Positions 1 through 64,000 of a stretch of DNA of 64,000 nt are shown here, in pieces. The stretch comes from Pseudomaricurvus alkylphenolicus (GTDB lineage: Bacteria > Pseudomonadota > Gammaproteobacteria > Pseudomonadales > Cellvibrionaceae). The notes beneath the pieces are model-generated. The model saw only the letters and a list, made by a program, of their open reading frames with translations. It did no database searches and was not told the DNA's origin. The position numbers and the translations under genes are program-made. The stretch covers positions 1-64,000 of the forward strand of contig NZ_JAAQPI010000021.1 in NCBI RefSeq assembly GCF_011683955.1. Reading direction: 5' to 3'. Position 1 is the stretch's first letter. Each line of letters starts with the position of its first letter.

Positions 1-98
1 TTTAGTGGGAAGCTGGGTTTTTTGAAACGCCAAAATTACGCTGAAACCCGCGTGAAATGGGGCTTTGCGAGAAGTAGAGATTTAGCCGAAAAGGGTGA

Positions 99-155
99 TG
101 GTACCGGAGGCCGGACTTGAACCGGCAACGTATACCAAAACAGTATCCAAGCCTC
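99..155 (-). other. 3' fragment of a tRNA (tRNA-Leu-like), possible attachment site
   Basis: Read on the minus strand, the sequence has a T-arm (GCCGG, loop TTCAAGT, CCGGC), then CTCCGGT as the 3' half of an acceptor stem, a discriminator A and an encoded CCA (99-101). The preceding ATACG resembles the variable arm of leucine tRNAs. No matching 5' acceptor half (ACCGGAG or GCCGGAG) or normal D-arm is found upstream, so the tRNA is not complete. Tyrosine integrases of islands often recombine in the 3' end of tRNA genes and leave such a copy, so an att remnant is the best explanation; the isoacceptor is a guess. Confidence 0.55.
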
Positions 156-186
156 TAGAAAAGCTGCGCTGGTTGCACATTCAGAA

Positions 187-543
187 TTAATACGAGCACA
201 CAAGGACATTGGTTTCACTATACGAAATTCTCAAAGCGGCCGTAGGGTTATCGGAAAGCTCTATTCGTTTAACAGTTAATAACGGACCGCTGTCCGTCTC
301 ACAGCGGACTTTCACCAACAACTTGTCCACCAGCAGTCGTTCTCCGTACCGAAAATTCTGGTATGACTCCCTCAGGCGTCCTAACGACTGTTGATTGTCA
401 AACACGAACCACATCACGGTCAAAACCATTCGATTAGCCGTAATTTGGTCAATTCGCACAGTAAAAATTAATTTGCAGCTGGAACAACGGTCGCCTTGCA
501 AGACATTTTCTTTATTCCGTGTAGGATATATCTCACAAGTCAT
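187..543 (-). CDS. hypothetical protein, unrecognised
   Basis: An open frame of 118 codons from an ATG at 543; an upstream GTG at 570 is also possible. I do not recognise the family. The product is soluble-looking, with two cysteines close together (CSSC) near residue 22 and alternating beta-type segments, which could fit a small PilZ-like or beta-barrel fold, but this is weak. Upstream on the same strand a TTGACA-like box lies about 15 bp before TATAAG, followed almost directly by the ATG, so a leaderless transcript is possible. No clear ribosome binding site. Confidence 0.3.
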   Translation of the reverse strand: MTCEIYPTRNKENVLQGDRCSSCKLIFTVRIDQITANRMVLTVMWFVFDNQQSLGRLRESYQNFRYGERLLVDKLLVKVRCETDSGPLLTVKRIELSDNPTAALRISYSETNVLVCSY

Positions 544-835
544 TCGAATTGCACTTATAATTGAGTGCACACTATGTCAATAGCTGCTGCCTCTGGTCAA
601 TCTTGGGAAAAGACGTTAACAACCTATTAACAAGTTGATATTTCTTTTTACCGAAAATCGAGCGATCAATAGATAGAATGCAACAGCCCGAGATGTTCGG
701 ATTACGGAAACTGTTGTCGAAGAATCGATAACGCCAATAGTATAAGGGAACGCTGTGAAAGTTTTCGAACACGACAAAAAGACCGTGGATATCTTGTGGA
801 CTGGAGGATGGAATTCTTCATTTCTGGTTTTAATT

Positions 836-843
836 AATATTTT
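836..843. repeat. target site duplication, left copy
   Basis: AATATTTT directly before the insertion sequence; the identical octamer follows the right end at 2252-2259. Eight base pairs is the duplication length known for ISL3-family elements. The exact match suggests a recent insertion. Confidence 0.9.
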
Positions 844-2251
844 GGGTCTTCAGAAAAATCTGTGGGTCGTTTTCAGACCCGGTAAGTCTCCAAGAGCATG
901 ATATAGAGCGATTTCAGCAGCATGATAGGTCTTAAAACCATACGCCTTTCTGGTAGTCAGTTTCGCTTTGTTGTTGAAGCCCTCAACGACACCGGTGGAT
1001 ATCTGCCCTCTAGCTCTGAACCAGTTAAGCAGAAGCGGACGGTGCTTGCGAAGTGTCTTCGCTATCGCCTTCATGGGCTCTATCTTGGATCTCATTGTTT
1101 TCGTACACCATTTGTCGAGAAATTTCCCAGCCCACGCTGGGGACCAGTACTCCCAGAAAAATTGAAACTCTTCCTTCAGCAAATAGGCTCTCACCGATTT
1201 CAGATTGTATTGAAGCAGTTCGGCCAACTTTGTCTCCTGGAACTCGGTCAGGTTTTCAGGTCGCTTAAGCAACGCCCAACGGCTTTTCTTCAGTACAGGG
1301 TCGTAGCCTTCTGCTACCATCTTCTTTGCCTCTTGCGCTCGAACTTCATCGATCGCCTTGTTCATCTTCGCCACGACATGGTAACGGTCAAAAACGTGTA
1401 CGGCTTGATTCGCCTTTTTGGCAATGACTTTCAGATACGGTTTCCACATGTCACTGCATATAAATCGAAGTTCCTGGCTTCGTTCCCTGCCAAAGCTTCT
1501 GAAGAACCTCAGCAAGGTTCTTACAGTGCGTTTCTCACCGATCCACAACAGTCGTCGGCAACCCTCGTCGATCTGATAGACCAGAGTCAGGTAGTTATGG
1601 CCTTTCTGCCACTGGATCTCATCGACGCCGATCGAAGAGATACCCGTCATGTTTCTGTGTTCAAGACCCCAGTTAACCGCCATTTCAACCGACTTGAAGA
1701 CATGATCCCAAGTCGTTCGAAAGGCTACGGCCACTTCTTTCCAGCTCAGTTTCTTGGCCCAATTAGCGAGGAACCAAGCGTAATTATCAGTCAGCTGATG
1801 CTTTCCCGAAGCCCAGGGCATCTTCTCAACATGTATGCCGCATCGCTTGCAATTAACCCTCCTTGGGGCATAAGCAAAGAAGATTCTTATTCCCCAAAAA
1901 GGTATAAACTCAAACAACCGTTGTGCCAGGCGATCATACCCTGGACATCGTTTCCCACAGCCCGAGCAGATGCCTCTGCTGTTGGATCTGGGATGGATCT
2001 CGACCTCCAGCGTCGGATTATGCTCATCACCTACCCAATGAGCGGTGCCGTACACAAAAGAGTTGAATTTCTGGATACGATTGAGGATAGTCTTAAGTTG
2101 CATCCTGTCCTCCGGATTCTGTGTGTTGTAGTTTTCGCAAACACATCATCTCAGAATTTGGACAGGGTGCTCTACCTCCTCGCTCTCAAGCTTTACCTAA
2201 ATTCCACCTCTCATTGGCACATTATTCACCCACTAATTTGTCGGAAGACCC
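844..2251. mobile_element. ISL3-family insertion sequence, complete, 1408 bp
   Basis: The element is bounded by inverted repeats. The left end reads GGGTCTTCAGAAAAATCTGT from 844. The right end, read inward on the minus strand from 2251, is GGGTCTTCCGACAAATTAGT. They share GGGTCTTC and then GA, AAAT at matching places. An 8-bp direct duplication AATATTTT flanks it. It contains one transposase gene on the minus strand that nearly fills it. Length, end sequence and duplication size all agree with ISL3. Confidence 0.93.
850..2103 (-). CDS. tnpA: ISL3-family transposase
   Basis: The 417-residue product catalyses transposition of the element. The N-terminal part has a zinc-ribbon-like pattern: CSGCGKRC near residues 45-52 and CKRCG near 83-87, which in this family recognises the ends. 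The central and C-terminal parts hold the DDE-type domain: GVDEIQWQKGH (first acidic residue), FICSDMWKPYLKV (second), and VVEGFNNKAK near the C terminus carrying the Glu, which is the usual ISL3 ending. The frame is intact and the terminal repeats are present, so the element may still be active. Confidence 0.93.
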   Translation of the reverse strand: MQLKTILNRIQKFNSFVYGTAHWVGDEHNPTLEVEIHPRSNSRGICSGCGKRCPGYDRLAQRLFEFIPFWGIRIFFAYAPRRVNCKRCGIHVEKMPWASGKHQLTDNYAWFLANWAKKLSWKEVAVAFRTTWDHVFKSVEMAVNWGLEHRNMTGISSIGVDEIQWQKGHNYLTLVYQIDEGCRRLLWIGEKRTVRTLLRFFRSFGRERSQELRFICSDMWKPYLKVIAKKANQAVHVFDRYHVVAKMNKAIDEVRAQEAKKMVAEGYDPVLKKSRWALLKRPENLTEFQETKLAELLQYNLKSVRAYLLKEEFQFFWEYWSPAWAGKFLDKWCTKTMRSKIEPMKAIAKTLRKHRPLLLNWFRARGQISTGVVEGFNNKAKLTTRKAYGFKTYHAAEIALYHALGDLPGLKTTHRFF

Positions 2252-2259
2252 AATATTTT
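2252..2259. repeat. target site duplication, right copy
   Basis: AATATTTT, identical to 836-843, directly outside the right inverted repeat. Confidence 0.9.
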
Positions 2260-2408
2260 TGTCGAAGGACGGTTTGAGTAGTTTGGACATCAAGGAACTT
2301 GGCAAAATAGAAGACCCCATTATAAAACAGAGACAAAAAGACGCATCGGTGGAAAGCGCTGTTCAACAGTAGTCAATTCTTACTTCATTCGTCTTTGGTA
2401 TTATCATA

Positions 2409-3266
2409 ATGTTGAAACTCTTAGGACGGGGTATCGGATTTGCCCTAATAGTGCTATTGTTGGTAGCCGTCTCATTTTTCCTGGCTGCCTTCTATTACCA
2501 TTCAAAATATCAGTGGACTCGGATCGACGTCAATTCTCAACGGGCTTTGTACACGGGAAGGATATCTTTTTCCGGAGTCAAAGAATTGGAACGGTTATAC
2601 ATGTCGACAACGCCAAGACCGCAGAGGTTGGTCATTCGAAGCCTTGGTGGTGACTTGCATGCAGGTATGAACTTAGGCCTGTTTGTGCACGACAACGCAT
2701 TGGATGTAGAAGTCAAGGAGATCTGTGCTTCTTCCTGCGCCAATTATGTTTTCTCTGCAGCTCGTAAGAAATATTTGCACAGAGATTCTATTCTAGTCTG
2801 GCATGGTGGTGCAATGTCTGATGCCATTCCAAGCGTCAATGAGCTGAAGATAAAAATCGAAGATGAGATAATTAGCGCTTCGAAAATCACCAATAAAGAG
2901 AGACTTGCTGCATATCGAGAGTTTGGCTTTCGGTATGTTTCTGATCTTATTCCTAGAGAGACAAAGTTCTTCAATAAAATCGGCGTTCAACAGAACATAA
3001 CCGTCACTGGATTTGGATATTTGCCAAGTGATAAAAAGCCACGGAAAAAGCAATACGCTGGATTTTATTACAGCTTAGAGGATATGCAAGAGTTTGGTCT
3101 GGTAGACATTCATCTGATTGATGATGATTGGCTTCCATCTAAGAGTTTCTTTTGGGACAGATACTTCCAGGTGGACATGAGCAGAATGCACAACGCAGAT
3201 TCTGAACCGAAAGTGAATATTAAGGACGTGACGGTACAACTACCAGATATTGGTGCCTTTAAATAG
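2409..3266 (+). CDS. membrane-anchored ClpP/crotonase-fold protein (COG3904-like)
   Basis: The 285-residue protein starts with a hydrophobic helix at about residues 8-28 and then a domain facing the periplasm. LVIRSLGGDLHAGMNLG (about 75-91) and EICASSCANYVFSAA (about 104-118), followed by LVWHGG, resemble the oxyanion loop, Ser-bearing turn and His region of ClpP-like periplasmic proteins. A serine protease role is therefore likely but no substrate is known. The two cysteines of ASSC may form a disulfide. It stands alone after the disrupted PP-loop gene, with no good ribosome binding site before the ATG. Confidence 0.6.
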   Translation: MLKLLGRGIGFALIVLLLVAVSFFLAAFYYHSKYQWTRIDVNSQRALYTGRISFSGVKELERLYMSTTPRPQRLVIRSLGGDLHAGMNLGLFVHDNALDVEVKEICASSCANYVFSAARKKYLHRDSILVWHGGAMSDAIPSVNELKIKIEDEIISASKITNKERLAAYREFGFRYVSDLIPRETKFFNKIGVQQNITVTGFGYLPSDKKPRKKQYAGFYYSLEDMQEFGLVDIHLIDDDWLPSKSFFWDRYFQVDMSRMHNADSEPKVNIKDVTVQLPDIGAFK

Positions 3267-3913
3267 CTGCCTCAAAAAATGCACGAATGACGCAGCTCGA
3301 CACGTGGAAACTTTTCTTGCTAGTGGAATAACGGTCAATTTCACAAGAAGCTAGGCTTTATATACCGTCCTTTGGTTCAACTCTCGGCCTGTGATATTCA
3401 TAATGAATATTACTTGTCAGATAGCCTTGCCATCTGGGAAAACGAAAGGACGGATGGGGCCGAACCGTTCCATGGCCTAGGCGTCGAAAGCGAAAGCGTG
3501 ACATTTTCCTAAATCGAGCATGATATTGTTGAATGTAACGGCTCTAAAAAGAGAAGAGCCTAGAGTCAGCGTCTAGATTGAAATATGCTGAAGTACATCT
3601 ATGACCGCTTACAATCAAGATCCTGTCGCAAGAAGCTGGTGAGCATCGCAATACTGTAGTGACCGCTCATGGCTGACAGCCGTGGTAGAGCGGAGCTTCC
3701 GTTTTTTTCGCAAATTTTTAAAATCAAGGGATTGAATTGAACTCTTGAATGACCACTTTCTGCTTCATGAAAAGAGTATCAAAATCGTCTGGATGATTCC
3801 GATAAATAAATCTGATTTGTCGAATATCAGTTTGCGAAGTCTGACTTGGGAAAAGAAGGATAGGAAACGGGCCAGAAACGTATCTGGTGCTGACGATTTA
3901 TTGCCAGCTGTAG
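3267..3913. other. gene-poor stretch with several hairpins
   Basis: No convincing gene. Several stem-loops occur: GGCTCT/AGAGCC at 3540-3560, CTAGA/TCTAG at 3560-3576, and CCGCTC...GAGCGG at 3663-3692 enclosing GGCTG/GCC. A short CGGA/TCCG hairpin (3691-3701) is then followed by seven T (3702-3708), like an intrinsic terminator. A small structured RNA is possible but the stems are short. Confidence 0.3.
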
Positions 3914-4036
3914 ATGGAGATCACGGGATTATCGGGCAAAGACATGGAGCAAATTGCCGAAGATTTTGAAGCCGAATCGGGCATTCGCTTAAACATCAGC
4001 GGGCGGATGTCGATGTTTGATGATGTCTTCGCTTGA
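3914..4036 (+). CDS. possible small protein or relic, 40 residues
   Basis: ATG at 3914 opens a 40-codon frame (MEITGLSGKDMEQIAEDFE and on) with protein-like composition: a short strand, then a predicted amphipathic helix and an FDDVFA end. The family is not recognised. It lies 105 bp before a frameshifted small gene on the same strand, so both could be remains of one plasmid or island operon. Confidence 0.25.
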   Translation: MEITGLSGKDMEQIAEDFEAESGIRLNISGRMSMFDDVFA

Positions 4037-4140
4037 GCCGAAACCTTCTTAGATGTTGAAAGAAGCCTTTAGCATTGTATCATTGGGACTCCGTGATACC
4101 GTGTTGGGCATCAAACAGGACAGTCGATCAGGTAACGCAA

Positions 4141-4361
4141 ATGCCTAAGGTAAAAAAAGCGTTAACACCCGCGCAGAGCGCCGCAAACAATATGAATGGG
4201 TGTTTATGAACGGCAAGCAGGTCAAGGTAAAACGACCACCCACCGTTGAGGGGATGAGTGTGGATGATTTTATCCGAGCCAACGCCGATCCCATCTGGTT
4301 GCACCAAAATGAGATGTGGGAGTTCATGGAGCCGAACGACCCGATAGACAACGACGATTGA
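4141..4361 (+). pseudogene. small conserved-looking protein with a frameshift in an A7 tract
   Basis: ATG at 4141 begins MPKVKK, but the seven A at 4152-4158 throw the frame out and it stops at 4208 or so. With one extra A the frame runs to TGA at 4359-4361 and gives a 73-residue protein: a basic N terminus (RAERRKQYEWVF), then GKQVKVKRPPTVEGM, DDFIRANADPIWLHQNEMWE. This reads as a real small protein rich in basic and aromatic residues. The cause may be mutation, a sequencing error in the homopolymer, or slippage. An internal ATG at 4206 could still express the C-terminal 51 residues. Confidence 0.45.
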
Positions 4362-4399
4362 ATGCAGGGGATTGCTAAGTCGTAAACCCATATCCCGAT

Positions 4400-5080
4400 C
4401 TACCGTAGAAATCGTATCCAGCGCCACAAACGCAGTACGTCCGCCAGCGCGGCGGCCACATAGGTATAAGCGCAAGCTCTAAGCACTTTGGCCGCTGCCG
4501 CAAGGTGGTGTTCCGGCAGATATCCTTCTTTCAAAATGGGCAGTGCTTTTTTGAAGCTTGCGTCGTATTCTTCGGGAAGAATCGCGGCGTACATCACTAC
4601 GGATGTCAGCATGGAGAGTATGCCTATCAACCCCAGAACCGCCAGGGCCAGCGGTGTTTTTAAAAACACCATAAATATCGGGGCGCTCATCAGCACGTAA
4701 GACCCGATCTTTTTGATGCGGAGGGCTTTGCCCATGTATTTTTTTCTTAAGTGGGAGACCGGTTCGTCGCGACAGAACTGAATAGCGTGGCCGATTTCGT
4801 GCGCCGCTGTGGCGACGGCGGTAAGGGATTTACCCTCGTAAACATCGGGGCTGAGGCAGACGATTTTCTCATCAGGGGAATAGTAATTTTCATCCTCATT
4901 GCCCTTTTTTACCTGAACGCCCTCGAGCGTGAATCGTTCCACCAGATGCTCTGCCAGTTCAGCGCCTGTGCCTGGCATGTCACTAATGTGCCGGGAGTGT
5001 CGCCAGAGAACATACTTTACCCAGATTGAGGGGCCATAGACTAGCGCGAGAATGACGAAGAAAGCGAGACCGTATGCCAT
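4400..5080 (-). CDS. membrane zinc metallopeptidase (YugP/Zn_peptidase_2-like)
   Basis: The 226-residue product has an N-terminal membrane helix (about 3-24), a soluble part with the zinc motif AAHEIGHAIQF (about 91-101), and two more membrane helices (about 127-165). HExxH within a protein of this size and layout is typical of the YugP-type neutral zinc peptidases (PF04298). The segment CLSPDVYEGKSLTAVATAAHE is the usual lead-in to the site, and the glutamate near EEYDAS could be the third ligand. The C-terminal helix is alanine rich. Substrates are unknown; it likely acts at the inner membrane. Confidence 0.8.
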   Translation of the reverse strand: MAYGLAFFVILALVYGPSIWVKYVLWRHSRHISDMPGTGAELAEHLVERFTLEGVQVKKGNEDENYYSPDEKIVCLSPDVYEGKSLTAVATAAHEIGHAIQFCRDEPVSHLRKKYMGKALRIKKIGSYVLMSAPIFMVFLKTPLALAVLGLIGILSMLTSVVMYAAILPEEYDASFKKALPILKEGYLPEHHLAAAAKVLRACAYTYVAAALADVLRLWRWIRFLR

Positions 5081-5272
5081 AGAGAATTGAGCGTTGTGTT
5101 GACTTTAGTACACGATTGTAATGGCTCAATGTGAAATGGTGAAGGGTGCCGGATATAGTCCTTTCATACGTCTCCACATTCCTCTTTGGTACCCAGTGCA
5201 GTGTATCAAATAGATTGCCTTGGCCCCGCGATCCCAGGATCGGATGTAAATTCAAATGCATCGCGTGTCAGG

Positions 5273-7114
5273 TTATTCAATGCCGATAAAGCCACCCGTC
5301 TGGTGTGCCCAGAGCTTTGCGTAAATACCATTGAGTACCAGTAACTCCTGATGGGTGCCGGATTCAACAATTTTCCCTTCGTCCAGCACCAGCAAACGAT
5401 CCATTTGGGCGATAGTGGACAGACGGTGTGCTATTGCCAAAACGGTCTTATTCGACATAATTTGATTCAGGCACTGCTGTATTGCCACCTCCACCTCAGA
5501 ATCCAGCGCACTGGTTGCTTCATCAAGAATGAGAATCGGTGCATCCTTGAGCATCACCCGCGCAATGGCGATGCGCTGACGCTGACCACCAGATAGCTTT
5601 ACGCCGCGCTCACCTACGTGTGCATCATAGCCAACCCGCCCATTCAGATCCGACAGGTATTGAATAAACTCATGAGCTTCAGCCTGTTTGGCGGCCACCA
5701 GCATTTCTTCCTCGCTGGCATCCAGGCGACCATACAAGATATTGTCTCGCACTGATCGGTGCAGCAAGGAGGTGTCCTGAGTCACCATACTGATATTAGC
5801 ACGCAGGCTCTCCTGACTGACCTCGCGCACGTCCTGGCCATCGATGATAATCTGTCCTTTCTGAACATCGTAAAAACGCAATAAAAGATTCACCAGAGTC
5901 GACTTGCCCGCCCCAGAACGCCCAACCAGACCAACTTTTTCGCCAGGTTTGATGTCTATGTTCAACCCGCTAAATACGTTTATGAGCTTGCCTTCAGATC
6001 CGGCGTAACCAAAATCCACATTGCGGAATGATATAGCACCGCCACCGACAGCTAGGCGCTTTGGCTTTTCCACATCTTTGACTTCAACTGGGTGAGACAG
6101 TGTATTAATGCCGTCCTGAACGGTTCCGATGTTCTCAAACAGCGAGGACACTTCCCACATAACCCACTGCGACATACCGTTCAGACGTAGACACAAACTT
6201 ACCGCGACAGCGATATCGCCTGGTGTCACGACTTCGTGTAACCACAGGTAGATCGCCAGTACCGTAATACTGAATACCAACAAGGCATTAGAAAACCATA
6301 CGCAACCATATAGTACCGTCACCAGGCGCATTTGCGGATGCACGGTCTGAAGAAATTGATCCATGCCCTCTCTGGCATAATCAGATTCCCGTTTGGAGTG
6401 CGAAAACAGCTTGACGGTAGCAATGTTGGTGTAACTGTCAACGATCCTCCCGGTCATCATAGAGCGGGCATCCGCCTGACGTTGAGAGACTGTCTTCAAT
6501 CTCGGAACCAGCACTCTCAGGATAATCACGTATACGGCAAACCAACTGAGCAAAGGAATGGTTAGACGCCAGTCAGTGGTAAACACCAACACCAGGATGC
6601 TGATAAAATAAACACTCACATAGACCAGAATATCCAGCAACTTCATCACCGACTCACGCACGGATAGCGCAGTCTGCATAACTTTGGTGGCAACTCGACC
6701 GGCAAATTCGTTCTGAAAGAAACTCATGCTTTGACCAATCAGATAGCGATGGGCCTGCCAGCGGATCCGCATGGGATAATTGCCCAACAACGTCTGATGC
6801 GTCAATAACGACTGAACGATCACCAAAGTAGGCAATACCACCAGCACTAACGCGCTCATCCGCCAGAGGCTGGCCGATTCCTCAGCTAAGAACGTTGCCC
6901 GGTCGCGGGTGCCAAACCAGTCAACGAGTTGCCCAAGATAGCCAAATAGCAGCACTTCCAGCGCCGCAATGGATGCACTCAGAACAGATACACTCAGGAT
7001 CGCCGGCCACATTCCCTTGGAATAGTACAAACAAAACGCCAGCAGCTTTTTCGGTGGCTGTTCTGGTAGCTTGGCAGGAAACGGGTTCGTTAACCGCTCA
7101 AAAAAGGTAAACAT
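5273..7114 (-). CDS. ABC exporter, fused membrane and ATPase domains
   Basis: Start chosen at the ATG at 7114 (MFTFFERL), since the upstream extension to 7174 does not look like family sequence. The 613-residue half-transporter has a six-helix membrane domain (about 30-320) and an ATPase domain (about 360-600). The latter has Walker A GRSGAGKST, signature LSGGQRQR, Walker B ILILDEATS and the switch histidine in AIAHRLST. Such proteins work as homodimers or heterodimers exporting lipids or drugs from the inner membrane. The gene stands alone between a peptidase and a DUF805 gene, so the substrate is not indicated. Confidence 0.88.
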   Translation of the reverse strand: MFTFFERLTNPFPAKLPEQPPKKLLAFCLYYSKGMWPAILSVSVLSASIAALEVLLFGYLGQLVDWFGTRDRATFLAEESASLWRMSALVLVVLPTLVIVQSLLTHQTLLGNYPMRIRWQAHRYLIGQSMSFFQNEFAGRVATKVMQTALSVRESVMKLLDILVYVSVYFISILVLVFTTDWRLTIPLLSWFAVYVIILRVLVPRLKTVSQRQADARSMMTGRIVDSYTNIATVKLFSHSKRESDYAREGMDQFLQTVHPQMRLVTVLYGCVWFSNALLVFSITVLAIYLWLHEVVTPGDIAVAVSLCLRLNGMSQWVMWEVSSLFENIGTVQDGINTLSHPVEVKDVEKPKRLAVGGGAISFRNVDFGYAGSEGKLINVFSGLNIDIKPGEKVGLVGRSGAGKSTLVNLLLRFYDVQKGQIIIDGQDVREVSQESLRANISMVTQDTSLLHRSVRDNILYGRLDASEEEMLVAAKQAEAHEFIQYLSDLNGRVGYDAHVGERGVKLSGGQRQRIAIARVMLKDAPILILDEATSALDSEVEVAIQQCLNQIMSNKTVLAIAHRLSTIAQMDRLLVLDEGKIVESGTHQELLVLNGIYAKLWAHQTGGFIGIE

Positions 7115-7231
7115 AGAGTGTCGTATTCCGTGGCTGATGACAGAGACGGCGAATGCTTTTGGCCCCAGCATCACTATGGTCTTTCTGTAGTTGTACGGCT
7201 TCTAACGCGGATGAAAATTGCACCCTGTGTG

Positions 7232-7783
7232 TTACGGCATCTGCGATTGTTGGGCGGCTGTTGCGTATTGCTGGTAGGCGGGTATGGCAATGGCTGCCAC
7301 TATACCAATAACAAAGATAATCGGTAATATCAAACCAAGAAGTTTTACGCCCAGTGAGTTTTGACAGGGCGCAGGGCCGTAATCATTAACACCTTGCGTG
7401 CCCGGAAAGAAGATCAGATAAATCGCTATTAGTAAGTTTAGAAGTGGCACGATGAACAGTAAAAGCCACCAACCATTGCGGTTGAGGTCATTCAGTCGCC
7501 TCTTTGCAAACATGACCGAAAAAACAATGGTTGCTACGTAAAACAAGCCAATGCCAATCAACCCAAAAATGGATGACCCCTCCCCCGAGGTGGTAGCAAA
7601 AACCCCGCCAACGGGAATCAGTACCAGCATTAACAGGCATTGAATGCCAACGCTGTACGCCAGATACCGTAACCGACCGATGCGGCCTTTAAAGGTTAAA
7701 AACTCAGGTTGGTAGCTTTCTTCCTGGTGTTCTGATAAAGCGGCGCCTGGTGCCGTGTAGGGGCTTTGATCGTTCATAATCAC
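7232..7783 (-). CDS. DUF805 membrane protein with a pilin-like C-terminal helix
   Basis: The 183-residue protein has a polar N terminus of about 30 residues, then FKGRIGRLRYL, which is the start of DUF805 domains, and four membrane helices. The middle motif AKRRLNDLNRNGWWLLL is the DUF805 signature. The last helix reads IGIVAAIAIPAYQQYATAA, very like the N-terminal helix of type IV pilins, though it sits at the C terminus here and no prepilin cleavage site precedes it. Function is unknown; the inner membrane is the expected place. Confidence 0.8.
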   Translation of the reverse strand: MIMNDQSPYTAPGAALSEHQEESYQPEFLTFKGRIGRLRYLAYSVGIQCLLMLVLIPVGGVFATTSGEGSSIFGLIGIGLFYVATIVFSVMFAKRRLNDLNRNGWWLLLFIVPLLNLLIAIYLIFFPGTQGVNDYGPAPCQNSLGVKLLGLILPIIFVIGIVAAIAIPAYQQYATAAQQSQMP

Positions 7784-8230
7784 TCCGTTGACGCTGGGAT
7801 CGGACTGTATTTGCGTTATCGCTTGCTAATCATAGCATACGGGTATGGAAATGAGGTTGTACTGAAGGAGCGAAACCCGGCACGTCGAACGTGGGTGGCA
7901 CGATAATCAACACTGGTTGTTCTGACACCCCCCCCAAAGTATGGTGTAACTTACTCTTTTCTTATAAGCCAGAGTCAAATCCATTCATAAGGTTTTTACT
8001 CAAGAATAAAGCTCGGCATCGGGAACCTTGTTGGCGTTCTCCGGACGCACGACGCTATCAGTAGTTATCACTTCAACGACAATGGGTTTGGATGGACTAT
8101 CTTGCGCTCCTTCTTCGGCTCCAATACGTGAGTCTCCGCCACCCAAACAGACCGCCAAGTTCTTTGGGCGATTCTCTTCCCAATTCAATTGATGATGATG
8201 CTTGCAGCATAAATATTCAGTGTACCAAGG
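7784..8230. other. intergenic stretch, no supported gene
   Basis: Contains the upstream region of the DUF805 gene and a C8 run near 7928. A minus-strand frame at 8000-8188 begins with TTG without a ribosome binding site and does not look like protein, so it is not called. Confidence 0.4.
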
Positions 8231-8345
8231 GTAGATTTAGGTAGAAGAACGTAGATTTTCGTAGATTTGTGTAGATTCTTTCCCAATAGAAACGCCGAGT
8301 CTATGGAAATCTACGTTAATCTACAAAAATCTACGAAAATCGATA
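8231..8345. repeat. inverted array of 10-bp repeats GTAGATTNNN
   Basis: Five units with exact 10-bp period start at 8231, 8241, 8251, 8261 and 8271 (GTAGATTTAG, GTAGAAGAAC, GTAGATTTTC, GTAGATTTGT, GTAGATTCTT). After a 28-bp spacer the reverse complement appears with the same period at about 8308-8337 (AAATCTACGT, TAATCTACAA, AAATCTACGA). The whole can fold as one long imperfect hairpin, and the period of one helical turn would place every unit on the same DNA face. Confidence 0.85.
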
Positions 8346-8414
8346 GCACTTCTAAAAGAGGGTTTCTCCTCGTTTTTTATTGCGCAATTCATTTCGTAGT
8401 GACCAGTGGATAAT

Positions 8415-8600
8415 TTATCCAAAGTTTACTTGGGATAAAATGCGTTGCTTGCTGCGCATGGAGAAAAGAATATGTTGCCGAAGGCAATCGTAAGAAGAGT
8501 TTCTCCAAAGTAGACTTTGGAGAGAAAAATCTAAATATAAATACGATACGTACTTTGGACAGAATTCCGAATCCCTAGTAGATATGTACTTGGGATAAAA
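8415..8600. repeat. cluster of hairpins and a 14-bp direct repeat
   Basis: TACTTGGGATAAAA occurs at 8427-8440 and again at 8587-8600. The first copy is half of a dyad with TTATCC at 8415. A strong hairpin TCTCCAAAG/CTTTGGAGA lies at 8502-8523 and TTGCCGAAGGCAA at 8475-8487. No gene is supported here. Could be a repetitive intergenic element or a structured RNA. Confidence 0.6.
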
Positions 8601-8704
8601 CTGAAATCCAGTAATTGGCAAAAACAGTGAAGAACACAACCAAAGTGGGATCTATCGCAAATCGAGTTCTGTGGTAATATCTTGACCCTCTATAGGGAAG
8701 ACTA

Positions 8705-8782
8705 ATGAGCGCAATCTCGTTCAAGGGCGGACATTTTCGTCGCGAGAAGACTCTTTGGTGCGTTTCAATGCCGCCAACCTGA
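8705..8782 (+). pseudogene. possible N-terminal relic of an IS6-type transposase
   Basis: ATG at 8705 gives SAISFKGGHFRREKTLWCV before the frame loses sense and stops at 8780-8782. The FKGxHFxRxxxLW pattern is like the start of IS26-type (IS6 family) transposases. No terminal repeats or further domain are seen, so this is a weak call. Confidence 0.25.
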
Positions 8783-8930
8783 GGCGGGCCTTTAAAGCCT
8801 GGACGGGAATCACCTGTCTGAGTACCGCCAGTCACTGGGAAACGACCCCGCCTGATGGCGCTGGCTGACACTATTGAGGTAATGGTGTAAAATTCAGCAA
8901 CGGAACACTTAGGACGCTAAACCACGCATC

Positions 8931-9386
8931 ATGACTGAAGTTAACGACAAGACTATCAATTTAGCCTATTGCATCAATGATATCGCCCGCTATTTCAGGA
9001 CCTGCTTCGACCGGGAAATGTCTCAACACGGCCTTACCCGCTCGCAATGGTGGCTGTTGGCAAACCTGCAATATAACAACGGCTCAAGCCAGCAAGACCT
9101 TGCCGAAATTATGGAACTCGGGAAAAGTGGCACCGGAAAACTCATCGACCAGCTGGAGAAGAAGGGCTGGGTTGAGCGAAAACCCAATCCGGAAGACAAG
9201 CGTGCCTACAAGGTTTATCTCACCGAAGCCGTACAGCCCCTGATCAAGGACATTGATCTCGAAGCCCACACCCTGATCGAACGATCCCTATCGGAGCTGT
9301 CCGAGAGGCAGCGCACGCAACTGCAGAAACTGCTGGATAGCGTAAAAGGTCAGTTGCTGCAAATGAACAACGGGGCCACACGCTAG
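8931..9386 (+). CDS. MarR-family transcriptional regulator
   Basis: The 151-residue protein matches the MarR fold: an N-terminal dimer helix, then a winged helix-turn-helix with SSQQDLAEIMELGKSGTGKL (about 53-72) and the wing VERKPNPEDKRAYKVYLT with the conserved DxR. C-terminal helices complete the dimer interface. Such repressors usually bind palindromes and respond to small aromatic or phenolic ligands. It lies beside and convergent to the oxidase-subunit operon at 9501-11323, whose upstream dyad at 11417-11436 is a possible target. Confidence 0.9.
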   Translation: MTEVNDKTINLAYCINDIARYFRTCFDREMSQHGLTRSQWWLLANLQYNNGSSQQDLAEIMELGKSGTGKLIDQLEKKGWVERKPNPEDKRAYKVYLTEAVQPLIKDIDLEAHTLIERSLSELSERQRTQLQKLLDSVKGQLLQMNNGATR

Positions 9387-9500
9387 CCCCGCCAAATATT
9401 AGCCAGCTCCGAAACAGCATTGGAGTGGAAATTACTGCTTTAGATAGCACCCGTGAATCCTGATCATCTTAAGATATGACAGCCGCTTATAGACTGGGGT

Positions 9501-9785
9501 TTAAAGCACAAACGCCAAGGTAATCAATAGCAAACAAGACAGCGAACACCAGGCGGTAAAACTGTGTCGCAACCAGGAGGGTGCGAATTTCAGCTCCATA
9601 AATGAATGTCCAACCAGGTACACCTTCACAAAAGAAATAAACAGAATCGCGGCAACCGCCGCGTCCGGTCCTAAACCGTGATCGCGAAACCACCACGACA
9701 ACAGCGTCAGGACCACCAGGGCCGTCCACACCTGTATCAAGCTCTTGGTGTGATCTTCACCCTTTGACAATGCGACTGTACTCAT
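9501..9785 (-). CDS. cytochrome c oxidase subunit IV family protein (NorF-like)
   Basis: The 94-residue protein has three membrane helices (about 17-33, 41-60, 72-93) and the pattern FVKVYLVGHSFMELKFAP that is typical of prokaryotic COX4/CyoD/NorF proteins. It is an accessory subunit of heme-copper oxidases or nitric oxide reductases. It directly follows the subunit III gene (10-bp gap). No catalytic subunit I or II is present in the cluster. Confidence 0.85.
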   Translation of the reverse strand: MSTVALSKGEDHTKSLIQVWTALVVLTLLSWWFRDHGLGPDAAVAAILFISFVKVYLVGHSFMELKFAPSWLRHSFTAWCSLSCLLLITLAFVL

Positions 9786-9795
9786 AATTTCAACC

Positions 9796-10383
9796 TCACT
9801 TAATCAAGTAAAACAGGGCAAACAAAACCAGCCAGATCAGATCCACCAGGTGCCAATAAATAGCGCCATTTTCCAGAAAGCGCACTTGCCTGGGCGTGAC
9901 GTTAGTACGAATAGCGGCTGTCATTTTCCACAGGTAGGTCAATACAACCATGCCAACCAATACATGCAGAAAGTGTAAACCTGTCATCATGTAGTAGAGC
10001 TGGAAAAACAGGTCATATTGTGCATCGTAGCCGGCAGAGATCTTGATCCCCCACTCGATCATCTTGTTGACAATAAAGGCCGCCCCCCCCAAACCGGCGC
10101 CGAGAATGTATTTCCTCCCTAGAACCGCCTGACCACTTCGAATTGACTGCACCGCAAGAGCGACAAAGAGGGACGAGGCCAATAACACCAGGGTGTTTAT
10201 GAGCCCCATGTTCAGGTTTAGCTGGTGCGAGCCCTCCAGAAACATCTCTGGGCGTTGTGCCCGCTCGTAGAGAAATGTCATAAAGTACAGACTGAAAACA
10301 ATTAGATCGCAGAGCACAAAGCCCCAGATTCCGATCTCTCCCGGAGCCCGCCGGGCTCCCGTATCAATAGCTGTCGTGTTCAT
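9796..10383 (-). CDS. cytochrome c oxidase subunit III family protein (NorE-like)
   Basis: The 195-residue, five-helix protein has the subunit III core: EIGIWGFVLCDLIVFSLYF in the first helix, LLASSLFVALAVQSIRSGQ in the second, MTGLHFLHVLVGM (the conserved TGLHxxHV), and YWHLVDLIWLVLFALFYL at the end. Its short form resembles NorE and methanol/steroid-cluster associated subunit III paralogues rather than aa3 oxidase subunit III of about 260-300 residues. It lies in an operon with a COX4-like gene and an eight-helix membrane protein. Confidence 0.87.
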   Translation of the reverse strand: MNTTAIDTGARRAPGEIGIWGFVLCDLIVFSLYFMTFLYERAQRPEMFLEGSHQLNLNMGLINTLVLLASSLFVALAVQSIRSGQAVLGRKYILGAGLGGAAFIVNKMIEWGIKISAGYDAQYDLFFQLYYMMTGLHFLHVLVGMVVLTYLWKMTAAIRTNVTPRQVRFLENGAIYWHLVDLIWLVLFALFYLIK

Positions 10384-10459
10384 CGCTATAGATTCTCCTG
10401 TTTGCAGGCTGATAATCAGCCTTCATCTTTGATTTGCAATAGCTTAAGCGTAATGAGGT

Positions 10460-11323
10460 TTATGCGGTCGAGCCCGCCAATCCTGGCTGTGGGTTATCGA
10501 TCTCATTGACGTTGGGTAGCGGTTTGTCCACTTCGTGTTCCACCAGTGGATCTTCCCAACCCGGTGCATAGACGCCCATTCCCTCGCCGGTTTCCTTGGC
10601 ACAAATCGCTTCCTGACGATCGATGGCTTTTTTACCGTAGTAATTCAGGATTTCCATCCACAGGAAAAACTCAATCAAGGGAATCCAGGTTGGCAGCATG
10701 CCGCTGTAATCTGAGGGCCCCTCGCCGAAGAACATTGCCAACATACCCATGACCCAACACAGCACCGAGGCCAGGCTATAGTATCCCACCCAGCGTGGAT
10801 ACATCTGGTGTTCCGGCGGATTCATAAGAATCCCCAATCCGAACGCAGCTACCCAGACGTAGAATGCGGGCCCAATAAACAGGAATGTAAACCAGCCCAT
10901 TTCATAAAACGCTTGAACCAGCTCCGGCGAAAAGTCCCCTGAACGGTAGGCCGCCAGTGCCCAAAATATTTCAATCATAATAAAAGTTGCGACTGATGCC
11001 GACAGACACACTATCTGGGTAAGATAGAGAACGGGAAAACGGCTTTCCGTTTTTCGTGTCCATATGGCTAGAGACGCGCCCCAAGGCGCCATAAATGCCG
11101 CTCCAAACAGCATTAGATTACATCCGAGCAAAAAAAGCGTTTTGTTGCTATTAAGCCACTGCGCCACCTCTTCAGCTTGCATGTCAGGCCCGGGAATGGG
11201 GAAAAACCCGGCTAGAAAGATAAATCCCACTAAGTAAAAAGCGGTGCATAAGTGACCCGACCATAAGCAGAGTCGATGGGCGGACGGCGTCATTCGCATT
11301 TCCATGGAATCGCTTCTCCTCAT
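10460..11323 (-). CDS. multi-helix membrane protein of unknown function, oxidase cluster
   Basis: The 287-residue protein has about six to seven membrane helices: about 19-42, 65-90, 97-125, 143-167, 180-202 and 210-230. A charged cytoplasmic tail follows, with NVNEIDNPQPG near the end. Start could be at residue 7 or 9 (MEMRMTPSAHRL); RBS GGAG-like sequence lies before. I do not recognise a named family. It is the first gene of the operon with subunit III and IV homologues, so it may be a partner of a membrane oxidase. Confidence 0.65.
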   Translation of the reverse strand: MRRSDSMEMRMTPSAHRLCLWSGHLCTAFYLVGFIFLAGFFPIPGPDMQAEEVAQWLNSNKTLFLLGCNLMLFGAAFMAPWGASLAIWTRKTESRFPVLYLTQIVCLSASVATFIMIEIFWALAAYRSGDFSPELVQAFYEMGWFTFLFIGPAFYVWVAAFGLGILMNPPEHQMYPRWVGYYSLASVLCWVMGMLAMFFGEGPSDYSGMLPTWIPLIEFFLWMEILNYYGKKAIDRQEAICAKETGEGMGVYAPGWEDPLVEHEVDKPLPNVNEIDNPQPGLAGSTA

Positions 11324-11416
11324 TTATTCAAATACAGATTTCAGTTCACGCAAACGGGAAATCGCGGTTTAGCAAGATGCAAATCACCCGATTGCAATAC
11401 ATTCGATCTGCCAATT

Positions 11417-11436
11417 ATAGTATCCTGGTATACTAT
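11417..11436. promoter_or_regulatory. palindromic operator upstream of the oxidase-subunit operon
   Basis: ATAGTATCCTGGTATACTAT has two perfect 7-bp arms (ATAGTAT and ATACTAT) around CCTGGT. It is 94 bp upstream of the first gene of the 9501-11323 operon and contains -10-like TATAGT/TATACT on either strand. A repressor site is likely; the MarR protein at 8931 or AraC protein at 11840 are local candidates. Confidence 0.55.
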
Positions 11437-11839
11437 CGGGTGCAAGCGAAACTCTCTCAGTTAATTGGATGGACGCTGGGTTTGATCTTTGGAATAGCCC
11501 AAAATCTACGTACGCCAACCTAGCCAATGATGGATTAATATGGTATGCCGGTTTATTATGACCATATGTTCTTATAGAGGATGGAATGCCTTTGATCAGG
11601 CCACACCAGGGTTAATGGTGGGTACAGGGTTATTGGTGGATATCGATAGTCGATTGCAATTGCCTCAGAAGGAAGCAAATAAGAACGCGGTCAAAGCCGA
11701 GATGGGGTCTGGTTGTCTAGCGGAAGGATTGGAAGAGTAAATGCCTCCACAAGCTGTATCTATTCAGAATATAGCGACAGAGAACCGATTTAACATCAAT
11801 AAAGGATTGAATACTGCCATTCTCTTCGATCCAAAAGAA
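11437..11839. other. intergenic stretch, no supported gene
   Basis: Holds no convincing gene. A 66-codon plus-strand frame at 11540-11740 lacks a ribosome binding site and a recognisable fold. Confidence 0.35.
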
Positions 11840-12739
11840 TCAGCAATATATCTTCTTTCGATATTCCCCGGGTGTTAACCCCACTGCACGCTTAAACGCT
11901 TTGGTAAAATGGGCTTGACTGGAGAATCCGCAGCCCAAGGCGACCTGAGTGAGAGACATGTTGTCGTCGACGAGGAGCTTTTTGGCATAGGCCAGTTTTT
12001 GGCCGGTGATATATTGATGCGGGGTCGAACCCATTGCGACCTTAAAAGCACGTGCAAAATGACATGGGCTCAAGCAGGCTTCCTCAGCCAAATCATCCAA
12101 GGTGATCACCTGATGAATATTGGCCGCAATGTAAGCTTCAATACGCTCGAGTTTTTTGGGGCCAAGTGCACCGGAGGGTGTATCGGCCACCAACTGCTTC
12201 GAGGACAGATTAGAGTAATTCTTGACAAGATGCGCGGCCAGGGCGGATCGTAAGGTTTCGATCAATAAATGACTACCCATCGATTCGTTTTCCATTTCGG
12301 CGACGATTGTCATAATGATCTGCTCTATCAAGGCGTCGTGAAACCCTCCCGCATAATTCAGTTGCACGCGATCAGGATCGATGTCGAATTCCTTGAGTGC
12401 TGCGTCGGAAAACGGCATGGCGGGAATGTACAGATGAACACACTCCTCCATGTTTCCGCTCAGCTGCACAAAGTCTTCGTGAATCCCCGCGGGACATAGC
12501 CATATGGTACCTGGAACACCGTGAGACTTTTGATACTCACCATCTCCGGAGCGCTCCACCGTTAGATTGCCTTTAAGCAGGATGCCGATTTCCGTTTCCA
12601 TCGGGGTCAGGCCTGTGAGTTCTCCCGCATCGTGGGACCAGCGCTCTACCAGCAATTGAGTGTAGTCACTGCTGTCCTTGCTGCTGGATAGTCGTGTTCC
12701 GGTTCGATACTTGGCATCGCCGTGCCCTTGTAAAGCCAT
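11840..12739 (-). CDS. AraC-family transcriptional regulator
   Basis: The ATG at 12739 is chosen because AGGAG lies 8 bp upstream; the longer frame from 12790 has none. The 299-residue protein has an N-terminal sensing domain (about 1-180, with cupin-like strands such as GTIWLCPAGIHEDFV). The C-terminal double helix-turn-helix shows TLDDLAEEACLSPCHFARAFK and SLTQVALGCGFSSQAHFTKAFKR plus the family tail VGLTPGEYRK. It is divergent from the molybdopterin oxidoreductase operon at 13130, which it most likely controls. Confidence 0.9.
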   Translation of the reverse strand: MALQGHGDAKYRTGTRLSSSKDSSDYTQLLVERWSHDAGELTGLTPMETEIGILLKGNLTVERSGDGEYQKSHGVPGTIWLCPAGIHEDFVQLSGNMEECVHLYIPAMPFSDAALKEFDIDPDRVQLNYAGGFHDALIEQIIMTIVAEMENESMGSHLLIETLRSALAAHLVKNYSNLSSKQLVADTPSGALGPKKLERIEAYIAANIHQVITLDDLAEEACLSPCHFARAFKVAMGSTPHQYITGQKLAYAKKLLVDDNMSLTQVALGCGFSSQAHFTKAFKRAVGLTPGEYRKKIYC

Positions 12740-13129
12740 ATGACAACTCCTGGAGGGATGGTGGCACTTCTTATTATAGTTGACCGACATCAGGATAAAT
12801 AACTCGCAAACGTCGAATTAACAACCTTCGCAACCTATTTGCTTAAGGATCTTATGAGAAGCTTCCTATTACCCATCGCTCCTCTCCAATCCGGGCGCCC
12901 GCGTGAGTCTGCTGCAACAACTTAGCTAAGGATCATACTGCCTGACGGCCCTTCTGTCTTCATTACCTGGTGGGCCGTTGACCAAAGACATCAATTTTGG
13001 ACAACGAATGCGCAAGATATGGCAATACCAGGGTTCTCTACCACTGCATACTGAATTCATCACAACTGATACCTGAAGATTGTATGTCGACGGTCTTAGG
13101 GTCAGATGGATTCAGCGGAGTGGAATATC
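12740..13129. other. divergent promoter region between AraC regulator and molybdoenzyme operon
   Basis: About 390 bp with no gene. It must hold the promoters for both directions. I could not pick out a convincing AraC half-site pair or a sigma-54 box. Confidence 0.5.
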
Positions 13130-15274
13130 ATGAAGAGCAAAACCGTTATTGGCGCCTGCCCGCAAGACTGTCCAGACACATGCTCCATGTTGGTCAAGGT
13201 TGAGAACGACCGAGTGGTTTCCGTACGAGGTAACCCCGAGCAGCCTTTTACGGCCGGCCGTTTGTGCGCGAAGGTCAACAACTACCAGGACCGTGTCTAC
13301 AGCGAGGATCGAGTATTACACCCGCTGAGACGAACAGGCCCCAAAGGATCTGGCAAATTCGAGCGCATCAGCTGGGATCAAGCCCTGGAAGAGATTACTG
13401 AACGCTGGAAGCAGCTCATTGCTGAACACGGTGCCAGTTGCATTCTGCCCTATAGCTATCTCGGCACTCAGGGCATCATCAATGGGCTCAATGTCGGTGA
13501 TCCCTTCTTCAACCGCCTGGGGGCGACGATTTCGGAACGCAGCTTTTGCGACTCGGGTTCGAGTACGGCATACGAGATGACCATCGGCCATACCGCGGGT
13601 ACCGACCCCGAGAGTTTTACTCGCTCGAAGTACATCATTCTCTGGGCGTGTAATCCGCTGAGTACAAACTCTCACCATTGGCCCTTTATTGATAAAGCAC
13701 GCAAAAGCGGTGCGAAGCTGGTGGTGATTGATCCTTACAGGAGCCGCACCGCCAGGCTGGCTGACTGGCACCTGGCGATTCAACCCGGTACGGATGGTGC
13801 GTTAGCACTGGCGATGATTAATGTCATCATCAACGAGGGGCTGATTGACCGGGACTATATCGACCGCTACACCCTGGGCTTCGAGGAACTCAGAGAGCGA
13901 GTCCAACAATACCCGCCTGCAAAGGTGGCGGAAATAACCGGTATTCCCTGCGACGATATTGTTCAGTTAGCCAGAGAGTACGCTTCCACCAGTCCTGCAG
14001 TAATTCGTATAGGCGTCGCGCTTGAGAGGCACGCAGGGGGCGGTCAAGCGGTAAGAAGCATTTCGTGCCTGCCGGCATTGATTGGCGCCTGGAGACAGCC
14101 AGGCGGTGGATTGTTGCAGCTGTCCATTTGGCCATTCCCGGTCAATTGGGGGCATCTGATGCGTCCGGAATTTATTGGTGGCTCACCCTGTGTACGCAAT
14201 GTCTGGCAGTTGGGGCAAACGCTGACCGAGTCCAGAGACAATGACGCTGGCAATCGCACCTCAATAAAATCCTTGTTCGTGTACAACTCCAATCCCGTGA
14301 TTATGGTACCTGAGCAAGAGCGGGTCATTCGGGGATTGGAGCGCGAAGATTTGTTTACTGTGGTTAGTGATCATTTCGTTACGGATACGGCAATCTACGC
14401 CGACATAGTGCTGCCGGCAACCACGCAAGTAGAACAGGAAGACATTATGTTCTCCTGGGGGCATCTGTATCTGTCGTATAACAATCGCTCCATCGACCCC
14501 CTGGGCGAAGCCGTGAGCAACACAGAACTGTTTCGGCGTCTTGCCAAGTCGATGAACTTCGAAGATCCCTACTTCTACCGCTCCGATGAGCAGATGATTC
14601 TCGAAGCGGTGGATTGGGATAGCCCGTTACTGAAACACACCAGCCTCGAAGAACTCAAACAGGAAGGTTTTGTTCGCCTGGGCTTACCGAAACCCGATGA
14701 ATATGCACCTCATGCGCAAGGCAACTTCCCAACGCCCTCGGGCAAGTGTGAGTTTAGGTCCACCATAGCCGAGCAGGGAAATTTTGTGATTCCGCTGTTC
14801 AGGCAAGGTTATGCCGGACAGCAATTGGGAGATTCGGTCGATCCACTGCCTCACTATATCGAGCCGGTTCAATCTCAACAGGCAACTCCAGAACTGTTTG
14901 CAAAATATCCCTTAAAAATACTATCCCCCAAGAGCCACACATTCATCAGTTCCAGTTTTGGAAACTTAACCCAGCAGATGCGGCAGGCGGGTGAGCAGCA
15001 TGTGATTCTGAACCCTGTTGACGCGCAGTCACGGAATATTCAGGAAGGAGAAATCGTAACGGTGTCCAGCCCGGTGGGCTCCTACCAGGCCATCTCTCGA
15101 ATCAGCGAAGACATCTTGCCTGGAGTGGTCGTCTCGCCGGTGGGCTATTGGCGATTCTCAAGTCAGTTTACCTCTACCGTACAGGCAGTTAACCCATCAA
15201 AGTTTGCGGACTTGGGTGCAGCTCCCACCTTTTCAGACGTATTGGTACAGGTTGAAGCCACTAATTTGGAGTAG
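13130..15274 (+). CDS. molybdopterin-dependent oxidoreductase with [4Fe-4S] cluster
   Basis: Start taken at ATG 13130, the first that begins at the cofactor motif. The 714-residue protein has Cys10, Cys14, Cys18 and Cys46 (CPQDCPDTC ... GRLC), which bind one [4Fe-4S] cluster as in the DMSO reductase/formate dehydrogenase superfamily. It then has the bis-molybdopterin-guanine-dinucleotide fold: WACNPLSTNSHHW, VVIDPYRSRTA, YNSNPVIMVPEQ. The Mo ligand region reads SFCDSGSSTAY, so Cys or Ser. There is no Tat signal, so it is cytoplasmic. The C-terminal molydopterin-binding domain (about 590-705) is complete. The next genes encode a ferredoxin and an NADPH-type reductase, so electrons likely come through them. 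Substrate unknown. Confidence 0.85.
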   Translation: MKSKTVIGACPQDCPDTCSMLVKVENDRVVSVRGNPEQPFTAGRLCAKVNNYQDRVYSEDRVLHPLRRTGPKGSGKFERISWDQALEEITERWKQLIAEHGASCILPYSYLGTQGIINGLNVGDPFFNRLGATISERSFCDSGSSTAYEMTIGHTAGTDPESFTRSKYIILWACNPLSTNSHHWPFIDKARKSGAKLVVIDPYRSRTARLADWHLAIQPGTDGALALAMINVIINEGLIDRDYIDRYTLGFEELRERVQQYPPAKVAEITGIPCDDIVQLAREYASTSPAVIRIGVALERHAGGGQAVRSISCLPALIGAWRQPGGGLLQLSIWPFPVNWGHLMRPEFIGGSPCVRNVWQLGQTLTESRDNDAGNRTSIKSLFVYNSNPVIMVPEQERVIRGLEREDLFTVVSDHFVTDTAIYADIVLPATTQVEQEDIMFSWGHLYLSYNNRSIDPLGEAVSNTELFRRLAKSMNFEDPYFYRSDEQMILEAVDWDSPLLKHTSLEELKQEGFVRLGLPKPDEYAPHAQGNFPTPSGKCEFRSTIAEQGNFVIPLFRQGYAGQQLGDSVDPLPHYIEPVQSQQATPELFAKYPLKILSPKSHTFISSSFGNLTQQMRQAGEQHVILNPVDAQSRNIQEGEIVTVSSPVGSYQAISRISEDILPGVVVSPVGYWRFSSQFTSTVQAVNPSKFADLGAAPTFSDVLVQVEATNLE

Positions 15275-15278
15275 GTTT

Positions 15279-15584
15279 ATGCCTCATGTAGTAACTGGAA
15301 ATTGTTTGGGTTGTCGTTATACCGAGTGTGTTTCGGTGTGCCCAGTGGAATGTTTTCATTTTGACGATACGATGAACTACATCGACCCGGATGTGTGTAT
15401 CGATTGCGGGGGTTGCATTCCTGCGTGCCCGGTGAATGCCATTTACGATTCCTACAATTTGCCGGAAGAAGAAATGCGATGGGAAGCCATAAACCAAGAG
15501 CGTTCCAAAGAACTTCCGGTGCTGTCGGCACCTATCGATCCACTGCCCGGTGCTGATGAAAAGAAGCGGGAGCTGGGCTTATGA
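15279..15584 (+). CDS. seven-iron ferredoxin (FdxA-like)
   Basis: The 101-residue protein carries Cys9, Cys12, Cys17, Cys21 and Cys25 in the first cluster region (CLGCRYTEC, CP) and CIDCGGCIPACP (Cys40, 43, 46, 50) in the second. This is the spacing of [3Fe-4S][4Fe-4S] ferredoxins such as FdxA. The C-terminal half (EEEMRWEAINQERSKELPVL) also matches FdxA proteins. It starts 4 bp after the molybdoenzyme stop codon and its stop overlaps the ATG of the reductase gene (ATGA), so the three are translated together. Confidence 0.93.
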   Translation: MPHVVTGNCLGCRYTECVSVCPVECFHFDDTMNYIDPDVCIDCGGCIPACPVNAIYDSYNLPEEEMRWEAINQERSKELPVLSAPIDPLPGADEKKRELGL

Positions 15585-16951
15585 CAGACAAGCCGATTAA
15601 CTTGCCCTTTCGGATCGCCATCGTTGGTAGCGGTCCCAGCGGTTTTTACGCCGCCGAAGCCCTACTCAGGTCCGAGCCTCCTATCGAGGTGGACGTTTTC
15701 GAGAAACTGCCGGTGCCATACGGCCTGGTGAGATATGGCGTCGCTCCCGACCATCACAAACTGAAACAAGTGACCCGTGTTTTCGAACGTATCGCACAAA
15801 TGGAAGGCTTTCGTCTGATTGGAAATGTGTGCGTGGGTGAAGACGTAACCGTTGACGCTCTGAGGCAGTGCTATCACGCCGTTATTTTTGCCAATGGCGC
15901 CGAGAGAGAGAAGGATCTTGGTATTGACGGGGAGTGTTTGGACGGCAGCTTTTCGGCACGAGAGTTCGTCGCCTGGTACAACGGGCACCCACATTACAGA
16001 GACTTGGATATCGACTTTTCACACGAGACGGCCGCAGTCATTGGGCAGGGTAACGTCGCCCTGGACGTCGCCCGTATTCTGCTGAAGTCCGAAGCCGAAT
16101 TGAGCTCGACGGATATCGCCGATTATGCACTGGAGGCATTGAGCCAAAGTAAGGTCAAGAAGGTTCACATCATCGGTCGACGTGGTCCCGTTCAGGCGAA
16201 GTTCACCGACAAAGAGCTGCGTGAATTTAAGACGCTGCCAGGCTGTGATCCACTGGTGCGGGAAGAAGAATTTGTACTTAATGCCGCCAGCCACAAGGAG
16301 CTGGAAGATAGCACAGATGCCAAGCTGTCCACTAATCTGGAAATAATGCAGGGATTTGAATTTCAACCGTCATCAGATCATCAAAAACAGTGCTGGTTCC
16401 GCTTTTTGCAGTCTCCCTCTCGATTGATGGGCGAAAACAGAGTTGAAGCTCTGCAACTAGAACGTTGTGCCTTGGTTGGCGAACCTCTTCATCAAATCCC
16501 GGTACCTACCGGGCAGCTAAGCAGAATTGACTGCGGTTTAGTGATTCGCTGTATTGGTTATCGAGCCAAGAGAATTCCAGGCCTGCCCTATGATACGGAT
16601 AAGGGTGTGCTCAGGAATAACCAGGGCAGACTGACAAAAGCCGGAGAGTCTCTGCCCGGTTTGTACGCGGTAGGCTGGATCAAGCGGGGATCAAGCGGAA
16701 CCATTGGAACCAATCGTGGGGACAGTGTGGACACGGTCAAACAGCTCTTGAGTGATCTTCCTCAACTTCCAGAACCGCAACACTCACGGTCTCATATTCT
16801 GGATTCTCTGACTCGCTCAGGGCTCAGACACACCAGCTTTGGAGACTGGCAAAAAATCGATATCGAGGAAGTGCGACAGGGACAGTCGCTTGGTAAACCT
16901 CGTCAAAAGATCACCACACTGCCAGAGATGATCAGCGTCCTCGATTCGTGA
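15581..16951 (+). CDS. ferredoxin-NADP reductase, adrenodoxin reductase type
   Basis: The 456-residue flavoprotein begins with an FAD dinucleotide fold (IAIVGSGPSGFYAAEALL), then LPVPYGLVRYGVAPDHHKLK, the mark of adrenodoxin reductase/FprA proteins. A second Rossmann segment for NADP follows (AAVIGQGNVALDVARILL), then HIIGRRGPVQAKFTDKELRE, and GWIKRGSSGTIGTNRGDS at the C-terminal FAD contact. It passes electrons between NADPH and the ferredoxin encoded just upstream (4-bp overlap). Cytoplasmic. In this context it probably supplies or drains the molybdoenzyme. Confidence 0.92.
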   Translation: MTDKPINLPFRIAIVGSGPSGFYAAEALLRSEPPIEVDVFEKLPVPYGLVRYGVAPDHHKLKQVTRVFERIAQMEGFRLIGNVCVGEDVTVDALRQCYHAVIFANGAEREKDLGIDGECLDGSFSAREFVAWYNGHPHYRDLDIDFSHETAAVIGQGNVALDVARILLKSEAELSSTDIADYALEALSQSKVKKVHIIGRRGPVQAKFTDKELREFKTLPGCDPLVREEEFVLNAASHKELEDSTDAKLSTNLEIMQGFEFQPSSDHQKQCWFRFLQSPSRLMGENRVEALQLERCALVGEPLHQIPVPTGQLSRIDCGLVIRCIGYRAKRIPGLPYDTDKGVLRNNQGRLTKAGESLPGLYAVGWIKRGSSGTIGTNRGDSVDTVKQLLSDLPQLPEPQHSRSHILDSLTRSGLRHTSFGDWQKIDIEEVRQGQSLGKPRQKITTLPEMISVLDS

Positions 16952-16995
16952 TCCCGGCCTGTGACAGGGCCACTATAACGTTACTGGAGAGAATA

Positions 16996-19380
16996 ATGAA
17001 ACTGATACACCCCCTGAAAGCAACCCCTACTCTTCTGGCGCTAAGCTGCGCCTGTCTTCCCATCGCCGAGGCCATCAGTCAAGATGATGGTGTTCGTGGC
17101 CTAGAGGAAATTATCGTCACGGCGCAGAAGCGAGAGCAAAACCTTCAAGATACTCCAGTAGCCGTGACGGCGTTCGGTCAAACGGATCTGGAAAACAAGG
17201 GCATAGGAGATATCGCCGATATCGCTGATTTCACACCAAACCTCATGTTTGACAAAACCGCGCCCTTAAGCGGTGCATCAAGTGCCGCAGTGCTGTTTAT
17301 TCGAGGTGTCGGTCAGTCCAGTTTTCAAGTCACCGATGATCCCGGCGTGGGAACCTACGTAGATGGCGTCTACGTAGGCAGTTCTGTCGGTGGTGTTCTG
17401 GATGTCATCGATGTGCAGCGAATCGAAGTGCTTCGCGGTCCCCAGGGCACGCTGTTTGGGCGCAATACGATTGGTGGTGCGATTAATGTGACGACCAAGC
17501 GGCCGGCAGACGAACACCAAGGCAGTTTTGAGGTGACCGCAGGAAACTACAATCGCATCAATGTGAGGGCCAGCACGGATATTCCACTGACCGAGAACTT
17601 AAAAACCAAGTTCACCGCGGGCTACAAGAAGGCGGATGGTTGGGTAGATCTAGTGGCCAATTCGGAAGCTGGCAACGGCACTGAAAACCATCGCAGCCAG
17701 AAGACTCCCGGAGATGACAACGAAGGAGCGGCGCGTTTGGCTGTACTCTACACGCCAACTGACGAGCTGACTTTCTACGTGACTGCAGATGCCTCCAGAG
17801 TGCGTGAGGCATCTGCTGCGTCAACACTTCTTGGGGTCGGAAAGAACGCAAACGACCCCTCATTCGATGAAGTGGATGGTTTCTTTAACCGGGCCCCCGG
17901 AAGAGAGGACAGTGAATTCAGTGCAAATCACGGCATTCTTAACCTTGTTTATAACACCACTCAGGCCGCCACTACTGACATCCCCGGATACGGCACCGGA
18001 GTATTTTACGATGATCGCTGGATACCCGATAACCCCGCCAGAGAATCCTTCCGCACCGGCGTTAACGGCACCGACGTGGACACAACCGGCTTTTCAACAA
18101 CGGTGGAGTGGGATCTCAATGACAGCATTTCGCTAAAGTCCATTACCTCATTCCGGGAAGTTGAAGCTACGCTTAATCGAGACGCAGACGGCTCTCCGCT
18201 AACGATCGTTCACTGCTTTACCGATTTTGAACACGAACAATACTCTCAGGAGCTGCAACTGTCTGGGAACTCGGAGAACTTGAAGTGGTTGGCGGGTCTC
18301 TACTATTTCAAAGAGGATGCAACGGATCCCTACAGTTGCGAACTGCCGACCGGTCACCTGCTCTTGAAGGCTACGGTGGAAAACACCAGCGTCGCTGCAT
18401 TTGCCCAGGCAACTTACACTTTTTTGGATGATTTCAATATTACCTTCGGTCTAAGGTGGACCGAAGATGAAAAAACCATGAGCCCTGAGTTTGGTTTGGT
18501 GGAATCGTTTGATCGACCCGAAACCCTGGTGCCTAATCTGGTTGATGAAAACGGGAACCAAATTACCTATATCGAAGACAAATACGATGATGTCTCTCCC
18601 AGCTTCAGTATTGATTACCAGGTTACTGAAGAGCTGCTTCTTTACTACTCATACAAAGAAGGATTTAAGGGCGGCGGTTTCAGTTCTCGGACTCTGGTCC
18701 CCCGAAATGATGTCCTGCAATTCGACCCGGAAGAACTGTCAACCAATGAAATCGGTATAAAGTACGAAGGTTTCGACCGTCGACTTCGTGTCAACGCCGC
18801 AGCTTTCCTATCTGAGTACGAAGGCATTCAAGGAACACAGATCGAGTTCATTGCACCGGGCACACAGAATATCGGGGACTCTGAGATCGATGGTTTCGAA
18901 TTGGAAGTGACCGCGCTGCCCACTGATAACTTGATGGTAAACTTCACCGTTGCTTATCTCAATCATCGCTTCACGCATATTTCTGAAGTGTCGCCTCTGG
19001 TGTCTCCCGATGGATTTATTCAGCCCACCGATCAGCTGACTAACACACCAGAGTGGAGTTACACCGCCTCGTTTGATTACACCATTCCTGTGCCGTCTTT
19101 AAACGGCGAACTTGCGTTGCGCGCGGATTACTCTCACTACAGCACGGTGTGGAACGACGATCTGAATTCCACGGTGCTGAAGCAATCACCTTATGGCATC
19201 ACCAATGCTCAAATGGCGTTTATGTCGGATACCGGCGAATGGAGTTTTGTGATCTGGGGTAAAAACCTGACCGATGAAGAGTATATCGTCAGCGGAGACG
19301 ACAATATCTACGCGGGCTTCCGTGAAGCGAACTTTGGCGAGCCTAGAACCTACGGTGCGACCTTGAGACGCAGCTTCTAG
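16996..19380 (+). CDS. TonB-dependent outer membrane receptor
   Basis: ATG at 16996 follows GGAG at 16986. The 794-residue protein has a signal peptide (about 1-28), a TonB-box region EEIIVTAQKREQ, a plug (about 45-165 with DTPVAVTAF, FIRGVG, VDGVYVG and VEVLRGPQGTLFGRNTIGGAIN) and a 22-strand barrel that ends in the family signature GKNLTDEEY and a C-terminal Phe. It imports an unknown ligand across the outer membrane using TonB energy. It follows the reductase gene by 45 bp, so it probably brings in the substrate of this operon; an intrinsic terminator follows. Confidence 0.92.
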   Translation: MKLIHPLKATPTLLALSCACLPIAEAISQDDGVRGLEEIIVTAQKREQNLQDTPVAVTAFGQTDLENKGIGDIADIADFTPNLMFDKTAPLSGASSAAVLFIRGVGQSSFQVTDDPGVGTYVDGVYVGSSVGGVLDVIDVQRIEVLRGPQGTLFGRNTIGGAINVTTKRPADEHQGSFEVTAGNYNRINVRASTDIPLTENLKTKFTAGYKKADGWVDLVANSEAGNGTENHRSQKTPGDDNEGAARLAVLYTPTDELTFYVTADASRVREASAASTLLGVGKNANDPSFDEVDGFFNRAPGREDSEFSANHGILNLVYNTTQAATTDIPGYGTGVFYDDRWIPDNPARESFRTGVNGTDVDTTGFSTTVEWDLNDSISLKSITSFREVEATLNRDADGSPLTIVHCFTDFEHEQYSQELQLSGNSENLKWLAGLYYFKEDATDPYSCELPTGHLLLKATVENTSVAAFAQATYTFLDDFNITFGLRWTEDEKTMSPEFGLVESFDRPETLVPNLVDENGNQITYIEDKYDDVSPSFSIDYQVTEELLLYYSYKEGFKGGGFSSRTLVPRNDVLQFDPEELSTNEIGIKYEGFDRRLRVNAAAFLSEYEGIQGTQIEFIAPGTQNIGDSEIDGFELEVTALPTDNLMVNFTVAYLNHRFTHISEVSPLVSPDGFIQPTDQLTNTPEWSYTASFDYTIPVPSLNGELALRADYSHYSTVWNDDLNSTVLKQSPYGITNAQMAFMSDTGEWSFVIWGKNLTDEEYIVSGDDNIYAGFREANFGEPRTYGATLRRSF

Positions 19381-19437
19381 CTTTTGCTCAGTGGTGCGAA
19401 CTGCTCCAGCGTTTGTTGTCAAGCCGTTCGCGATTTC

Positions 19438-19470
19438 GAAGAGCCCGGCTTTGGGCTCTTCTCTTTTTGC
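19438..19470 (+). terminator. intrinsic terminator after the TonB receptor gene
   Basis: Perfect 9-bp stem GAAGAGCCC / GGGCTCTTC (19438-19446 and 19453-19461) with a GGCTTT loop, followed by TCTTTTTG. It separates the receptor gene from the aldehyde dehydrogenase gene. Confidence 0.88.
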
Positions 19471-19519
19471 TTGTTATTGCGCGCTGCAATCAAAGACCAA
19501 CTATCCAGAAGGGGGCATC

Positions 19520-20899
19520 ATGTCCAGTGAAGTTCAAACGATTGATGAGTTATACCGCGTAGCTGAAAACGCTGCGGAGCAATTTTCCAAGTACACCTTG
19601 ACGCAAGTGGAGGCCATTGTACATGCGGTGGCCAACGCTGCGGCTGATAAGGCTGAATACTATGCGCGATGGGCGGTTCGCGAAACCGGCTATGGCAGCG
19701 TCGATGCCAAAACCGCAAAAAACATCGCAACCTCAACCGGCTTGGTTGAAAACTATAACCTGGCGGATTATGTGTCGCCAAAGATAGATCAAGTCAAGAA
19801 GATGATCGCAATTCCCAAGCCTGCCGGTGTTGTGATCGCTCCCATGCCCTGTACCAACCCCATTATGACGGTTAATTTCAAGGTGATCGCTAACTTGATT
19901 GCGAGAAATTCCGTCATTTTGTGCCCGCACCCCGCCGCCAAGGAATGTTGTGTGGATGCGGCTGACTTTTTGGCGGAAGTCGCTGAACAAGCCGGCGCCC
20001 CCAAGGGTTGCATTCAGATTCTTCGAGTCCCTAGCATAGAGATGGTGGGGCAGATGATGCGCTCGCCTCGAACCAGCCTGATTATGGCAACGGGTGGTCC
20101 GGACTTGGTTCATGCTGCCTACAGCTCTGGAAACCCTGCGGTAGGCGTGGGACCGGCCAACGTTCCCTGCTACGTACATGAATCAGCCGACATTAAACGC
20201 GCTGGATCGTCGGCGGTGATTGGGAATAGCTTCGATAATTCTCTGCCTTGTACTTGCGAGTCAGTGGTGATCGCTGACAGGTCAATTAGTGAAGCACTAA
20301 AACGCGTTATCGCCGACAACGGAGGCTGGTTCGCTGAGGGCGAAAGTAACGAAAAACTGAGGGAGTTCTTATTTCCTAATGGTGTCTCCAATCCGGCCGC
20401 TCTGGGTAAGAGTCCCCAATGGATCGGCTATCAAGCGGGTGTCAATGTTCCTGATAACGCCCTGTCAATCGTCTTTGAAATCGACCATATTGGTATGGAC
20501 GAACCCGTTAGTAAGGAGAAGATGTTTCCCGTTCTGGGTTTTTACCGCATCGATGGTGGAGCGGCAGAGGGCATCGCCAGCGCCCTGGACATGTTGGATC
20601 TTATGGGCAAGGGACATTCCGCTGTGATCCATTGCGAAGACCCGAAGGTTGTCGCCAACTACAGTATGGCATTGCCTGTCTGTCGCCTCGCCGTAAACAC
20701 ACCGGGCATGACGGGGTCGGCTGGAATGACAACCAACCTTTGCCCAACGGGCGCTGTGGGTACCGGGTTCTGGGGTGGAAGCTCCACCGATGAAAACATC
20801 GGACCTCAGCATCTGGTTCAATACACCTACGTTGCCTACGACAGCGATGAGTCCGTAGTCATGGGCAGCATTGAACAGGCACTACCGCAAGCGATGTAG
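19520..20899 (+). CDS. CoA-acylating aldehyde dehydrogenase
   Basis: Start at ATG 19520, preceded by AGAAGGGGG; the longer frame runs back through the terminator and is wrong. The 459-residue protein is the size and style of EutE/SucD-type acylating aldehyde dehydrogenases, which convert aldehydes plus CoA and NAD to acyl-CoA. The catalytic cysteine lies in FDNSLPCTCESVVI (about residues 238-251; first Cys likely). Cofactor region AIPKPAGVVIAPMPCTNP and AATGGPDLV-like MATGGPDLVHAAY are clear, and there is no catalytic Glu of the hydrolytic class. It closes the molybdoenzyme cluster and could feed the product into acyl-CoA metabolism. Confidence 0.87.
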   Translation: MSSEVQTIDELYRVAENAAEQFSKYTLTQVEAIVHAVANAAADKAEYYARWAVRETGYGSVDAKTAKNIATSTGLVENYNLADYVSPKIDQVKKMIAIPKPAGVVIAPMPCTNPIMTVNFKVIANLIARNSVILCPHPAAKECCVDAADFLAEVAEQAGAPKGCIQILRVPSIEMVGQMMRSPRTSLIMATGGPDLVHAAYSSGNPAVGVGPANVPCYVHESADIKRAGSSAVIGNSFDNSLPCTCESVVIADRSISEALKRVIADNGGWFAEGESNEKLREFLFPNGVSNPAALGKSPQWIGYQAGVNVPDNALSIVFEIDHIGMDEPVSKEKMFPVLGFYRIDGGAAEGIASALDMLDLMGKGHSAVIHCEDPKVVANYSMALPVCRLAVNTPGMTGSAGMTTNLCPTGAVGTGFWGGSSTDENIGPQHLVQYTYVAYDSDESVVMGSIEQALPQAM

Positions 20900-21046
20900 A
20901 AATCCCCCGGATGGTCCATTGCTTTGAATTGAGCCTGCCGATTAACGTTGATGCAGCGGTAGGCTTGTTCACCTATAGCAGCAGATTGGAGGCTGTCGTC
21001 ATCCTTACCTTCTTGGTAAAATCCCCACTTTTACTTTGGCAGAAGA

Positions 21047-21694
21047 ATGACCAGATCTTTGCAGAAAACCAGCCCAGTTTTGGACGGGGCAGACTCCGTT
21101 GTGGTCCTCGACTTTGAAACCACCGGGCTGTCACCCACACAAGGGGATCGTGCGATTGAAATCGGAGCGGTACTGATTGAGCACGGGCAAATAACCGACC
21201 GCTTTCAACAGCTGATGAATCCTGGCTTTCGCATTAGTGGTTTTATTGAAAATTACACCGGCATTACCCAAGAAATGCTGGAATCTGCACCGCCGTGTGA
21301 AGAGGTGATGGCACAATTTGCGGACTTTATTGGAGACCATAACCTGGTCGCTCACAACGCCTCCTTTGACCGCCGCTTTTTGGATGCCGAGTTGGGGTTT
21401 ATCCAGCGGGATTATGGGGGCGGCTTCGCCTGTTCCATGTTGATTGCCAGGCGGCTGTACCAGGAAGCCCCCAGCCATAAACTGGGTGTACTGGTGGATT
21501 ATAAAAATATCCCCAATGATGGGGTGTTTCACCGGGCTTTAGCCGATTCCGAGATGACGGCCAGGTTGTGGTTGTTGATGCTGGAAGATATCAAGGAGCA
21601 ATACAGCATCGCTCCTGTCTCGTTTGGGTTGATGCAGGAAGTGTCCCAAAAACCCAAAGCCTCGGTAGCGCGTTTTTTGCGTGCTCAAGCATAG
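21047..21694 (+). CDS. 3'-5' exonuclease, DnaQ-like
   Basis: The 215-residue protein is a single DEDDh exonuclease domain: [12 protein letters not shown] (ExoI, Asp and Glu), [14 protein letters not shown] (ExoII) and [13 protein letters not shown] (ExoIII with His and Asp). It resembles the epsilon subunit of DNA polymerase III but lacks the long C-terminal polymerase-binding tail. A role in DNA repair or RNA trimming is likely. An in-frame alternative start exists upstream, but the ATG at 21047 begins right before the domain. Confidence 0.9.
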
Positions 21695-21736
21695 GGGTGG
21701 AGCCACTATTAATACGGGTCAACGATAGGAGTGCCT

Positions 21737-21853
21737 ATGCCCAGTGACGACTATCAGTGGGAAGCCGACCAAAAGGGATATGAGGTCGAGACCCTACAGG
21801 CGCCCCCCTGTATGACCGGCAGCGGAAGTTCCGGGGGCGGCGGCTGTGTCTAA
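21737..21853 (+). CDS. small peptide, 38 residues, Gly/Ser-rich C terminus with Cys
   Basis: ATG at 21737 has AGGAG 5 bp upstream, a good ribosome binding site. The product begins MPSDDYQWEADQKGY, continues EVETLQAPPCM, and ends TGSGSSGGGGCV. Its stop codon overlaps the GTG start of the next gene by 8 bp, which suggests coupled translation. No family is recognised. The acidic-aromatic front and flexible Gly-rich Cys tail could suit a peptide that is modified or anchored, but that is only a guess. Confidence 0.5.
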   Translation: MPSDDYQWEADQKGYEVETLQAPPCMTGSGSSGGGGCV

Positions 21854-22427
21854 CGGGAAACGTCGCATTTCGCGACTCATTCTTGTTCTCTTATCATCAG
21901 TCTGGTTCTTTCCCGTCAGCTGTACTTCAATCTCGGTGGTATCCAGCCAGATCTTGAGTCAGCTCGACACCAGAGACATCCGTGCCGGTGAAACGCCCTA
22001 TCCAATATTCCGCGTGCTGCTCCGTCATACCAAGACTGGTGAACTCACCAGCGTGCCCCTGGGGCAATATGCAGACTATCTATCCAATCATTCTGAATAT
22101 CATCTGCAGCTGCCCGAAGGCGATGGAGAATATTGGTATGAGGATAACAACGACCCAGGAGCGGAGTTCTTTATTCACTACCAAGTGAGCTTCGATGAGA
22201 ATGGGCATCCCATCGTGAAGTGCCAATATTCTGATATGGATTACCCAGCCTGGTGGCAGTATCGGGTGATGGGAGATCAGGTGGAGCCGATTTATTCGGG
22301 GATGTTTCATATGGGGCACGCGCTATCCGGAGTGATCCCAGGATTCGCAATCGCCTCGATCATCTATTGGATTGCAGGGCGTATTAGGAAAACCAAACGG
22401 GAATCCACCAACGGTGAACCTAAGTGA
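21846..22427 (+). CDS. membrane-associated hypothetical protein
   Basis: GTG start at 21846 inside the preceding small gene. The 193-residue product has an N-terminal signal or anchor helix (about 10-27, with VSCTS, a possible lipobox-like Cys), a soluble domain (about 40-150) with many aromatic residues (GEYWYEDNNDPGAEFFIHY, DMDYPAWWQY) and a C-terminal membrane helix (about 158-180) followed by a basic tail. The family is not recognised. Confidence 0.6.
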   Translation: MSNGKRRISRLILVLLSSVWFFPVSCTSISVVSSQILSQLDTRDIRAGETPYPIFRVLLRHTKTGELTSVPLGQYADYLSNHSEYHLQLPEGDGEYWYEDNNDPGAEFFIHYQVSFDENGHPIVKCQYSDMDYPAWWQYRVMGDQVEPIYSGMFHMGHALSGVIPGFAIASIIYWIAGRIRKTKRESTNGEPK

Positions 22428-22838
22428 TTTGGCATATTGTTAGGCTCCGTCGCAATGGCTTGACCCACAGTTCTACCCCCTCACATTCACACGACGCAAA
22501 CAGATCCTCAATAGCTTTGGCCGTAGTTCAGACGGCAAATTGAAAGTTGCAGGCTTCTGGCCAAGCATAAAATCAACTCACCTTTATAGCCGGCAGTATA
22601 AAATATGCTCAAATATGAAAAACCGGATACCGACGAATCCACTTGTGCCCTCTTCTTCCGTTCCCGTTACCAGGAAAGCAGGTGCTTAGTGGCGCCCAAG
22701 TAAGCATGTTAGATAAGTTTCTTACTTTATTTCAGGAAAAAGTATGGATTTTCTCAAATCCCGTTTTTATACTCGAAACCGCACAGAGGGATGATGTGCA
22801 CATTCAAACCAGCCATTGTAAACATAAGGACTGTGTCT
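22428..22838. other. intergenic stretch, nothing recognised
   Basis: About 410 bp with no supported gene, repeat or strong hairpin; it includes the leader of the CsrA-like gene. Confidence 0.4.
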
Positions 22839-23093
22839 ATGGTATTTATCGATTGTAAAGTCGGTGAAGCAATTCACATCGGCGACGACATTATTGTCAC
22901 CCCCCTTTCAGTATCAACATCGAACATCACATTCAAAGTGGAAACCATCGTTCGAGTACAGCCCCAGAATACGGCAGTATTTCTGAAGCTTCTCGGATCG
23001 AAGGAAGGTGCTGTAGGCAGAGGGAGACCAAAGAAGAAAAAAACAGCAAGGCTTCTTGGGCTCAGAAAGCGGTCCAAATACAAGCCCCATTAG
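22839..23093 (+). CDS. CsrA-like domain protein with C-terminal AT-hook
   Basis: ATG at 22839 with AAGGA 9 bp before it. The 84-residue product begins MVFIDCKVGEAIHIGDDIIV, which lines up with the start of CsrA/RsmA (VGE, IGD, then a V-T-L strand). The CsrA fold thus seems present to about residue 50, but the RNA-contacting Arg residues near the start and in the VHREE segment are replaced (DCK, VQPQN). Residues 60-68 are GRGRPKKKK, a textbook AT-hook for AT-rich DNA, and the tail to 84 stays very basic (LRKRSKYK). Canonical CsrA is about 61 residues and has no such tail. It may bind DNA or structured RNA in a new way. Confidence 0.6.
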   Translation: MVFIDCKVGEAIHIGDDIIVTPLSVSTSNITFKVETIVRVQPQNTAVFLKLLGSKEGAVGRGRPKKKKTARLLGLRKRSKYKPH

Positions 23094-23299
23094 CGGTCTT
23101 CACAGCCTCCATACCGAGGAATTTTCAGACCTTGATGATGATGGGTCGCTCAGTTTTGTATATCCACGCGCGTCACCTGGTAGAGGAGTACTCGCTCGGC
23201 GGGCACCCGTCATCTTTTCTGTAGCCCTCAAGGGATGCCTGCCTTTCAAGGAAGTGTCGGAAGATGACGAGGGGCGTTTTCGCCAGACTGACGTCGGAA

Positions 23300-23641
23300 T
23301 CAGTCTGCATTATATTGCGCTGAATCCTCCGCCGCCCTCCTCACATGCAAGCTATCCAGCGCCGCTTGTCTTTGTTCGGCATCACCTCGGTGATAGGCCA
23401 CGAGCATATCCGCCACGTCGTCTTCTTCGCAGAACAAGTAACACGTCGGCACGTTGAGTTCTTGAGCAATGCTTTGTGCGATCTCATAGTCCGGTGAGTG
23501 AACTCCCTTTTCGTATTGATTCATACGGGCACTGGCTGACAACGCATCAATGCCTGCTCGGATCCCCAGCTCACGCTGAGACAGGCCGGCATGGGTTCGT
23601 GCTTGTTTTAATCGTTTGGTAAAAGGGGATACGCTGTTCAT
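23300..23641 (-). CDS. XRE-family helix-turn-helix regulator
   Basis: The 113-residue protein has an N-terminal lambda-repressor-type domain: FTKRLKQARTHAGLSQRELG, then RAGIDALSASARMNQYEKGVHSP, with the usual LSQRELG second helix and YEKG turn. The C-terminal 45 residues (NVPTCYLFCEEDDVADMLVA and on) resemble the short tails of phage-type repressors. A small insertion DALSAS sits between the helices. It stands alone on the minus strand; target unknown. Confidence 0.85.
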   Translation of the reverse strand: MNSVSPFTKRLKQARTHAGLSQRELGIRAGIDALSASARMNQYEKGVHSPDYEIAQSIAQELNVPTCYLFCEEDDVADMLVAYHRGDAEQRQAALDSLHVRRAAEDSAQYNAD

Positions 23642-23758
23642 TCCGTTGTAGCTACTGGACCGGGGCCTATAGGGTAGCCGAGACAGGCTGTTCTTTGAAG
23701 AAAAAATACACTCTGGATGACAAAGTTCGGCGGAAGAACTAAGAGATGCTTAGCAAAT

Positions 23759-25123
23759 TTACAGGTGACGATGGGGCGCTCCTGCGCGCTCCCATTGACT
23801 TGCACTGATCCTATTCATCAAAGGCAGGCTGATTAATACCCTAAGCCCACCCTCCTCCCGGTTCTCCAGTCGGAAGCTGCCATCGTGAAGATCAATAATC
23901 TCCCGACATAGCGGCAACCCGATACCACTGCCTTCTTTCTTAGTAGTATAGAAAGGCACCAGTGCCTGAGACATGACCTCCGAGTTCATGCCGCTGCCTC
24001 TGTCGGAAACCGAAATATGTGAGTGCTCCTCTGAATGCCAAACCTTTATTCTGACATCGCTGTCGGGAGAACCTGATTCCTTGGCATTTTTAAGCAGATT
24101 CACCAGGACTTGCTGAATCTGCGTGGCATCAAAGTAGCCTGGCGTCGACGGTAACGCCGTTTCATCGAGTTCAAAATGCGAAATTCTCTTCAGAGACTCA
24201 AAGAGCTCTGACCATGGTACGAGTTGCCGATCAGGCTTGGGCAGCTTGACCACATTGGCATAACTGCTCACAAATCGGCTCAGGTGTTCACTGCGTTCCG
24301 AGATGGTATCCAGTATCTCCCTGAGGTATTCATAACGCTGCTTTTCGATGGCAACCTTGCCCGAATGGGCCATGGAAGAGATAGGAGCGAGTGAGTTGTT
24401 GAGTTCATGACTGATAACACGGATCACCTTCTTCCAGGTATTGAGCTCTTGACGCTGAAGTTCGCGGGTGAGCTTTTTGATCAGCAGAAGTCGATGTTCA
24501 AGTGAGTTGAGTACAAAGCGACCGTGACTCAGATGATAGGTTTCCTGTACGCCATTGTCCTCCAATGTGAACAATCCGTCCTGACCACTGCGGATCAATT
24601 CGCCGACGATCGGAGGTATTACGTCCAGCAATGGCCCCAGCTTCAAACCTGTAATGGCTTTGCCAGCATTGACAATATGCCGAGCCATGGCATTGGAGTA
24701 AACAATCGTGCCGTTGTGATCAGTGAGTATCAGCGAGAGGGAGGTGTTCTGAATCACCGTGTCCAACAACAGTTCACGCTGGTAAATGGTTTGACGTTCC
24801 TTACGCAGCTTTTCCGTAACGGTGTTGTAAACACCCAGTATATCGTCGATCTGGTCGCGATCGGATTTTGCCAGGCTTACGCTGAAATCGTTGTCCAACA
24901 GATTATGCAGACCGTTGTGCAATGCCTCCAGGCGGGTTCTGTCATGGCGGCTGTGCCACCGATGGAGGATAAAGCTGAGCAACAGAGAAACGATCACAGC
25001 GGCGGCCAGCCCCAACCACTCGAAACCCAGTCTGGCACCAATGCTGTAGAACGTCAGTGCCGTTATGAGAGTGGTTAGCCAGAGGCCTATGACCGACTGA
25101 ATGTCGCGCGGGGTCAGTTGCAT
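23759..25123 (-). CDS. sensor histidine kinase, NtrY-like
   Basis: The 454-residue kinase has two membrane helices (about 13-30 and 36-53) with almost no periplasmic loop. A HAMP-like coiled region follows, then a PAS domain (about 105-205, LILTDHNGTIVYSNAMARHI), a dimerisation helix with the phosphorylated His in VISHELNNSLAPI, and an ATPase domain with NLLKNAKES, SDRGSGM and GSGIGLPLC. It likely senses a membrane or cytoplasmic signal and phosphorylates the regulator encoded directly upstream in the same operon (15-bp gap). Confidence 0.9.
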   Translation of the reverse strand: MQLTPRDIQSVIGLWLTTLITALTFYSIGARLGFEWLGLAAAVIVSLLLSFILHRWHSRHDRTRLEALHNGLHNLLDNDFSVSLAKSDRDQIDDILGVYNTVTEKLRKERQTIYQRELLLDTVIQNTSLSLILTDHNGTIVYSNAMARHIVNAGKAITGLKLGPLLDVIPPIVGELIRSGQDGLFTLEDNGVQETYHLSHGRFVLNSLEHRLLLIKKLTRELQRQELNTWKKVIRVISHELNNSLAPISSMAHSGKVAIEKQRYEYLREILDTISERSEHLSRFVSSYANVVKLPKPDRQLVPWSELFESLKRISHFELDETALPSTPGYFDATQIQQVLVNLLKNAKESGSPDSDVRIKVWHSEEHSHISVSDRGSGMNSEVMSQALVPFYTTKKEGSGIGLPLCREIIDLHDGSFRLENREEGGLRVLISLPLMNRISASQWERAGAPHRHL

Positions 25124-25138
25124 AACAGAGGACCTGAC

Positions 25139-26509
25139 TTATTGCTCACTGGAAGACTTCTGGTAGGAGATTCCGTACTTGTCCATGCGCCGATACAGCG
25201 CCTGCCTGGACATGCCCAACTGGCGAGCGGCCTGGGCAATGACTCCGCAATTGATCTGTAGTACGTATTCTATCATTTGCCGTGTCGGCTCCACTTGCAT
25301 ACGCGACTGCATCGACGATTGAGCGCCTGCTTCCAAGTCCAGGCCGAAATCGTCAGCCTCCAGTATGTCAGCTCCGGAGACCAGCAGCGCTCTTTTACAG
25401 GCATTTTCCAGTTGTCTGACGTTACCGGGCCATGGGTACTGCAACAGTCTGTCGACGGCTGAGGGCGACAGGTTTTTCTGTCCCCCCAGAAAACGGTGCA
25501 GCAAAGGAAGGATGTCGTCTTGGCGCTCGGCGAGGGGGGGCAGCCTGAGCTCAATGACATTGAGCCGATAAAACAGATCCTCTCGAAACGCTCCATCACG
25601 AATCGCATCGGGCAAATCAGTATTCGTTGCACTGATCAGACGCACTGTGCATCGCCTCGGCTGGCTGGAGCCCAGGCGCTCAAACTCGCCGCTCTGTAAC
25701 ACCCGCAGCAGTTTTGCCTGGCCGCTAGCCGACATATTACCAATTTCATCCAGAAACAAGGTGCCGCCATCGGCGCTTTCAAAGCGGCCCACACGGGTTT
25801 TGGTTAAACCGGTATAAGCACCGGGCTCAGCACCAAACAACTCCGCCTCCAGCAGTTCATCGGGTAAGGCACCGGCGTTGACTCTGACAAATGGACCGTC
25901 GCTGATCTGAGAATTGGCCTGGATAACTTCAGCAATTTTTTCTTTACCCGATCCATTGGGCCCTGTAATCAAAACGGGTACGTCGGAACGAGCGACTTTA
26001 ACAGCGAGCTCGACAAGGCTCTGCATCTGTTCGCTTTGGTAAATCAGTCCACACAGATCATATTGTTGGCGGAGATCCTGCTGTGCCAGCTGCTGTGCAT
26101 TCGCTCGCTGCATTTGCTCACGTTGCAAGCTTTCCAGCGCCATCAGGTTGTTGATGGTGGCAATCAGTTTGGCGTCGTCCCAGGGTTTGGCGATATAGTC
26201 GGCTGCGCCTTCCTTAATTAACTCAACCGCCATTTCCAGTTGAGTCCAGGCCGTAATCAGAATAATGGGCAGATCTTGACGCCGCTGCCTGATTTTGGAG
26301 AACAGCTCCCGCCCCTGCCGACCGGAATTCTCTCCCTCGCTGAAGTTCATGTCTTGAATGACCAGAGAGATGCTCGCATCGTTATCGATTCGCTCCAACC
26401 CCTCGGTCGGCGAGACACAGTAGTCGTTGTCGATGCCCTGCAGGGTCAGGAGCATTTGCAGCGCACTGCCAATAGAGGGGTTGTCGTCTATAATCAGAAC
26501 CTTGGACAT
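25139..26509 (-). CDS. sigma-54-dependent response regulator
   Basis: The 456-residue protein has a receiver domain (1-120, phosphoacceptor Asp in LVIQDMNFS, Lys in IAKPWD), an AAA+ domain with Walker A TGPNGSGKEKIAE and Walker B GGTLFLDEIGNM, and a Fis-type helix-turn-helix at the C terminus (VIAQAARQLGMSRQALYRRM). The sigma-54 contact loop reads GAYTGL in place of GAFTGA. It is made from the operon it probably controls, since a sigma-54 promoter and repeated GTGTCCG boxes lie upstream of the first gene. Confidence 0.92.
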   Translation of the reverse strand: MSKVLIIDDNPSIGSALQMLLTLQGIDNDYCVSPTEGLERIDNDASISLVIQDMNFSEGENSGRQGRELFSKIRQRRQDLPIILITAWTQLEMAVELIKEGAADYIAKPWDDAKLIATINNLMALESLQREQMQRANAQQLAQQDLRQQYDLCGLIYQSEQMQSLVELAVKVARSDVPVLITGPNGSGKEKIAEVIQANSQISDGPFVRVNAGALPDELLEAELFGAEPGAYTGLTKTRVGRFESADGGTLFLDEIGNMSASGQAKLLRVLQSGEFERLGSSQPRRCTVRLISATNTDLPDAIRDGAFREDLFYRLNVIELRLPPLAERQDDILPLLHRFLGGQKNLSPSAVDRLLQYPWPGNVRQLENACKRALLVSGADILEADDFGLDLEAGAQSSMQSRMQVEPTRQMIEYVLQINCGVIAQAARQLGMSRQALYRRMDKYGISYQKSSSEQ

Positions 26510-26512
26510 GGG

Positions 26513-27739
26513 TTATCCGGTGATGGCCTCCCTGGGAGGAATCCGTGACGCCTTTCTGACTGGAAAAAAGGCCGCTGTTAATGTAATCAACAAGATGAAC
26601 ATAGCAGCCACGGGGATGTACCCCCAGGGTAGCGGTTCAAATCCGTAAGACTTAACCATATAGGCGCTGGAATAAAATGCAACCACTGTTCCAAGGCATG
26701 CCGAGCAGCCCACCAACAAAGTATTCTCTACCAAAAAGTAGCGCATCACCGCGGTGCGCGTTGCCCCCAATGCCCGGCGAATACCAATCTGCCGGCGGCG
26801 CTGATTAACCCAAAAACTGGTTAAACCCAACACACCCAAGGCATTGACCACGGTAATCATTGCCAATACTACCGACAGCAGTGTGATCATCGCATAATCA
26901 GCGGCGTAGGCGTTTCTGGCTATGGCGTGCATGGTCTTGCCATTGTCAACGATGCGACGGCTGTTGAGATTACGCAGCTTTGCGGTCAAGTCTTCCATCA
27001 ACGCTTCCTCGTTGTGTTCATTGACCCTGACCAGATAATGCACTGAATCTTTCATTTCCAGATGGGGATAGATCAGAACATTGTGCGGGAACTGCCAATT
27101 GAGAAAATGGCCGAACATGTTCTCGATCACCCCGACCACTTGGTAGGCTCCCGACTCACCTTCATAGACGGTTTTTCCTAACACATTGTCTACACCCGGA
27201 AACAGGCGTTCAGCCAACGCTTGGGTAATAATCACGGAGCCACCGGTGGGCCAAGCCATTCGATCGAAGCGCAGATACTCCTCGGGATGAAAGTCTCGCC
27301 CCTGTATCAGCCTCGCTCCCAGCGTTTGCAGGCCGCTCTCCGTCAAGCGGATGACCGATGCCTCTGACGATGCTGCGGTCGGGGGGCGTTTGCCCTCATG
27401 CAAGGGTTCATTGCTGAAACCGGAGGTGCCACCGCTACTCGACATGGGCACGCCGGAGATGGCAATAGCGGATTCCACGCTGTTTTGAGACAACAAAAAT
27501 TCGACATCCGTTGCTATGGTTTCATTCAGGCTGCCCCCATCATGTTCCTGTTTAACCCAGATTCTGATCAACCCGTCGAGGTCAATCCCCGGGTCGCGGG
27601 TAATATAGTCATAGCGTTGATAGGTATAAGACATGGCGTTGCTGATGATCGCAATGCTCAGTGCCAGCTGCAGTATGATCAATACCGGAGCGGCCGGTTT
27701 ACGCACCAGGCTTTTTAGTATGGGGCCCAGTTCTAACAT
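26513..27739 (-). CDS. ABC transporter permease, MacB/FtsX type (second)
   Basis: The 408-residue protein has one N-terminal membrane helix (about 15-38), a large periplasmic MacB-PCD-like domain (about 40-275) and three C-terminal helices (about 280-395) with the FtsX signature RRRQIGIRRALGATRTAVMRY. This is the topology of MacB-like permeases, which transmit force to periplasmic partners rather than move substrate through the membrane. It follows a related permease gene (31-bp gap) and likely pairs with it as a heterodimer. Confidence 0.9.
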   Translation of the reverse strand: MLELGPILKSLVRKPAAPVLIILQLALSIAIISNAMSYTYQRYDYITRDPGIDLDGLIRIWVKQEHDGGSLNETIATDVEFLLSQNSVESAIAISGVPMSSSGGTSGFSNEPLHEGKRPPTAASSEASVIRLTESGLQTLGARLIQGRDFHPEEYLRFDRMAWPTGGSVIITQALAERLFPGVDNVLGKTVYEGESGAYQVVGVIENMFGHFLNWQFPHNVLIYPHLEMKDSVHYLVRVNEHNEEALMEDLTAKLRNLNSRRIVDNGKTMHAIARNAYAADYAMITLLSVVLAMITVVNALGVLGLTSFWVNQRRRQIGIRRALGATRTAVMRYFLVENTLLVGCSACLGTVVAFYSSAYMVKSYGFEPLPWGYIPVAAMFILLITLTAAFFPVRKASRIPPREAITG

Positions 27740-27770
27740 AGTCTTCTCCTGCCTTGCGGCGTGTTGTGAC

Positions 27771-29084
27771 TCAATCTGCCTTTAGATACAACGCGGGTGC
27801 CGTGCGACCGATCTTTAACGCCGGCAGGAATCCACAAAGCACCCCCGTGGCCAGGGCCAGTACAACTGCAAAGCCATAGGTTTGAAGGTGCACGGTCGCC
27901 ACCTCATCGTAACTCTGGTACATCATGCGAATACCTTCCAGGCTCAGTGCAGAAAACGCCAGGCCAAGTACCGCTCCGACACAGGAAACCAACATGGCCT
28001 CGGTCATATGTTGCAGGAAGATGGATCCCCTGTCGGCACCCAATGCCCGTCGTAACCCCGCTTCGGGGGCATTGCGAATAAACTTGGCCAGCAACAGAAC
28101 CGCTGTATTCATCAGGCATACCGACAAAAAGGCAAAGGAGAACCCCAAGAGCATTCGATCATCGTCAGTAACCACCTTGTAGATTTCCAACCACTGCCGG
28201 GGCGATTGCAAGTGATAGTCCTGAAACATCCGATATCGTCCCAGTTGCTGTTGTTGTGCGATGTAGTTGCCTATGAACGTTTCGAATTCGGCTTTGTTTT
28301 GAGCAGAAGAAAAGCCGGCCCAGGCGTAAATCCATACGATTTCGCTGGCGAGAAAATCCTGCCGGGTACGGATTTCTTCGTGCTTCCAGCCGGACATATT
28401 GCCCCAGTTGGGAAACTCCCGTTTGGTTACGCTGAAAAAAGGCAGGTACAGTTTGGGAGCTTCTCGGAATGGATTGCCGTGCAAATCGTATATCGACGGC
28501 GTCGGATGCCAGCGGTCTTGCACCACACCGACAATGGTATAGGGCTGACCGTCCAACAATACGAACTTGCCAACGGAATCATTGCCCAGAAACAGTTTGT
28601 CATTGATGGCTTCCGACAACACCACAACTCGCTCGCCGTTAGCGTCCTCCTCTTTGGGCCAGGCGCTGCCATAGAGAAAGACAGCATCAAACATAGTAAA
28701 AAAGTCTCGCGTGACCAAGCGGGTTTCTTCCACCGAGGCGGGCAGCTGCAGGTCTGGCGATTTTACGTTGACACCGGTATTCGCCGTGAGCACAACCTGT
28801 TCGGCAACCTCGGCATCGTAAACTGCCTTTGCGTCCATGTAGGTTAGTGAAACCGGTATTCCGTTATTGTCCCAATAGCCTTCCTGGTGGCCCCAACTGT
28901 TGAGCTGTATTGCGGCAATACGATCGTTTTTGTGCGCCATGGGGTTATTGGACATTACGGAATAGATAGTCAGCATGGTGAGATTGGCAGCAATACCCAT
29001 GGCAACCGCCAACACCATCATGGCGGAAAGCCAGGGGGTACGTTTGAGGCTGATCCACGCCAATTGCGTATAGTAGAAGAACAT
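27771..29084 (-). CDS. ABC transporter permease, MacB/FtsX type (first)
   Basis: Start at ATG 29084, which has AGGAGG upstream; the longer frame from 29174 overlaps the ATPase gene. The 437-residue product has an N-terminal helix (about 14-40), a periplasmic domain (about 42-315) and three C-terminal helices (about 320-430) with APEAGLRRALGADRGSIFLQH, the FtsX motif. It differs in sequence from the next permease, so the complex probably contains one copy of each with two ATPase subunits. Confidence 0.9.
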   Translation of the reverse strand: MFFYYTQLAWISLKRTPWLSAMMVLAVAMGIAANLTMLTIYSVMSNNPMAHKNDRIAAIQLNSWGHQEGYWDNNGIPVSLTYMDAKAVYDAEVAEQVVLTANTGVNVKSPDLQLPASVEETRLVTRDFFTMFDAVFLYGSAWPKEEDANGERVVVLSEAINDKLFLGNDSVGKFVLLDGQPYTIVGVVQDRWHPTPSIYDLHGNPFREAPKLYLPFFSVTKREFPNWGNMSGWKHEEIRTRQDFLASEIVWIYAWAGFSSAQNKAEFETFIGNYIAQQQQLGRYRMFQDYHLQSPRQWLEIYKVVTDDDRMLLGFSFAFLSVCLMNTAVLLLAKFIRNAPEAGLRRALGADRGSIFLQHMTEAMLVSCVGAVLGLAFSALSLEGIRMMYQSYDEVATVHLQTYGFAVVLALATGVLCGFLPALKIGRTAPALYLKAD

Positions 29085-29094
29085 GGTTAGCCTC

Positions 29095-29811
<717 letters not shown>

Positions 29812-29822
29812 AGGTCATTCCC

Positions 29823-31100
29823 CTAGTCGCTGATTATCAGTTGTTGGTCGTCGTTGACGTAATCTAGAGCCGATATAATGATGGTGTCACCCTCTTCGAG
29901 CCCATTGACAATCTCCAGCTCCCGCAAATTGCGGCTTCCCGTTTGTATGTTGACCCGCTCAGCCGTTGCACCCCGTACCCGGAAGACCTCTCCGCGAAAG
30001 TTATCGAAGAACGAACCTCGACTCACCTTTAAGGTGTTTTCGATTTTTTGCAAATATATGCTGACGCTGAGTCGCTGGTTTTGGCGTAGTGGCTCGGGTG
30101 GCGGTTGCAGAAATTGAATTCGGGTAACCACTTCACTGTTGGTCACCTGCGGAGAGATAGCCGTCAAGCGAGCAGCATATTGCGTGGCACCAACGGAAAC
30201 CCTGGCTTGCATTCCCGCTTCTAGGTCGTGAGCGTAGCTCTCGGAAACACGAGCCTCTATCTCAAAGGCGTTCTGGTCCACCACCGTCATCAACGCTTGA
30301 TTAACGGTAACGGCCTGACGCTGTTCAACAGCCACCCGCCCAATCAACCCATTGACGGGCGAGCGGATTGACAGCTCCTTGACCCGCCGCCGCAGTGCGT
30401 CTACCGCCAGCTGCTGGCTTTCGATCTCCAATACCAGGCTGGCGTCCTGGAAGTCCAGACTCTCTTTTTCCAGACCGTTGTTTTGTCGCGCCTGTTGATA
30501 AACAAGCTCGGCCCGTGCCAGATTGTCGCCGGCTTCTTCGTGATCGAGATTGCTGATCAACGCCAGAGCAACGGCCTCGTCTGCCCGTCGTTTTTCCCGA
30601 CGCATGGCTTTCAGATTCACGCGGGCGAGGTCTTGGTTTTGTTGCAGCTCCAGTTTTCGGCGTTTGTTGTCGATCTGGACACCGCGATGTTGCATGTGCA
30701 GGCGTTTAAGAACGGCCTGCTGCTGCGCCAGGTTTTCGTGCAGTGCGGGACTGATGATCCGGGCAATCACCTCCCCTTGTTTGACCACATCACCCGCTTT
30801 CACTTGTAGCTGTACGATACCCGACTCCTGAGCGAACAAGGTCGGACTGCTGGCCGCTATCACGTAGCCCTGGGCAACCAGCTCCCGAACCAGATCGCCA
30901 CGTTCGACGTTTGCAAACCGCAGAACATCGCCAGAAATGACACGGTCCGCGCTGGCAATGACCAAGTGTTGCCAGAGCATATAGCCCATAAACGCAATCG
31001 CCAGCATAGCAGCACCTCCTTTTTTGGCGCGGGAGGCGTAGACGGATCGCGGCGTTATCAAGGTGTCCTGGCCGGAGGTATCTCGAATCATGGTGGTCAT
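29823..31100 (-). CDS. periplasmic adaptor protein (HlyD/RND-MacA type)
   Basis: The 425-residue protein has a membrane anchor near residues 32-48, a lipoyl-like half (QESGIVQLQVKAGDVVKQGEVIARI), a long alpha hairpin coiled coil (about 110-240) and the returning lipoyl and beta-barrel halves (IRSPVNGLIGRVAVEQRQAV and on). It would bridge the inner-membrane permeases to an outer-membrane channel not encoded here. First gene of the six-gene operon 31100-23759. Confidence 0.88.
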   Translation of the reverse strand: MTTMIRDTSGQDTLITPRSVYASRAKKGGAAMLAIAFMGYMLWQHLVIASADRVISGDVLRFANVERGDLVRELVAQGYVIAASSPTLFAQESGIVQLQVKAGDVVKQGEVIARIISPALHENLAQQQAVLKRLHMQHRGVQIDNKRRKLELQQNQDLARVNLKAMRREKRRADEAVALALISNLDHEEAGDNLARAELVYQQARQNNGLEKESLDFQDASLVLEIESQQLAVDALRRRVKELSIRSPVNGLIGRVAVEQRQAVTVNQALMTVVDQNAFEIEARVSESYAHDLEAGMQARVSVGATQYAARLTAISPQVTNSEVVTRIQFLQPPPEPLRQNQRLSVSIYLQKIENTLKVSRGSFFDNFRGEVFRVRGATAERVNIQTGSRNLRELEIVNGLEEGDTIIISALDYVNDDQQLIISD

Positions 31101-31135
31101 ATCAGCTCAGCATTAACAGCATATGCCATCTGTAT

Positions 31136-31151
31136 AACAAGGACCGTGCCA
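31136..31151 (-). promoter_or_regulatory. sigma-54 promoter of the exporter operon
   Basis: On the minus strand TGGCACGGTCCTTGTT has the -24 TGGCAC and a -12 TTGT at the right spacing (GG and GT 10 bp apart), 36 bp before the first start codon. The operon encodes its own sigma-54 activator. Confidence 0.75.
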
Positions 31152-31225
31152 TTATCCCCTTATTGAGATAACGCAATGATTTTTATAGAGATTTTATTGC
31201 TGGAAAACGGGCGATGCACAACAAT

Positions 31226-31254
31226 GTGTCCGCTAAAAGTGTCCGAAGTGTCCG
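31226..31254. promoter_or_regulatory. three GTGTCCG boxes, likely enhancer sites
   Basis: GTGTCCG occurs at 31226-31232, 31239-31245 and 31248-31254. They lie about 75-105 bp upstream of the sigma-54 promoter of the exporter operon, the place where an NtrC-type activator binds. The response regulator at 25139 is the natural candidate. Confidence 0.6.
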
Positions 31255-31297
31255 CCATAGATGGAGACTGCCAACGATACCGCAGAACAGTAGCAAA

Positions 31298-31906
31298 CTA
31301 TTTAACCGTCAAGATGGATCGCTGGTTTTTACGAATGAAATTATAAAAGTACTTGGGAATCAGCCGCGAGCCCGCTTCACTCGCTCGAAATGCCCGTTGA
31401 AACGCTTCGAAAAATACGGGGTAGTCACTGTGCTCCACCATCAATTCGGTGGAAACCACCCCTCTTAACACCTTCGAAGGGTACCAAGAGTTGATATCGA
31501 GCCCTTCCAAGGGAATCCGCCGGCGTAAGAACGCTCGAAACAGAGAGAATTGAGAGAGAACCACATCGGGGGAATGGTACTCGCCAAATAGGAATGGGGC
31601 CAACTGGTTGTCGATCAGTTCTTGCCAATAACCTGCATTCAGGAGTGTTTGCATTTCGCTTTGTGAGGGATACCACTGAGTGCTGATTCGGACCCCCTCT
31701 TCCGACTGGTAGGACTGCTCAACGTCGGACGAACGTAAATAGGCTACGAAAGCACGGTCACTTTGATCTTGCAGTCCATGAAATTGTTGGTATTGCTTGA
31801 GCGCATTGTTTATAAATTCTGTCGAGTAACCGACTTGTTTCAGCACTAACAATGTTTCTGATGTTGGTGTCCAGGTTGATCCGTCAACCCTGCATTGAGG
31901 CTTCAC
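31298..31906 (-). CDS. DnaT-like primosomal protein, replicon associated
   Basis: The 202-residue protein contains TWTPTSETLLVLKQVGYSTEFI (about 11-32) and a second copy-like segment WYPSQSEMQTLLNAGYWQELI (about 78-98). Each resembles the W-x-P...L...G...FI unit of the DnaT DNA-binding fold. Its start codon overlaps the stop of the Rep gene (ATGA), so it is made together with Rep. A role in loading the helicase or primase at the origin is likely. The match to DnaT is by pattern only. Confidence 0.55.
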   Translation of the reverse strand: MKPQCRVDGSTWTPTSETLLVLKQVGYSTEFINNALKQYQQFHGLQDQSDRAFVAYLRSSDVEQSYQSEEGVRISTQWYPSQSEMQTLLNAGYWQELIDNQLAPFLFGEYHSPDVVLSQFSLFRAFLRRRIPLEGLDINSWYPSKVLRGVVSTELMVEHSDYPVFFEAFQRAFRASEAGSRLIPKYFYNFIRKNQRSILTVK

Positions 31907-33510
31907 TCCTCCGGCTCCAGCAGTGCTTGCATTTGCCGACGCAGTGCCAGGTTGTGAGCGCTGTTGTCCCCAACAATCTCATCGTGCCGGTCACGCCAGA
32001 TGGTAATCACTGGGTAGGTTTTTAGTCGCCGCTTTTTGAGGGTGCGGGTCTTGCGATAAATTTCTTCCGCCAGTTCCTTGTTGAGTTCGAGCTGATAGTA
32101 GTATCCGTTCAACCAGAACACGCCGTTGGGAATGAGCTTGCCCTTTTCATCGTATTGGAAACGCACCGACTCAGCGTGTGGTTCCTGATCTTCCATCTCA
32201 TCTTGCCGTCTCGCTACGTTATAAAACTGGCGCTCAAAGTTGTCCAGCCTGGAAGACGGCCGCACCCGTTGGTGGAAAATATCCAGTGTATAGCGATGAT
32301 GGTCGCGACCATAACCTTTGTCTCGAACACCAACCGTCGGTTTAACCCAGTTGTTCAGACGGTGAACCAGATCCAGACGCTCTCGCTTTAGAGAATCGTG
32401 TGAAATAAAAGCCAACTGCGGAGAGGTCATGGCATTAAAGATGAGAGGATGAAACTTAACGACAAAGTAGCGCTCTTCCATCAGCTGTGTGGTTTGCCCA
32501 TCCTCATCCACCCTTTCATACCAGTCTTCAGCGGAATAAAACTCGGTGATGTAGCTATAGTCACCTTTGGTGAACCGGCTGTCGGGCATATAACGTTGTC
32601 GCCAGTATTCCGACTGCGTGGCATCGACACTGAATTGCGTGTCCTTAAGGCGCTCAACCATCCGCAATACATTGTCACGGTTTTCCTTAACGTTAGAGAC
32701 CAGTCCTATTTCTCGAGTTAATTCATAGATATCAAAAAAACAGTATTCGTTGATCATCTTCGCTGGAGCGGGATCATTGAACAAGTCTGATTGTTTATCG
32801 TCATTGGCTTGTTTTAACATCCCGTTAAGCGCTTGAATCACACGCTGATCGGAACTGTACATGATGCCAGCCCCTTCCTTGGTGGAGGTGGCCGTGGTGA
32901 TATCGACGTAATCGTTTTTCTTGATGAAATAGCGACAGTTGATCAACTTCTCTTTATCGGCTCTTGAGCGGGCTGCCGCTTCGAGAATGCCGAAGGCCCC
33001 TTCGGTGTAAGGTACAACATCGCCCTCCCCTTCCAACCGTGTGATGCCTTTACCTTCTAGAAACTCTGAATACACCACCAAATCGTTGAGTTTCGGTCGC
33101 CCCTGCGGCGACGGTGATTTGTTGGCGGCTGCCTGTAAGTGAGCTAAAACGCCGCTGAGGTTGTTGAGCTGGTGTACGGTGCACTTTCGGCGTTTTCCTG
33201 CAATTTCTCTGTATTCGGGATAAATTCGCATGGAGCCGACACTTTCGAGTTCTTGCACTCTACGGCTGATCATACTGTTGGCCGTCGACAGACCTTTGCT
33301 GGACTCACCCCCGCTGCCTGGAACAACGTGCGATTGCAGCGATTGGTTTAATTCTTCTCGGTTAAGAACCCTTTTATTTAGCGCTACTGAGCCATTGATC
33401 ATGGCAACAACAAACTCTTTCAGCCCTGAACCTTGTGGTATAGAGAGTAGCTCGTGCACAGATTGAGACACTTGTGGCTGAATTTCGTAGAGAGCTGTTG
33501 GTCGCGGCAT
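31903..33510 (-). CDS. replication initiator protein, plasmid/chromid type
   Basis: The 535-residue frame starts at ATG 33510; a longer frame to TTG 33573 would cross operator-like repeats at 33514-33592. The protein looks like large Rep initiators: SVHELLSIPQGSGLKEFVV near the start, winged-helix-like parts in the middle (STANSMISRRVQELES; FDIYELTREIGLVSN), and a long C-terminal basic region (RKTRTLKKRRLKTYPVITIW). Its gene is next to eight iterons and parAB. It would bind the iterons and melt the origin. Exact family not certain; RctB-like or RPA-like Rep are options. Confidence 0.75.
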   Translation of the reverse strand: MPRPTALYEIQPQVSQSVHELLSIPQGSGLKEFVVAMINGSVALNKRVLNREELNQSLQSHVVPGSGGESSKGLSTANSMISRRVQELESVGSMRIYPEYREIAGKRRKCTVHQLNNLSGVLAHLQAAANKSPSPQGRPKLNDLVVYSEFLEGKGITRLEGEGDVVPYTEGAFGILEAAARSRADKEKLINCRYFIKKNDYVDITTATSTKEGAGIMYSSDQRVIQALNGMLKQANDDKQSDLFNDPAPAKMINEYCFFDIYELTREIGLVSNVKENRDNVLRMVERLKDTQFSVDATQSEYWRQRYMPDSRFTKGDYSYITEFYSAEDWYERVDEDGQTTQLMEERYFVVKFHPLIFNAMTSPQLAFISHDSLKRERLDLVHRLNNWVKPTVGVRDKGYGRDHHRYTLDIFHQRVRPSSRLDNFERQFYNVARRQDEMEDQEPHAESVRFQYDEKGKLIPNGVFWLNGYYYQLELNKELAEEIYRKTRTLKKRRLKTYPVITIWRDRHDEIVGDNSAHNLALRRQMQALLEPEE

Positions 33511-33513
33511 GGC

Positions 33514-33592
33514 TTTTGAGGATGTACTTTTGGTTGTGAGGATGAACTTATCAGTTAGCCACTGTTGGATCAAGTCTTTTGAGGTTGTACTT
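33514..33592. promoter_or_regulatory. operator-like repeats at the start of the rep gene
   Basis: TTTTGAGGATGTACTT (33514-33529), TTGTGAGGATGAACTT (33534-33549) and TTTTGAGGTTGTACTT (33577-33592) are near-identical and spaced 20 and 43 bp. On the minus strand they read AAGTAC-A-CCTC, partly like the iteron AAGT-ACCTGC but in the opposite direction. Rep proteins often repress their own gene through such iteron-like operators. Confidence 0.55.
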
Positions 33593-33660
33593 ATGGGTAT
33601 ATCTAGATGCGTTGCTGCCCTTTAGGGGATTCCCAAAGATATTGATCAAGAGAGAAAATA

Positions 33661-33718
33661 CAGAGTAGTAAGAATAAACCAGAGTAAATCTGAATAAGCC
33701 GCAGTAAAACCAGAATAT
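33661..33718. repeat. three imperfect 20-bp direct repeats
   Basis: CAGAGTAGTAAGAATAAAC, CAGAGTAAATCTGAATAAGC and CGCAGTAAAACCAGAATATT follow one another with 19-20-bp period, between the rep gene and the iterons. They are AT rich and may be part of the origin, either an accessory protein site or the melting region. Confidence 0.5.
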
Positions 33719-33754
33719 TTCTTTAGAATCATTAGGTTATGGTAAGGGTACGAT

Positions 33755-33909
33755 AAGTTACCTGCGTAAATAATAGGTAACCTGCCCTTTTGCATAAGTT
33801 ACTCGCATTTGCATGAAAGTCACCTGCGTACATTTATAAGTAACCTGCCTTTTTTGAAAGTAACTTGCATAGTTTAATAAGTTACCTGCGTTTTTTATAA
33901 GTAACTTGC
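33755..33909. repeat. replication origin iterons, eight copies
   Basis: The 11-mer AAGTNACYTGC occurs at 33755, 33775, 33796, 33817, 33838, 33858, 33879 and 33899, all in the same direction and 20-21 bp apart, so all lie on one DNA face. Variants are AAGTTACCTGC, AGGTAACCTGC, AAGTTACTCGC, AAGTCACCTGC, AAGTAACCTGC and AAGTAACTTGC. Such arrays beside a rep gene are the binding sites for the initiator in theta-replicating plasmids and chromids. Confidence 0.92.
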
Positions 33910-33954
33910 CTTCTGAGGGATCTCACTGCTGAAATGTGGCTGAACTCATGGAAA

Positions 33955-33997
33955 AACTGCCTTTTTGGCCTTTTCTTGCCAATGAAATCAGGCAGTT
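33955..33997. promoter_or_regulatory. inverted repeat AACTGCCT / AGGCAGTT before parA
   Basis: Perfect 8-bp arms at 33955-33962 and 33990-33997, followed by another GGCAGT at 33999. The site sits 120 bp upstream of parA. ParA proteins of this class often repress parAB through such dyads. Confidence 0.5.
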
Positions 33998-34113
33998 GAG
34001 GCAGTCAGGTAGACTTATACGCGCCGCGCCGCCCTTTTCCTTGCAATTTAATAAATTCCAGGCAAAATCTCTAAAATATTTAAATTCTGGCTTTTCCTAG
34101 AGGATTTTATTAA

Positions 34114-35355
34114 ATGGCTCTCGATAATCTTCAAAAAATTGAAGAAGTGGATCGCTGGATCGATGCGTGTGGTGACTACCTGGAAGGCCAACAAGAGTTC
34201 GCCAATGAGTTTGTTGAACCGCGTCGATACAAAGGCAATGAATTGGTAGAGGTCGTCGGCGTTACGGCATTGGCGACGATCCATACCGCTGAGAAAGAGG
34301 GGCGTTTGCCGCCACCGGATCTTAATGAGAACAATCGGCGTTTAGGCGCCACCTTGGGGCAGGTCCTTACCATGCAGGATTACTTTGGGACCAGCCCTTG
34401 TCGTCAGTCAGACGACGAGCCCCAGATTCTCAGTTTTATTAACTTCAAGGGAGGGTGTTATAAAAGTACGACGGCACTCTACGCGGGCTCCTACTACGCC
34501 AATCTGGGGTATCGTGTATTGCTGGTTGACTTGGACCCACAGGCATCCCTGACCTTGAATACGGGGTTATTCCCCGATGTGGATTCTTCCTACGAAAGCT
34601 CCTTGGCGCCTTACATTATTGAGGATGTCGATCATCCGCTGGAGAACGTCGAGGCGGTGGTTCGTAAGACTCATCTGCCGAATATGGACATTATCCCCGC
34701 GTGTCTGGATCTTGCGGGTGTCGAGTTCAGTCTCTCTAACGAAGTGGTTGAAAGTCGCATTACCCAAGACAAGGCTGCAATGGCGGGGGTGTTTTTTCGG
34801 GTTCGCGAGGCGCTCTCATCCATTAAGTACAACTACGACCTGGTGATCCTGGACGGTACACCGAGCCTGGGGCTCTTGCCGCTGAATATTATTCTGGCTT
34901 CTGATACCGCCATTGTACCCGTCCCGACGGAAGCGACTGATTTCGCTTCCACTCGCTCGTTTTGCAAACTCTACAAACAGCAGGCGGAAATCTTAAACGA
35001 CGCTTTTGGCGATGATGTTCCTTTGCCTGACATGTTTGTGCTTCCAACTCGCTATTCGCCCTCGGAGCACAATGCAACCGTGAGTTCGCAAGAAATCTTG
35101 AACGCGGTGCGTGAAATCTTCAACGTGAAGTGTCTTGATACCGTGATTCGCAAACATGAATCGGTGGTGAGTAATCTCAGCTTTTTCAGGCGTACGGTTT
35201 TTGATGTGAATGCGGGAGATTGCAATGTTTCCAGGGATGCCCGGAAGAAGGCCATCGCGAACTTTAGTACGGTCTTTAACGAAATTCTGGAAAAAGCGGT
35301 GTTTCCTCACTGGGAATCTAAGCGCGTCTGGCGGGAAGAAAGAGGGATTGTGTGA
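34114..35355 (+). CDS. parA: ParA partition ATPase
   Basis: The 413-residue protein is a type Ia ParA: an N-terminal extension of about 100 residues with a predicted helix-turn-helix that binds its own promoter, then a deviant Walker A FKGGCYKSTTA (residues 111-121, both lysines kept) and Walker B LVILDGTPSLG. VLLVDLDPQASLT carries the A' motif. It moves replicon copies through the cell with ParB and parS. ATG follows AGAGGA by a long spacer. Its stop overlaps the parB start. Confidence 0.95.
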   Translation: MALDNLQKIEEVDRWIDACGDYLEGQQEFANEFVEPRRYKGNELVEVVGVTALATIHTAEKEGRLPPPDLNENNRRLGATLGQVLTMQDYFGTSPCRQSDDEPQILSFINFKGGCYKSTTALYAGSYYANLGYRVLLVDLDPQASLTLNTGLFPDVDSSYESSLAPYIIEDVDHPLENVEAVVRKTHLPNMDIIPACLDLAGVEFSLSNEVVESRITQDKAAMAGVFFRVREALSSIKYNYDLVILDGTPSLGLLPLNIILASDTAIVPVPTEATDFASTRSFCKLYKQQAEILNDAFGDDVPLPDMFVLPTRYSPSEHNATVSSQEILNAVREIFNVKCLDTVIRKHESVVSNLSFFRRTVFDVNAGDCNVSRDARKKAIANFSTVFNEILEKAVFPHWESKRVWREERGIV

Positions 35356-36404
35356 TGGCTAAGGTAGACATGAGTAAATTCCGGGCTAAGCGTTCGGAAG
35401 GTCAGAAGAGTAACGGGGAGGGCAATGCCACTGCTAACACCAAAACACCTCGAACCGAAAAAAGCACTGCGTCGCCTACGTTAAGCCGTGCACCGAAAAG
35501 CGGTGCATTTGGAGGCAAAAAGACAGAGCGAAAGTCCATTCGGCTGCCGGTAACGGGGGCAGACATAGACCTGGTTGCTTCCTCGGTGGATCCTGACTCC
35601 TGTTTGATCCACAAGAACAATCGACGTATTCAGGCGCTGCTGACGGAAGACAATCCGAAAGTGGTTAAGCTGAAGAACGCCATCGAGAAAGAAGGGCAGC
35701 GCGACCCTGTTCTGGCACGAATGATTGAGGTCGATGGTGAAAAACGCGTGGAGATCATCGACGGTTCACGTCGTCGATTTGTCTCGCAGCTGTTAAAACA
35801 GAGCCATCCGGACACAAAACTCAGGGTCTGGATTGGGCATGGAATTAGTGACGCCGATGCCGACTATCTGACGCGCTCGGAAAACGAAAACCGCGATGAC
35901 ATATCCGCTTGGGAAACGGCCCAACACCTTAAGAAACAATTGGACGAAAATCCGACTTGGACACACGATGTCCTCGCCGCTAACGAAGGCATGGCTCGAC
36001 AGACGGTATCAGATTATCTCGCTTTGGCGGAGGTGCCACTGGCACTTGTGCAGCTGCTGTCTTCACCTGACTTGTTGAAGGTGAGTACTGGTCTTCAGAT
36101 CGTAAGGTCCATCAAAAGCCTCTCCGTCAAGGAGCTGAAACAGCTGAGCAAAGCGCTGGAGAAAGAAGCGCCTTTTGGCAAGGCCAATGAGCTGGTGAAG
36201 GCCATCAAGAGCCTGCATAAGCCCGCCACCGCTACCGAGAAACCCACGGCCAACAAGAAGATTGAAATCAAATCGGGCGATACACTGAGGGCAGAGATTG
36301 GCCGTAACCGCCGAGTGCAAGGGCAGTATAAGATCGATCTGTACGATCTGACAGAAAGTGAATATGAGGCCATCTATAACGCTCTCGAGAAACTGCTTAA
36401 ATAG
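35355..36404 (+). CDS. parB: ParB partition protein
   Basis: Start taken at the second ATG (35355, MAKVDMSKF); the frame opens at 35352. The 349-residue protein has a charged, disordered N-terminal 60 residues, a ParB/Srx nuclease-like fold (PVLARMIEVDGEKRVEIIDGSRRRFVSQLL, with the GSRRR nucleotide-binding patch), and a helix-turn-helix (AANEGMARQTVSDYLALAEVP) for parS. A C-terminal dimer region ends the protein. A near-consensus parS lies 155 bp after the gene. Confidence 0.93.
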   Translation: MAKVDMSKFRAKRSEGQKSNGEGNATANTKTPRTEKSTASPTLSRAPKSGAFGGKKTERKSIRLPVTGADIDLVASSVDPDSCLIHKNNRRIQALLTEDNPKVVKLKNAIEKEGQRDPVLARMIEVDGEKRVEIIDGSRRRFVSQLLKQSHPDTKLRVWIGHGISDADADYLTRSENENRDDISAWETAQHLKKQLDENPTWTHDVLAANEGMARQTVSDYLALAEVPLALVQLLSSPDLLKVSTGLQIVRSIKSLSVKELKQLSKALEKEAPFGKANELVKAIKSLHKPATATEKPTANKKIEIKSGDTLRAEIGRNRRVQGQYKIDLYDLTESEYEAIYNALEKLLK

Positions 36405-36411
36405 CCATATG

Positions 36412-36447
36412 GCCTTTGGCCGGAGTCCGGCCAAAGGGGCTGTTTTT
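36412..36447 (+). terminator. intrinsic terminator after parB
   Basis: Perfect 11-bp stem CCTTTGGCCGG / CCGGCCAAAGG with an AGT loop (36413-36437), then GGCTGTTTTT. Confidence 0.88.
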
Positions 36448-36558
36448 AGCTAACCTATTGAAATAACTAGAAAAATAAAATATCACTCCGTGCAAAAATG
36501 CACTTTTTCACCTAAGAGCATCAGTGACACCATTGCAACAGTCGTGGTCAGCGAGAGA

Positions 36559-36574
36559 TGTTTAACGTGAAACA
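36559..36574. promoter_or_regulatory. parS partition site
   Basis: TGTTTAACGTGAAACA differs at one base from TGTTTCACGTGAAACA, the chromosomal-type parS consensus. It lies just downstream of parAB and its terminator. I found no second copy in the window. The resemblance to chromosomal parS, rather than to plasmid centromeres, is notable. Confidence 0.8.
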
Positions 36575-36771
36575 TTCACTCGATATGATGCTTGTCCGCC
36601 TTCTGAATCAGTCGTGCAACGGGAGGCGATGATCACAATGTTCCTACGCTATTTTGTACAGATGCCAAGCCGGCCGTAAACTGTGGATTTGTCGACAACG
36701 CACGAGACAGGTGGTGCTTGAATAAACCGAAATAATCCTATATTAAGAACTAAACGCAAAGGGATAAGCGC

Positions 36772-38151
36772 ATGTTGGGTATTACGACCGCCACACGGCT
36801 GAATGTCAGATCCAAACCAGACGGAAGCAGCAGCAAGCGTGGTTTTTTACCGAAGGGAACGGTAATCACCATAACCGGGCAGATCGATAACTGGTTCGAA
36901 ATTAAATATCAGGATTTCCCCGCCTACCTCTCTTCGCTTTATGTAACGCCATTCACCGGTAACAGTCACTTCAGCGCCAGAGTTACCGCGAACCTGCTTA
37001 ATGTCCGGTCCGATCCCAGCGTTCGAAGCGCCATTATCGGCCAACTGCCAAAATCTGCAGCTGTCACGGTTGTCGCGTTGCACCCCGATTGGGTCGAAAT
37101 CGAGTTTAATGATCGGGTAGCATTTATTGCCAGGGACCACGTGGAGCTGGACGGTATCGACAAACTCACACAGGGAATGGTAACGGCACGTGCCTTGAAT
37201 GTTCGTGGATCCCCGCACAGAGATGGGGCCCTCCTCGGGAGACTATCTCGCAATGCTCGCATTTCCATTCGCGGCCGAAGTGGTGAGTGGCTGCAAATTT
37301 TCTTTAATGGCCAACTGGGGTATGTGCATTCCACTTACATAACCGAGCAGACGCAGTCTGAAAGCGGATCGTTTGGATCAGAATTACCCCAGGAACCCGA
37401 GCCCTCACCCTCTTTAGTTACGACCCATATCTCGCCGAGGGAGCCAACCTTGCTGGCACCTGCCCGGCAGTTACCCCTAACGGGTGATTCGGTATCCATC
37501 AAAGTGTCGCGAACCTGGAACAAATATGGCGCCTTGCTTCAGACGCTATGCGAGGAGATTACTATTGATGTGGCCAGCGCTGTGGCGGTGCTCTGTGTCG
37601 AAAGTTCTGGTGAGGGGTTTAGCGCAAGTAATAATGATCGAATGATCATCCGCTTTGAAAACCACAAATTCTGGAAGTATTGGGGCAAACTCAATCAGCA
37701 GCAGTTCAAGCGTCATTTTGTCTATAACAGCTCCAAAGTCTGGACTGGCCATCAATGGCGTCCGGATAGCGACGACCCATGGCAGAAATTCCATGGTAAC
37801 CAAGTGGAAGAGTGGCGCGTATTGGAGTTTGCTCGGACCCTATCCAACGATGCCGCCTTGATGTCCATCAGTATGGGGGCACCGCAGATTATGGGTTTTC
37901 ATTACCAACGCATTGGTTACCCAACAGCAGAGGCCATGTTTTCGGATTTCAGCCAGAATATTGAGGCCCACATCAAAGGCCTGTTTGCGTTCTTTGACAC
38001 TGCGATGATCAACGCACTAAAAAGCAGTGATTTTGAAACTTTCGCGGGTCGATACAACGGCAGCGGGCAGAAGGAGAAGTACGGCCGCTGGATAAGAGAT
38101 CATCACAAAGCGTTCAGTAGTCTCGCTTTTAATCACAGTTTGTTGAATTAA
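36772..38151 (+). CDS. endolysin: three SH3b domains plus N-acetylmuramidase domain
   Basis: The 459-residue protein has three SH3b cell-wall-binding repeats (about 5-63, 70-125, 135-190, each with LNVRS/LNVRG), a Pro-rich linker (about 195-235) and a DUF3380-type muramidase domain (about 245-455). The latter has AVLCVESSGEGF with the likely catalytic Glu, IIRFENHKFWKYW and SMGAPQIMGFHY. No signal peptide, so release would need a holin, which is encoded 14 bp downstream. It is a phage-type lysis enzyme sitting directly behind a partition locus. Confidence 0.88.
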   Translation: MLGITTATRLNVRSKPDGSSSKRGFLPKGTVITITGQIDNWFEIKYQDFPAYLSSLYVTPFTGNSHFSARVTANLLNVRSDPSVRSAIIGQLPKSAAVTVVALHPDWVEIEFNDRVAFIARDHVELDGIDKLTQGMVTARALNVRGSPHRDGALLGRLSRNARISIRGRSGEWLQIFFNGQLGYVHSTYITEQTQSESGSFGSELPQEPEPSPSLVTTHISPREPTLLAPARQLPLTGDSVSIKVSRTWNKYGALLQTLCEEITIDVASAVAVLCVESSGEGFSASNNDRMIIRFENHKFWKYWGKLNQQQFKRHFVYNSSKVWTGHQWRPDSDDPWQKFHGNQVEEWRVLEFARTLSNDAALMSISMGAPQIMGFHYQRIGYPTAEAMFSDFSQNIEAHIKGLFAFFDTAMINALKSSDFETFAGRYNGSGQKEKYGRWIRDHHKAFSSLAFNHSLLN

Positions 38152-38165
38152 CAAGGAAGCTTCTC

Positions 38166-38612
38166 ATGAGCCCGTTAGCCTTCATCAGCGACATTTTTGC
38201 TCCAGCAGCCAAACTCATTGACGACGTTCATACCAGCACTGAAGAAAAGGGGGAAATCAGGGCCAAGATCAAGGCTCTTGATCTGGAGATCAAAAAAATC
38301 GAAACCGAATTCCGCACTACGGTGATCGATTACGAAACCAAACTCATGGAGAATCAAAGTAAGATCATTCAGGCAGAGGCGACAGGGCAGTCGTGGATAC
38401 AGCGAAACTGGCGCCCACTGACCATGCTGACGTTTGTGGGCTTGATTGTCCTGTTTGCACTGGGTGTCATCGAGCTGAAGGATGAATTTGCCAAGGAATT
38501 CATGCGCCTGGTGCAAATCGGTCTGGGTGGTTATGTGGCTGGCCGTTCAGCGGAGAAGATCTTCCGGGATCGCCGACTGAGTGCCGGCAAGGAGGAAGGT
38601 GCCGTGGGCTAG
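38166..38612 (+). CDS. holin, GTA-type 3TM family
   Basis: The 148-residue protein begins with an amphipathic region and a charged coiled coil (about 22-75, EKGEIRAKIKALDLEIKKIETEF). It ends with IQRNWRPLTMLTFVGLIVLFALGV, a second hydrophobic part and GGYVAGRSAEKIFRD. The WRP-LTML and GYVAGRSAEK patterns are those of the holin family (PF11351) found in gene transfer agents and phages. It would form the pore that lets out the muramidase encoded upstream. Confidence 0.85.
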   Translation: MSPLAFISDIFAPAAKLIDDVHTSTEEKGEIRAKIKALDLEIKKIETEFRTTVIDYETKLMENQSKIIQAEATGQSWIQRNWRPLTMLTFVGLIVLFALGVIELKDEFAKEFMRLVQIGLGGYVAGRSAEKIFRDRRLSAGKEEGAVG

Positions 38613-38628
38613 CGGATACAAATCCAGC

Positions 38629-38940
38629 TTAATCGCCGGAGTCGGTCTTACGCTCATAGGAGGGACTGTCATAAATCTCCCAGTGCTCCTCTGAGCGATA
38701 CTCCAATGCATACTCGATCCTGCGCTGCTCAATACTCTTGCCAAACACTTCATAGTGCACATTAATCATAATGTCCTTGAGTGCTTCATTGTTGGTCAAC
38801 CCAATTTGCACGCCTGCCAGCATATAACCTTCTATACGGGCTTTATTGATTTCATTGGCTTTGGAGGTGTGTCTTAAGTCCTGATAAAAATCGCGCAATT
38901 GTTGTTTAACGGATTCCAGAAAAAGATCGGATTGGGTCAT
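38629..38940 (-). CDS. hypothetical protein, helical, 103 residues
   Basis: Starts MTQSDLFLESVKQQLRDFYQ and is almost fully helical and highly charged, with EINKARIEGYMLAGVQIGLTNNEALKDIM in the middle. The ATG at 38940 lies after a stretch with AGGAGCACATTACCGTC-like ribosome site. No family recognised. It sits convergent to the holin gene (16-bp gap). A phage or plasmid regulatory protein is possible. Confidence 0.6.
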   Translation of the reverse strand: MTQSDLFLESVKQQLRDFYQDLRHTSKANEINKARIEGYMLAGVQIGLTNNEALKDIMINVHYEVFGKSIEQRRIEYALEYRSEEHWEIYDSPSYERKTDSGD

Positions 38941-39024
38941 GACGGTAATGTGCTCCTCTTGGTTCCAGCGGTACTAGTTTGGGAAAGTTACTTCCTAAAC
39001 ACAAGTGTAGAGGAGGGGACTACA

Positions 39025-40734
39025 CTAAAGCGCAGGTTCCGTGGTCTTCTCGGTTTGATCTGTGCCTGCGGAAATTGATGGCTTCGACTGCACGGCCGCA
39101 TTAATAACCGCTTGCAGCGACGCACCGACGATGTCTTTGTTTCGGGCAACGCCGATATACCGTTGATTATCGACAGATACCAGAACATAGGTCATGGCCT
39201 GCGAATCCGTGCCGGTGTGCAGCGCATGCTCACTGTAATCGAGAATCTCCACGTGTTTGCCAAAGCGTGTTTGCCAGGCGCTAGTGAGCGCGCTGATGGC
39301 TCCAGCGCCTCGTCCCTGTAAACAGACATTCTCCCGGCCATAGTTGAAGTGCAAAGTCAGAGAGTCCAGGCCCTGATTCTGACTGGCATCCTGTTCGAGC
39401 GTAAAATTACACAGGGCATTATCGCTGGAGCAAGCGAGATAAGACTGTTCGAACACCGCCCAGATTTGCTCCGGACTCAGTTCGCCTGCCATCGCCTCTG
39501 CTTTGGCCTGTACCTTGCGACTGGCATCGATCTGCATCCAGCGCGGCAGCTGCAAATTATAGTCGTTCTCCAATACCCAAGAGACGCCTCCCTTGCCTGA
39601 CTGACTGTTGATGCGAATGACGGCTTCGTAACTGCGACCCAAATCTGCGGGGTCAATGGGGAGGTAGGCAACATCCCACAATTCGTTGGGCTCTTGTATC
39701 GCCATGCATTTCTTAATGGCATCCTGATGACTTCCGGAAAATGCCGTAAACACCAAGTCTCCGGCATAGGGATGCCTTGGGTGTAATGGAATGTTGGTAC
39801 ATTGCTCGACGACGGCGATAATTTCGTCCATCTGAGACAGGTTCAAACATGGATCCACGCCCTGGCTGTAAAGATTCATCGCCATGGTCACAATATCCAT
39901 GTTTCCAGTGCGCTCTCCATTACCCAGTAAGGTTCCTTCAACACGATCGGCACCTGCCAATACGCCCAGTTCGGCAGCCGCCACCGCACATCCGCGATCG
40001 TTATGGGTGTGGAGGGAAACTTTGTATTCTTCGCGATAGCGGCTGGTCTGACAAAAGTACTCCACCTGATCGGCATACACATTGGGACTGGCACATTCTA
40101 CCGTTGCCGGCAGGTTGATGATCATGGGGCAGCCGGATTCGCGCCATTCAGCAATGACAGCATCACAGACTTCCACTGCATAGTCCGTTTCGGTCAGGCT
40201 GAAACTTTCAGGTGAATACTGGAACGACCATTGTGTCTGAGGATGTTGGGCGGCATAGTCGCGAACCCAACGTGCGCCCTGAATGGCGATGTCTTTAACG
40301 CCCTTCTTATCCAGCCCGAATACCTTTTCCCGTTGGGTGGGGTTGGTAGAGTTATACACGTGAACCACAGCTCTCTTGGCTCCGGCCAGGGCCTCAAAGC
40401 TGCGGGCGATTAACGCTTCCCGAGACTGCACCAGCACCTGGATCGTCACATCGTCGGGGATTCGATCACCCTCGATCAGAGCACGTACAAAATCGTAGTC
40501 CGGCTGCGAAGCAGACGGAAATCCCACTTCGATTTCCTTAAATCCTACTTTTACCAATAAATCCCACAGACGCAGTTTCTGCTCCACTGACATGGGTTCC
40601 ACCAGTGCTTGGTTACCATCTCTCAGGTCGACGGAGCACCAGTCGGGCGCCACATCGAGTGTGCGGCTGGGCCATTGTCTGTTGTTAAGGGCGGGACGGA
40701 CGGCGGGTTGATACTTGCGATGGTCAAAACTCAT
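39025..40734 (-). CDS. leuA: 2-isopropylmalate synthase
   Basis: Start at ATG 40734 (MSFDHRKYQPAVRP); the frame is open to 40800 but that part spans a hairpin. The 569-residue enzyme joins acetyl-CoA and 2-oxoisovalerate in the first step of leucine synthesis. The N-terminal TIM barrel has CSVDLRDGNQALVEPMS (metal and substrate site), YQYSPESFSLTE-like FQYSPESFS and SLHTHNDRGCAVAAAELG (two His metal ligands). The C-terminal regulatory domain (about 440-560) is the leucine-sensing LeuA dimer domain of the longer (type 2) form. It faces an Lrp-type regulator. Confidence 0.95.
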   Translation of the reverse strand: MSFDHRKYQPAVRPALNNRQWPSRTLDVAPDWCSVDLRDGNQALVEPMSVEQKLRLWDLLVKVGFKEIEVGFPSASQPDYDFVRALIEGDRIPDDVTIQVLVQSREALIARSFEALAGAKRAVVHVYNSTNPTQREKVFGLDKKGVKDIAIQGARWVRDYAAQHPQTQWSFQYSPESFSLTETDYAVEVCDAVIAEWRESGCPMIINLPATVECASPNVYADQVEYFCQTSRYREEYKVSLHTHNDRGCAVAAAELGVLAGADRVEGTLLGNGERTGNMDIVTMAMNLYSQGVDPCLNLSQMDEIIAVVEQCTNIPLHPRHPYAGDLVFTAFSGSHQDAIKKCMAIQEPNELWDVAYLPIDPADLGRSYEAVIRINSQSGKGGVSWVLENDYNLQLPRWMQIDASRKVQAKAEAMAGELSPEQIWAVFEQSYLACSSDNALCNFTLEQDASQNQGLDSLTLHFNYGRENVCLQGRGAGAISALTSAWQTRFGKHVEILDYSEHALHTGTDSQAMTYVLVSVDNQRYIGVARNKDIVGASLQAVINAAVQSKPSISAGTDQTEKTTEPAL

Positions 40735-40772
40735 GGTGTGGATAGCCTGTGGCAGGTGGGGTGGGAAAGGGG

Positions 40773-40790
40773 AGCCCGGTAAACCGGGCT
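40773..40790. promoter_or_regulatory. hairpin in the leuA leader
   Basis: AGCCCGGT AA ACCGGGCT (40773-40790) forms an 8-bp stem just upstream of the chosen leuA start. On the plus strand it is followed by TTTT, but on the leuA strand by CCCC, so it is not a simple terminator in the leuA direction. It may be part of a leader structure. Confidence 0.4.
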
Positions 40791-40963
40791 TTTCCGTCAT
40801 TGAAGATTCCGGGTAGGAATCGGGTCACGCAATCGGGCCGCGGGGTGATGCAGGCCTTTTGGCGATGGGCCGGAGCGGTAACTCCAATGTTTGTAAAGTG
40901 TATGGCAGGCGTTGGGGTCAATGATTGCGAATCTGCTGCTCCAAGGGATTGATTTTCATTGAA

Positions 40964-40993
40964 TATTGCTCAAAAATAAATAATTGGGCAATA
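40964..40993. promoter_or_regulatory. AT-rich dyad between leuA and the Lrp-type gene
   Basis: TATTGCTCA and TGGGCAATA form inverted arms around an AT-rich core. Lrp/AsnC proteins bind such imperfect AT-rich dyads and commonly autoregulate and control the divergent gene. Confidence 0.5.
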
Positions 40994-41046
40994 ATCTGCT
41001 TTAATTGTTGTAGTTCAGCATTTTTCTGAGGTTTGACGTTAACTCT

Positions 41047-41523
41047 ATGGCAGAAATCACTCAAAAACTGGATCGCTACGATCGCCAAATCCTAGAGGTA
41101 CTGCAAAACGATGCCCGTCTGAGTAACCAGGACCTGGCGGATCGCATCGGACTATCGCCGTCTCCTTGCTTACGTCGAGTCAAGCGTCTGGAGGAAATCG
41201 GGTTGATCAATGGTTATCGGGCGATGCTCAATGCCCGTTCATTGGGTCTGAAATTGATGGCTTTTATCCATATCAGTATGGATAGACATACGCCGGATCG
41301 CTTTGAGCTGTTTGAATCTCACGTGCTGGAGTTGCCGGAAGTGTTGGAATGCCACTTGATTACGGGGCAGGACGCAGACTATATGCTTAAGGTCATCGTT
41401 GAGGATATGGACGAATTCCAACGACTGCTGTTGGAGCAGATTACCCGTATCGACGGGGTTACTGGCGTCAATTCCAGTTTTGTTCTCAAGTCCCCGGCGA
41501 ATCGTACGGCTTTACCGATATAA
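41047..41523 (+). CDS. Lrp/AsnC-family transcriptional regulator
   Basis: The 158-residue protein has an N-terminal helix-turn-helix (LDRYDRQILEVLQNDARLSNQDLADRIGLSPSPCLRRVKRLEE) and a C-terminal RAM ligand-binding domain (about 70-150, with LECHLITGQDADYMLKVIVEDM, which carries the G-x-x-D-Y/F ligand turn). It is divergent from leuA and likely regulates it in response to leucine or a related amino acid. Confidence 0.93.
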   Translation: MAEITQKLDRYDRQILEVLQNDARLSNQDLADRIGLSPSPCLRRVKRLEEIGLINGYRAMLNARSLGLKLMAFIHISMDRHTPDRFELFESHVLELPEVLECHLITGQDADYMLKVIVEDMDEFQRLLLEQITRIDGVTGVNSSFVLKSPANRTALPI

Positions 41524-41647
41524 ATGCTGACTCTTGGGAGGAGTTGGAGGAAAGTTGTTGGCGCTGTGATTATTAACGCGATGAACAGCAAATGGCGATG
41601 ATGCTTCACAATCATCGCCATTGTAGGTTATAGAATTTTCGTGGCTT

Positions 41648-42052
41648 CTAAGCCGCAGAACGACTTGGCAATGTATAACTGATGGGGCGAGTTTGATCTT
41701 TTATTGACCAGCCCTGAGCGATATCCTCGCAGGCGCTGTAATAGCGTTGCCCGGCAAACCCACGAATGCGGGCCTTCTCTGACTCGAACCATTCCGCTTC
41801 AAAAGCCAATTCCACCTCATTGAGCCCCAAGTAAAACTGACAGTCGTTGTCATCCTCGATCAGAAACCAGTACAGACTGCAGTCATCAATGGAGTATTCA
41901 ACACCGCGCTCATAGAGGGCTTCAGTGATATTACGCAGGGCGGGGTCCCGCTTTTCGAGGCCACTATTGAGCACTTTGGCACCCTGGTATTCAAAACCCG
42001 GATTTCCGTGATAGATGGACTTCAGGCGAACAGCAATTACTTTCACGATCAT
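41648..42052 (-). CDS. hypothetical protein, 134 residues
   Basis: The product has a soluble alpha/beta composition with many acidic residues (SIDDCSLYWFLIEDDNDCQFYLGLNEVELAFEA). The ATG at 42052 follows an AT-rich region without a clear ribosome site. No family recognised. It is convergent with the Lrp-type gene, 124 bp apart. Confidence 0.55.
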   Translation of the reverse strand: MIVKVIAVRLKSIYHGNPGFEYQGAKVLNSGLEKRDPALRNITEALYERGVEYSIDDCSLYWFLIEDDNDCQFYLGLNEVELAFEAEWFESEKARIRGFAGQRYYSACEDIAQGWSIKDQTRPISYTLPSRSAA

Positions 42053-42231
42053 ATGAGAATATAGCCATGTGGAATTTGGTGGTTGCGGCGGATTTTAACA
42101 CATAGTGATTTGTGGAGAGAAGTCGTATACGCGCCATCTGTTCGCAGCTGTGGATCGATCCACTTACACTGCTTGGCGATAAATTACTTGTTCTGCTCGC
42201 GGAGACTCCAAATTAATCACTCCTGTCATCC
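42053..42231. other. intergenic stretch before a gene relic
   Basis: No gene seen. Together with 42232-42579 this leaves a gap of over 500 bp with only a C-terminal gene fragment in it. Confidence 0.35.
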
Positions 42232-42420
42232 TCAATGAACGCGGGCAATCTTTTCCCTGTCCTGTGCGTAATCGAAAAGTTTAAAACAGAAGAGTCGTTC
42301 CTGGCCTGGACGGTCGATGTGATCATTCGACACTGACAGGTCAAACAACTCGGCCGGCGTGTTGCCATAAATCTCAATTAAAGCATTTGCCTGATTGCCG
42401 TCAGCAAAAGGATATGAGCA
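42232..42420 (-). pseudogene. C-terminal fragment of an unknown protein
   Basis: On the minus strand the frame ending with TGA at 42232-42234 reads ADGNQANALIEIYGNTPAEL and then FDLSVSNDHIDRPGQE, FCFKLFDYAQDREKIARVH. Its composition is protein-like but there is no start codon in frame before an upstream stop. It is likely the tail of a decayed gene; family unknown. Confidence 0.3.
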
Positions 42421-42579
42421 GAGGGATCATCTGCTGCTGGATAATCAGGAAAAATCAGGAATGACTGATAGATGTGGTTGAGACGAAACCAGGGCGGTTT
42501 TCGAACTCAAGCAAATACGAGCGCATCCACGACCAATATGGTATAAAACCGCCCTAATACCGTAAGTAAGAGAATACCC

Positions 42580-42960
42580 GTGGTTGAATGCGAAATAATG
42601 GGCGAGGGGTTGCTCCCCGTATCGGACGGAGAAGGCGACGAAGGTATCGCCATGGTACGGATACGCGAGCGCCGCTCGCGGTTGGAGTTTGCCGTACCAG
42701 CCGGTGCACTGCGCTCAGGTCAACCGATTGTCTCACCCTATGGAGGTGGTACCGTGGTATTTGAAGGGCAGCCACGCCCAAATGATTTGCTGCAGGCCGA
42801 TTTGATGGCGGGGCACTTTGGCATCACTGGTGAGCATCCCGACCACCCGCTGGAGGACTGGCGTGAGGCTGTCGCCGAGGAGGAGACGCGGGATTCCTAC
42901 TGGAACTGGGTGGCGCGGGAGATCAAGAATACCCAACAGGATTTTTTTGAGTTGCAGTAG
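42580..42960 (+). CDS. hypothetical protein, 126 residues
   Basis: Start is GTG at 42580; an internal ATG (residue 7) is possible. The product has a beta-rich first half (VRIRERRSRLEFAVPAGALRSGQPIVSPYGGG) and an acidic helical second half (DHPLEDWREAVAEEETRDSYWNWVAREI). No family recognised. It stands alone between two non-coding stretches. Confidence 0.45.
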   Translation: MVECEIMGEGLLPVSDGEGDEGIAMVRIRERRSRLEFAVPAGALRSGQPIVSPYGGGTVVFEGQPRPNDLLQADLMAGHFGITGEHPDHPLEDWREAVAEEETRDSYWNWVAREIKNTQQDFFELQ

Positions 42961-43170
42961 GGGACGTCTAAGTGCCTCATCTTCTATAATTCCGGTCAGA
43001 GTCAGGGGGCATGGTCAAAAGCGTAGCCAATAATATCTCAGGCAAGATCGGCGGATGAGGCGTCGCTGGTCACACTGCCCCATCGTTTGATCCACCTCAA
43101 TACACCTGGCCCATCCGTTTGTCATACTGATGCTGCTCCAAGAACCCAGTCAGATCTGAAGGAGGTCAGT

Positions 43171-43596
43171 ATGAGCTTAATTCCACGCAACTCCTTGTTT
43201 GATTTTGATCATTTCTTCGACCACTTCCGGGCACCCGAAGTGTTCAATGACAATGTCAGTGGAACATTCAGCCCGCGCATCGAAGTCAAGGAAAAGAAAG
43301 GCCACTATGTGATTAGCGCTGAACTGCCCGGAGTTGACAAGGACGACGTTCATGTCACTCTTGAACACGGCATTCTCACTCTGGAAGCCGAGAGCCACCA
43401 AGAAGACAAGGAAGAAAAAGACGGACGAATCATTCGCCAGGAGCGCCGTTACGGCAAATTTGTCCGCAGTTTTAACCTGGGCCACGATGTTCAGGAAAAG
43501 GACATTAGCGCCAAGTTCAACAACGGCGTGCTGACTCTCAGCGTACCAAAGCACGAGTCTCCTGTGGAGTCCAGTCGTCGTATCAGCATTCAGTGA
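43171..43596 (+). CDS. small heat shock protein, Hsp20/alpha-crystallin family
   Basis: ATG at 43171 has AAGGAGGT 7 bp upstream. The 141-residue chaperone has an N-terminal arm (FDFDHFFDHF), the alpha-crystallin domain (about 38-128, with SAELPGVDKDDVHVTLEHGILTLEAE and FNNGVLTLSVPK carrying the conserved GVL) and a C-terminal I-x-I tail (RRISIQ). It holds unfolding proteins until Hsp70 can act. Followed by a hairpin that may end both converging genes. Confidence 0.95.
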   Translation: MSLIPRNSLFDFDHFFDHFRAPEVFNDNVSGTFSPRIEVKEKKGHYVISAELPGVDKDDVHVTLEHGILTLEAESHQEDKEEKDGRIIRQERRYGKFVRSFNLGHDVQEKDISAKFNNGVLTLSVPKHESPVESSRRISIQ

Positions 43597-43607
43597 GTCT
43601 TCACATC

Positions 43608-43638
43608 GTGCCTGCGGTAGCGGTTTGGCCGCAGGCAC
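43608..43638. terminator. hairpin between two convergent genes
   Basis: Perfect 10-bp stem GTGCCTGCGG / CCGCAGGCAC (43608-43617, 43629-43638). No T-run follows on either side, so it may be a shared, partly Rho-assisted terminator. Confidence 0.6.
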
Positions 43639-43674
43639 TTCGTCAAAACCACCTTACATAAATTCCCTACAGAA

Positions 43675-44577
43675 TCATTGAAACGCGCTCAACTTTTCTG
43701 GGTTCCGAACCACGTAGATCTCACTAATCATTCCATCGCGTAACTCAAAACTAAACGCCGACACAGGTTCACCACCCATATAGAGCACAAATCCGGGGGC
43801 TCCGTTAAACCAGTATTCCTTAAGGGCCACGCTGCCACTCGGCTCAGCAGCCGTAGAGGCATGTACCACCTTGACCAGAAATGTGGCCACCTCATTTCTG
43901 CCCCGCAGAACTCTCCGTGCAGCGGACACCTTGCCACCACCATCGGACCGAAAGCCAACGTCTTCCACCAATAGCTGGGTCAAGGCTTCCATATCGCCGG
44001 TCTGTACCGCGCCAAAAAACGCTGACGACAGCTTACGCAGCGCGTCGGTACTGGCGCTCTGTTCCCGTTCCGGGGAGCGCAAGCTGTTTCTGGCGCGACT
44101 GGCGAGTTTTCGGCACGCCGGTGCACTTTTGTCCAACATGGTGGCGATGTCGTTAAAGTCAAACTGGAAAACATCGTGCAGGATAAAAGCGGCCCGCTCG
44201 GAGGGCGAGAGGCGCTCCAGCGTGAGCATCAAGGCGATGGAGATACTTTGGTCCAGTTCGTATTGTCCCTGAGGTGTATGGTCATGCTCTACATAGGGTT
44301 CCGGCAGCCAGGGTCCCAAATAGCTTTCCCGCTGAACTCGGGCGCTTTTCAGGTAGTCCAGGGCCAGATTGGTGGTGACCCGGGCCAGCCAGTCGGAGGT
44401 CGAGTCAATGGTTTGTTGATCCGCCGCTGTCCACCGCAGATAGGTTTCATGCACAATGTCTTCTGCCTCAGAGCGGGAACCCGTGAGGCGATAGGCCAAG
44501 CCCATTAACCGATTGCGTTGTTGTTCGAACAACTGGGTCGGGTCAGCTGCCTGGTTGGCTGAGGCTGGGTGGTTCAT
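43675..44577 (-). CDS. ECF sigma factor with SnoaL-like C-terminal domain (ECF41/SigJ-like)
   Basis: The 300-residue protein has region 2 (LMGLAYRLTGSRSEAEDIVHETYLRW) and region 4 (LERLSPSERAAFILHDVFQFDFNDIATMLDKSAPACRKLASRAR) in the first 165 residues. A C-terminal domain of about 110 residues follows, with VGFRSDGGGKVSAARRVLRG and YVVRNPEKLSAF, as in ECF41. In that class the added domain replaces an anti-sigma factor. A 7-bp inverted repeat CTCGTCC / GGACGAG lies 28-52 bp upstream. Usual partner genes (COMD or oxidoreductases) are not adjacent. Confidence 0.9.
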   Translation of the reverse strand: MNHPASANQAADPTQLFEQQRNRLMGLAYRLTGSRSEAEDIVHETYLRWTAADQQTIDSTSDWLARVTTNLALDYLKSARVQRESYLGPWLPEPYVEHDHTPQGQYELDQSISIALMLTLERLSPSERAAFILHDVFQFDFNDIATMLDKSAPACRKLASRARNSLRSPEREQSASTDALRKLSSAFFGAVQTGDMEALTQLLVEDVGFRSDGGGKVSAARRVLRGRNEVATFLVKVVHASTAAEPSGSVALKEYWFNGAPGFVLYMGGEPVSAFSFELRDGMISEIYVVRNPEKLSAFQ

Positions 44578-44663
44578 GGATGTACCTCCGGGGTGTGGTG
44601 TTGAACTCGTCCTGTCATGATTGGACGAGTGAACGAGCAGAAATGTGACAATACCCCTCGCCG

Positions 44664-45275
44664 TTAGCCGACACCTAATACCAAATTCACCTTCTGTTTC
44701 AGATAAGAAAGCAACTTCTTATCCGGCACACCGGCACGTGCGCGAAACACCAGACCTTGCCGCAAGTCAAAGAGCAGTCGAGCCCGCTCCAGCGACGGAA
44801 AGTCCTCTGGCAACGTGCCCTTTTTAATTTCTGTATCAAAACGTCGCGCTATGCGTTTGTCCGTGGATGCGATGGCCGATTGCAGCAGTTCCGCTGCACC
44901 TTCCACCGTCTGAGTCGTGGTCGAGACACAGGACGCCAGAAAACAGCCTTTGGCCCCACTTTTGTGTTGCGTGGAATCGGCAATGGCCGCTTCGAAAAAG
45001 CCACGTACCGCTTTGCGGATGTCCGGCTCGTTTTCCAGCGTAACCAGAGGTCCACAGGTGTTGTTGCCGGTGTAGCTTTCAATGGCTTCCAGATAGAGAC
45101 CCCGCTTGTCGCCAAACTCCGCGTATAGGCTGGGGCTGTTGATGCCCATGGCCTCTGTGAGGTCCTTCATGGAGGCGCCGTCGTAGCCTTTTTCCCAGAA
45201 CACGTCGATAGCCTTGCGTAGTACCTCTGCGCGGTCGAGTTTCTTGGGGCGCCCCACCTTTTTTGTGATGATCAT
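44664..45275 (-). CDS. TetR-family transcriptional regulator
   Basis: Start at ATG 45275, which lies inside an operator; the longer frame to 45437 runs through the divergent promoter. The 203-residue protein has a TetR helix-turn-helix (VLRKAIDVFWEKGYDGASMKDLTEAMGINSPSLYAEFGDKRGLYLEAI) and a TetR C-terminal region with GCFLASCVSTTTQTVEGAAE, a cysteine pair that could respond to electrophiles. It represses itself and the divergent truncated peroxiredoxin gene through two matching palindromes. Confidence 0.9.
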   Translation of the reverse strand: MIITKKVGRPKKLDRAEVLRKAIDVFWEKGYDGASMKDLTEAMGINSPSLYAEFGDKRGLYLEAIESYTGNNTCGPLVTLENEPDIRKAVRGFFEAAIADSTQHKSGAKGCFLASCVSTTTQTVEGAAELLQSAIASTDKRIARRFDTEIKKGTLPEDFPSLERARLLFDLRQGLVFRARAGVPDKKLLSYLKQKVNLVLGVG

Positions 45276-45282
45276 TACAAAA
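45261..45282. promoter_or_regulatory. TetR operator 1
   Basis: A 22-bp near-perfect palindrome: arms TTTTGT and ACAAAA around GATGATCATT. It covers the start codon of the TetR gene. Confidence 0.75.
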
Positions 45283-45308
45283 TTCTTGACTTTATCTTGT
45301 TGGAGGTA

Positions 45309-45330
45309 TTTTATAATGATCATCACAAAA
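45309..45330. promoter_or_regulatory. TetR operator 2
   Basis: A 22-bp palindrome with core AATGATCATC and right arm ACAAAA, differing at one base from the reverse complement of operator 1. It overlaps TATAAT (45312-45317), the -10 box of the divergent gene. Confidence 0.75.
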
Positions 45331-45344
45331 TTCAAGGAGCCCTT

Positions 45345-45560
45345 ATGACGACCACCAAACTGGCTGCCGGGCAGCCTTTTCCAGAGCTGAATGTGACCAA
45401 ATTGGGTGGTGGACACCTGACTTTGGGCAAGGTGCAATTGGTGGATATCTCCAACGCGCCTTTTGTACGGCCTGATCTACAGTCGCTGGTTAAAGGCCTG
45501 GCGTTTATTCGCAATCCGGAAAACAACTACCCTGTACGAGGAACTTACGGCGGCAGTTAA
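45345..45560 (+). CDS. peroxiredoxin-like protein with the catalytic core deleted
   Basis: The 71-residue product starts MTTTKLAAGQPFPELNV, the N terminus of AhpC/TSA-type proteins. At residue 31 it jumps to QLVDISNAPFVRPDLQSLVKG...NYPVRGTYGG, which is their C terminus. Full-length relatives are about 180 residues with a thioredoxin fold and CPxC-type site between these parts, so around 100 residues including the catalytic cysteine are missing, in frame. ATG has AAGGAG 8 bp upstream and is under TetR-type operators. It cannot be an active peroxidase. A relic or an assembly collapse are both possible. Confidence 0.7.
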   Translation: MTTTKLAAGQPFPELNVTKLGGGHLTLGKVQLVDISNAPFVRPDLQSLVKGLAFIRNPENNYPVRGTYGGS

Positions 45561-46792
45561 TCAGCTGCCATAACTCTGTCTCGGCCTTGCGACTTGGCCT
45601 TATAGAGGGCCAAGTCTGCACGATGCACCCAGTCATCTGTGGGCTCGTTGCTTTGGAGCTGAGCGGCACCAATAGAAGCCGTGATATGCAAGCAGCTTTC
45701 GCCAATATCCACCGGGTTGGTTTTGACCTGCTGCCGCAATCGTTCGGCCAGGTTGAGACTTTTGGTCATGTCCGTGTCAGGCAGTAATACATAGAATTCC
45801 TCACCACCAACACGAAACAACCAGTCCTGATCTCTTAACTCAGCTTTGATCGTCTTTACCAACGACACCAACACTTGATTGCCAGCGGGGTGACCGTGGT
45901 TGTCATTCACCACTTTAAAGTGATCCACATCCAGAATCAGTAAGGACAGTGCCTGGCCGGAACGTTGGTGACGACTGATTTCCTTATGCACCAGTCTATT
46001 AAAACTGCGAAGATTGTAGGCTCCGGTCAAGGCGTCGGTATTGGCAGATTCCGCCAACTGTTTGGCCAGCTGCTTGCGCTCGGTAATATCCAACATCGCC
46101 CCCACCTGACCACCGACTCGGCCATCGGGGTGATAAAACACGGCCTTATGAAATTCAATGTCATGGAGTTTGCCGTCGGTGAACTTGACCTGGGTTTCAT
46201 AGCGCTGCGTTCCGCCGGATTCCAGCAGGCTCTTATCGGCCTGGAAATACACATCCGCCAGCGCCTTGGGTTGAATATCATAAACGCTCTTTCCCAACAG
46301 CTGCTCGCGAGGCGGCCCAACCAGTTCACCCCAGGCGCGATTACAACCCCGGTAGATGCTGTGTTCGTCCTTATAGAAAATGGGTACAGGCACCGCATCA
46401 ATGACTGTTTGCAACAGCTGCAAATCGCTGAGGTCGTCATGTGGCAATTGCTGGTGGCGATGGGCCTTGGCCAGCAGGTAGTTGGCGAGCTGATCCGTGT
46501 CAGTGATTGGCAGACACGCCTCCACACCCTGTTGCAAATACTGTGGACAGCGCTCCAGGCTCCAATCTTGCAGCAGGAGCAGCACCGGATGGCGATGACA
46601 GAGACTCGCCAGTCGATGATCAACGTCGCTTTCGGTAAGCAACAGGACATCGGTGGATTGGTCAAAGGCCTGTTCCAGACTGACCTGTTGCCACTTAAGA
46701 GAGACGCCGGCGGCACGCAGTTTGTCGCTCAGCGATTGCTGCAGTGGCCCATCAAGCGATGGGAGGTGGAGTAGGGCCTGGGGTAGTGTCAT
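45557..46792 (-). CDS. diguanylate cyclase with PAS domain
   Basis: Start at ATG 46792 (MTLPQALLH) is favoured; the frame opens at 46852. The 411-residue protein has an N-terminal receiver-like part without clear Asp triad (about 1-110), a PAS domain (about 125-245, PVPIFYKDEHSIYRGCNRAWGELVG) with a PAC ending (GAMLDITERKQL), and a GGDEF domain (about 255-410) with active site RVGGEEFYVLL and ITASIGAA. It makes cyclic di-GMP from GTP. Its end overlaps the peroxiredoxin-like gene by 4 bp, in convergent direction. Confidence 0.9.
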   Translation of the reverse strand: MTLPQALLHLPSLDGPLQQSLSDKLRAAGVSLKWQQVSLEQAFDQSTDVLLLTESDVDHRLASLCHRHPVLLLLQDWSLERCPQYLQQGVEACLPITDTDQLANYLLAKAHRHQQLPHDDLSDLQLLQTVIDAVPVPIFYKDEHSIYRGCNRAWGELVGPPREQLLGKSVYDIQPKALADVYFQADKSLLESGGTQRYETQVKFTDGKLHDIEFHKAVFYHPDGRVGGQVGAMLDITERKQLAKQLAESANTDALTGAYNLRSFNRLVHKEISRHQRSGQALSLLILDVDHFKVVNDNHGHPAGNQVLVSLVKTIKAELRDQDWLFRVGGEEFYVLLPDTDMTKSLNLAERLRQQVKTNPVDIGESCLHITASIGAAQLQSNEPTDDWVHRADLALYKAKSQGRDRVMAAD

Positions 46793-46966
46793 AACAACAG
46801 CAGGGCCTGATTGAAAGCGAGTTATTGGTCTTAGTAGAAGGCATAGTAACATTTCTGTCGCTGGAAGATAAAGTCACGCCCATCCCTCCCGATTCACTTG
46901 TTTTTACAAAAATCCCCTGTTTTTGTTCAAGAAAATCCAACGCCCCAAGCCTACATTATGAACTGT

Positions 46967-47029
46967 CAGCTGGCAGTGCTCCTTCGTGCTTCATCTCTTG
47001 GTCGGGAAAGGTGCGGGGCCTGCCAGCTG
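46967..47029. promoter_or_regulatory. long inverted repeat upstream of the monooxygenase gene
   Basis: CAGCTGGCAG at 46967-46976 is repeated in inverse as CTGCCAGCTG at 47020-47029, with 43 bp between. Each arm holds the palindrome CAGCTG. The second arm is 79 bp before the start of the monooxygenase gene. A regulator site or a cruciform are possible. Confidence 0.4.
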
Positions 47030-47107
47030 GCCTCTGACTGGCCTAAGCGCAAGTTTATTTAATGCCCTGACCAGAGTCGGGCTGATCATAAAAAACGGAG
47101 AAGTGTT

Positions 47108-48736
47108 ATGAATCCTATATCTGAAGACGTCACTGTATTGGACGCTATGGTCATCGGTGCAGGGGTTGCCGGTTTATACCAATTACATCGGTTGCGGGAG
47201 ATGGGCCTGAATGTCCGCGCCTACGAAACGGCTACCGGTGTTGGGGGTACCTGGTATTGGAATCGGTACCCGGGTGCACGATTCGATTCTCAGGTAGAAA
47301 TTTATCAATACTGGTTTTCTGAAGAGCTGTATTGTTCCTGGAAACCCAGCGAACGTTTCCCGGCGCAGCCTGAAACCGAAGAATGGTTGAATTTTGTGGC
47401 CGATCACCTGGATCTCAGGAAAGATATTCAATTCAGCACTCGCATTGCGTCCGCTCACTACGACGAAGACAGCGGTCGCTGGAACGTCACGACGGATGCG
47501 GGTGAAAAGATCAATACGCAATATCTGGTGGCTTGTTGCGGTATGTTGTCCGCGCCGCTGGAAAACCGCTTTCCGGGACAGAAAACTTTCAAGGGTGAGA
47601 TACACCATACCGGTCTGTGGCCAAAAGAAGATGTTGATCTGAAGGGCAAGAAAGTGGCTGTTATCGGTACCGGCGCCACCGGCATTCAGGTGATTCAAAC
47701 CATTGCCCCTGAAGTGGGCTCCATGAAAGTGTTTGTTCGCACACCTCAGTACATCATCCCAATGCGTAACCCGAAATACAGTGAGCAGGACTGGGCCGGT
47801 TGGTGTAACCGTTTCAATGAACTGAAAGCCAAGGTGAAGCAAACCTTTGCTGGTTTTGATTATGATTTCCATGAAAAAGCCTGGTCGGATTGTTCTGATG
47901 CAGAGCGACTGGAATTGTTGGAGAGACGCTGGGACGATGGCTCTCTGTCTCTGTGGCTAGGGTCCTTCCCGGAGATCTTTTTCGACGAAGAGATCAGTGA
48001 AGAGGTTTCAGAATTTATTCGCGGCAAGATGCGCAGTCGACTGGGTAATGATGCGCACCTTTGCAACCTGTTGATTCCAAGCCAGGATGATTACGGTTTT
48101 GGTACTCACCGTGTCCCGCTGGAAAACAAGTATCTGGAAGTGTATCTGCAGGATAATGTTGAGGCGGTTGACTGTAAATCGGCACCCATAGAAGAGATCG
48201 TTGCCGAAGGGATTAAGACAGCGGACGGCAAAGTCCATGAGGTGGACGTGATTATCTTGGCCGTGGGTTTTGATGCCGGGTCGGGCGCCTTGAGCCGAAT
48301 TGACTTCCGTGGTCGTGACAACCGTTCACTCAAGCAACAATGGCAGCAGGAAATTACCACCGCCATGGGTATGCAGATTCACGGTTATCCCAATCTGTTT
48401 GCCACCGGCGCGCCACTGGCGCCTTCCGCTGCACTGTGCAACATGACCACCTGCTTGCAGTACCAGGTAGACTGGATTACCAATTGCATTGCATACGCCA
48501 ATCAACAGGGCAAAAAAGTGGTCGAGGTGTCGAAGGAAACCGAAACCCAATGGGTAGAGCATCACGACGAAGTTGCCTCCAAAACCCTGGTGGTGAAAAC
48601 CGACTCCTGGTATATGGGCTCGAATGTAGAGGGTAAACCCCGTCGCTTGATCTCGTATATTGGTGGAGTGGGGAATTACCACAAACAGTGTGACGATGTG
48701 GCGGCAAAAGGGTATCCCGGCTTCGAGATGACATGA
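47108..48736 (+). CDS. Baeyer-Villiger monooxygenase
   Basis: The 542-residue flavoprotein inserts oxygen next to a carbonyl, turning ketones into esters or lactones with NADPH and O2. It has an FAD fold (VIGAGVAGLYQLHRLREMG), GVGGTWYWNRYPGARFDSQ (typical of type I enzymes of the cyclohexanone and phenylacetone type), the fingerprint FKGEIHHTGLWP, and an NADP fold (VAVIGTGATGIQVIQTIA). Length is standard. It is followed 10 bp later by a hydrolase that could open the ester. Confidence 0.94.
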   Translation: MNPISEDVTVLDAMVIGAGVAGLYQLHRLREMGLNVRAYETATGVGGTWYWNRYPGARFDSQVEIYQYWFSEELYCSWKPSERFPAQPETEEWLNFVADHLDLRKDIQFSTRIASAHYDEDSGRWNVTTDAGEKINTQYLVACCGMLSAPLENRFPGQKTFKGEIHHTGLWPKEDVDLKGKKVAVIGTGATGIQVIQTIAPEVGSMKVFVRTPQYIIPMRNPKYSEQDWAGWCNRFNELKAKVKQTFAGFDYDFHEKAWSDCSDAERLELLERRWDDGSLSLWLGSFPEIFFDEEISEEVSEFIRGKMRSRLGNDAHLCNLLIPSQDDYGFGTHRVPLENKYLEVYLQDNVEAVDCKSAPIEEIVAEGIKTADGKVHEVDVIILAVGFDAGSGALSRIDFRGRDNRSLKQQWQQEITTAMGMQIHGYPNLFATGAPLAPSAALCNMTTCLQYQVDWITNCIAYANQQGKKVVEVSKETETQWVEHHDEVASKTLVVKTDSWYMGSNVEGKPRRLISYIGGVGNYHKQCDDVAAKGYPGFEMT

Positions 48737-48746
48737 GGTGATTGTG

Positions 48747-49787
48747 ATGAGTCACTATTACTCCCAGGAACATCACGGCCCGTATGAATTGATCGATGTT
48801 GGCGATCTGGAGCTGGAAGAGGGTGGCAGAATCCCCAACTGCAAACTGGCCGTCTCCCTGTTTGGAACACTGAATGATGCGAAGGATAATGCCATCCTGA
48901 TCCCAACCTGGTACTCCGGCACCAGCAAGGTCATGGAGGAGGTTTATATCGGCGCAGGCCGTGCACTGGATCCGGAGAAGTACTTCATCATTATTGTTAA
49001 CCAGATCGGCAACGGGTTATCCACCTCCCCCAGCAACGCGGGGGAGGGATTGCAAGGACCGAACTTTCCGCTGGTGCGTATCAGTGATGATGTCCGGGCT
49101 CAGCACCGTCTACTGACCGAGCACTTCGGCATTGACAGCCTGGCACTGGTGGTCGGCGGTTCCATGGGCGCTCAACAAACTTACGAGTGGGCGGTTCGGT
49201 ATCCGAGCTTTGTTAAACGTGTTGCACCCATCGCAGGCACGGCGAAAAACACTGAGCATGATTTTATCTTCGCGGAAACCCTGGCTGAAGCGATTCTCAC
49301 GGACCCCAATTTCAATCACGGGCGCTATGCCTCGTCGGATCTTGTAGCCGATGGATTGAAACGCCATGCAAAGCTCTGGACGGTGATGGGGTGGAGTACG
49401 GAGTTCTTTGCGGCCAACCGACACCATGCACTGGGTTTCGACTCCATGCGTACGTTTGTCGACGAGTTTATGACGGGGTATTTCGCTCCGATGGACCCGA
49501 ACAATTTGCTGCGCATGATGTGGAAATGGCAGAGGGCGGACGTCAGTCGCCATACTGGCGGTGACCTGGCAGCGGCATTGGGTCGAATCAAAGCCAAAGT
49601 GTGTGTTATGCCAATCAGTCATGACATGTTCTTCCCGCCGACGGATGCGGTGGTCGAGCACAATCTGATTCCCAATAGCGAGTTTTGTCCGCTGCAGTCC
49701 ATTGATGGGCATCTGGGGTTGTTTGGTACCGATTCTGTGATGCTGGAGCAGTTGGATCAGTGCCTGTTTGAGTTGTTACAGCACTAG
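48747..49787 (+). CDS. alpha/beta hydrolase, MetX-like (homoserine acetyltransferase family)
   Basis: ATG at 48747 has GAGGTG upstream. The 346-residue protein has the nucleophile elbow VVGGSMGAQQTYEWAVRYP, an acid near PISHDMFFPPTDA and the histidine in SIDGHLGLF, the order of the MetX family. In MetX proteins this fold transfers acyl groups to homoserine, but many neighbours of monooxygenases hydrolyse esters. Placed right after a Baeyer-Villiger enzyme it is best read as the esterase that splits its product. Substrate not known. Confidence 0.85.
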   Translation: MSHYYSQEHHGPYELIDVGDLELEEGGRIPNCKLAVSLFGTLNDAKDNAILIPTWYSGTSKVMEEVYIGAGRALDPEKYFIIIVNQIGNGLSTSPSNAGEGLQGPNFPLVRISDDVRAQHRLLTEHFGIDSLALVVGGSMGAQQTYEWAVRYPSFVKRVAPIAGTAKNTEHDFIFAETLAEAILTDPNFNHGRYASSDLVADGLKRHAKLWTVMGWSTEFFAANRHHALGFDSMRTFVDEFMTGYFAPMDPNNLLRMMWKWQRADVSRHTGGDLAAALGRIKAKVCVMPISHDMFFPPTDAVVEHNLIPNSEFCPLQSIDGHLGLFGTDSVMLEQLDQCLFELLQH

Positions 49788-49883
49788 CCAATACTTTCGG
49801 GGGCAAGGGCGCGACGGCAGGGCGCTGCCCGCCCCCTCTTTTTGACCTGCCCGTCAAGCGTACGATGTTCAGTCGAATCATTT

Positions 49884-49895
49884 GATTATCGGACG
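49884..49895. promoter_or_regulatory. upstream activating element GATTATCGGACG (copy 1)
   Basis: Twelve bases identical to 53293-53304. It is 87 bp before the -24 box of the sigma-54 promoter at 49971, the usual place of an activator site. Confidence 0.6.
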
Positions 49896-49970
49896 CCCGA
49901 CGATACGGTGCCGTTTCCGCCTTCTACAAAACTTTCCAACAAATCAACCACTTGGAGCTGTTATCCGGTT

Positions 49971-49986
49971 TGGCATAGGCCTTGCG
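49971..49986 (+). promoter_or_regulatory. sigma-54 promoter of the AraC-type gene
   Basis: TGGCATAGGCCTTGCG: -24 TGGCAT and -12 TTGCG with the required GG-N10-GC spacing. It is 31 bp before the ATG of the AraC-type gene. Confidence 0.8.
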
Positions 49987-50016
49987 TTAAGTCCCGTACC
50001 CGATCAACGCGAGTTT

Positions 50017-50928
50017 ATGCACATGGCACACTCAATAAATACACCTGCAAATACGACAATAACACCACAAGAACTCCCACACTGGGTACCCGGTAAACTG
50101 CTCAGTAGCAGTGACTCGCTGGGATGGAAGGGCATTGCTCAGAGGTCTTACCGTTATCAGGGGCAGGACGTGCCGATTCCACCCATCGACCACTATATGA
50201 TTGTGCGCTATCGCAAGGCGCATACCCCCATGCAACGTTGCTTCGACGGCCGATGGAGCAAAAAGGTCTGTTCGTCGGGTGACTTGTCTTTACTGACCAG
50301 CATGACGGACTCTCACTGGCACTGGACTCAGGAAATCGATGTGGATCATGTGTACCTCTCCAGCGAGCTGATGTCTCGGGTGGCCGGTGACGCACTGGAT
50401 CGACCGATCGAGGAGGTCTTGTTGCACGATTTATTGCAAATGCAGGACCCCGTGCTTTCAATGATTGTGGATGCAATCCTCAACGAGGCCAGAGATGCCG
50501 GCCTGGGTGGGGCACTCTATGCTGAATCATTGGGCATGCAGCTCGCGGTCCACCTGCTGAGACACTATGCCAACGTCACCTTCAAGAGGCGTGAATCGGT
50601 GGGAGGGTTTACGCCTGCTCAGAAACGTCGCTTGACCGATTACATTCATTGCCATATTCAGGAGACGATCCGGATAGAAGACCTATCGCGAGTCGTCGGG
50701 TTGGGGGATTGGACGTTTTCCCGAAAGTTCTCCGAGTCTTTCAACTGCTCGCCTCACGCTTATGTAACGTCGCTCAGGGTTGAGAAAGCTCAAAACATGC
50801 TGGTGGAAGGAACACTGGCGATCAAGGAGATCGCCTTCGACTGCGGCTTTTCGGATCAGGCGCATTTGACTCGCGTATTGCGAGCCAAGCTGGGAGCGAC
50901 GCCGGGTCAGTTGAGGCGGGCGCGCTGA
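50017..50928 (+). CDS. AraC-family regulator
   Basis: Start at ATG 50017. The 303-residue protein has an AraC N-terminal domain (about 1-195) and a C-terminal double helix-turn-helix (TIRIEDLSRVVGLGDWTFSRKFSESFNCSPHAYV; LAIKEIAFDCGFSDQAHLTRVLRAKLGATPGQLR). It is transcribed from a sigma-54 promoter, so the AcoR-like activator encoded next to it in the opposite direction probably sits above it in a cascade. Confidence 0.92.
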   Translation: MHMAHSINTPANTTITPQELPHWVPGKLLSSSDSLGWKGIAQRSYRYQGQDVPIPPIDHYMIVRYRKAHTPMQRCFDGRWSKKVCSSGDLSLLTSMTDSHWHWTQEIDVDHVYLSSELMSRVAGDALDRPIEEVLLHDLLQMQDPVLSMIVDAILNEARDAGLGGALYAESLGMQLAVHLLRHYANVTFKRRESVGGFTPAQKRRLTDYIHCHIQETIRIEDLSRVVGLGDWTFSRKFSESFNCSPHAYVTSLRVEKAQNMLVEGTLAIKEIAFDCGFSDQAHLTRVLRAKLGATPGQLRRAR

Positions 50929-50942
50929 TTTGCGTGCAAGTG

Positions 50943-52985
50943 TTAACGGTGATTTTCCAGCCCGTATTTTTTCATTTTCTGATACAGAGTGCTCTTGGCG
51001 ATGCCGAGGGTTTTCGCCGTTTGAGTCATATTTCCACCGCATTGTTGAATCGCGGCTTCAATGGCTTGTTGTTCAGCGGTATCGAGACTGTAGGGCATGT
51101 GTGCGGTATGGTTTGGCTGGCAGTCAGTCGTCAGAATGTCTTCGCCGGGTTGGTAGCCATCGGGCAAATCATCGACGCTAAGGGTTTCGTTTTGCGACAT
51201 AAAACACATGCATTCAACAACGTTGACGAGTTCGCGAATATTACCGGGCCACTCCCTGTTTTTGAGAGCCGCTAACAGAGCGGGCGAAAAGGTTCTTGGG
51301 GCGATTGAATTGGAGGCCTGGGTTCTCTCCAGTACCAGCCGGGCGATGCTCTCGATATCCTCTTTACGGCTAGACAACGGATCGAGGCCAATGGACACGG
51401 TGGATAACCGGAAGAACAAATCTTTGCGGAACCGTCCTTCGGCAACGTCTTTTCTCAAATCGCTGTTGGTCGCCGATATCAGCCGGAACTGGACAGGGAT
51501 GGGCTTAACATCGCCTACGCGGTAAATCTTTCGTTCCTGCAGGACACGCAGGAAAATGGGTTGCAGCTCCAGCGGCATTTCACCGATTTCATCGAGAAAC
51601 AATGTGCCTCCGTTGGCGGCCTCGATTTTTCCCATCATGCCGCCTTTTTTGGCGCCCGTGAAAGCGCCCTCTACATGGCCGAACAATTCGCCGTTCAAGA
51701 GGTCCTTGGTGAAGGCGCCGCAATTGAGGTCAATAAAGGGGCCGTCGGCGTAGTGGCTGGTTTCGTGAATGGCCCGGGCAAACACTTCTTTGCCGACGCC
51801 GGTTTCACCCAGGATCAGAACTGGTAAGGGTGTAACGGCGGCTTTACGGGCTTTGTCAGTGCTGGCTTTGAACGAGGCGCTGGTGCCGCAGATTTCCCGG
51901 AACGGATCAGCGTTAGGTCGGAGCGTTGAAGGTGTGACTTCAGGTTTTACGGGCGCCTGTCGAGTCCTGCGTTGTTGAGGGGGTACGTGGATCTGGAAGC
52001 CGATAATCTGGTCTCCGTAGTGAATGGGTTCAACCCAATCGTCCGAGATCCAAAGCCCGTCATCATGAGGATAGGGGATCTGCGCTCCACCAAATCGCTC
52101 CAGGGATAATCGGCTTCGAACCATGGGGTCGTACTCGATGTCGAGCGTGTTAAGCACGGAACTGGCATTTTGAGAACAATCGATCAAGCGGCCGTGCCGG
52201 TCCAACAGAAGATTGCCGGAACTGCGCTTTCGGTTGGGCTGGCGGTTGGGGAGCGCCCCCCAATGTTGCTGTACGATATGTTGCTGCACCAAATGCCATT
52301 CTTCGCTGGTTTTTTGAGCCAGGCCGGCCTGGATTTCACTGGCCCAGGCAACGATGAGCGGAACATGAAACTTATCAAAAATATTGGACAAGCCCGAGAC
52401 ATCAATCACGCCGATCATCTGATGGTCATAGGGGTCGGAGATAATACCAGCGGTACAGGTCCAAGGTTTAAAACCCTGGCAGTAGTGCTCTTCGCCGTGC
52501 ACCTGTGTGGGTCTTCGAGTGGCCATTGCCGTGCCTACCGCGTTGGATCCGGACACGGTTTCCTTCCAGCCGCCACCCGGTACCAGGCCAATCCCCCGCG
52601 CATCTTCAATGGTTCTTGGGTCCCCAACCACCTCCAGGTTGACGCCTTGGTAATCGGTTACAAACAGAATGGTTTCCAAGTCCCGCAAAAACATTTTTGC
52701 CTGTTGAAGCACGGGGCGAGCACATTCCATCAAAACATTATTTCTTTGGCGTAAGGTGTAGAGGGCGCCCTCCGCCGCTAACAGGGGAGCGGATTTCTGT
52801 TCCGGATTGACGCCTTGGGTCAGGCAACGCTCCCAGGAATTCACAATAAGATCGCGTACTGGAAGGTCATGAGCATCACCGCCGGAGCAAAGAAACTTAT
52901 CCCATGCGTGATCAATGTCTTTCTGTTTATAGAAAGTGGGGTCTTGATTTGATGGTCGGGGTCGGTGGGTTTTCAATGTGGTCAC
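50943..52985 (-). CDS. sigma-54-dependent activator, AcoR-like
   Basis: The 680-residue protein has a GAF-type sensor part (about 60-250), a PAS-like part (about 255-330), and an AAA+ domain with Walker A GETGVGKEVFA, the sigma-54 loop GAFTGAKKGG and GGTLFLDEIGEMPLELQ. A Fis-type helix-turn-helix (NMTQTAKTLGIAKSTLYQKM) ends it. AcoR-type proteins sense small carbonyl or diol compounds and activate genes for their use. Two sigma-54 promoters with a shared upstream element lie at 49971 and 53390, on either side of this gene. Confidence 0.94.
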   Translation of the reverse strand: MTTLKTHRPRPSNQDPTFYKQKDIDHAWDKFLCSGGDAHDLPVRDLIVNSWERCLTQGVNPEQKSAPLLAAEGALYTLRQRNNVLMECARPVLQQAKMFLRDLETILFVTDYQGVNLEVVGDPRTIEDARGIGLVPGGGWKETVSGSNAVGTAMATRRPTQVHGEEHYCQGFKPWTCTAGIISDPYDHQMIGVIDVSGLSNIFDKFHVPLIVAWASEIQAGLAQKTSEEWHLVQQHIVQQHWGALPNRQPNRKRSSGNLLLDRHGRLIDCSQNASSVLNTLDIEYDPMVRSRLSLERFGGAQIPYPHDDGLWISDDWVEPIHYGDQIIGFQIHVPPQQRRTRQAPVKPEVTPSTLRPNADPFREICGTSASFKASTDKARKAAVTPLPVLILGETGVGKEVFARAIHETSHYADGPFIDLNCGAFTKDLLNGELFGHVEGAFTGAKKGGMMGKIEAANGGTLFLDEIGEMPLELQPIFLRVLQERKIYRVGDVKPIPVQFRLISATNSDLRKDVAEGRFRKDLFFRLSTVSIGLDPLSSRKEDIESIARLVLERTQASNSIAPRTFSPALLAALKNREWPGNIRELVNVVECMCFMSQNETLSVDDLPDGYQPGEDILTTDCQPNHTAHMPYSLDTAEQQAIEAAIQQCGGNMTQTAKTLGIAKSTLYQKMKKYGLENHR

Positions 52986-53252
52986 CCTCTCCTTGCCTGT
53001 ATTCCCAATACCCGTTTTTACGATATCAACTGAACACAGTATCCATCGGGCATAATTTTGTTTAGTTATACAAGTTCACAATTTTTATGAGTATTTTATA
53101 TAGTTATTTTGACTCTCTCTTATTTCATCGATCTACCAACACGCGTTCATAAGCCGCTGTCGATAAACAAAAATCATGTTAGCAGGTGCCATCTTTGTTC
53201 ACAACAGACGTGGTTTCCCATCTACTTTTCGCTAACTCCCGCTTTTACCTGG

Positions 53253-53304
53253 GTTCGATTCAGGGTCGTTCGATCCTGAGGCCAAAGCGTTCGATTATCG
53301 GACG
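53253..53304. promoter_or_regulatory. three GTTCGAT boxes and GATTATCGGACG (copy 2)
   Basis: GTTCGAT occurs at 53253, 53268 and 53289; the last runs into GATTATCGGACG at 53293-53304, the same 12-mer as at 49884. Distance to the -24 box at 53390 is 97 bp, one helical turn more than at the other locus. Confidence 0.6.
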
Positions 53305-53389
53305 GTTCTGATCACTCCGCTTTTTCTCTACTTTTTTAAATCCATTAAAAATCAGCCAGTTATAGGTTCCATGAGAAGGTTTCCCTGTC

Positions 53390-53404
53390 TGGCACAGTTG
53401 TTGC
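53390..53404 (+). promoter_or_regulatory. sigma-54 promoter of the DUF1302 operon
   Basis: TGGCACAGTTGTTGC: -24 TGGCAC, -12 TTGC with exact spacing. It is 50 bp before the DUF1302 start codon. Confidence 0.88.
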
Positions 53405-53453
53405 GAAACTCTGAGAGCACAGGTTTACCGATAACAAAAGAGAGAGTGTAAAG

Positions 53454-55094
53454 ATGAAAAATTATTGTAGCCAATGGATACGAAGGACAGGCTTCTGGAT
53501 ATGCCTGGGCGGTACGGCGTTTGCTGAATCGGTCTCGGCCAGCCCCGGAGACTATGGCATCGAGATTGACGAGATCAGTAATTTCAGCATGAACCTGAGT
53601 GGCTATCTCCGAACCACTGTGGGTGTCAGCCTTGAGGATCACGACGAAACACGATCCGATGACAAGGGCGAGATATCCATGGCCAGGGGGTCGCTGTATC
53701 TGGATCTCGATGTCTATACCGGTCCCTTGGTCTGGAAGGCCGTCGGTCGTCTGGATAAGGAGATGCAGACGGATTACCTGGACGATCTCGAAGCCTTAAC
53801 CCGGCTTCAATCGCCGGGAGGCAATACCAGCACCCAAGACTACATGGACCAATACGACACCGACGACCTTGAGGATTTCCTGCGTGAATTCTATGTGGAT
53901 TTTACGCTGTTTGATCGCTTGGACGTGCGGCTGGGTAAACAGCAGTTGGTGTGGGGCGAGAGTGATTTCTTCCAGGCGTTGGATCTGGTTCACGGGTTTG
54001 ATTATCGCTGGCGGCTGTTTTTCGAAAACAACGAGGAGTGGCGCAAGCCGCTCATTCTCGCCAATTTTAATTTAGACGTACCGGCATTGAACGGTAACCT
54101 CAATTTTTATGTGCGCCCAGGTTGGGATCGCGATGAGGATATGGGCAGCAACTACAACATTGAAGGCGGTCGCTGGATTCCGCATCCCTATCGCGGTGTG
54201 GACTTTACCGCATTTACCAACGCCTACCAGACCGGCCACAAGAGTGGTGATTGGGATGATGAAACCTATGGTATCCGCTGGAACGGTATCGCCGGATCTA
54301 TCGGCTATTCACTGGCGTATCTCAAAACCTTTAATCCGCAACCGATGATGAATCCCACCTCCAGCACGGCCATATCCGGTCTGTTTGGTGTTACCGCGTC
54401 GGCACCCTGGGGTGAAGAGCCGGACAATCAGGTGTTGGGCGACTGGATCTACCCGGAAATTGATGTCTTTGGATTCACCATCAATGGTTACTCCGCATCC
54501 ATGGATTCAACCTTGAGTGCTGAGATCGCCTATATCCCCAACAAACCCTTTAATTATGGTCAGCTACAGTCGTCACTGCCCGGGTGGGGCGGTATCAAGG
54601 AGAAAGATACGGTGGTGACCATGTTGCGTCTCGACAAGGAATTGAAGTTGATGAATCTGCTTGGCACCAACCGACCTTCGCTCTCCAGCATTCAACTGTT
54701 TGATACCTGGATTACCGGTTACGACGAGGATGATGAGATTGTGGAGTTCGCCTCCTTCGGCGCCAGGAAGAAGGAACACACCACGTATCTGACTCTGTTT
54801 ACGCTGCTGAACTTTAAGCGCGATACCATCAACCCCTCCTTTGTGGTCGGAGCGGACTTGAGCAACGGTGGTGGTTTTGCTATCCCGGCAGTTGAGTTTG
54901 TGATCGGCGATAAGTGGCGCTTTAAAGTGGAAGCCGATTTGTGGTGGAACGATGGTGACAAGAAGAAACCCTCGGCCACGGCCGCTAACGGCGCGCACTT
55001 GAACCCGTTAGGCGTTAACGAAAACAGCGCGTCACTGTTTGACTGGTTTGCAGATGATAATCAGTTGGTCTTCAAGCTCACCAGACAATTCTAA
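53454..55094 (+). CDS. DUF1302 outer membrane protein
   Basis: The 546-residue protein starts with a signal peptide (about 1-31, ending SVSASPG) and then MNLSGYLRTTVGVSLEDHDE, followed by beta strands with alternating hydrophobic residues to a C-terminal Phe (KLTRQF). This is typical of DUF1302 barrels (about 500-600 residues). It probably forms an outer-membrane channel for a lipophilic compound. It is the first gene of an operon with DUF1329 and is driven by a sigma-54 promoter. Confidence 0.9.
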   Translation: MKNYCSQWIRRTGFWICLGGTAFAESVSASPGDYGIEIDEISNFSMNLSGYLRTTVGVSLEDHDETRSDDKGEISMARGSLYLDLDVYTGPLVWKAVGRLDKEMQTDYLDDLEALTRLQSPGGNTSTQDYMDQYDTDDLEDFLREFYVDFTLFDRLDVRLGKQQLVWGESDFFQALDLVHGFDYRWRLFFENNEEWRKPLILANFNLDVPALNGNLNFYVRPGWDRDEDMGSNYNIEGGRWIPHPYRGVDFTAFTNAYQTGHKSGDWDDETYGIRWNGIAGSIGYSLAYLKTFNPQPMMNPTSSTAISGLFGVTASAPWGEEPDNQVLGDWIYPEIDVFGFTINGYSASMDSTLSAEIAYIPNKPFNYGQLQSSLPGWGGIKEKDTVVTMLRLDKELKLMNLLGTNRPSLSSIQLFDTWITGYDEDDEIVEFASFGARKKEHTTYLTLFTLLNFKRDTINPSFVVGADLSNGGGFAIPAVEFVIGDKWRFKVEADLWWNDGDKKKPSATAANGAHLNPLGVNENSASLFDWFADDNQLVFKLTRQF

Positions 55095-55111
55095 TTTGCG
55101 AGGAACAGAAT

Positions 55112-56392
55112 ATGTATAAGCAATTATTGGTGTCATCCGTAGTTTCCCTGGGGCTGTTCTTAGGCGGTGTCAGCGCTGCACAGTCAGCCGAGGAGCTGGC
55201 CGCCGGCACTGTAATCAGCAAAGCCAACTTCGATGACGTTAAAGACAAGTTGTTCGAAGGCAAGCGTGTCGGCGATATGATTCCGGAGCGTCTGGAATGG
55301 ATGATTCGCGAACGCGAACTGACCATGAAGATTCGCCACTCGGAGAAAATCGAGATGGACGAAAAATACATGCAGGCAACCCAGGAGGGTAAGGGCAAAG
55401 TCAAGTTTGATCCCACGACCCGCCAGGTTTCGGGTTGGACCGCCGGCATGTTCTTTGATCCCCAGGACATCGACGTTAACGACCCCCATGCGGGCGACAA
55501 AATCATCTGGAACCTGCGCGGGCCCACCTACGGCGCCACCATGGATTTGCGCAATATTTCTTTTGTGTTTATCGACGGCAACAAAGGCGTCGAGCGCATT
55601 CAGCGTTGGTGGTCTCGGCGCTATTATATGGAAGGTCGCCTGGATGGCGGTCCAGTACAAGAGGGCGATGGCAGCGTCATGCAAAAGACCATTCTCGTGG
55701 CCACCAGCCCCCAGGACATTAAAGGCCTCGGCACCTATTCGGTTCGCTACAACGACCCCAGTGCCGCCAAGCCGGACGATACCTGGGCGTATCTGAAATC
55801 CGTGCGTCGCGCACGTCGCCTGACCGGTAGCGCCTGGATGGACCCAATTGGGGGTACGGTACAACTCTACGACGACTGGGACATCTGGGACGCGGTGCCG
55901 ACCAAATACAAGTCCACCAAGTTGATTGGCAAGCGCTGGGTATTCGCCATCGCACACAGCCCTGAAGTAAGCGTCGACCTTTCCAAAAAGGGCACTAAGG
56001 AAGAGTTTCCCAGCGTCGGTTTGAGCGAAGCGCCTTATTACTACCCGGCCAAGCATATCGAGTGGGAGCCCCGCGAGGTGTTTGTGGTGGAAGGCACTCC
56101 GCCCGATGGTCATCCGTACAGCAAGAAGATTGTCTATATGGAGAAGGATTGGCCGCGCCCCTACCTGGGAGAAGCCTACGACCGTAACGGCAAATTCTGG
56201 AAGTTCTTTATCTTCCAAAACCGTCCGGATGTTGGTGAGGACGGTTACAAGGCGGTGATGCCGGTAGTGGGTCATGTTATTGACTACAAGGCTAACTTCT
56301 CGACCACTTGGTCTTCAAACATGAAGTCGAATCCAAAAGGGGTTGAAGCTGACGATGTCACGCTCAAACAGTTGGTCAAAATTGCCCGCTAA
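55112..56392 (+). CDS. DUF1329 periplasmic protein
   Basis: The 426-residue protein has a signal peptide (about 1-28, cut after AQSA) and a LolA-like fold with the usual DUF1329 pieces: GDMIPERLEWMIRE, WRRYYMEGRLDG-type RWWSRRYYMEGRL, and EREVFVVEG-like PREVFVVEGTPPD. It lies 17 bp after the DUF1302 gene; the two nearly always travel together. A carrier of lipids or similar compounds between membranes is the best guess. Confidence 0.9.
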   Translation: MYKQLLVSSVVSLGLFLGGVSAAQSAEELAAGTVISKANFDDVKDKLFEGKRVGDMIPERLEWMIRERELTMKIRHSEKIEMDEKYMQATQEGKGKVKFDPTTRQVSGWTAGMFFDPQDIDVNDPHAGDKIIWNLRGPTYGATMDLRNISFVFIDGNKGVERIQRWWSRRYYMEGRLDGGPVQEGDGSVMQKTILVATSPQDIKGLGTYSVRYNDPSAAKPDDTWAYLKSVRRARRLTGSAWMDPIGGTVQLYDDWDIWDAVPTKYKSTKLIGKRWVFAIAHSPEVSVDLSKKGTKEEFPSVGLSEAPYYYPAKHIEWEPREVFVVEGTPPDGHPYSKKIVYMEKDWPRPYLGEAYDRNGKFWKFFIFQNRPDVGEDGYKAVMPVVGHVIDYKANFSTTWSSNMKSNPKGVEADDVTLKQLVKIAR

Positions 56393-56434
56393 CTGACAAC
56401 GGTTTTCCATAGGTCCTCTCCTTCTATGGTTCAC

Positions 56435-56476
56435 AGCTGCCAGAAGTCTCTGCACGTTTCTCTGGCAGCTCTTTTT
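56435..56476 (+). terminator. intrinsic terminator after the DUF1329 gene
   Basis: Perfect 10-bp stem AGCTGCCAGA / TCTGGCAGCT (56435-56444 and 56461-56470) with a 16-base loop, then CTTTTT. Confidence 0.85.
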
Positions 56477-56672
56477 AGGGAGAACATTGACTGAATGAAG
56501 CTTCCGAAACCTGTCGCCGCTCAGAGCGGGTTGCTACGCATCGCTCCCCATCCGTAGCAGCGGGCTCAGACCGCGACAAAGATTGGGCTTTGACCTAAGT
56601 AAAAGCCATTCAACAGAAAATAGTGAACACAAATCAAAAAACGCAGCGAGTAAGAGAGCGTTGGTGGTACAT

Positions 56673-57755
56673 ATGAGCATAGCGGAAAAAGCACCTGATG
56701 ATGTTTTGGTGTCGGAACATCTGAGCAACCATAAATCGACAGGTAAAAAAGCAACATCACTACTTTTGTCATTCGTGCCCTGGAGCATTGTGGCCGGGCT
56801 GCTGTGGGCCGGCATTTTCGTCAAACCCAGCGCACAGGTGGAGACGGTTGTGCCTCCACCGATTGATAAAAGAGACAAGATCTATGGCGTATCGACGATA
56901 GCGACGGACTTAATCTGGCTGGCTGGCAACTACGGGAAAATACTTCGTTCAGATGATGGCGGGAGTAGCTGGGTTCGTCAGATCACGGATACCCGTAAAC
57001 ATCTTCAGGATATCTCCGCCTGGGATAGCCAGCGGGCGGTTGCCGTTGGCAATGGTGGGATTGTGTTGGTGACCGAGGACGGTGGCAATAGCTGGTCTGA
57101 GATCGAGGTGCCCAAGTCGGAGATCGCCAACAAATTGATTCGCGTGCACGCCTATGAGGGCGGGGAAGCCTGGGCCGTAGGTGAAGTGGGGATGATTCTT
57201 AGTACCACAGACTACGGCAAAACCTGGAGGCGAATGCGCGAAGAAGAAGACATCATCATGAATGACCTGATCAAGTTGGGCGACCGTCGGATATTCGTGG
57301 TGGGTGAATACGGCCGCATGTTCCGTAGCGACGATAACGGCAAAACCTGGCAGGATTTTGACACCGATAGCCAGAGCAGTTTGACGGCCATCGATTTCCG
57401 TACGCGGCAACACGGTGTCATCGTCGGTCTTGACGGCGTCATATTAACCACCACCGATGCGGGTCAATCCTGGCGGTTAACCGAAAGTAAAGACTCAGGT
57501 AACACAGAACATTTGATGGACGTGCAGTGGTCGGGTGATATCAACCGATGGATTTCGGTGGGTAACAAGGGTAAGTGGATGACCTTTTCCAGTGAATTGA
57601 ATGCGTATGAGGCGGGGAATTTGTCGAAAACCGATTTGTCTTCCCATACGGAGCTGGCGCTGGTGCAAGGGGGGATGATCGCGGTGGGTGCCAACGTCGG
57701 CTACTTGGACTTCAAGACCGACGAATTTACAACCTTGGGCAATGACCGCCAATAA
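56673..57755 (+). CDS. YCF48/BNR-repeat protein
   Basis: Start at ATG 56673 (MSIAEKAPDDV); the frame opens at 56583 with TTG but lacks a ribosome site. The 360-residue protein has a membrane helix (about 35-53) and then five to six repeats of the photosystem-II-stability type, with SDDGGSSW, TEDGGNSW, STTDYGKTW, SDDNGKTW and TTDAGQSW, about 45 residues apart. This makes a periplasmic beta-propeller. Such genes accompany the DUF1302, DUF1329 and MMPL genes and likely serve the same transport. Confidence 0.88.
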   Translation: MSIAEKAPDDVLVSEHLSNHKSTGKKATSLLLSFVPWSIVAGLLWAGIFVKPSAQVETVVPPPIDKRDKIYGVSTIATDLIWLAGNYGKILRSDDGGSSWVRQITDTRKHLQDISAWDSQRAVAVGNGGIVLVTEDGGNSWSEIEVPKSEIANKLIRVHAYEGGEAWAVGEVGMILSTTDYGKTWRRMREEEDIIMNDLIKLGDRRIFVVGEYGRMFRSDDNGKTWQDFDTDSQSSLTAIDFRTRQHGVIVGLDGVILTTTDAGQSWRLTESKDSGNTEHLMDVQWSGDINRWISVGNKGKWMTFSSELNAYEAGNLSKTDLSSHTELALVQGGMIAVGANVGYLDFKTDEFTTLGNDRQ

Positions 57756-57782
57756 ACAGCAAATTCCACAAAGGTTTCCACG

Positions 57783-60170
57783 ATGATAGTCAAATTTGCA
57801 CGCCTCTGCGTGAGGTATAGAAAAATTGCGTTAACATTGGTGCTGGCGGTTACCGCCATGATGTCATTCTTTGCCCAGCGTATTGAGGTCAAGACGGTAT
57901 TTGAGGATTTACAGCCAGCGTCCCACCCCTACATACAAACCCACGAGCGGTTTAAACAGACCTTCGGCGGCACCAATATCGTTACCTTTATGATTGAGGC
58001 CAAAGAGGGCGACATCTTTCAGATGCCGGTGCTGGAGAAAATCCAGAAAATCACTCAGGGCCTGCTGAAAATCGATGCCATCAATGAGTTTCAGATCTAC
58101 TCCATCGCAGGGAAGAAACTCAAGGAAGTGCGAGCCTCCACGGAAGGTATCGAAAGCCGCCCCTATATGTGGCCGAACTTGCCCAAAAATGCCGAAGAAA
58201 TTGAGGCGCTGAAACAAGCGGTATTGCGCAACCCCCTCGTCTATGGCCCCTACGTCTCGGAAGATTTGACGTCTACTCTGGTGACTGTGGATTTCTTTGA
58301 TGATCTGCTGGATTACAACCTGGCCTATGAACAGGCTTATAACCTGATTGAACAGGTGCAAGACGACTCGGTTGAGATTCGACTGGTGGGTAATCCGATC
58401 CTTTACGGTTGGGTGAATCACTTCTTGCCGGAAACGGTCAATCTGGTCCTGGCTGCACTCGCCATCTTTCTTCTCCTTCTGTTTGTGATGAACAGAACCT
58501 GGAGGGGGACGCTGCTGCCGTTAATATCCGGTGCCATCAGCGCCATTTGGGCACTGGGTGTGGCTAAAATGTGCGGTATTCACTTCGATCCGCTGGTGGT
58601 GGTAATCGCCATGCTGATTACGGCCCGGGCCGTTTCACACTCGGTACAGATGATTACCCGTTTCCACGAAGAAATCGATAAATTCGATGGGCAGCGGAAG
58701 GTGTGTTCGAAGGTGGCTGCACGCAGAACCCTGGCGGGTCTTCTCCGGCCCGGACTATTGGGAATCGCCACCGATGCCGGTTGCGTGGCGGTGGTGGCAA
58801 TCAGTCCTATTCCGCTGCTGCAAAAACTGGTGGTGCTCGCGGTGGTCTGGGTCTCCACCGTGGCAGTCAGCTCGGTAATCCTGACGCCGGTGATGTTGTC
58901 GTGGATTAAAAAGCCGAGATCCTATGCGCATGGGTTGAATTTGGATTTACTGCTGATTCGACCTTTCCTCAATATTTGCGTCAGCGTTGTCGCCACTCGA
59001 GTACGTTACCTGGTTGTGGGTGTTGCGGTTTTGCTGTTCCTGGTGTGCGGGTACTACTCCTTGCAATTGAAAGTGGGTGACGCCAACCCCGGCTCTCCCA
59101 TTCTGTGGACCGATGCTCGTTACAATCAGGATTCGGCGGCCATCAACCGACAATTTCCTGGAGCGGATCGTATGTTTGTGGTGGTGGGCGGTGAACGCAG
59201 TAACCAGGCAAAGGATGTGGAAGTACTGGATACCATGCTGCGGTTCCAGCGCTATATGGAAGCTCAAAAGGAAATCGGAGGCACGTTGTCTATCGCCGAT
59301 ATCTTACCGGCCGTGAATATGACGCTTCGCGAGGGTAACTCCCGCTATTCGGAACTGGGTGAAAACAGCCTGGTCAACGGCGAACTGATGTATATGTTTG
59401 AGAACGCCGCCGAACCAGGGGATCTGGACCGATTTGTGGATGTGGACCGCAGCAACGCGGCGGTGACATTGTTCTTCGGTGATCGCCAGGGCAAAACCAT
59501 TCGTACCGCGATAGCCCGGATTAATCAGTTTATTGAAGAGAATCCAGAGGTCCAGCAAGCGAAGATTCATTTGGCCGGCGGTGTGATTGGGGTTATTGCC
59601 GCCGTGAATGAGGTGATCCTGTCCGGTCAGATTCAGTCCATCGCTCTCGCGCTGTTTATCCTGGTGATCATGTGCATTGTGGTGTATCGCTCCAGTATCG
59701 CGGGCATGTTTTTTATGGTGCCTGTGGTATTGTCCAATCTCGTGACCTTTGCGTTTATGGCCTGGCAAAACATTGGCATGAACATCAATACGGTGCCGGT
59801 CGCCGCTTTGGGTATCGGCTTGGGTGTTGACTATGCCCTGTACATCTGCGACCGCATCAAGAGCGAGCACCAATTGGGTAAATCCCCGCTGGAGGCAATC
59901 TCCATCTCCCTGCATTGCGCGGGCCGCGGTGTGTTGGTTACAGCCTTGGTACTGATTGCCAGCGTGTATGTATGGTTATTCTCTTCGCTTCGTTTTCAGG
60001 CGGAAATGGGGATGTTGATTGGCCTGTGGCTAACGGTATCGGCACTCAGTGCCTTGTTCTTAATGCCGGCATTGGCCTATATCTTTAAACCTACATTCAT
60101 ATTCGGCAACACGCAACGGCGGCGGTCCACGGGGGAGAGCCCAGAGCTGATTGCTGGTGCAATGGCTTAA
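57783..60170 (+). CDS. MMPL/RND-family transporter
   Basis: The 795-residue protein has two halves each with a large periplasmic loop and about six membrane helices. The first helix is about 15-35, the first periplasmic loop about 38-220, helices follow to about 400, and the second loop is about 440-630. GIGLGVDYALYICDRI near 680 is the RND motif with the proton-path Asp. It resembles MMPL/HpnN-type lipid exporters more than drug pumps. It follows the propeller gene by 27 bp. Confidence 0.9.
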   Translation: MIVKFARLCVRYRKIALTLVLAVTAMMSFFAQRIEVKTVFEDLQPASHPYIQTHERFKQTFGGTNIVTFMIEAKEGDIFQMPVLEKIQKITQGLLKIDAINEFQIYSIAGKKLKEVRASTEGIESRPYMWPNLPKNAEEIEALKQAVLRNPLVYGPYVSEDLTSTLVTVDFFDDLLDYNLAYEQAYNLIEQVQDDSVEIRLVGNPILYGWVNHFLPETVNLVLAALAIFLLLLFVMNRTWRGTLLPLISGAISAIWALGVAKMCGIHFDPLVVVIAMLITARAVSHSVQMITRFHEEIDKFDGQRKVCSKVAARRTLAGLLRPGLLGIATDAGCVAVVAISPIPLLQKLVVLAVVWVSTVAVSSVILTPVMLSWIKKPRSYAHGLNLDLLLIRPFLNICVSVVATRVRYLVVGVAVLLFLVCGYYSLQLKVGDANPGSPILWTDARYNQDSAAINRQFPGADRMFVVVGGERSNQAKDVEVLDTMLRFQRYMEAQKEIGGTLSIADILPAVNMTLREGNSRYSELGENSLVNGELMYMFENAAEPGDLDRFVDVDRSNAAVTLFFGDRQGKTIRTAIARINQFIEENPEVQQAKIHLAGGVIGVIAAVNEVILSGQIQSIALALFILVIMCIVVYRSSIAGMFFMVPVVLSNLVTFAFMAWQNIGMNINTVPVAALGIGLGVDYALYICDRIKSEHQLGKSPLEAISISLHCAGRGVLVTALVLIASVYVWLFSSLRFQAEMGMLIGLWLTVSALSALFLMPALAYIFKPTFIFGNTQRRRSTGESPELIAGAMA

Positions 60171-60185
60171 CCTTGGCTAAGTCGT

Positions 60186-60893
60186 ATGTACAAATTTCGG
60201 GACGATGAGCATGTTGCCCTAAAAGACCTTCTGTTTGATGGGATGACCATCATGGCCGGAGGTTTTGGCCTCTGCGGCATTCAGGAGAATCTGATCAACG
60301 CCTTGTTTGTATCCGGGGTCTGTGACCTCACAGTCATTGCCAATAACTGTGGGGTCGATGACGTTGGTTTGGGAATATTGCTGCGCAGGCGACAAATCAA
60401 AAAAATGATCTGTTCCTATGTGGGTGAAAACAAAATCTTTGAACAGCAATACCTTAACGGGGAACTGGAAATAGAATTCAGTCCCCAGGGAACTCTGGCC
60501 GAACGGTGTCGCGCTGGCGGTGCCGGTATCGCCGCGTTCTATACCAAAACGGGGGTAGGCACGGTGATCGCCGACGGTAAAGAACACAAGGTCTTTGACG
60601 GAGAAACCTACATACTGGAGAGCGCGCTCAAAGCCGACCTGTCTCTGGTGAAGGCCTGGAAAGCGGACCTGGAAGGTAATCTGGTGTATCGAAAAACGGC
60701 CCGCAACTTTAATCCCGTTATGGCTACAGCCGGTAACGTCACGGTGGCGGAGGTGGAAGAGGTTGTCTCCATTGGGGAGTTGGAACCCGATGGCATCCAC
60801 ACGCCGGGTATCTATATTGACCGCATTATCGAAGGCAGAAGCAATCACAAACCGATTGAATTCATCACCACACGGAATTTTCCAGACCCTTGA
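60186..60893 (+). CDS. 3-oxoacid CoA-transferase, subunit A
   Basis: The 235-residue subunit has the alpha-subunit signatures: GMTIMAGGFGLCGIQENLINAL near the start and NCGVDDVGLGILL, then SYVGENKIFEQQYLNGELEIEFSPQGTLAERCRAGGAGIAAFYT. It forms a heterotetramer with subunit B, encoded in overlap, and moves CoA between succinyl-CoA and a 3-oxo acid. In this cluster it likely activates an acid from ketone breakdown. Confidence 0.93.
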   Translation: MYKFRDDEHVALKDLLFDGMTIMAGGFGLCGIQENLINALFVSGVCDLTVIANNCGVDDVGLGILLRRRQIKKMICSYVGENKIFEQQYLNGELEIEFSPQGTLAERCRAGGAGIAAFYTKTGVGTVIADGKEHKVFDGETYILESALKADLSLVKAWKADLEGNLVYRKTARNFNPVMATAGNVTVAEVEEVVSIGELEPDGIHTPGIYIDRIIEGRSNHKPIEFITTRNFPDP

Positions 60894-60904
60894 GGACAGA
60901 GACT

Positions 60905-61561
60905 ATGCCCTGGTCCAGAAATGAATTGGCTCAGCGGGCCGCTCGAGAACTGCAGGATGGATTCTATGTGAATCTGGGTATTGGCATCCCCACCCGGGTG
61001 GTCAACTATATTCCGAAACACATAGATGTGACATTGGAAAGTGAGAACGGCATGCTGGGTGTGGGGCCTTTCCCGTACCCCGACCAGGTGGACGCGGATC
61101 TGATTGACGCTGGCAAGCAAACCATCACCGAGTCTCCAAAGGCCAGTTACTTTTCCAGTGTGGACAGTTTCGCGATGATTCGAGGCGGGCATATTGATGT
61201 CGCGATTTTGGGGGCCATGTTGGTCTCTCAGAGCGGGGATCTGGCCAATTGGGTGATCCCAGGTAAAATGGTTAGGGGTATGGGCGGTGCAATGGATCTG
61301 GTTGCCGGGGTAAAAAAGGTGGTGGTTCTCATGGACCACAATGCCAAAGATGGCAGTCCCAAATTCGTTCAGACCTGTAATTTACCCTTAACCGGTGCCG
61401 GTGTGATCAACCTGCTGATTACTACCCTTGGGGTGTTTGAGTTTCGGCAGCAGCAGGCCGAGTTGATTGAGCTGGCTCCTGGGGTCAGTTTGCAAGAAAT
61501 CACCGACAAGACAGAAGCTGACTTTGTGGTCAGCACCCATTTAATCAGTGTACCCTATTGA
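60905..61561 (+). CDS. 3-oxoacid CoA-transferase, subunit B
   Basis: Start at ATG 60905 after GAGGACAG. The 218-residue subunit has YVNLGIGIPTRVVNYIP and the catalytic Glu in LESENGMLGVGPFP, then MIRGGHIDVAILGAMLVSQ and DLANWVIPGKMVRGMGGAMDLVAG, all family marks. It acts with subunit A; the two genes are 12 bp apart. Confidence 0.93.
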   Translation: MPWSRNELAQRAARELQDGFYVNLGIGIPTRVVNYIPKHIDVTLESENGMLGVGPFPYPDQVDADLIDAGKQTITESPKASYFSSVDSFAMIRGGHIDVAILGAMLVSQSGDLANWVIPGKMVRGMGGAMDLVAGVKKVVVLMDHNAKDGSPKFVQTCNLPLTGAGVINLLITTLGVFEFRQQQAELIELAPGVSLQEITDKTEADFVVSTHLISVPY

Positions 61562-61776
61562 TTGGGAGAAAGGGCCGTTCTCCCTTATTCCTCTCTGCTT
61601 TGCTTTTTTGACCAAGCGGTCGAACATTTTCACTCAATTTAGTCACTTTTTTTGTCCCTCTCTCGCCACTCGTTGCGTCTTCGCTTGAGTGTTATCCAAC
61701 GCGTGAGCACTCCGGGTCCTATAGCCACACAATAACGACCTTGACACATAAACTTGATGTACGAGAGATCATTTCC

Positions 61777-64000
61777 ATGAGCAACAAGCTATTAAAGAGT
61801 ACCCTTGCCACTGCCATGGCATCCCTGCTGATTCAACCTACATGGGTGCAGGCCCAGCATACCCTGGAAGAAATCGTAGTTACCGCACAAAAGCGAGCCG
61901 AGAGCCTGCAGGACGTTCCCATCTCCGTAAGCGCCCTGGGCGGAGAAAAGCTGGCGGATGCCGGCATAGAGAAGGTCGCGGATCTGACGGCCTACGTTCC
62001 CAATCTGCACATGACTGAAACCGGCATCAGCACACAGCTGCGAATTCGCGGCATTGGTTCCGGTAACGACCAGGGTTTTGAACAGTCCGTCGGCCAATAC
62101 GTTGATGGTATCTACTACGGCCGTGCCCAGCTGATTCGTGCACCCTTCCTTGACCTTGAGCGTGTGGAGGCCCTGCGTGGCCCACAGAGTATCCTGTTCG
62201 GCAAGAACAGCGTCGCCGGTGCTCTGAACATGACCACTGCCAAGCCCACCCAGGAGTTTGAAGCGGAAATCTCCGGTGCCTACGAGCCGGATATCAATAT
62301 GCGCGAAGTGACCGCCATTCTGTCCGGTCCGCTGACCGATAACCTCGCCGGTCGTATCGCTTATCGCAGCTATGACGAAGATGGCTATATCAAAAACACC
62401 TACACAGGCAGCGACGAGCCCAACCGCGATGAGCAGGCGATTCGCGCCACTCTGGTTTGGGATGCCAGCCCTGACTTAACGGTCACCTTCAAGGCCGAGC
62501 GCGATACCTTTGATATCAAAGGCCGCCAGATTGAGATTATTGAAGACGAAACCAACTACAGCGCGCGCCTGAACACCCTGTTGGGGCAGCCTGCCTTCGA
62601 TCCTGCACTGGACTACAACCGTCAGGCGGACGGTAACGACTACAGCGAAAATGAACTGGAAAACTACACCCTGACCGTCGATTGGGAGCTGGGTGAAAAT
62701 ACCCTGACTCTGGTCAGCGGATACGTGGCCTACGAGTTTGAAGACAACTGTGACTGTGACTACAGCCCCGCCGAAATGTTTGTTCTGCCGCTGGAAGAAG
62801 AATACTCCCAGTTCAGCCAGGAAATTCGCCTGACCTCGCCCGGTGGTGAAACCGTGGACTGGATTGCCGGTGCTTTCTACCAGACCAATGACCAAGAGTT
62901 CAGTGATGAGATTCAGATCAGTACCACCAGCGTACTGCCTGCCGCATTGTCTGGCGCTTTCGGTAACCCTGTGTTTATGAGCCTGGCCGGCACCTCGGCG
63001 CCTCGAAATTATGAGCAGTCCTCCGACACCTGGGCGGTGTTTGCCCAGGCCACCTGGAATATCACTGATACCGTGCGTGCAACCTTCGGCGGCCGCTATA
63101 CCCGCGAAGACAAAGAGGGCGAGCGCACACTGGATATCGCCAGCATCGGGGGCGAAGTCACGCCTCTGACCGTTGCAGCGTACAACGCCCTGCGGGTGGA
63201 AACCAATCAGGGCACCGGTCACGACCTGGATGAAGACCGCTCAGAATCCGCCTTTACCCCATCTGTGAATATCCAGTGGGATGCAACGCCGGACACTATG
63301 GTCTACGCCAGCTACTCCACCGGCTTTAAGGCAGGTGGCTTCAGCGCTCGTGCCAACAACGTGGCGTCTTTCGAGTTTGAAGAAGAGAAGGTGACCACCT
63401 ACGAAATCGGTGCCAAGGCAACCCTGGCCGACGGTGCCGCCGAGCTGAATGTGGCCTACTACTACACCGAGTACGAAGATCTGCAGATCTCACAGTTTGA
63501 CGGGGTTCTGGGTTTCAACGTCGGTAATGCCAAGGACACCACCGTTCAGGGTATTGAGATCGATGGCCGCTGGTTGCTGACCGAAGGCCTGACCTTAAGC
63601 TACGCTGCTGCCTACCTCGACTTTGAGTTCAAGGACTTCAAAAACGGCAACTGCTACGCCGGTCAGACCCCGGACGGTGACATCCTGCTGAGCGGCAACC
63701 AGGGTTGCGATTACACTGGCAAGTCCGGTCAGTACACACCCAAGAAGACCATGAACCTGTCTCTGGATCATGTCTACGCCCTGACTGACACTCTGGAATT
63801 GCGGTCCACCATTGACGCACAGTACCTGAGCGATCAGAACATCGATCCGAACCTGGACCCCCGTAACGACATTGATGCCTATACCACCGTCAACGCCCGT
63901 TTGGCGGTAGCGGCTGATCAGTGGTCTGTGGCGCTGGTGGGTAAGAACCTGACCGACGAGGAGATCGTGACCTACGCTGGTAAGGTACCTTTGGCTCCGG
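61777..64000 (+). CDS. TonB-dependent receptor, partial at the window edge
   Basis: ATG at 61777 opens a frame that runs through to the end of the window (741 codons, no stop). Signal peptide about 1-26 (ending WVQAQ), then LEEIVVTAQKRAESLQDVP, a plug with RIRGIGSG, VDGIYYGRA and VEALRGPQSILFGKNSVAGALN, and barrel strands to GKNLTDEE near the C terminus, so few residues are missing. It probably takes in the substrate of the catabolic island. It differs from the receptor at 16996 in sequence. Confidence 0.93.
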   Translation, partial: MSNKLLKSTLATAMASLLIQPTWVQAQHTLEEIVVTAQKRAESLQDVPISVSALGGEKLADAGIEKVADLTAYVPNLHMTETGISTQLRIRGIGSGNDQGFEQSVGQYVDGIYYGRAQLIRAPFLDLERVEALRGPQSILFGKNSVAGALNMTTAKPTQEFEAEISGAYEPDINMREVTAILSGPLTDNLAGRIAYRSYDEDGYIKNTYTGSDEPNRDEQAIRATLVWDASPDLTVTFKAERDTFDIKGRQIEIIEDETNYSARLNTLLGQPAFDPALDYNRQADGNDYSENELENYTLTVDWELGENTLTLVSGYVAYEFEDNCDCDYSPAEMFVLPLEEEYSQFSQEIRLTSPGGETVDWIAGAFYQTNDQEFSDEIQISTTSVLPAALSGAFGNPVFMSLAGTSAPRNYEQSSDTWAVFAQATWNITDTVRATFGGRYTREDKEGERTLDIASIGGEVTPLTVAAYNALRVETNQGTGHDLDEDRSESAFTPSVNIQWDATPDTMVYASYSTGFKAGGFSARANNVASFEFEEEKVTTYEIGAKATLADGAAELNVAYYYTEYEDLQISQFDGVLGFNVGNAKDTTVQGIEIDGRWLLTEGLTLSYAAAYLDFEFKDFKNGNCYAGQTPDGDILLSGNQGCDYTGKSGQYTPKKTMNLSLDHVYALTDTLELRSTIDAQYLSDQNIDPNLDPRNDIDAYTTVNARLAVAADQWSVALVGKNLTDEEIVTYAGKVPLAP

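What the first reader, a model, noticed from the sequence alone, without database searches (positions are those of the whole stretch)
31298..36574. A complete iteron replicon core with a chromosomal-type parS
In order there are a DnaT-like protein, a Rep initiator, operator repeats, eight iterons AAGTNACYTGC with 20-21-bp period, parA, parB, terminator and TGTTTAACGTGAAACA, one base from the chromosomal parS. Plasmid centromeres usually differ from chromosomal parS, so this mix is unusual and may mark a chromid.
Basis: partly seen in the sequence, partly recalled or inferred. Interest (0 to 1): 0.8.

Follow-up and report, generated by a model that had tools for sequence, protein, structure and literature searches.

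The report
Shared parS-like mark on secondary replicons
A bacterium with several DNA molecules appears to carry the same altered version of a chromosome-segregation signal once beside the replication origin of each of its three extra molecules and nowhere else in its draft genome, which suggests that one protein may recognise all of them.

Summary
The anatomy is real. The window (contig C13, 95 kb, of an 8.88-Mb draft genome) holds a DnaT-like gene, a Rep distantly related to the Vibrio Chr2 initiator RctB, eight iterons, SopA/SopB-like ParAB, a terminator and TGTTTAACGTGAAACA. The finding is larger than reported. This 16-mer, one base from canonical parS, occurs exactly three times in the draft genome: once beside each of its three plasmid-type parAB clusters (C13, C11, C45), in otherwise unrelated flanks. 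It is absent from the 143 other family genomes searched. The chromosome uses another parS variant (TGTTTCACGTGGAACA, twice). GC skew turns at or near the C11 and C45 clusters. The local ParB lacks most parS-contacting residues, and C45's own ParAB has a different candidate centromere. Best candidate readers are Spo0J-type ParBs acting in trans: an orphan ParB on C45 that lacks the ParA-binding motif, or the chromosomal ParB. "Chromid" is unsupported for C13: its leuA has an 85%-identical second copy. Shown: site distribution, protein families, residue signatures. Binding is untested. A new variant of a known kind, testable by ChIP-seq or bio-layer interferometry.

The parts
31298..31906 (-). 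DnaT-like primosome-type protein, overlapping the end of rep
   Evidence: Pfam PF17948 24.1 bits against a cut-off of 25; the gene next to the related Rep in G003 scores 66.5 bits
31903..33573 (-). Rep, remote RctB-related plasmid initiator (likely ATG at 33510)
   Evidence: 120.7 bits against an HMM of five related Reps; of 20 shuffles one was reported, at 1.2 bits; one relative hits RctB_central above the cut-off
33508..33596 (.). three ~20-nt direct repeats at the rep start, candidate autoregulatory operator
   Evidence: the repeat finder family D2; function inferred
33753..33910 (+). eight iterons AAGTNACYTGC, 20-21 bp period
34043..34118 (.). 17-nt inverted repeat over the parA start, candidate ParA operator
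   Evidence: the repeat finder I1; function inferred
34114..35355 (+). ParA, SopA/RepA-like
35352..36404 (+). ParB, SopB-like
   Evidence: NCBIfam TIGR00180 64.9 bits (cut-off 58.45), PRK13698 64.5 bits (cut-off 274); most parS-contact residues absent
36413..36437 (+). terminator hairpin after parB
   Evidence: perfect 12+1+12 inverted repeat; T run read
36559..36574 (+). parS-variant site TGTTTAACGTGAAACA, one of three identical copies in the genome
   Evidence: overlaps no ORF of 60 aa or more

Best explanation
C13 is a contig of a separate low-copy secondary replicon. An RctB-related Rep, probably helped by the DnaT-like protein, starts replication at the iterons, and the SopAB-like proteins partition it. 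The 16-mer downstream of parB is not this ParB's own centromere. It is a mark shared by the three secondary replicons of the cell, derived from chromosomal parS but with one altered half-site (TGTTTAAC) and one canonical half-site (TGTTTCAC). A Spo0J-type ParB loads on it in trans. The orphan ParB on C45 is the more likely reader, the chromosomal ParB the alternative. That ParB, as a sliding CTP clamp, would give the secondary origins what their plasmid-type ParBs probably lack, such as SMC loading or contact between origins. Shown: the anatomy, the distribution of the site, the skew turns at C11 and C45, and the residue signatures. Inferred: separate replicons, binding, the choice of reader, and the function.
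For: Three exact copies, one beside each of the three parA genes that I found with a parB next to them besides soj (C13, C11, C45), among 11 ParA-superfamily matches in the genome. 0 copies in the 143 other family genomes searched. Flanks unrelated beyond a shared TT, while the ParBs beside two of the copies are only 35% identical and C45's is of another kind, so the identity of the site, odd A included, points to selection by a common reader. Cumulative GC skew turns in the 20-kb block of the C11 cluster and about 12 kb from the C45 rep. C45's own ParAB has GTCTCCTNAGGAGAC x3 nearby, with no copy (up to one mismatch) in the C11, C13 or C23 sequence held. Chromosomal and orphan ParB match 7 of 8 parS-contact positions, against 3, 3 and 2 of 8 for the local ParBs of C13, C11 and C45 (positions from PMC7383237, passages read; the numbering was carried over by me from the GKSR motif). 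The orphan lacks the LG[KR]GL ParA-binding motif, as orphans such as Noc often do (PMC12704722, passages read). Orphan ParBs fall on one side of a branch from 28 chromosomal ParBs. 9 of 11 other plasmid orphan parB genes that I examined have a parS-like palindrome within 40 nt of their annotated start.
Against: No binding data. The C45 orphan has no parS-like site at its own start; its nearest is about 1.25 kb past its stop. G003 has a related orphan (47% identical) but nothing within three mismatches of parS on its 17-kb contig. Chromosomal ParB of P. aeruginosa binds sites with one intact arm, more weakly (PMC4368675, passages read), so no special reader is needed. The orphans sit on long branches, with a warning from the tree tool. 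The genome is a draft, so three separate replicons are inferred; C11's rep has no Pfam hit and is named by position and repeats. Only about 31 kb lie to the right of the C45 cluster and the skew there is weak; the C13 skew change is weak too. The C11 copy overlaps a 75-codon mechanical ORF.
Confidence: 0.52

Rival explanations
1. The chromosomal Spo0J-type ParB (C23) reads the three sites. Secondary replicons captured weak chromosomal parS sites so that host ParB and SMC handle them too; the altered half-site keeps binding weaker than at oriC.
For: Chromosomal ParB has the parS-contact residues. One half-site is canonical. P. aeruginosa ParB binds sites with one intact arm, more weakly (PMC4368675, passages read).
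Against: The two chromosomal sites use another variant (TGTTTCACGTGGAACA) and the three secondary sites all share the same different base. The change breaks the CACGTG core that PMC4368675 finds important. The exact variant occurs in none of the other 143 family genomes.
Confidence: 0.28
2. Each replicon's own ParB reads the site as its ordinary centromere.
For: The site lies about 155 bp after parB in C13 and 0.77 kb after parB in C11, in the same orientation. No other repeated perfect palindrome was found in C13 and no repeat array after parB, so C13 has no other obvious centromere.
Against: The three ParBs are divergent or unlike, with different recognition helices and 2-3 of 8 parS-contact positions (that part of the alignment is uncertain). 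C45 has its own palindrome set GTCTCCTNAGGAGAC. Shared centromeres are expected to make replicons incompatible (general knowledge). G022, with a 37%-identical ParB, has nothing closer than three mismatches from canonical parS in the 10 kb around its par locus.
Confidence: 0.1
3. The 16-mer is the target of an unrelated factor (a regulator or recombinase), or the three copies are a relic of common descent or gene conversion without function.
For: Only DNA evidence exists.
Against: parS-like palindromic structure, proximity to all three plasmid-type par loci, flanks unrelated, chance about 4e-9 for three exact copies.
Confidence: 0.1

Closest known systems
Chromosomal ParABS with Spo0J-type ParB and 16-bp parS
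   Same: The 16-mer differs by one base from canonical parS; the candidate readers carry the parS-contact residues.
   Different: Sits beside plasmid-type ParAB, away from the dnaA/soj/parB region; altered half-site in the CACGTG core; this variant was not found elsewhere in the genome.
Noc/NBS and other orphan ParBs (PMC12704722, PMC7383237, passages read)
   Same: An orphan ParB without the ParA-binding motif, and a parS-derived site.
   Different: Keeps R173/G201 (the parS class, not Noc's Q/R); encoded on a secondary replicon; only three exact sites, one beside each plasmid-type par locus.
Orphan ParBs of Pseudomonas megaplasmids (pQBR57, pQBR103 and others)
   Same: Spo0J-type orphan near a separate ParAB; parS-like sites.
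   Different: Their site is at the orphan's own start; the C45 orphan's nearest site is not, and identical sites lie on two other contigs.
Vibrio Chr2 RctB/iteron origin
   Same: Rep belongs to a plasmid Rep family with a link to RctB; iterons; plasmid-type ParAB nearby.
   Different: The link to RctB is indirect; no GATC in the iteron block; small contig; no crtS-like site was sought.
F plasmid SopABC
   Same: ParA and ParB resemble SopA and SopB.
   Different: No sopC-like repeat array after parB; Rep has no Rep_3 hit.
Agrobacterium ParB1-RepB origin clustering (PMC9239152, abstract and outline read)
   Same: Coupling of the origins of several replicons through ParB-family proteins.
   Different: There through interactions between the centromeric proteins of the replicons; here proposed through one shared DNA site.

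Membership tests
Chromosomal-type parS | 16-bp palindrome TGTTNCACGTGAAACA, at most about one mismatch | tested here: met
   one mismatch, but it falls in the CACGTG core
Chromosomal-type parS | near an origin | tested here: met
   beside a rep/parAB cluster in 3 of 3 copies (C11 rep by position only); GC skew turns at or near two of the clusters
Chromosomal-type parS | bound by Spo0J-type ParB | not testable with these tools
   needs ChIP-seq, bio-layer interferometry or EMSA
Spo0J/ParB (C45 orphan) | ParB N-terminal and HTH domains; GERRxRA box | tested here: met
   PF02195 81.5 bits, PF17762 121.9 bits; dimerisation domain PF23552 23.1 bits, just under its cut-off of 23.8; GERRWRA
Spo0J/ParB (C45 orphan) | adjacent partner parA and ParA-binding motif | tested here: not met
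   no motif; the nearest parA, 2.8 kb away, forms a pair with another parB; hence called an orphan ParB
RctB initiators (window Rep) | RctB_central domain PF11826 above cut-off | tested here: not met
   window Rep has no such hit; the Teredinibacter relative 33.8 bits against a cut-off of 27; six-sequence profile to RctB structures E 8e-18, but no hit for the four sequences without the two Pfam-matching members or for two sequences
RctB-related plasmid Rep family (window Rep) | profile match to members on other plasmids | tested here: met
   120.7 bits with five relatives, 72.4 bits without the G003 Rep; of 20 shuffles the best reported 1.2 bits
SopB-like ParB (window ParB) | NCBIfam plasmid ParB models | tested here: inconclusive
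   TIGR00180 above cut-off (64.9 against 58.45), PRK13698 64.5 bits, below its equivalog cut-off of 274
Chromid | unique core genes | tested here: inconclusive
   leuA duplicated elsewhere; no tRNA; no other gene tested for uniqueness

The most novel reading that the evidence does not exclude
A single orphan, plasmid-lineage ParB encoded on one secondary replicon (C45) reads an identical, selectively kept asymmetric parS variant on all secondary replicons of the cell. It acts as a common trans-acting address that loads SMC or ties their origins together, apart from the chromosome's own parS set.
Probability: 0.33. Interest if true: 0.82.

Novelty: new variant of a known kind. Interest (0 to 1): 0.6.

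Why it matters
How cells with several large replicons coordinate them is open. Hi-C shows origin-associated contacts in many species, including ones with non-RepABC replication systems (PMC13342612, passages and section 14 read). In the two cases I read, partition systems were replicon-specific: Thermus (PMC4409726, passages) and the Streptomyces plasmid SCP1 (PMC13245405, abstract and sections 29 and 31). One identical noncanonical parS beside three par loci with different Rep and Par proteins departs from that and gives a three-site, two-protein hypothesis that one ChIP-seq experiment could settle. It also points to plasmid-borne orphan ParBs with their own parS variants on Pseudomonas megaplasmids, whose function was not described in the passages I read.

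Tried and rejected
Chromid reading by leuA: weakened by the second copy. C4 ParA as a fourth replicon: its neighbours read as chemotaxis and motility genes (my reading). The motif in viral contigs: 65 stretches match, and tblastn at E 1e-3 with the orphan ParB, window ParB and window ParA found nothing in the 65 stretches held, so treated as chance. L011 as a Rep relative: the stretch lies in ORFs that I read as tRNA-modification genes, rejected. Rep by its own sequence: no match in plasmids or phages, one rejected match in genome contigs, only a chance-level match in PDB (E 0.24); in viral contigs a two-sequence alignment found nothing. Relatives on plasmids came only through the G003 Rep. 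Structure prediction of Rep from a single sequence: pLDDT 32.7, unusable, no fold search made. Circularity of C13: no terminal overlap, inconclusive. The host family (probably Cellvibrionaceae) is my inference from the make-up of the family and the Teredinibacter hit; no call names the host.

The 11 plasmid orphan loci (10 Pseudomonadaceae, 1 Legionella) were picked by me from 40 listed hits among 2,794 records; some are near-copies (pQBR103 and P. rhodesiae), and the region scanned was set after seeing the sequences. The tree left out the Legionella and P. rhodesiae proteins, and 27 of 28 chromosomal loci gave a usable protein. That a parS shared by several replicons is not in print rests on searches only.
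Full report
OBSERVATION. The sequence read and the ORFs confirm the described order. Pfam and NCBIfam place parA and parB with plasmid type-I partition proteins (SopA/RepA and SopB-like). The iterons are real: all six exact AAGTNACYTGC matches in the 64-kb window lie within 155 bp, and two copies with one mismatch complete a set of eight with 20-21 bp spacing. A perfect 12+1+12 hairpin follows parB. The 16-mer TGTTTAACGTGAAACA lies about 155 bp after the parB stop and overlaps no ORF of 60 aa or more.

SETTING. The window is C13:1-64000 of an unnamed 8.88-Mb draft genome of 70 contigs; C13 is 95,192 bp. The five other genomes searched from the same genus are 4.0-5.7 Mb. dnaA, soj, parB (my reading of the translations) and two parS sites lie on C23. 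Two other contigs, C11 (1.39 Mb) and C45 (613 kb), carry their own par clusters; C45's Rep matches RPA (205.6 bits), C11's presumed Rep has no Pfam hit and is named by position and nearby repeats. Cumulative GC skew reaches its minimum in the 20-kb block of the C11 cluster over 400 kb, turns at 563 kb on C45 (rep at 575.7 kb; only about 31 kb follow the cluster and they are weakly skewed), and turns at dnaA on C23; the change on C13 near 30-35 kb is weak. So C11 is well supported and C45 fairly supported as a secondary origin; C13 is probably a third.

THE SITE IS SHARED. Within two mismatches of canonical parS the genome has 8 places, against 2 for the reversed control pattern. Five have one mismatch: two at the chromosomal oriC (TGTTTCACGTGGAACA, on opposite strands) and three identical TGTTTAACGTGAAACA on C13, C11 and C45. 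Flanks of the three share nothing obvious beyond TT. In C13 and C11 the site follows parB in the same orientation; in C45 it lies about 1.5 kb upstream of parA and about 1.25 kb past the end of an orphan parB. The C13 and C45 copies overlap no ORF of 60 aa or more, the C11 copy overlaps a 75-codon mechanical ORF. About 0.003 exact copies are expected by base composition alone, P about 4e-9 for three. An AAA_31 scan finds 11 ParA-superfamily matches. Besides soj, I found a parB next to three of them (C13, C11, C45); the others read as chemotaxis or motility types, MinD-, Mrp- and tyrosine-kinase-like proteins and two ParA-like genes without a parB seen in the 3 kb held (identities partly my reading). 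Among 144 family genomes, own included, only this one has the exact 16-mer. In 38 genomes, own included, searched with one mismatch, 24 have sites and none but this one has the A variant.

WHO READS IT. The local ParBs differ: C13 and C11 ParB are 35% identical and C45's is of another kind. At eight parS-contact positions taken from PMC7383237 (passages read), the chromosomal ParB and the C45 orphan match 7 of 8, while the C13, C11 and C45 partition ParBs match 3, 3 and 2 of 8 (the alignment of the plasmid-type proteins is uncertain). C45's own par locus has three perfect GTCTCCTNAGGAGAC palindromes plus one near copy, and none occurs in the C11, C13 or C23 sequence held, so that ParAB has another candidate centromere. 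For C13 no such alternative was found, which is the best point for the local-ParB rival. The C45 orphan is a Spo0J-type ParB (best PDB relatives Spo0J, ParB and Noc) without the ParA-binding motif. It is 40% identical to the chromosomal ParB. In a 39-row tree, 11 orphans (9 from plasmid records, C45, G003) fall on one side of a branch from 28 chromosomal ParBs (with a long-branch warning). In the family only G003 has a second such protein among matches at E <= 1e-40.

PLASMID ORPHANS ELSEWHERE. Similar orphans lie on Pseudomonas and Halopseudomonas megaplasmids: in 8 of 10 records examined the order is orphan ParB - hypothetical - ParA - ParB or hypothetical, and in the other two the stretch ended at the record's end. 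A 2021 paper noted two ParB-like genes without adjacent parA on pQBR57 (PMC8544851, passages read). 9 of the 11 plasmid orphan genes examined have a parS-like palindrome within 40 nt of their annotated start; per locus, 0 to 8 of 212 to 489 control windows score as well. The P. aeruginosa DN1 and Legionella ones do not, nor do the C45 and G003 orphans. A stricter search over 12 plasmid records (two mismatches) found matches in 4 of 12, in three of them at the orphan start; the reversed control pattern matched in 3 of 12. pQBR57 has TGTTCCGCGTGGAACA, again one altered and one canonical half-site. So orphan ParBs with their own parS variants look like a recurring kind, but the C45 case is not a textbook member of it.

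REP. The window Rep has no Pfam hit above cut-off, no PHROG or phage or plasmid match, and only a chance-level PDB match by itself. A same-genus relative, also next to a DnaT-domain gene, leads to Reps on Teredinibacter, Marinobacter, Neptuniibacter and Hydrocarboniclastica plasmids. Of these five relatives, three (G003, Marinobacter, Neptuniibacter) have parAB within about 4 kb; none was annotated in the stretches fetched for the other two. The Teredinibacter one matches RctB_central above cut-off, the Neptuniibacter one below it. A six-sequence profile matches RctB structures at E 8e-18, though profiles without the Pfam-matching members do not. An HMM of the five relatives scores the window Rep at 120.7 bits. 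I therefore file it as an RctB-related plasmid Rep, not as RctB.

MECHANISM. Most likely: Rep on the iterons starts replication, SopAB-like proteins partition the replicon, and the extra parS variant lets a Spo0J-type ParB load in trans on every secondary replicon. From known ParB biology (CTP clamps, SMC recruitment near oriC) the effect would be arm organisation or origin coupling; this step is inference. The constant altered base, which breaks the CACGTG core that matters for P. aeruginosa ParB (PMC4368675, passages read), favours a reader other than the chromosomal ParB, but does not prove it.

VERDICT. The core is a real but ordinary kind of replicon. The shared parS variant is the interesting part: a new variant of a known kind, statistically secure, mechanistically open and cheap to test.

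Noticed in passing
L168, L169, L172, L174-L179 (Pseudomonas/Halopseudomonas megaplasmids): Orphan Spo0J-type parB genes carry a parS-like palindrome within 40 nt of their annotated start (9 of 11 plasmid loci examined); some orphans have A, S or T instead of G at position 201.
   Followed up: partly
L014:6097, 7914, 8609 (C45): Three perfect GTCTCCTNAGGAGAC palindromes around parAB of C45, a candidate dedicated centromere.
   Followed up: partly
L013:9966-10414 and 7208 (C11): Iteron-like repeats with a GCGTCGGTTTCCCAC core beside a presumed Rep without any Pfam hit, and one palindrome TGTTCACTGTGAACA after parB.
   Followed up: no
36534-36546 and 36604-36616: Two 13-nt near-copies (TGCAACAGTCGTG / TGAATCAGTCGTG) lie on either side of the parS variant; may be chance.
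   Followed up: no
36772-38612: N-acetylmuramidase with SH3 repeats followed by a holin-like gene, a phage-type lysis pair directly after the parS variant.
   Followed up: no
47108-60170: Flavin monooxygenase, hydrolase, AraC and sigma-54 regulators, DUF1302, DUF1329, BNR and MMPL genes: looks like a catabolic or lipid-transport cluster.
   Followed up: no
39025-40800: leuA-like gene with an 85%-identical copy on contig C18.
   Followed up: partly
L019 (G003:C34): 17-kb contig with a related Rep, DnaT-domain protein, another ParAB and an orphan ParB with two imperfect ACTGTCTT...AAGACAG palindromes upstream, read by eye.
   Followed up: partly
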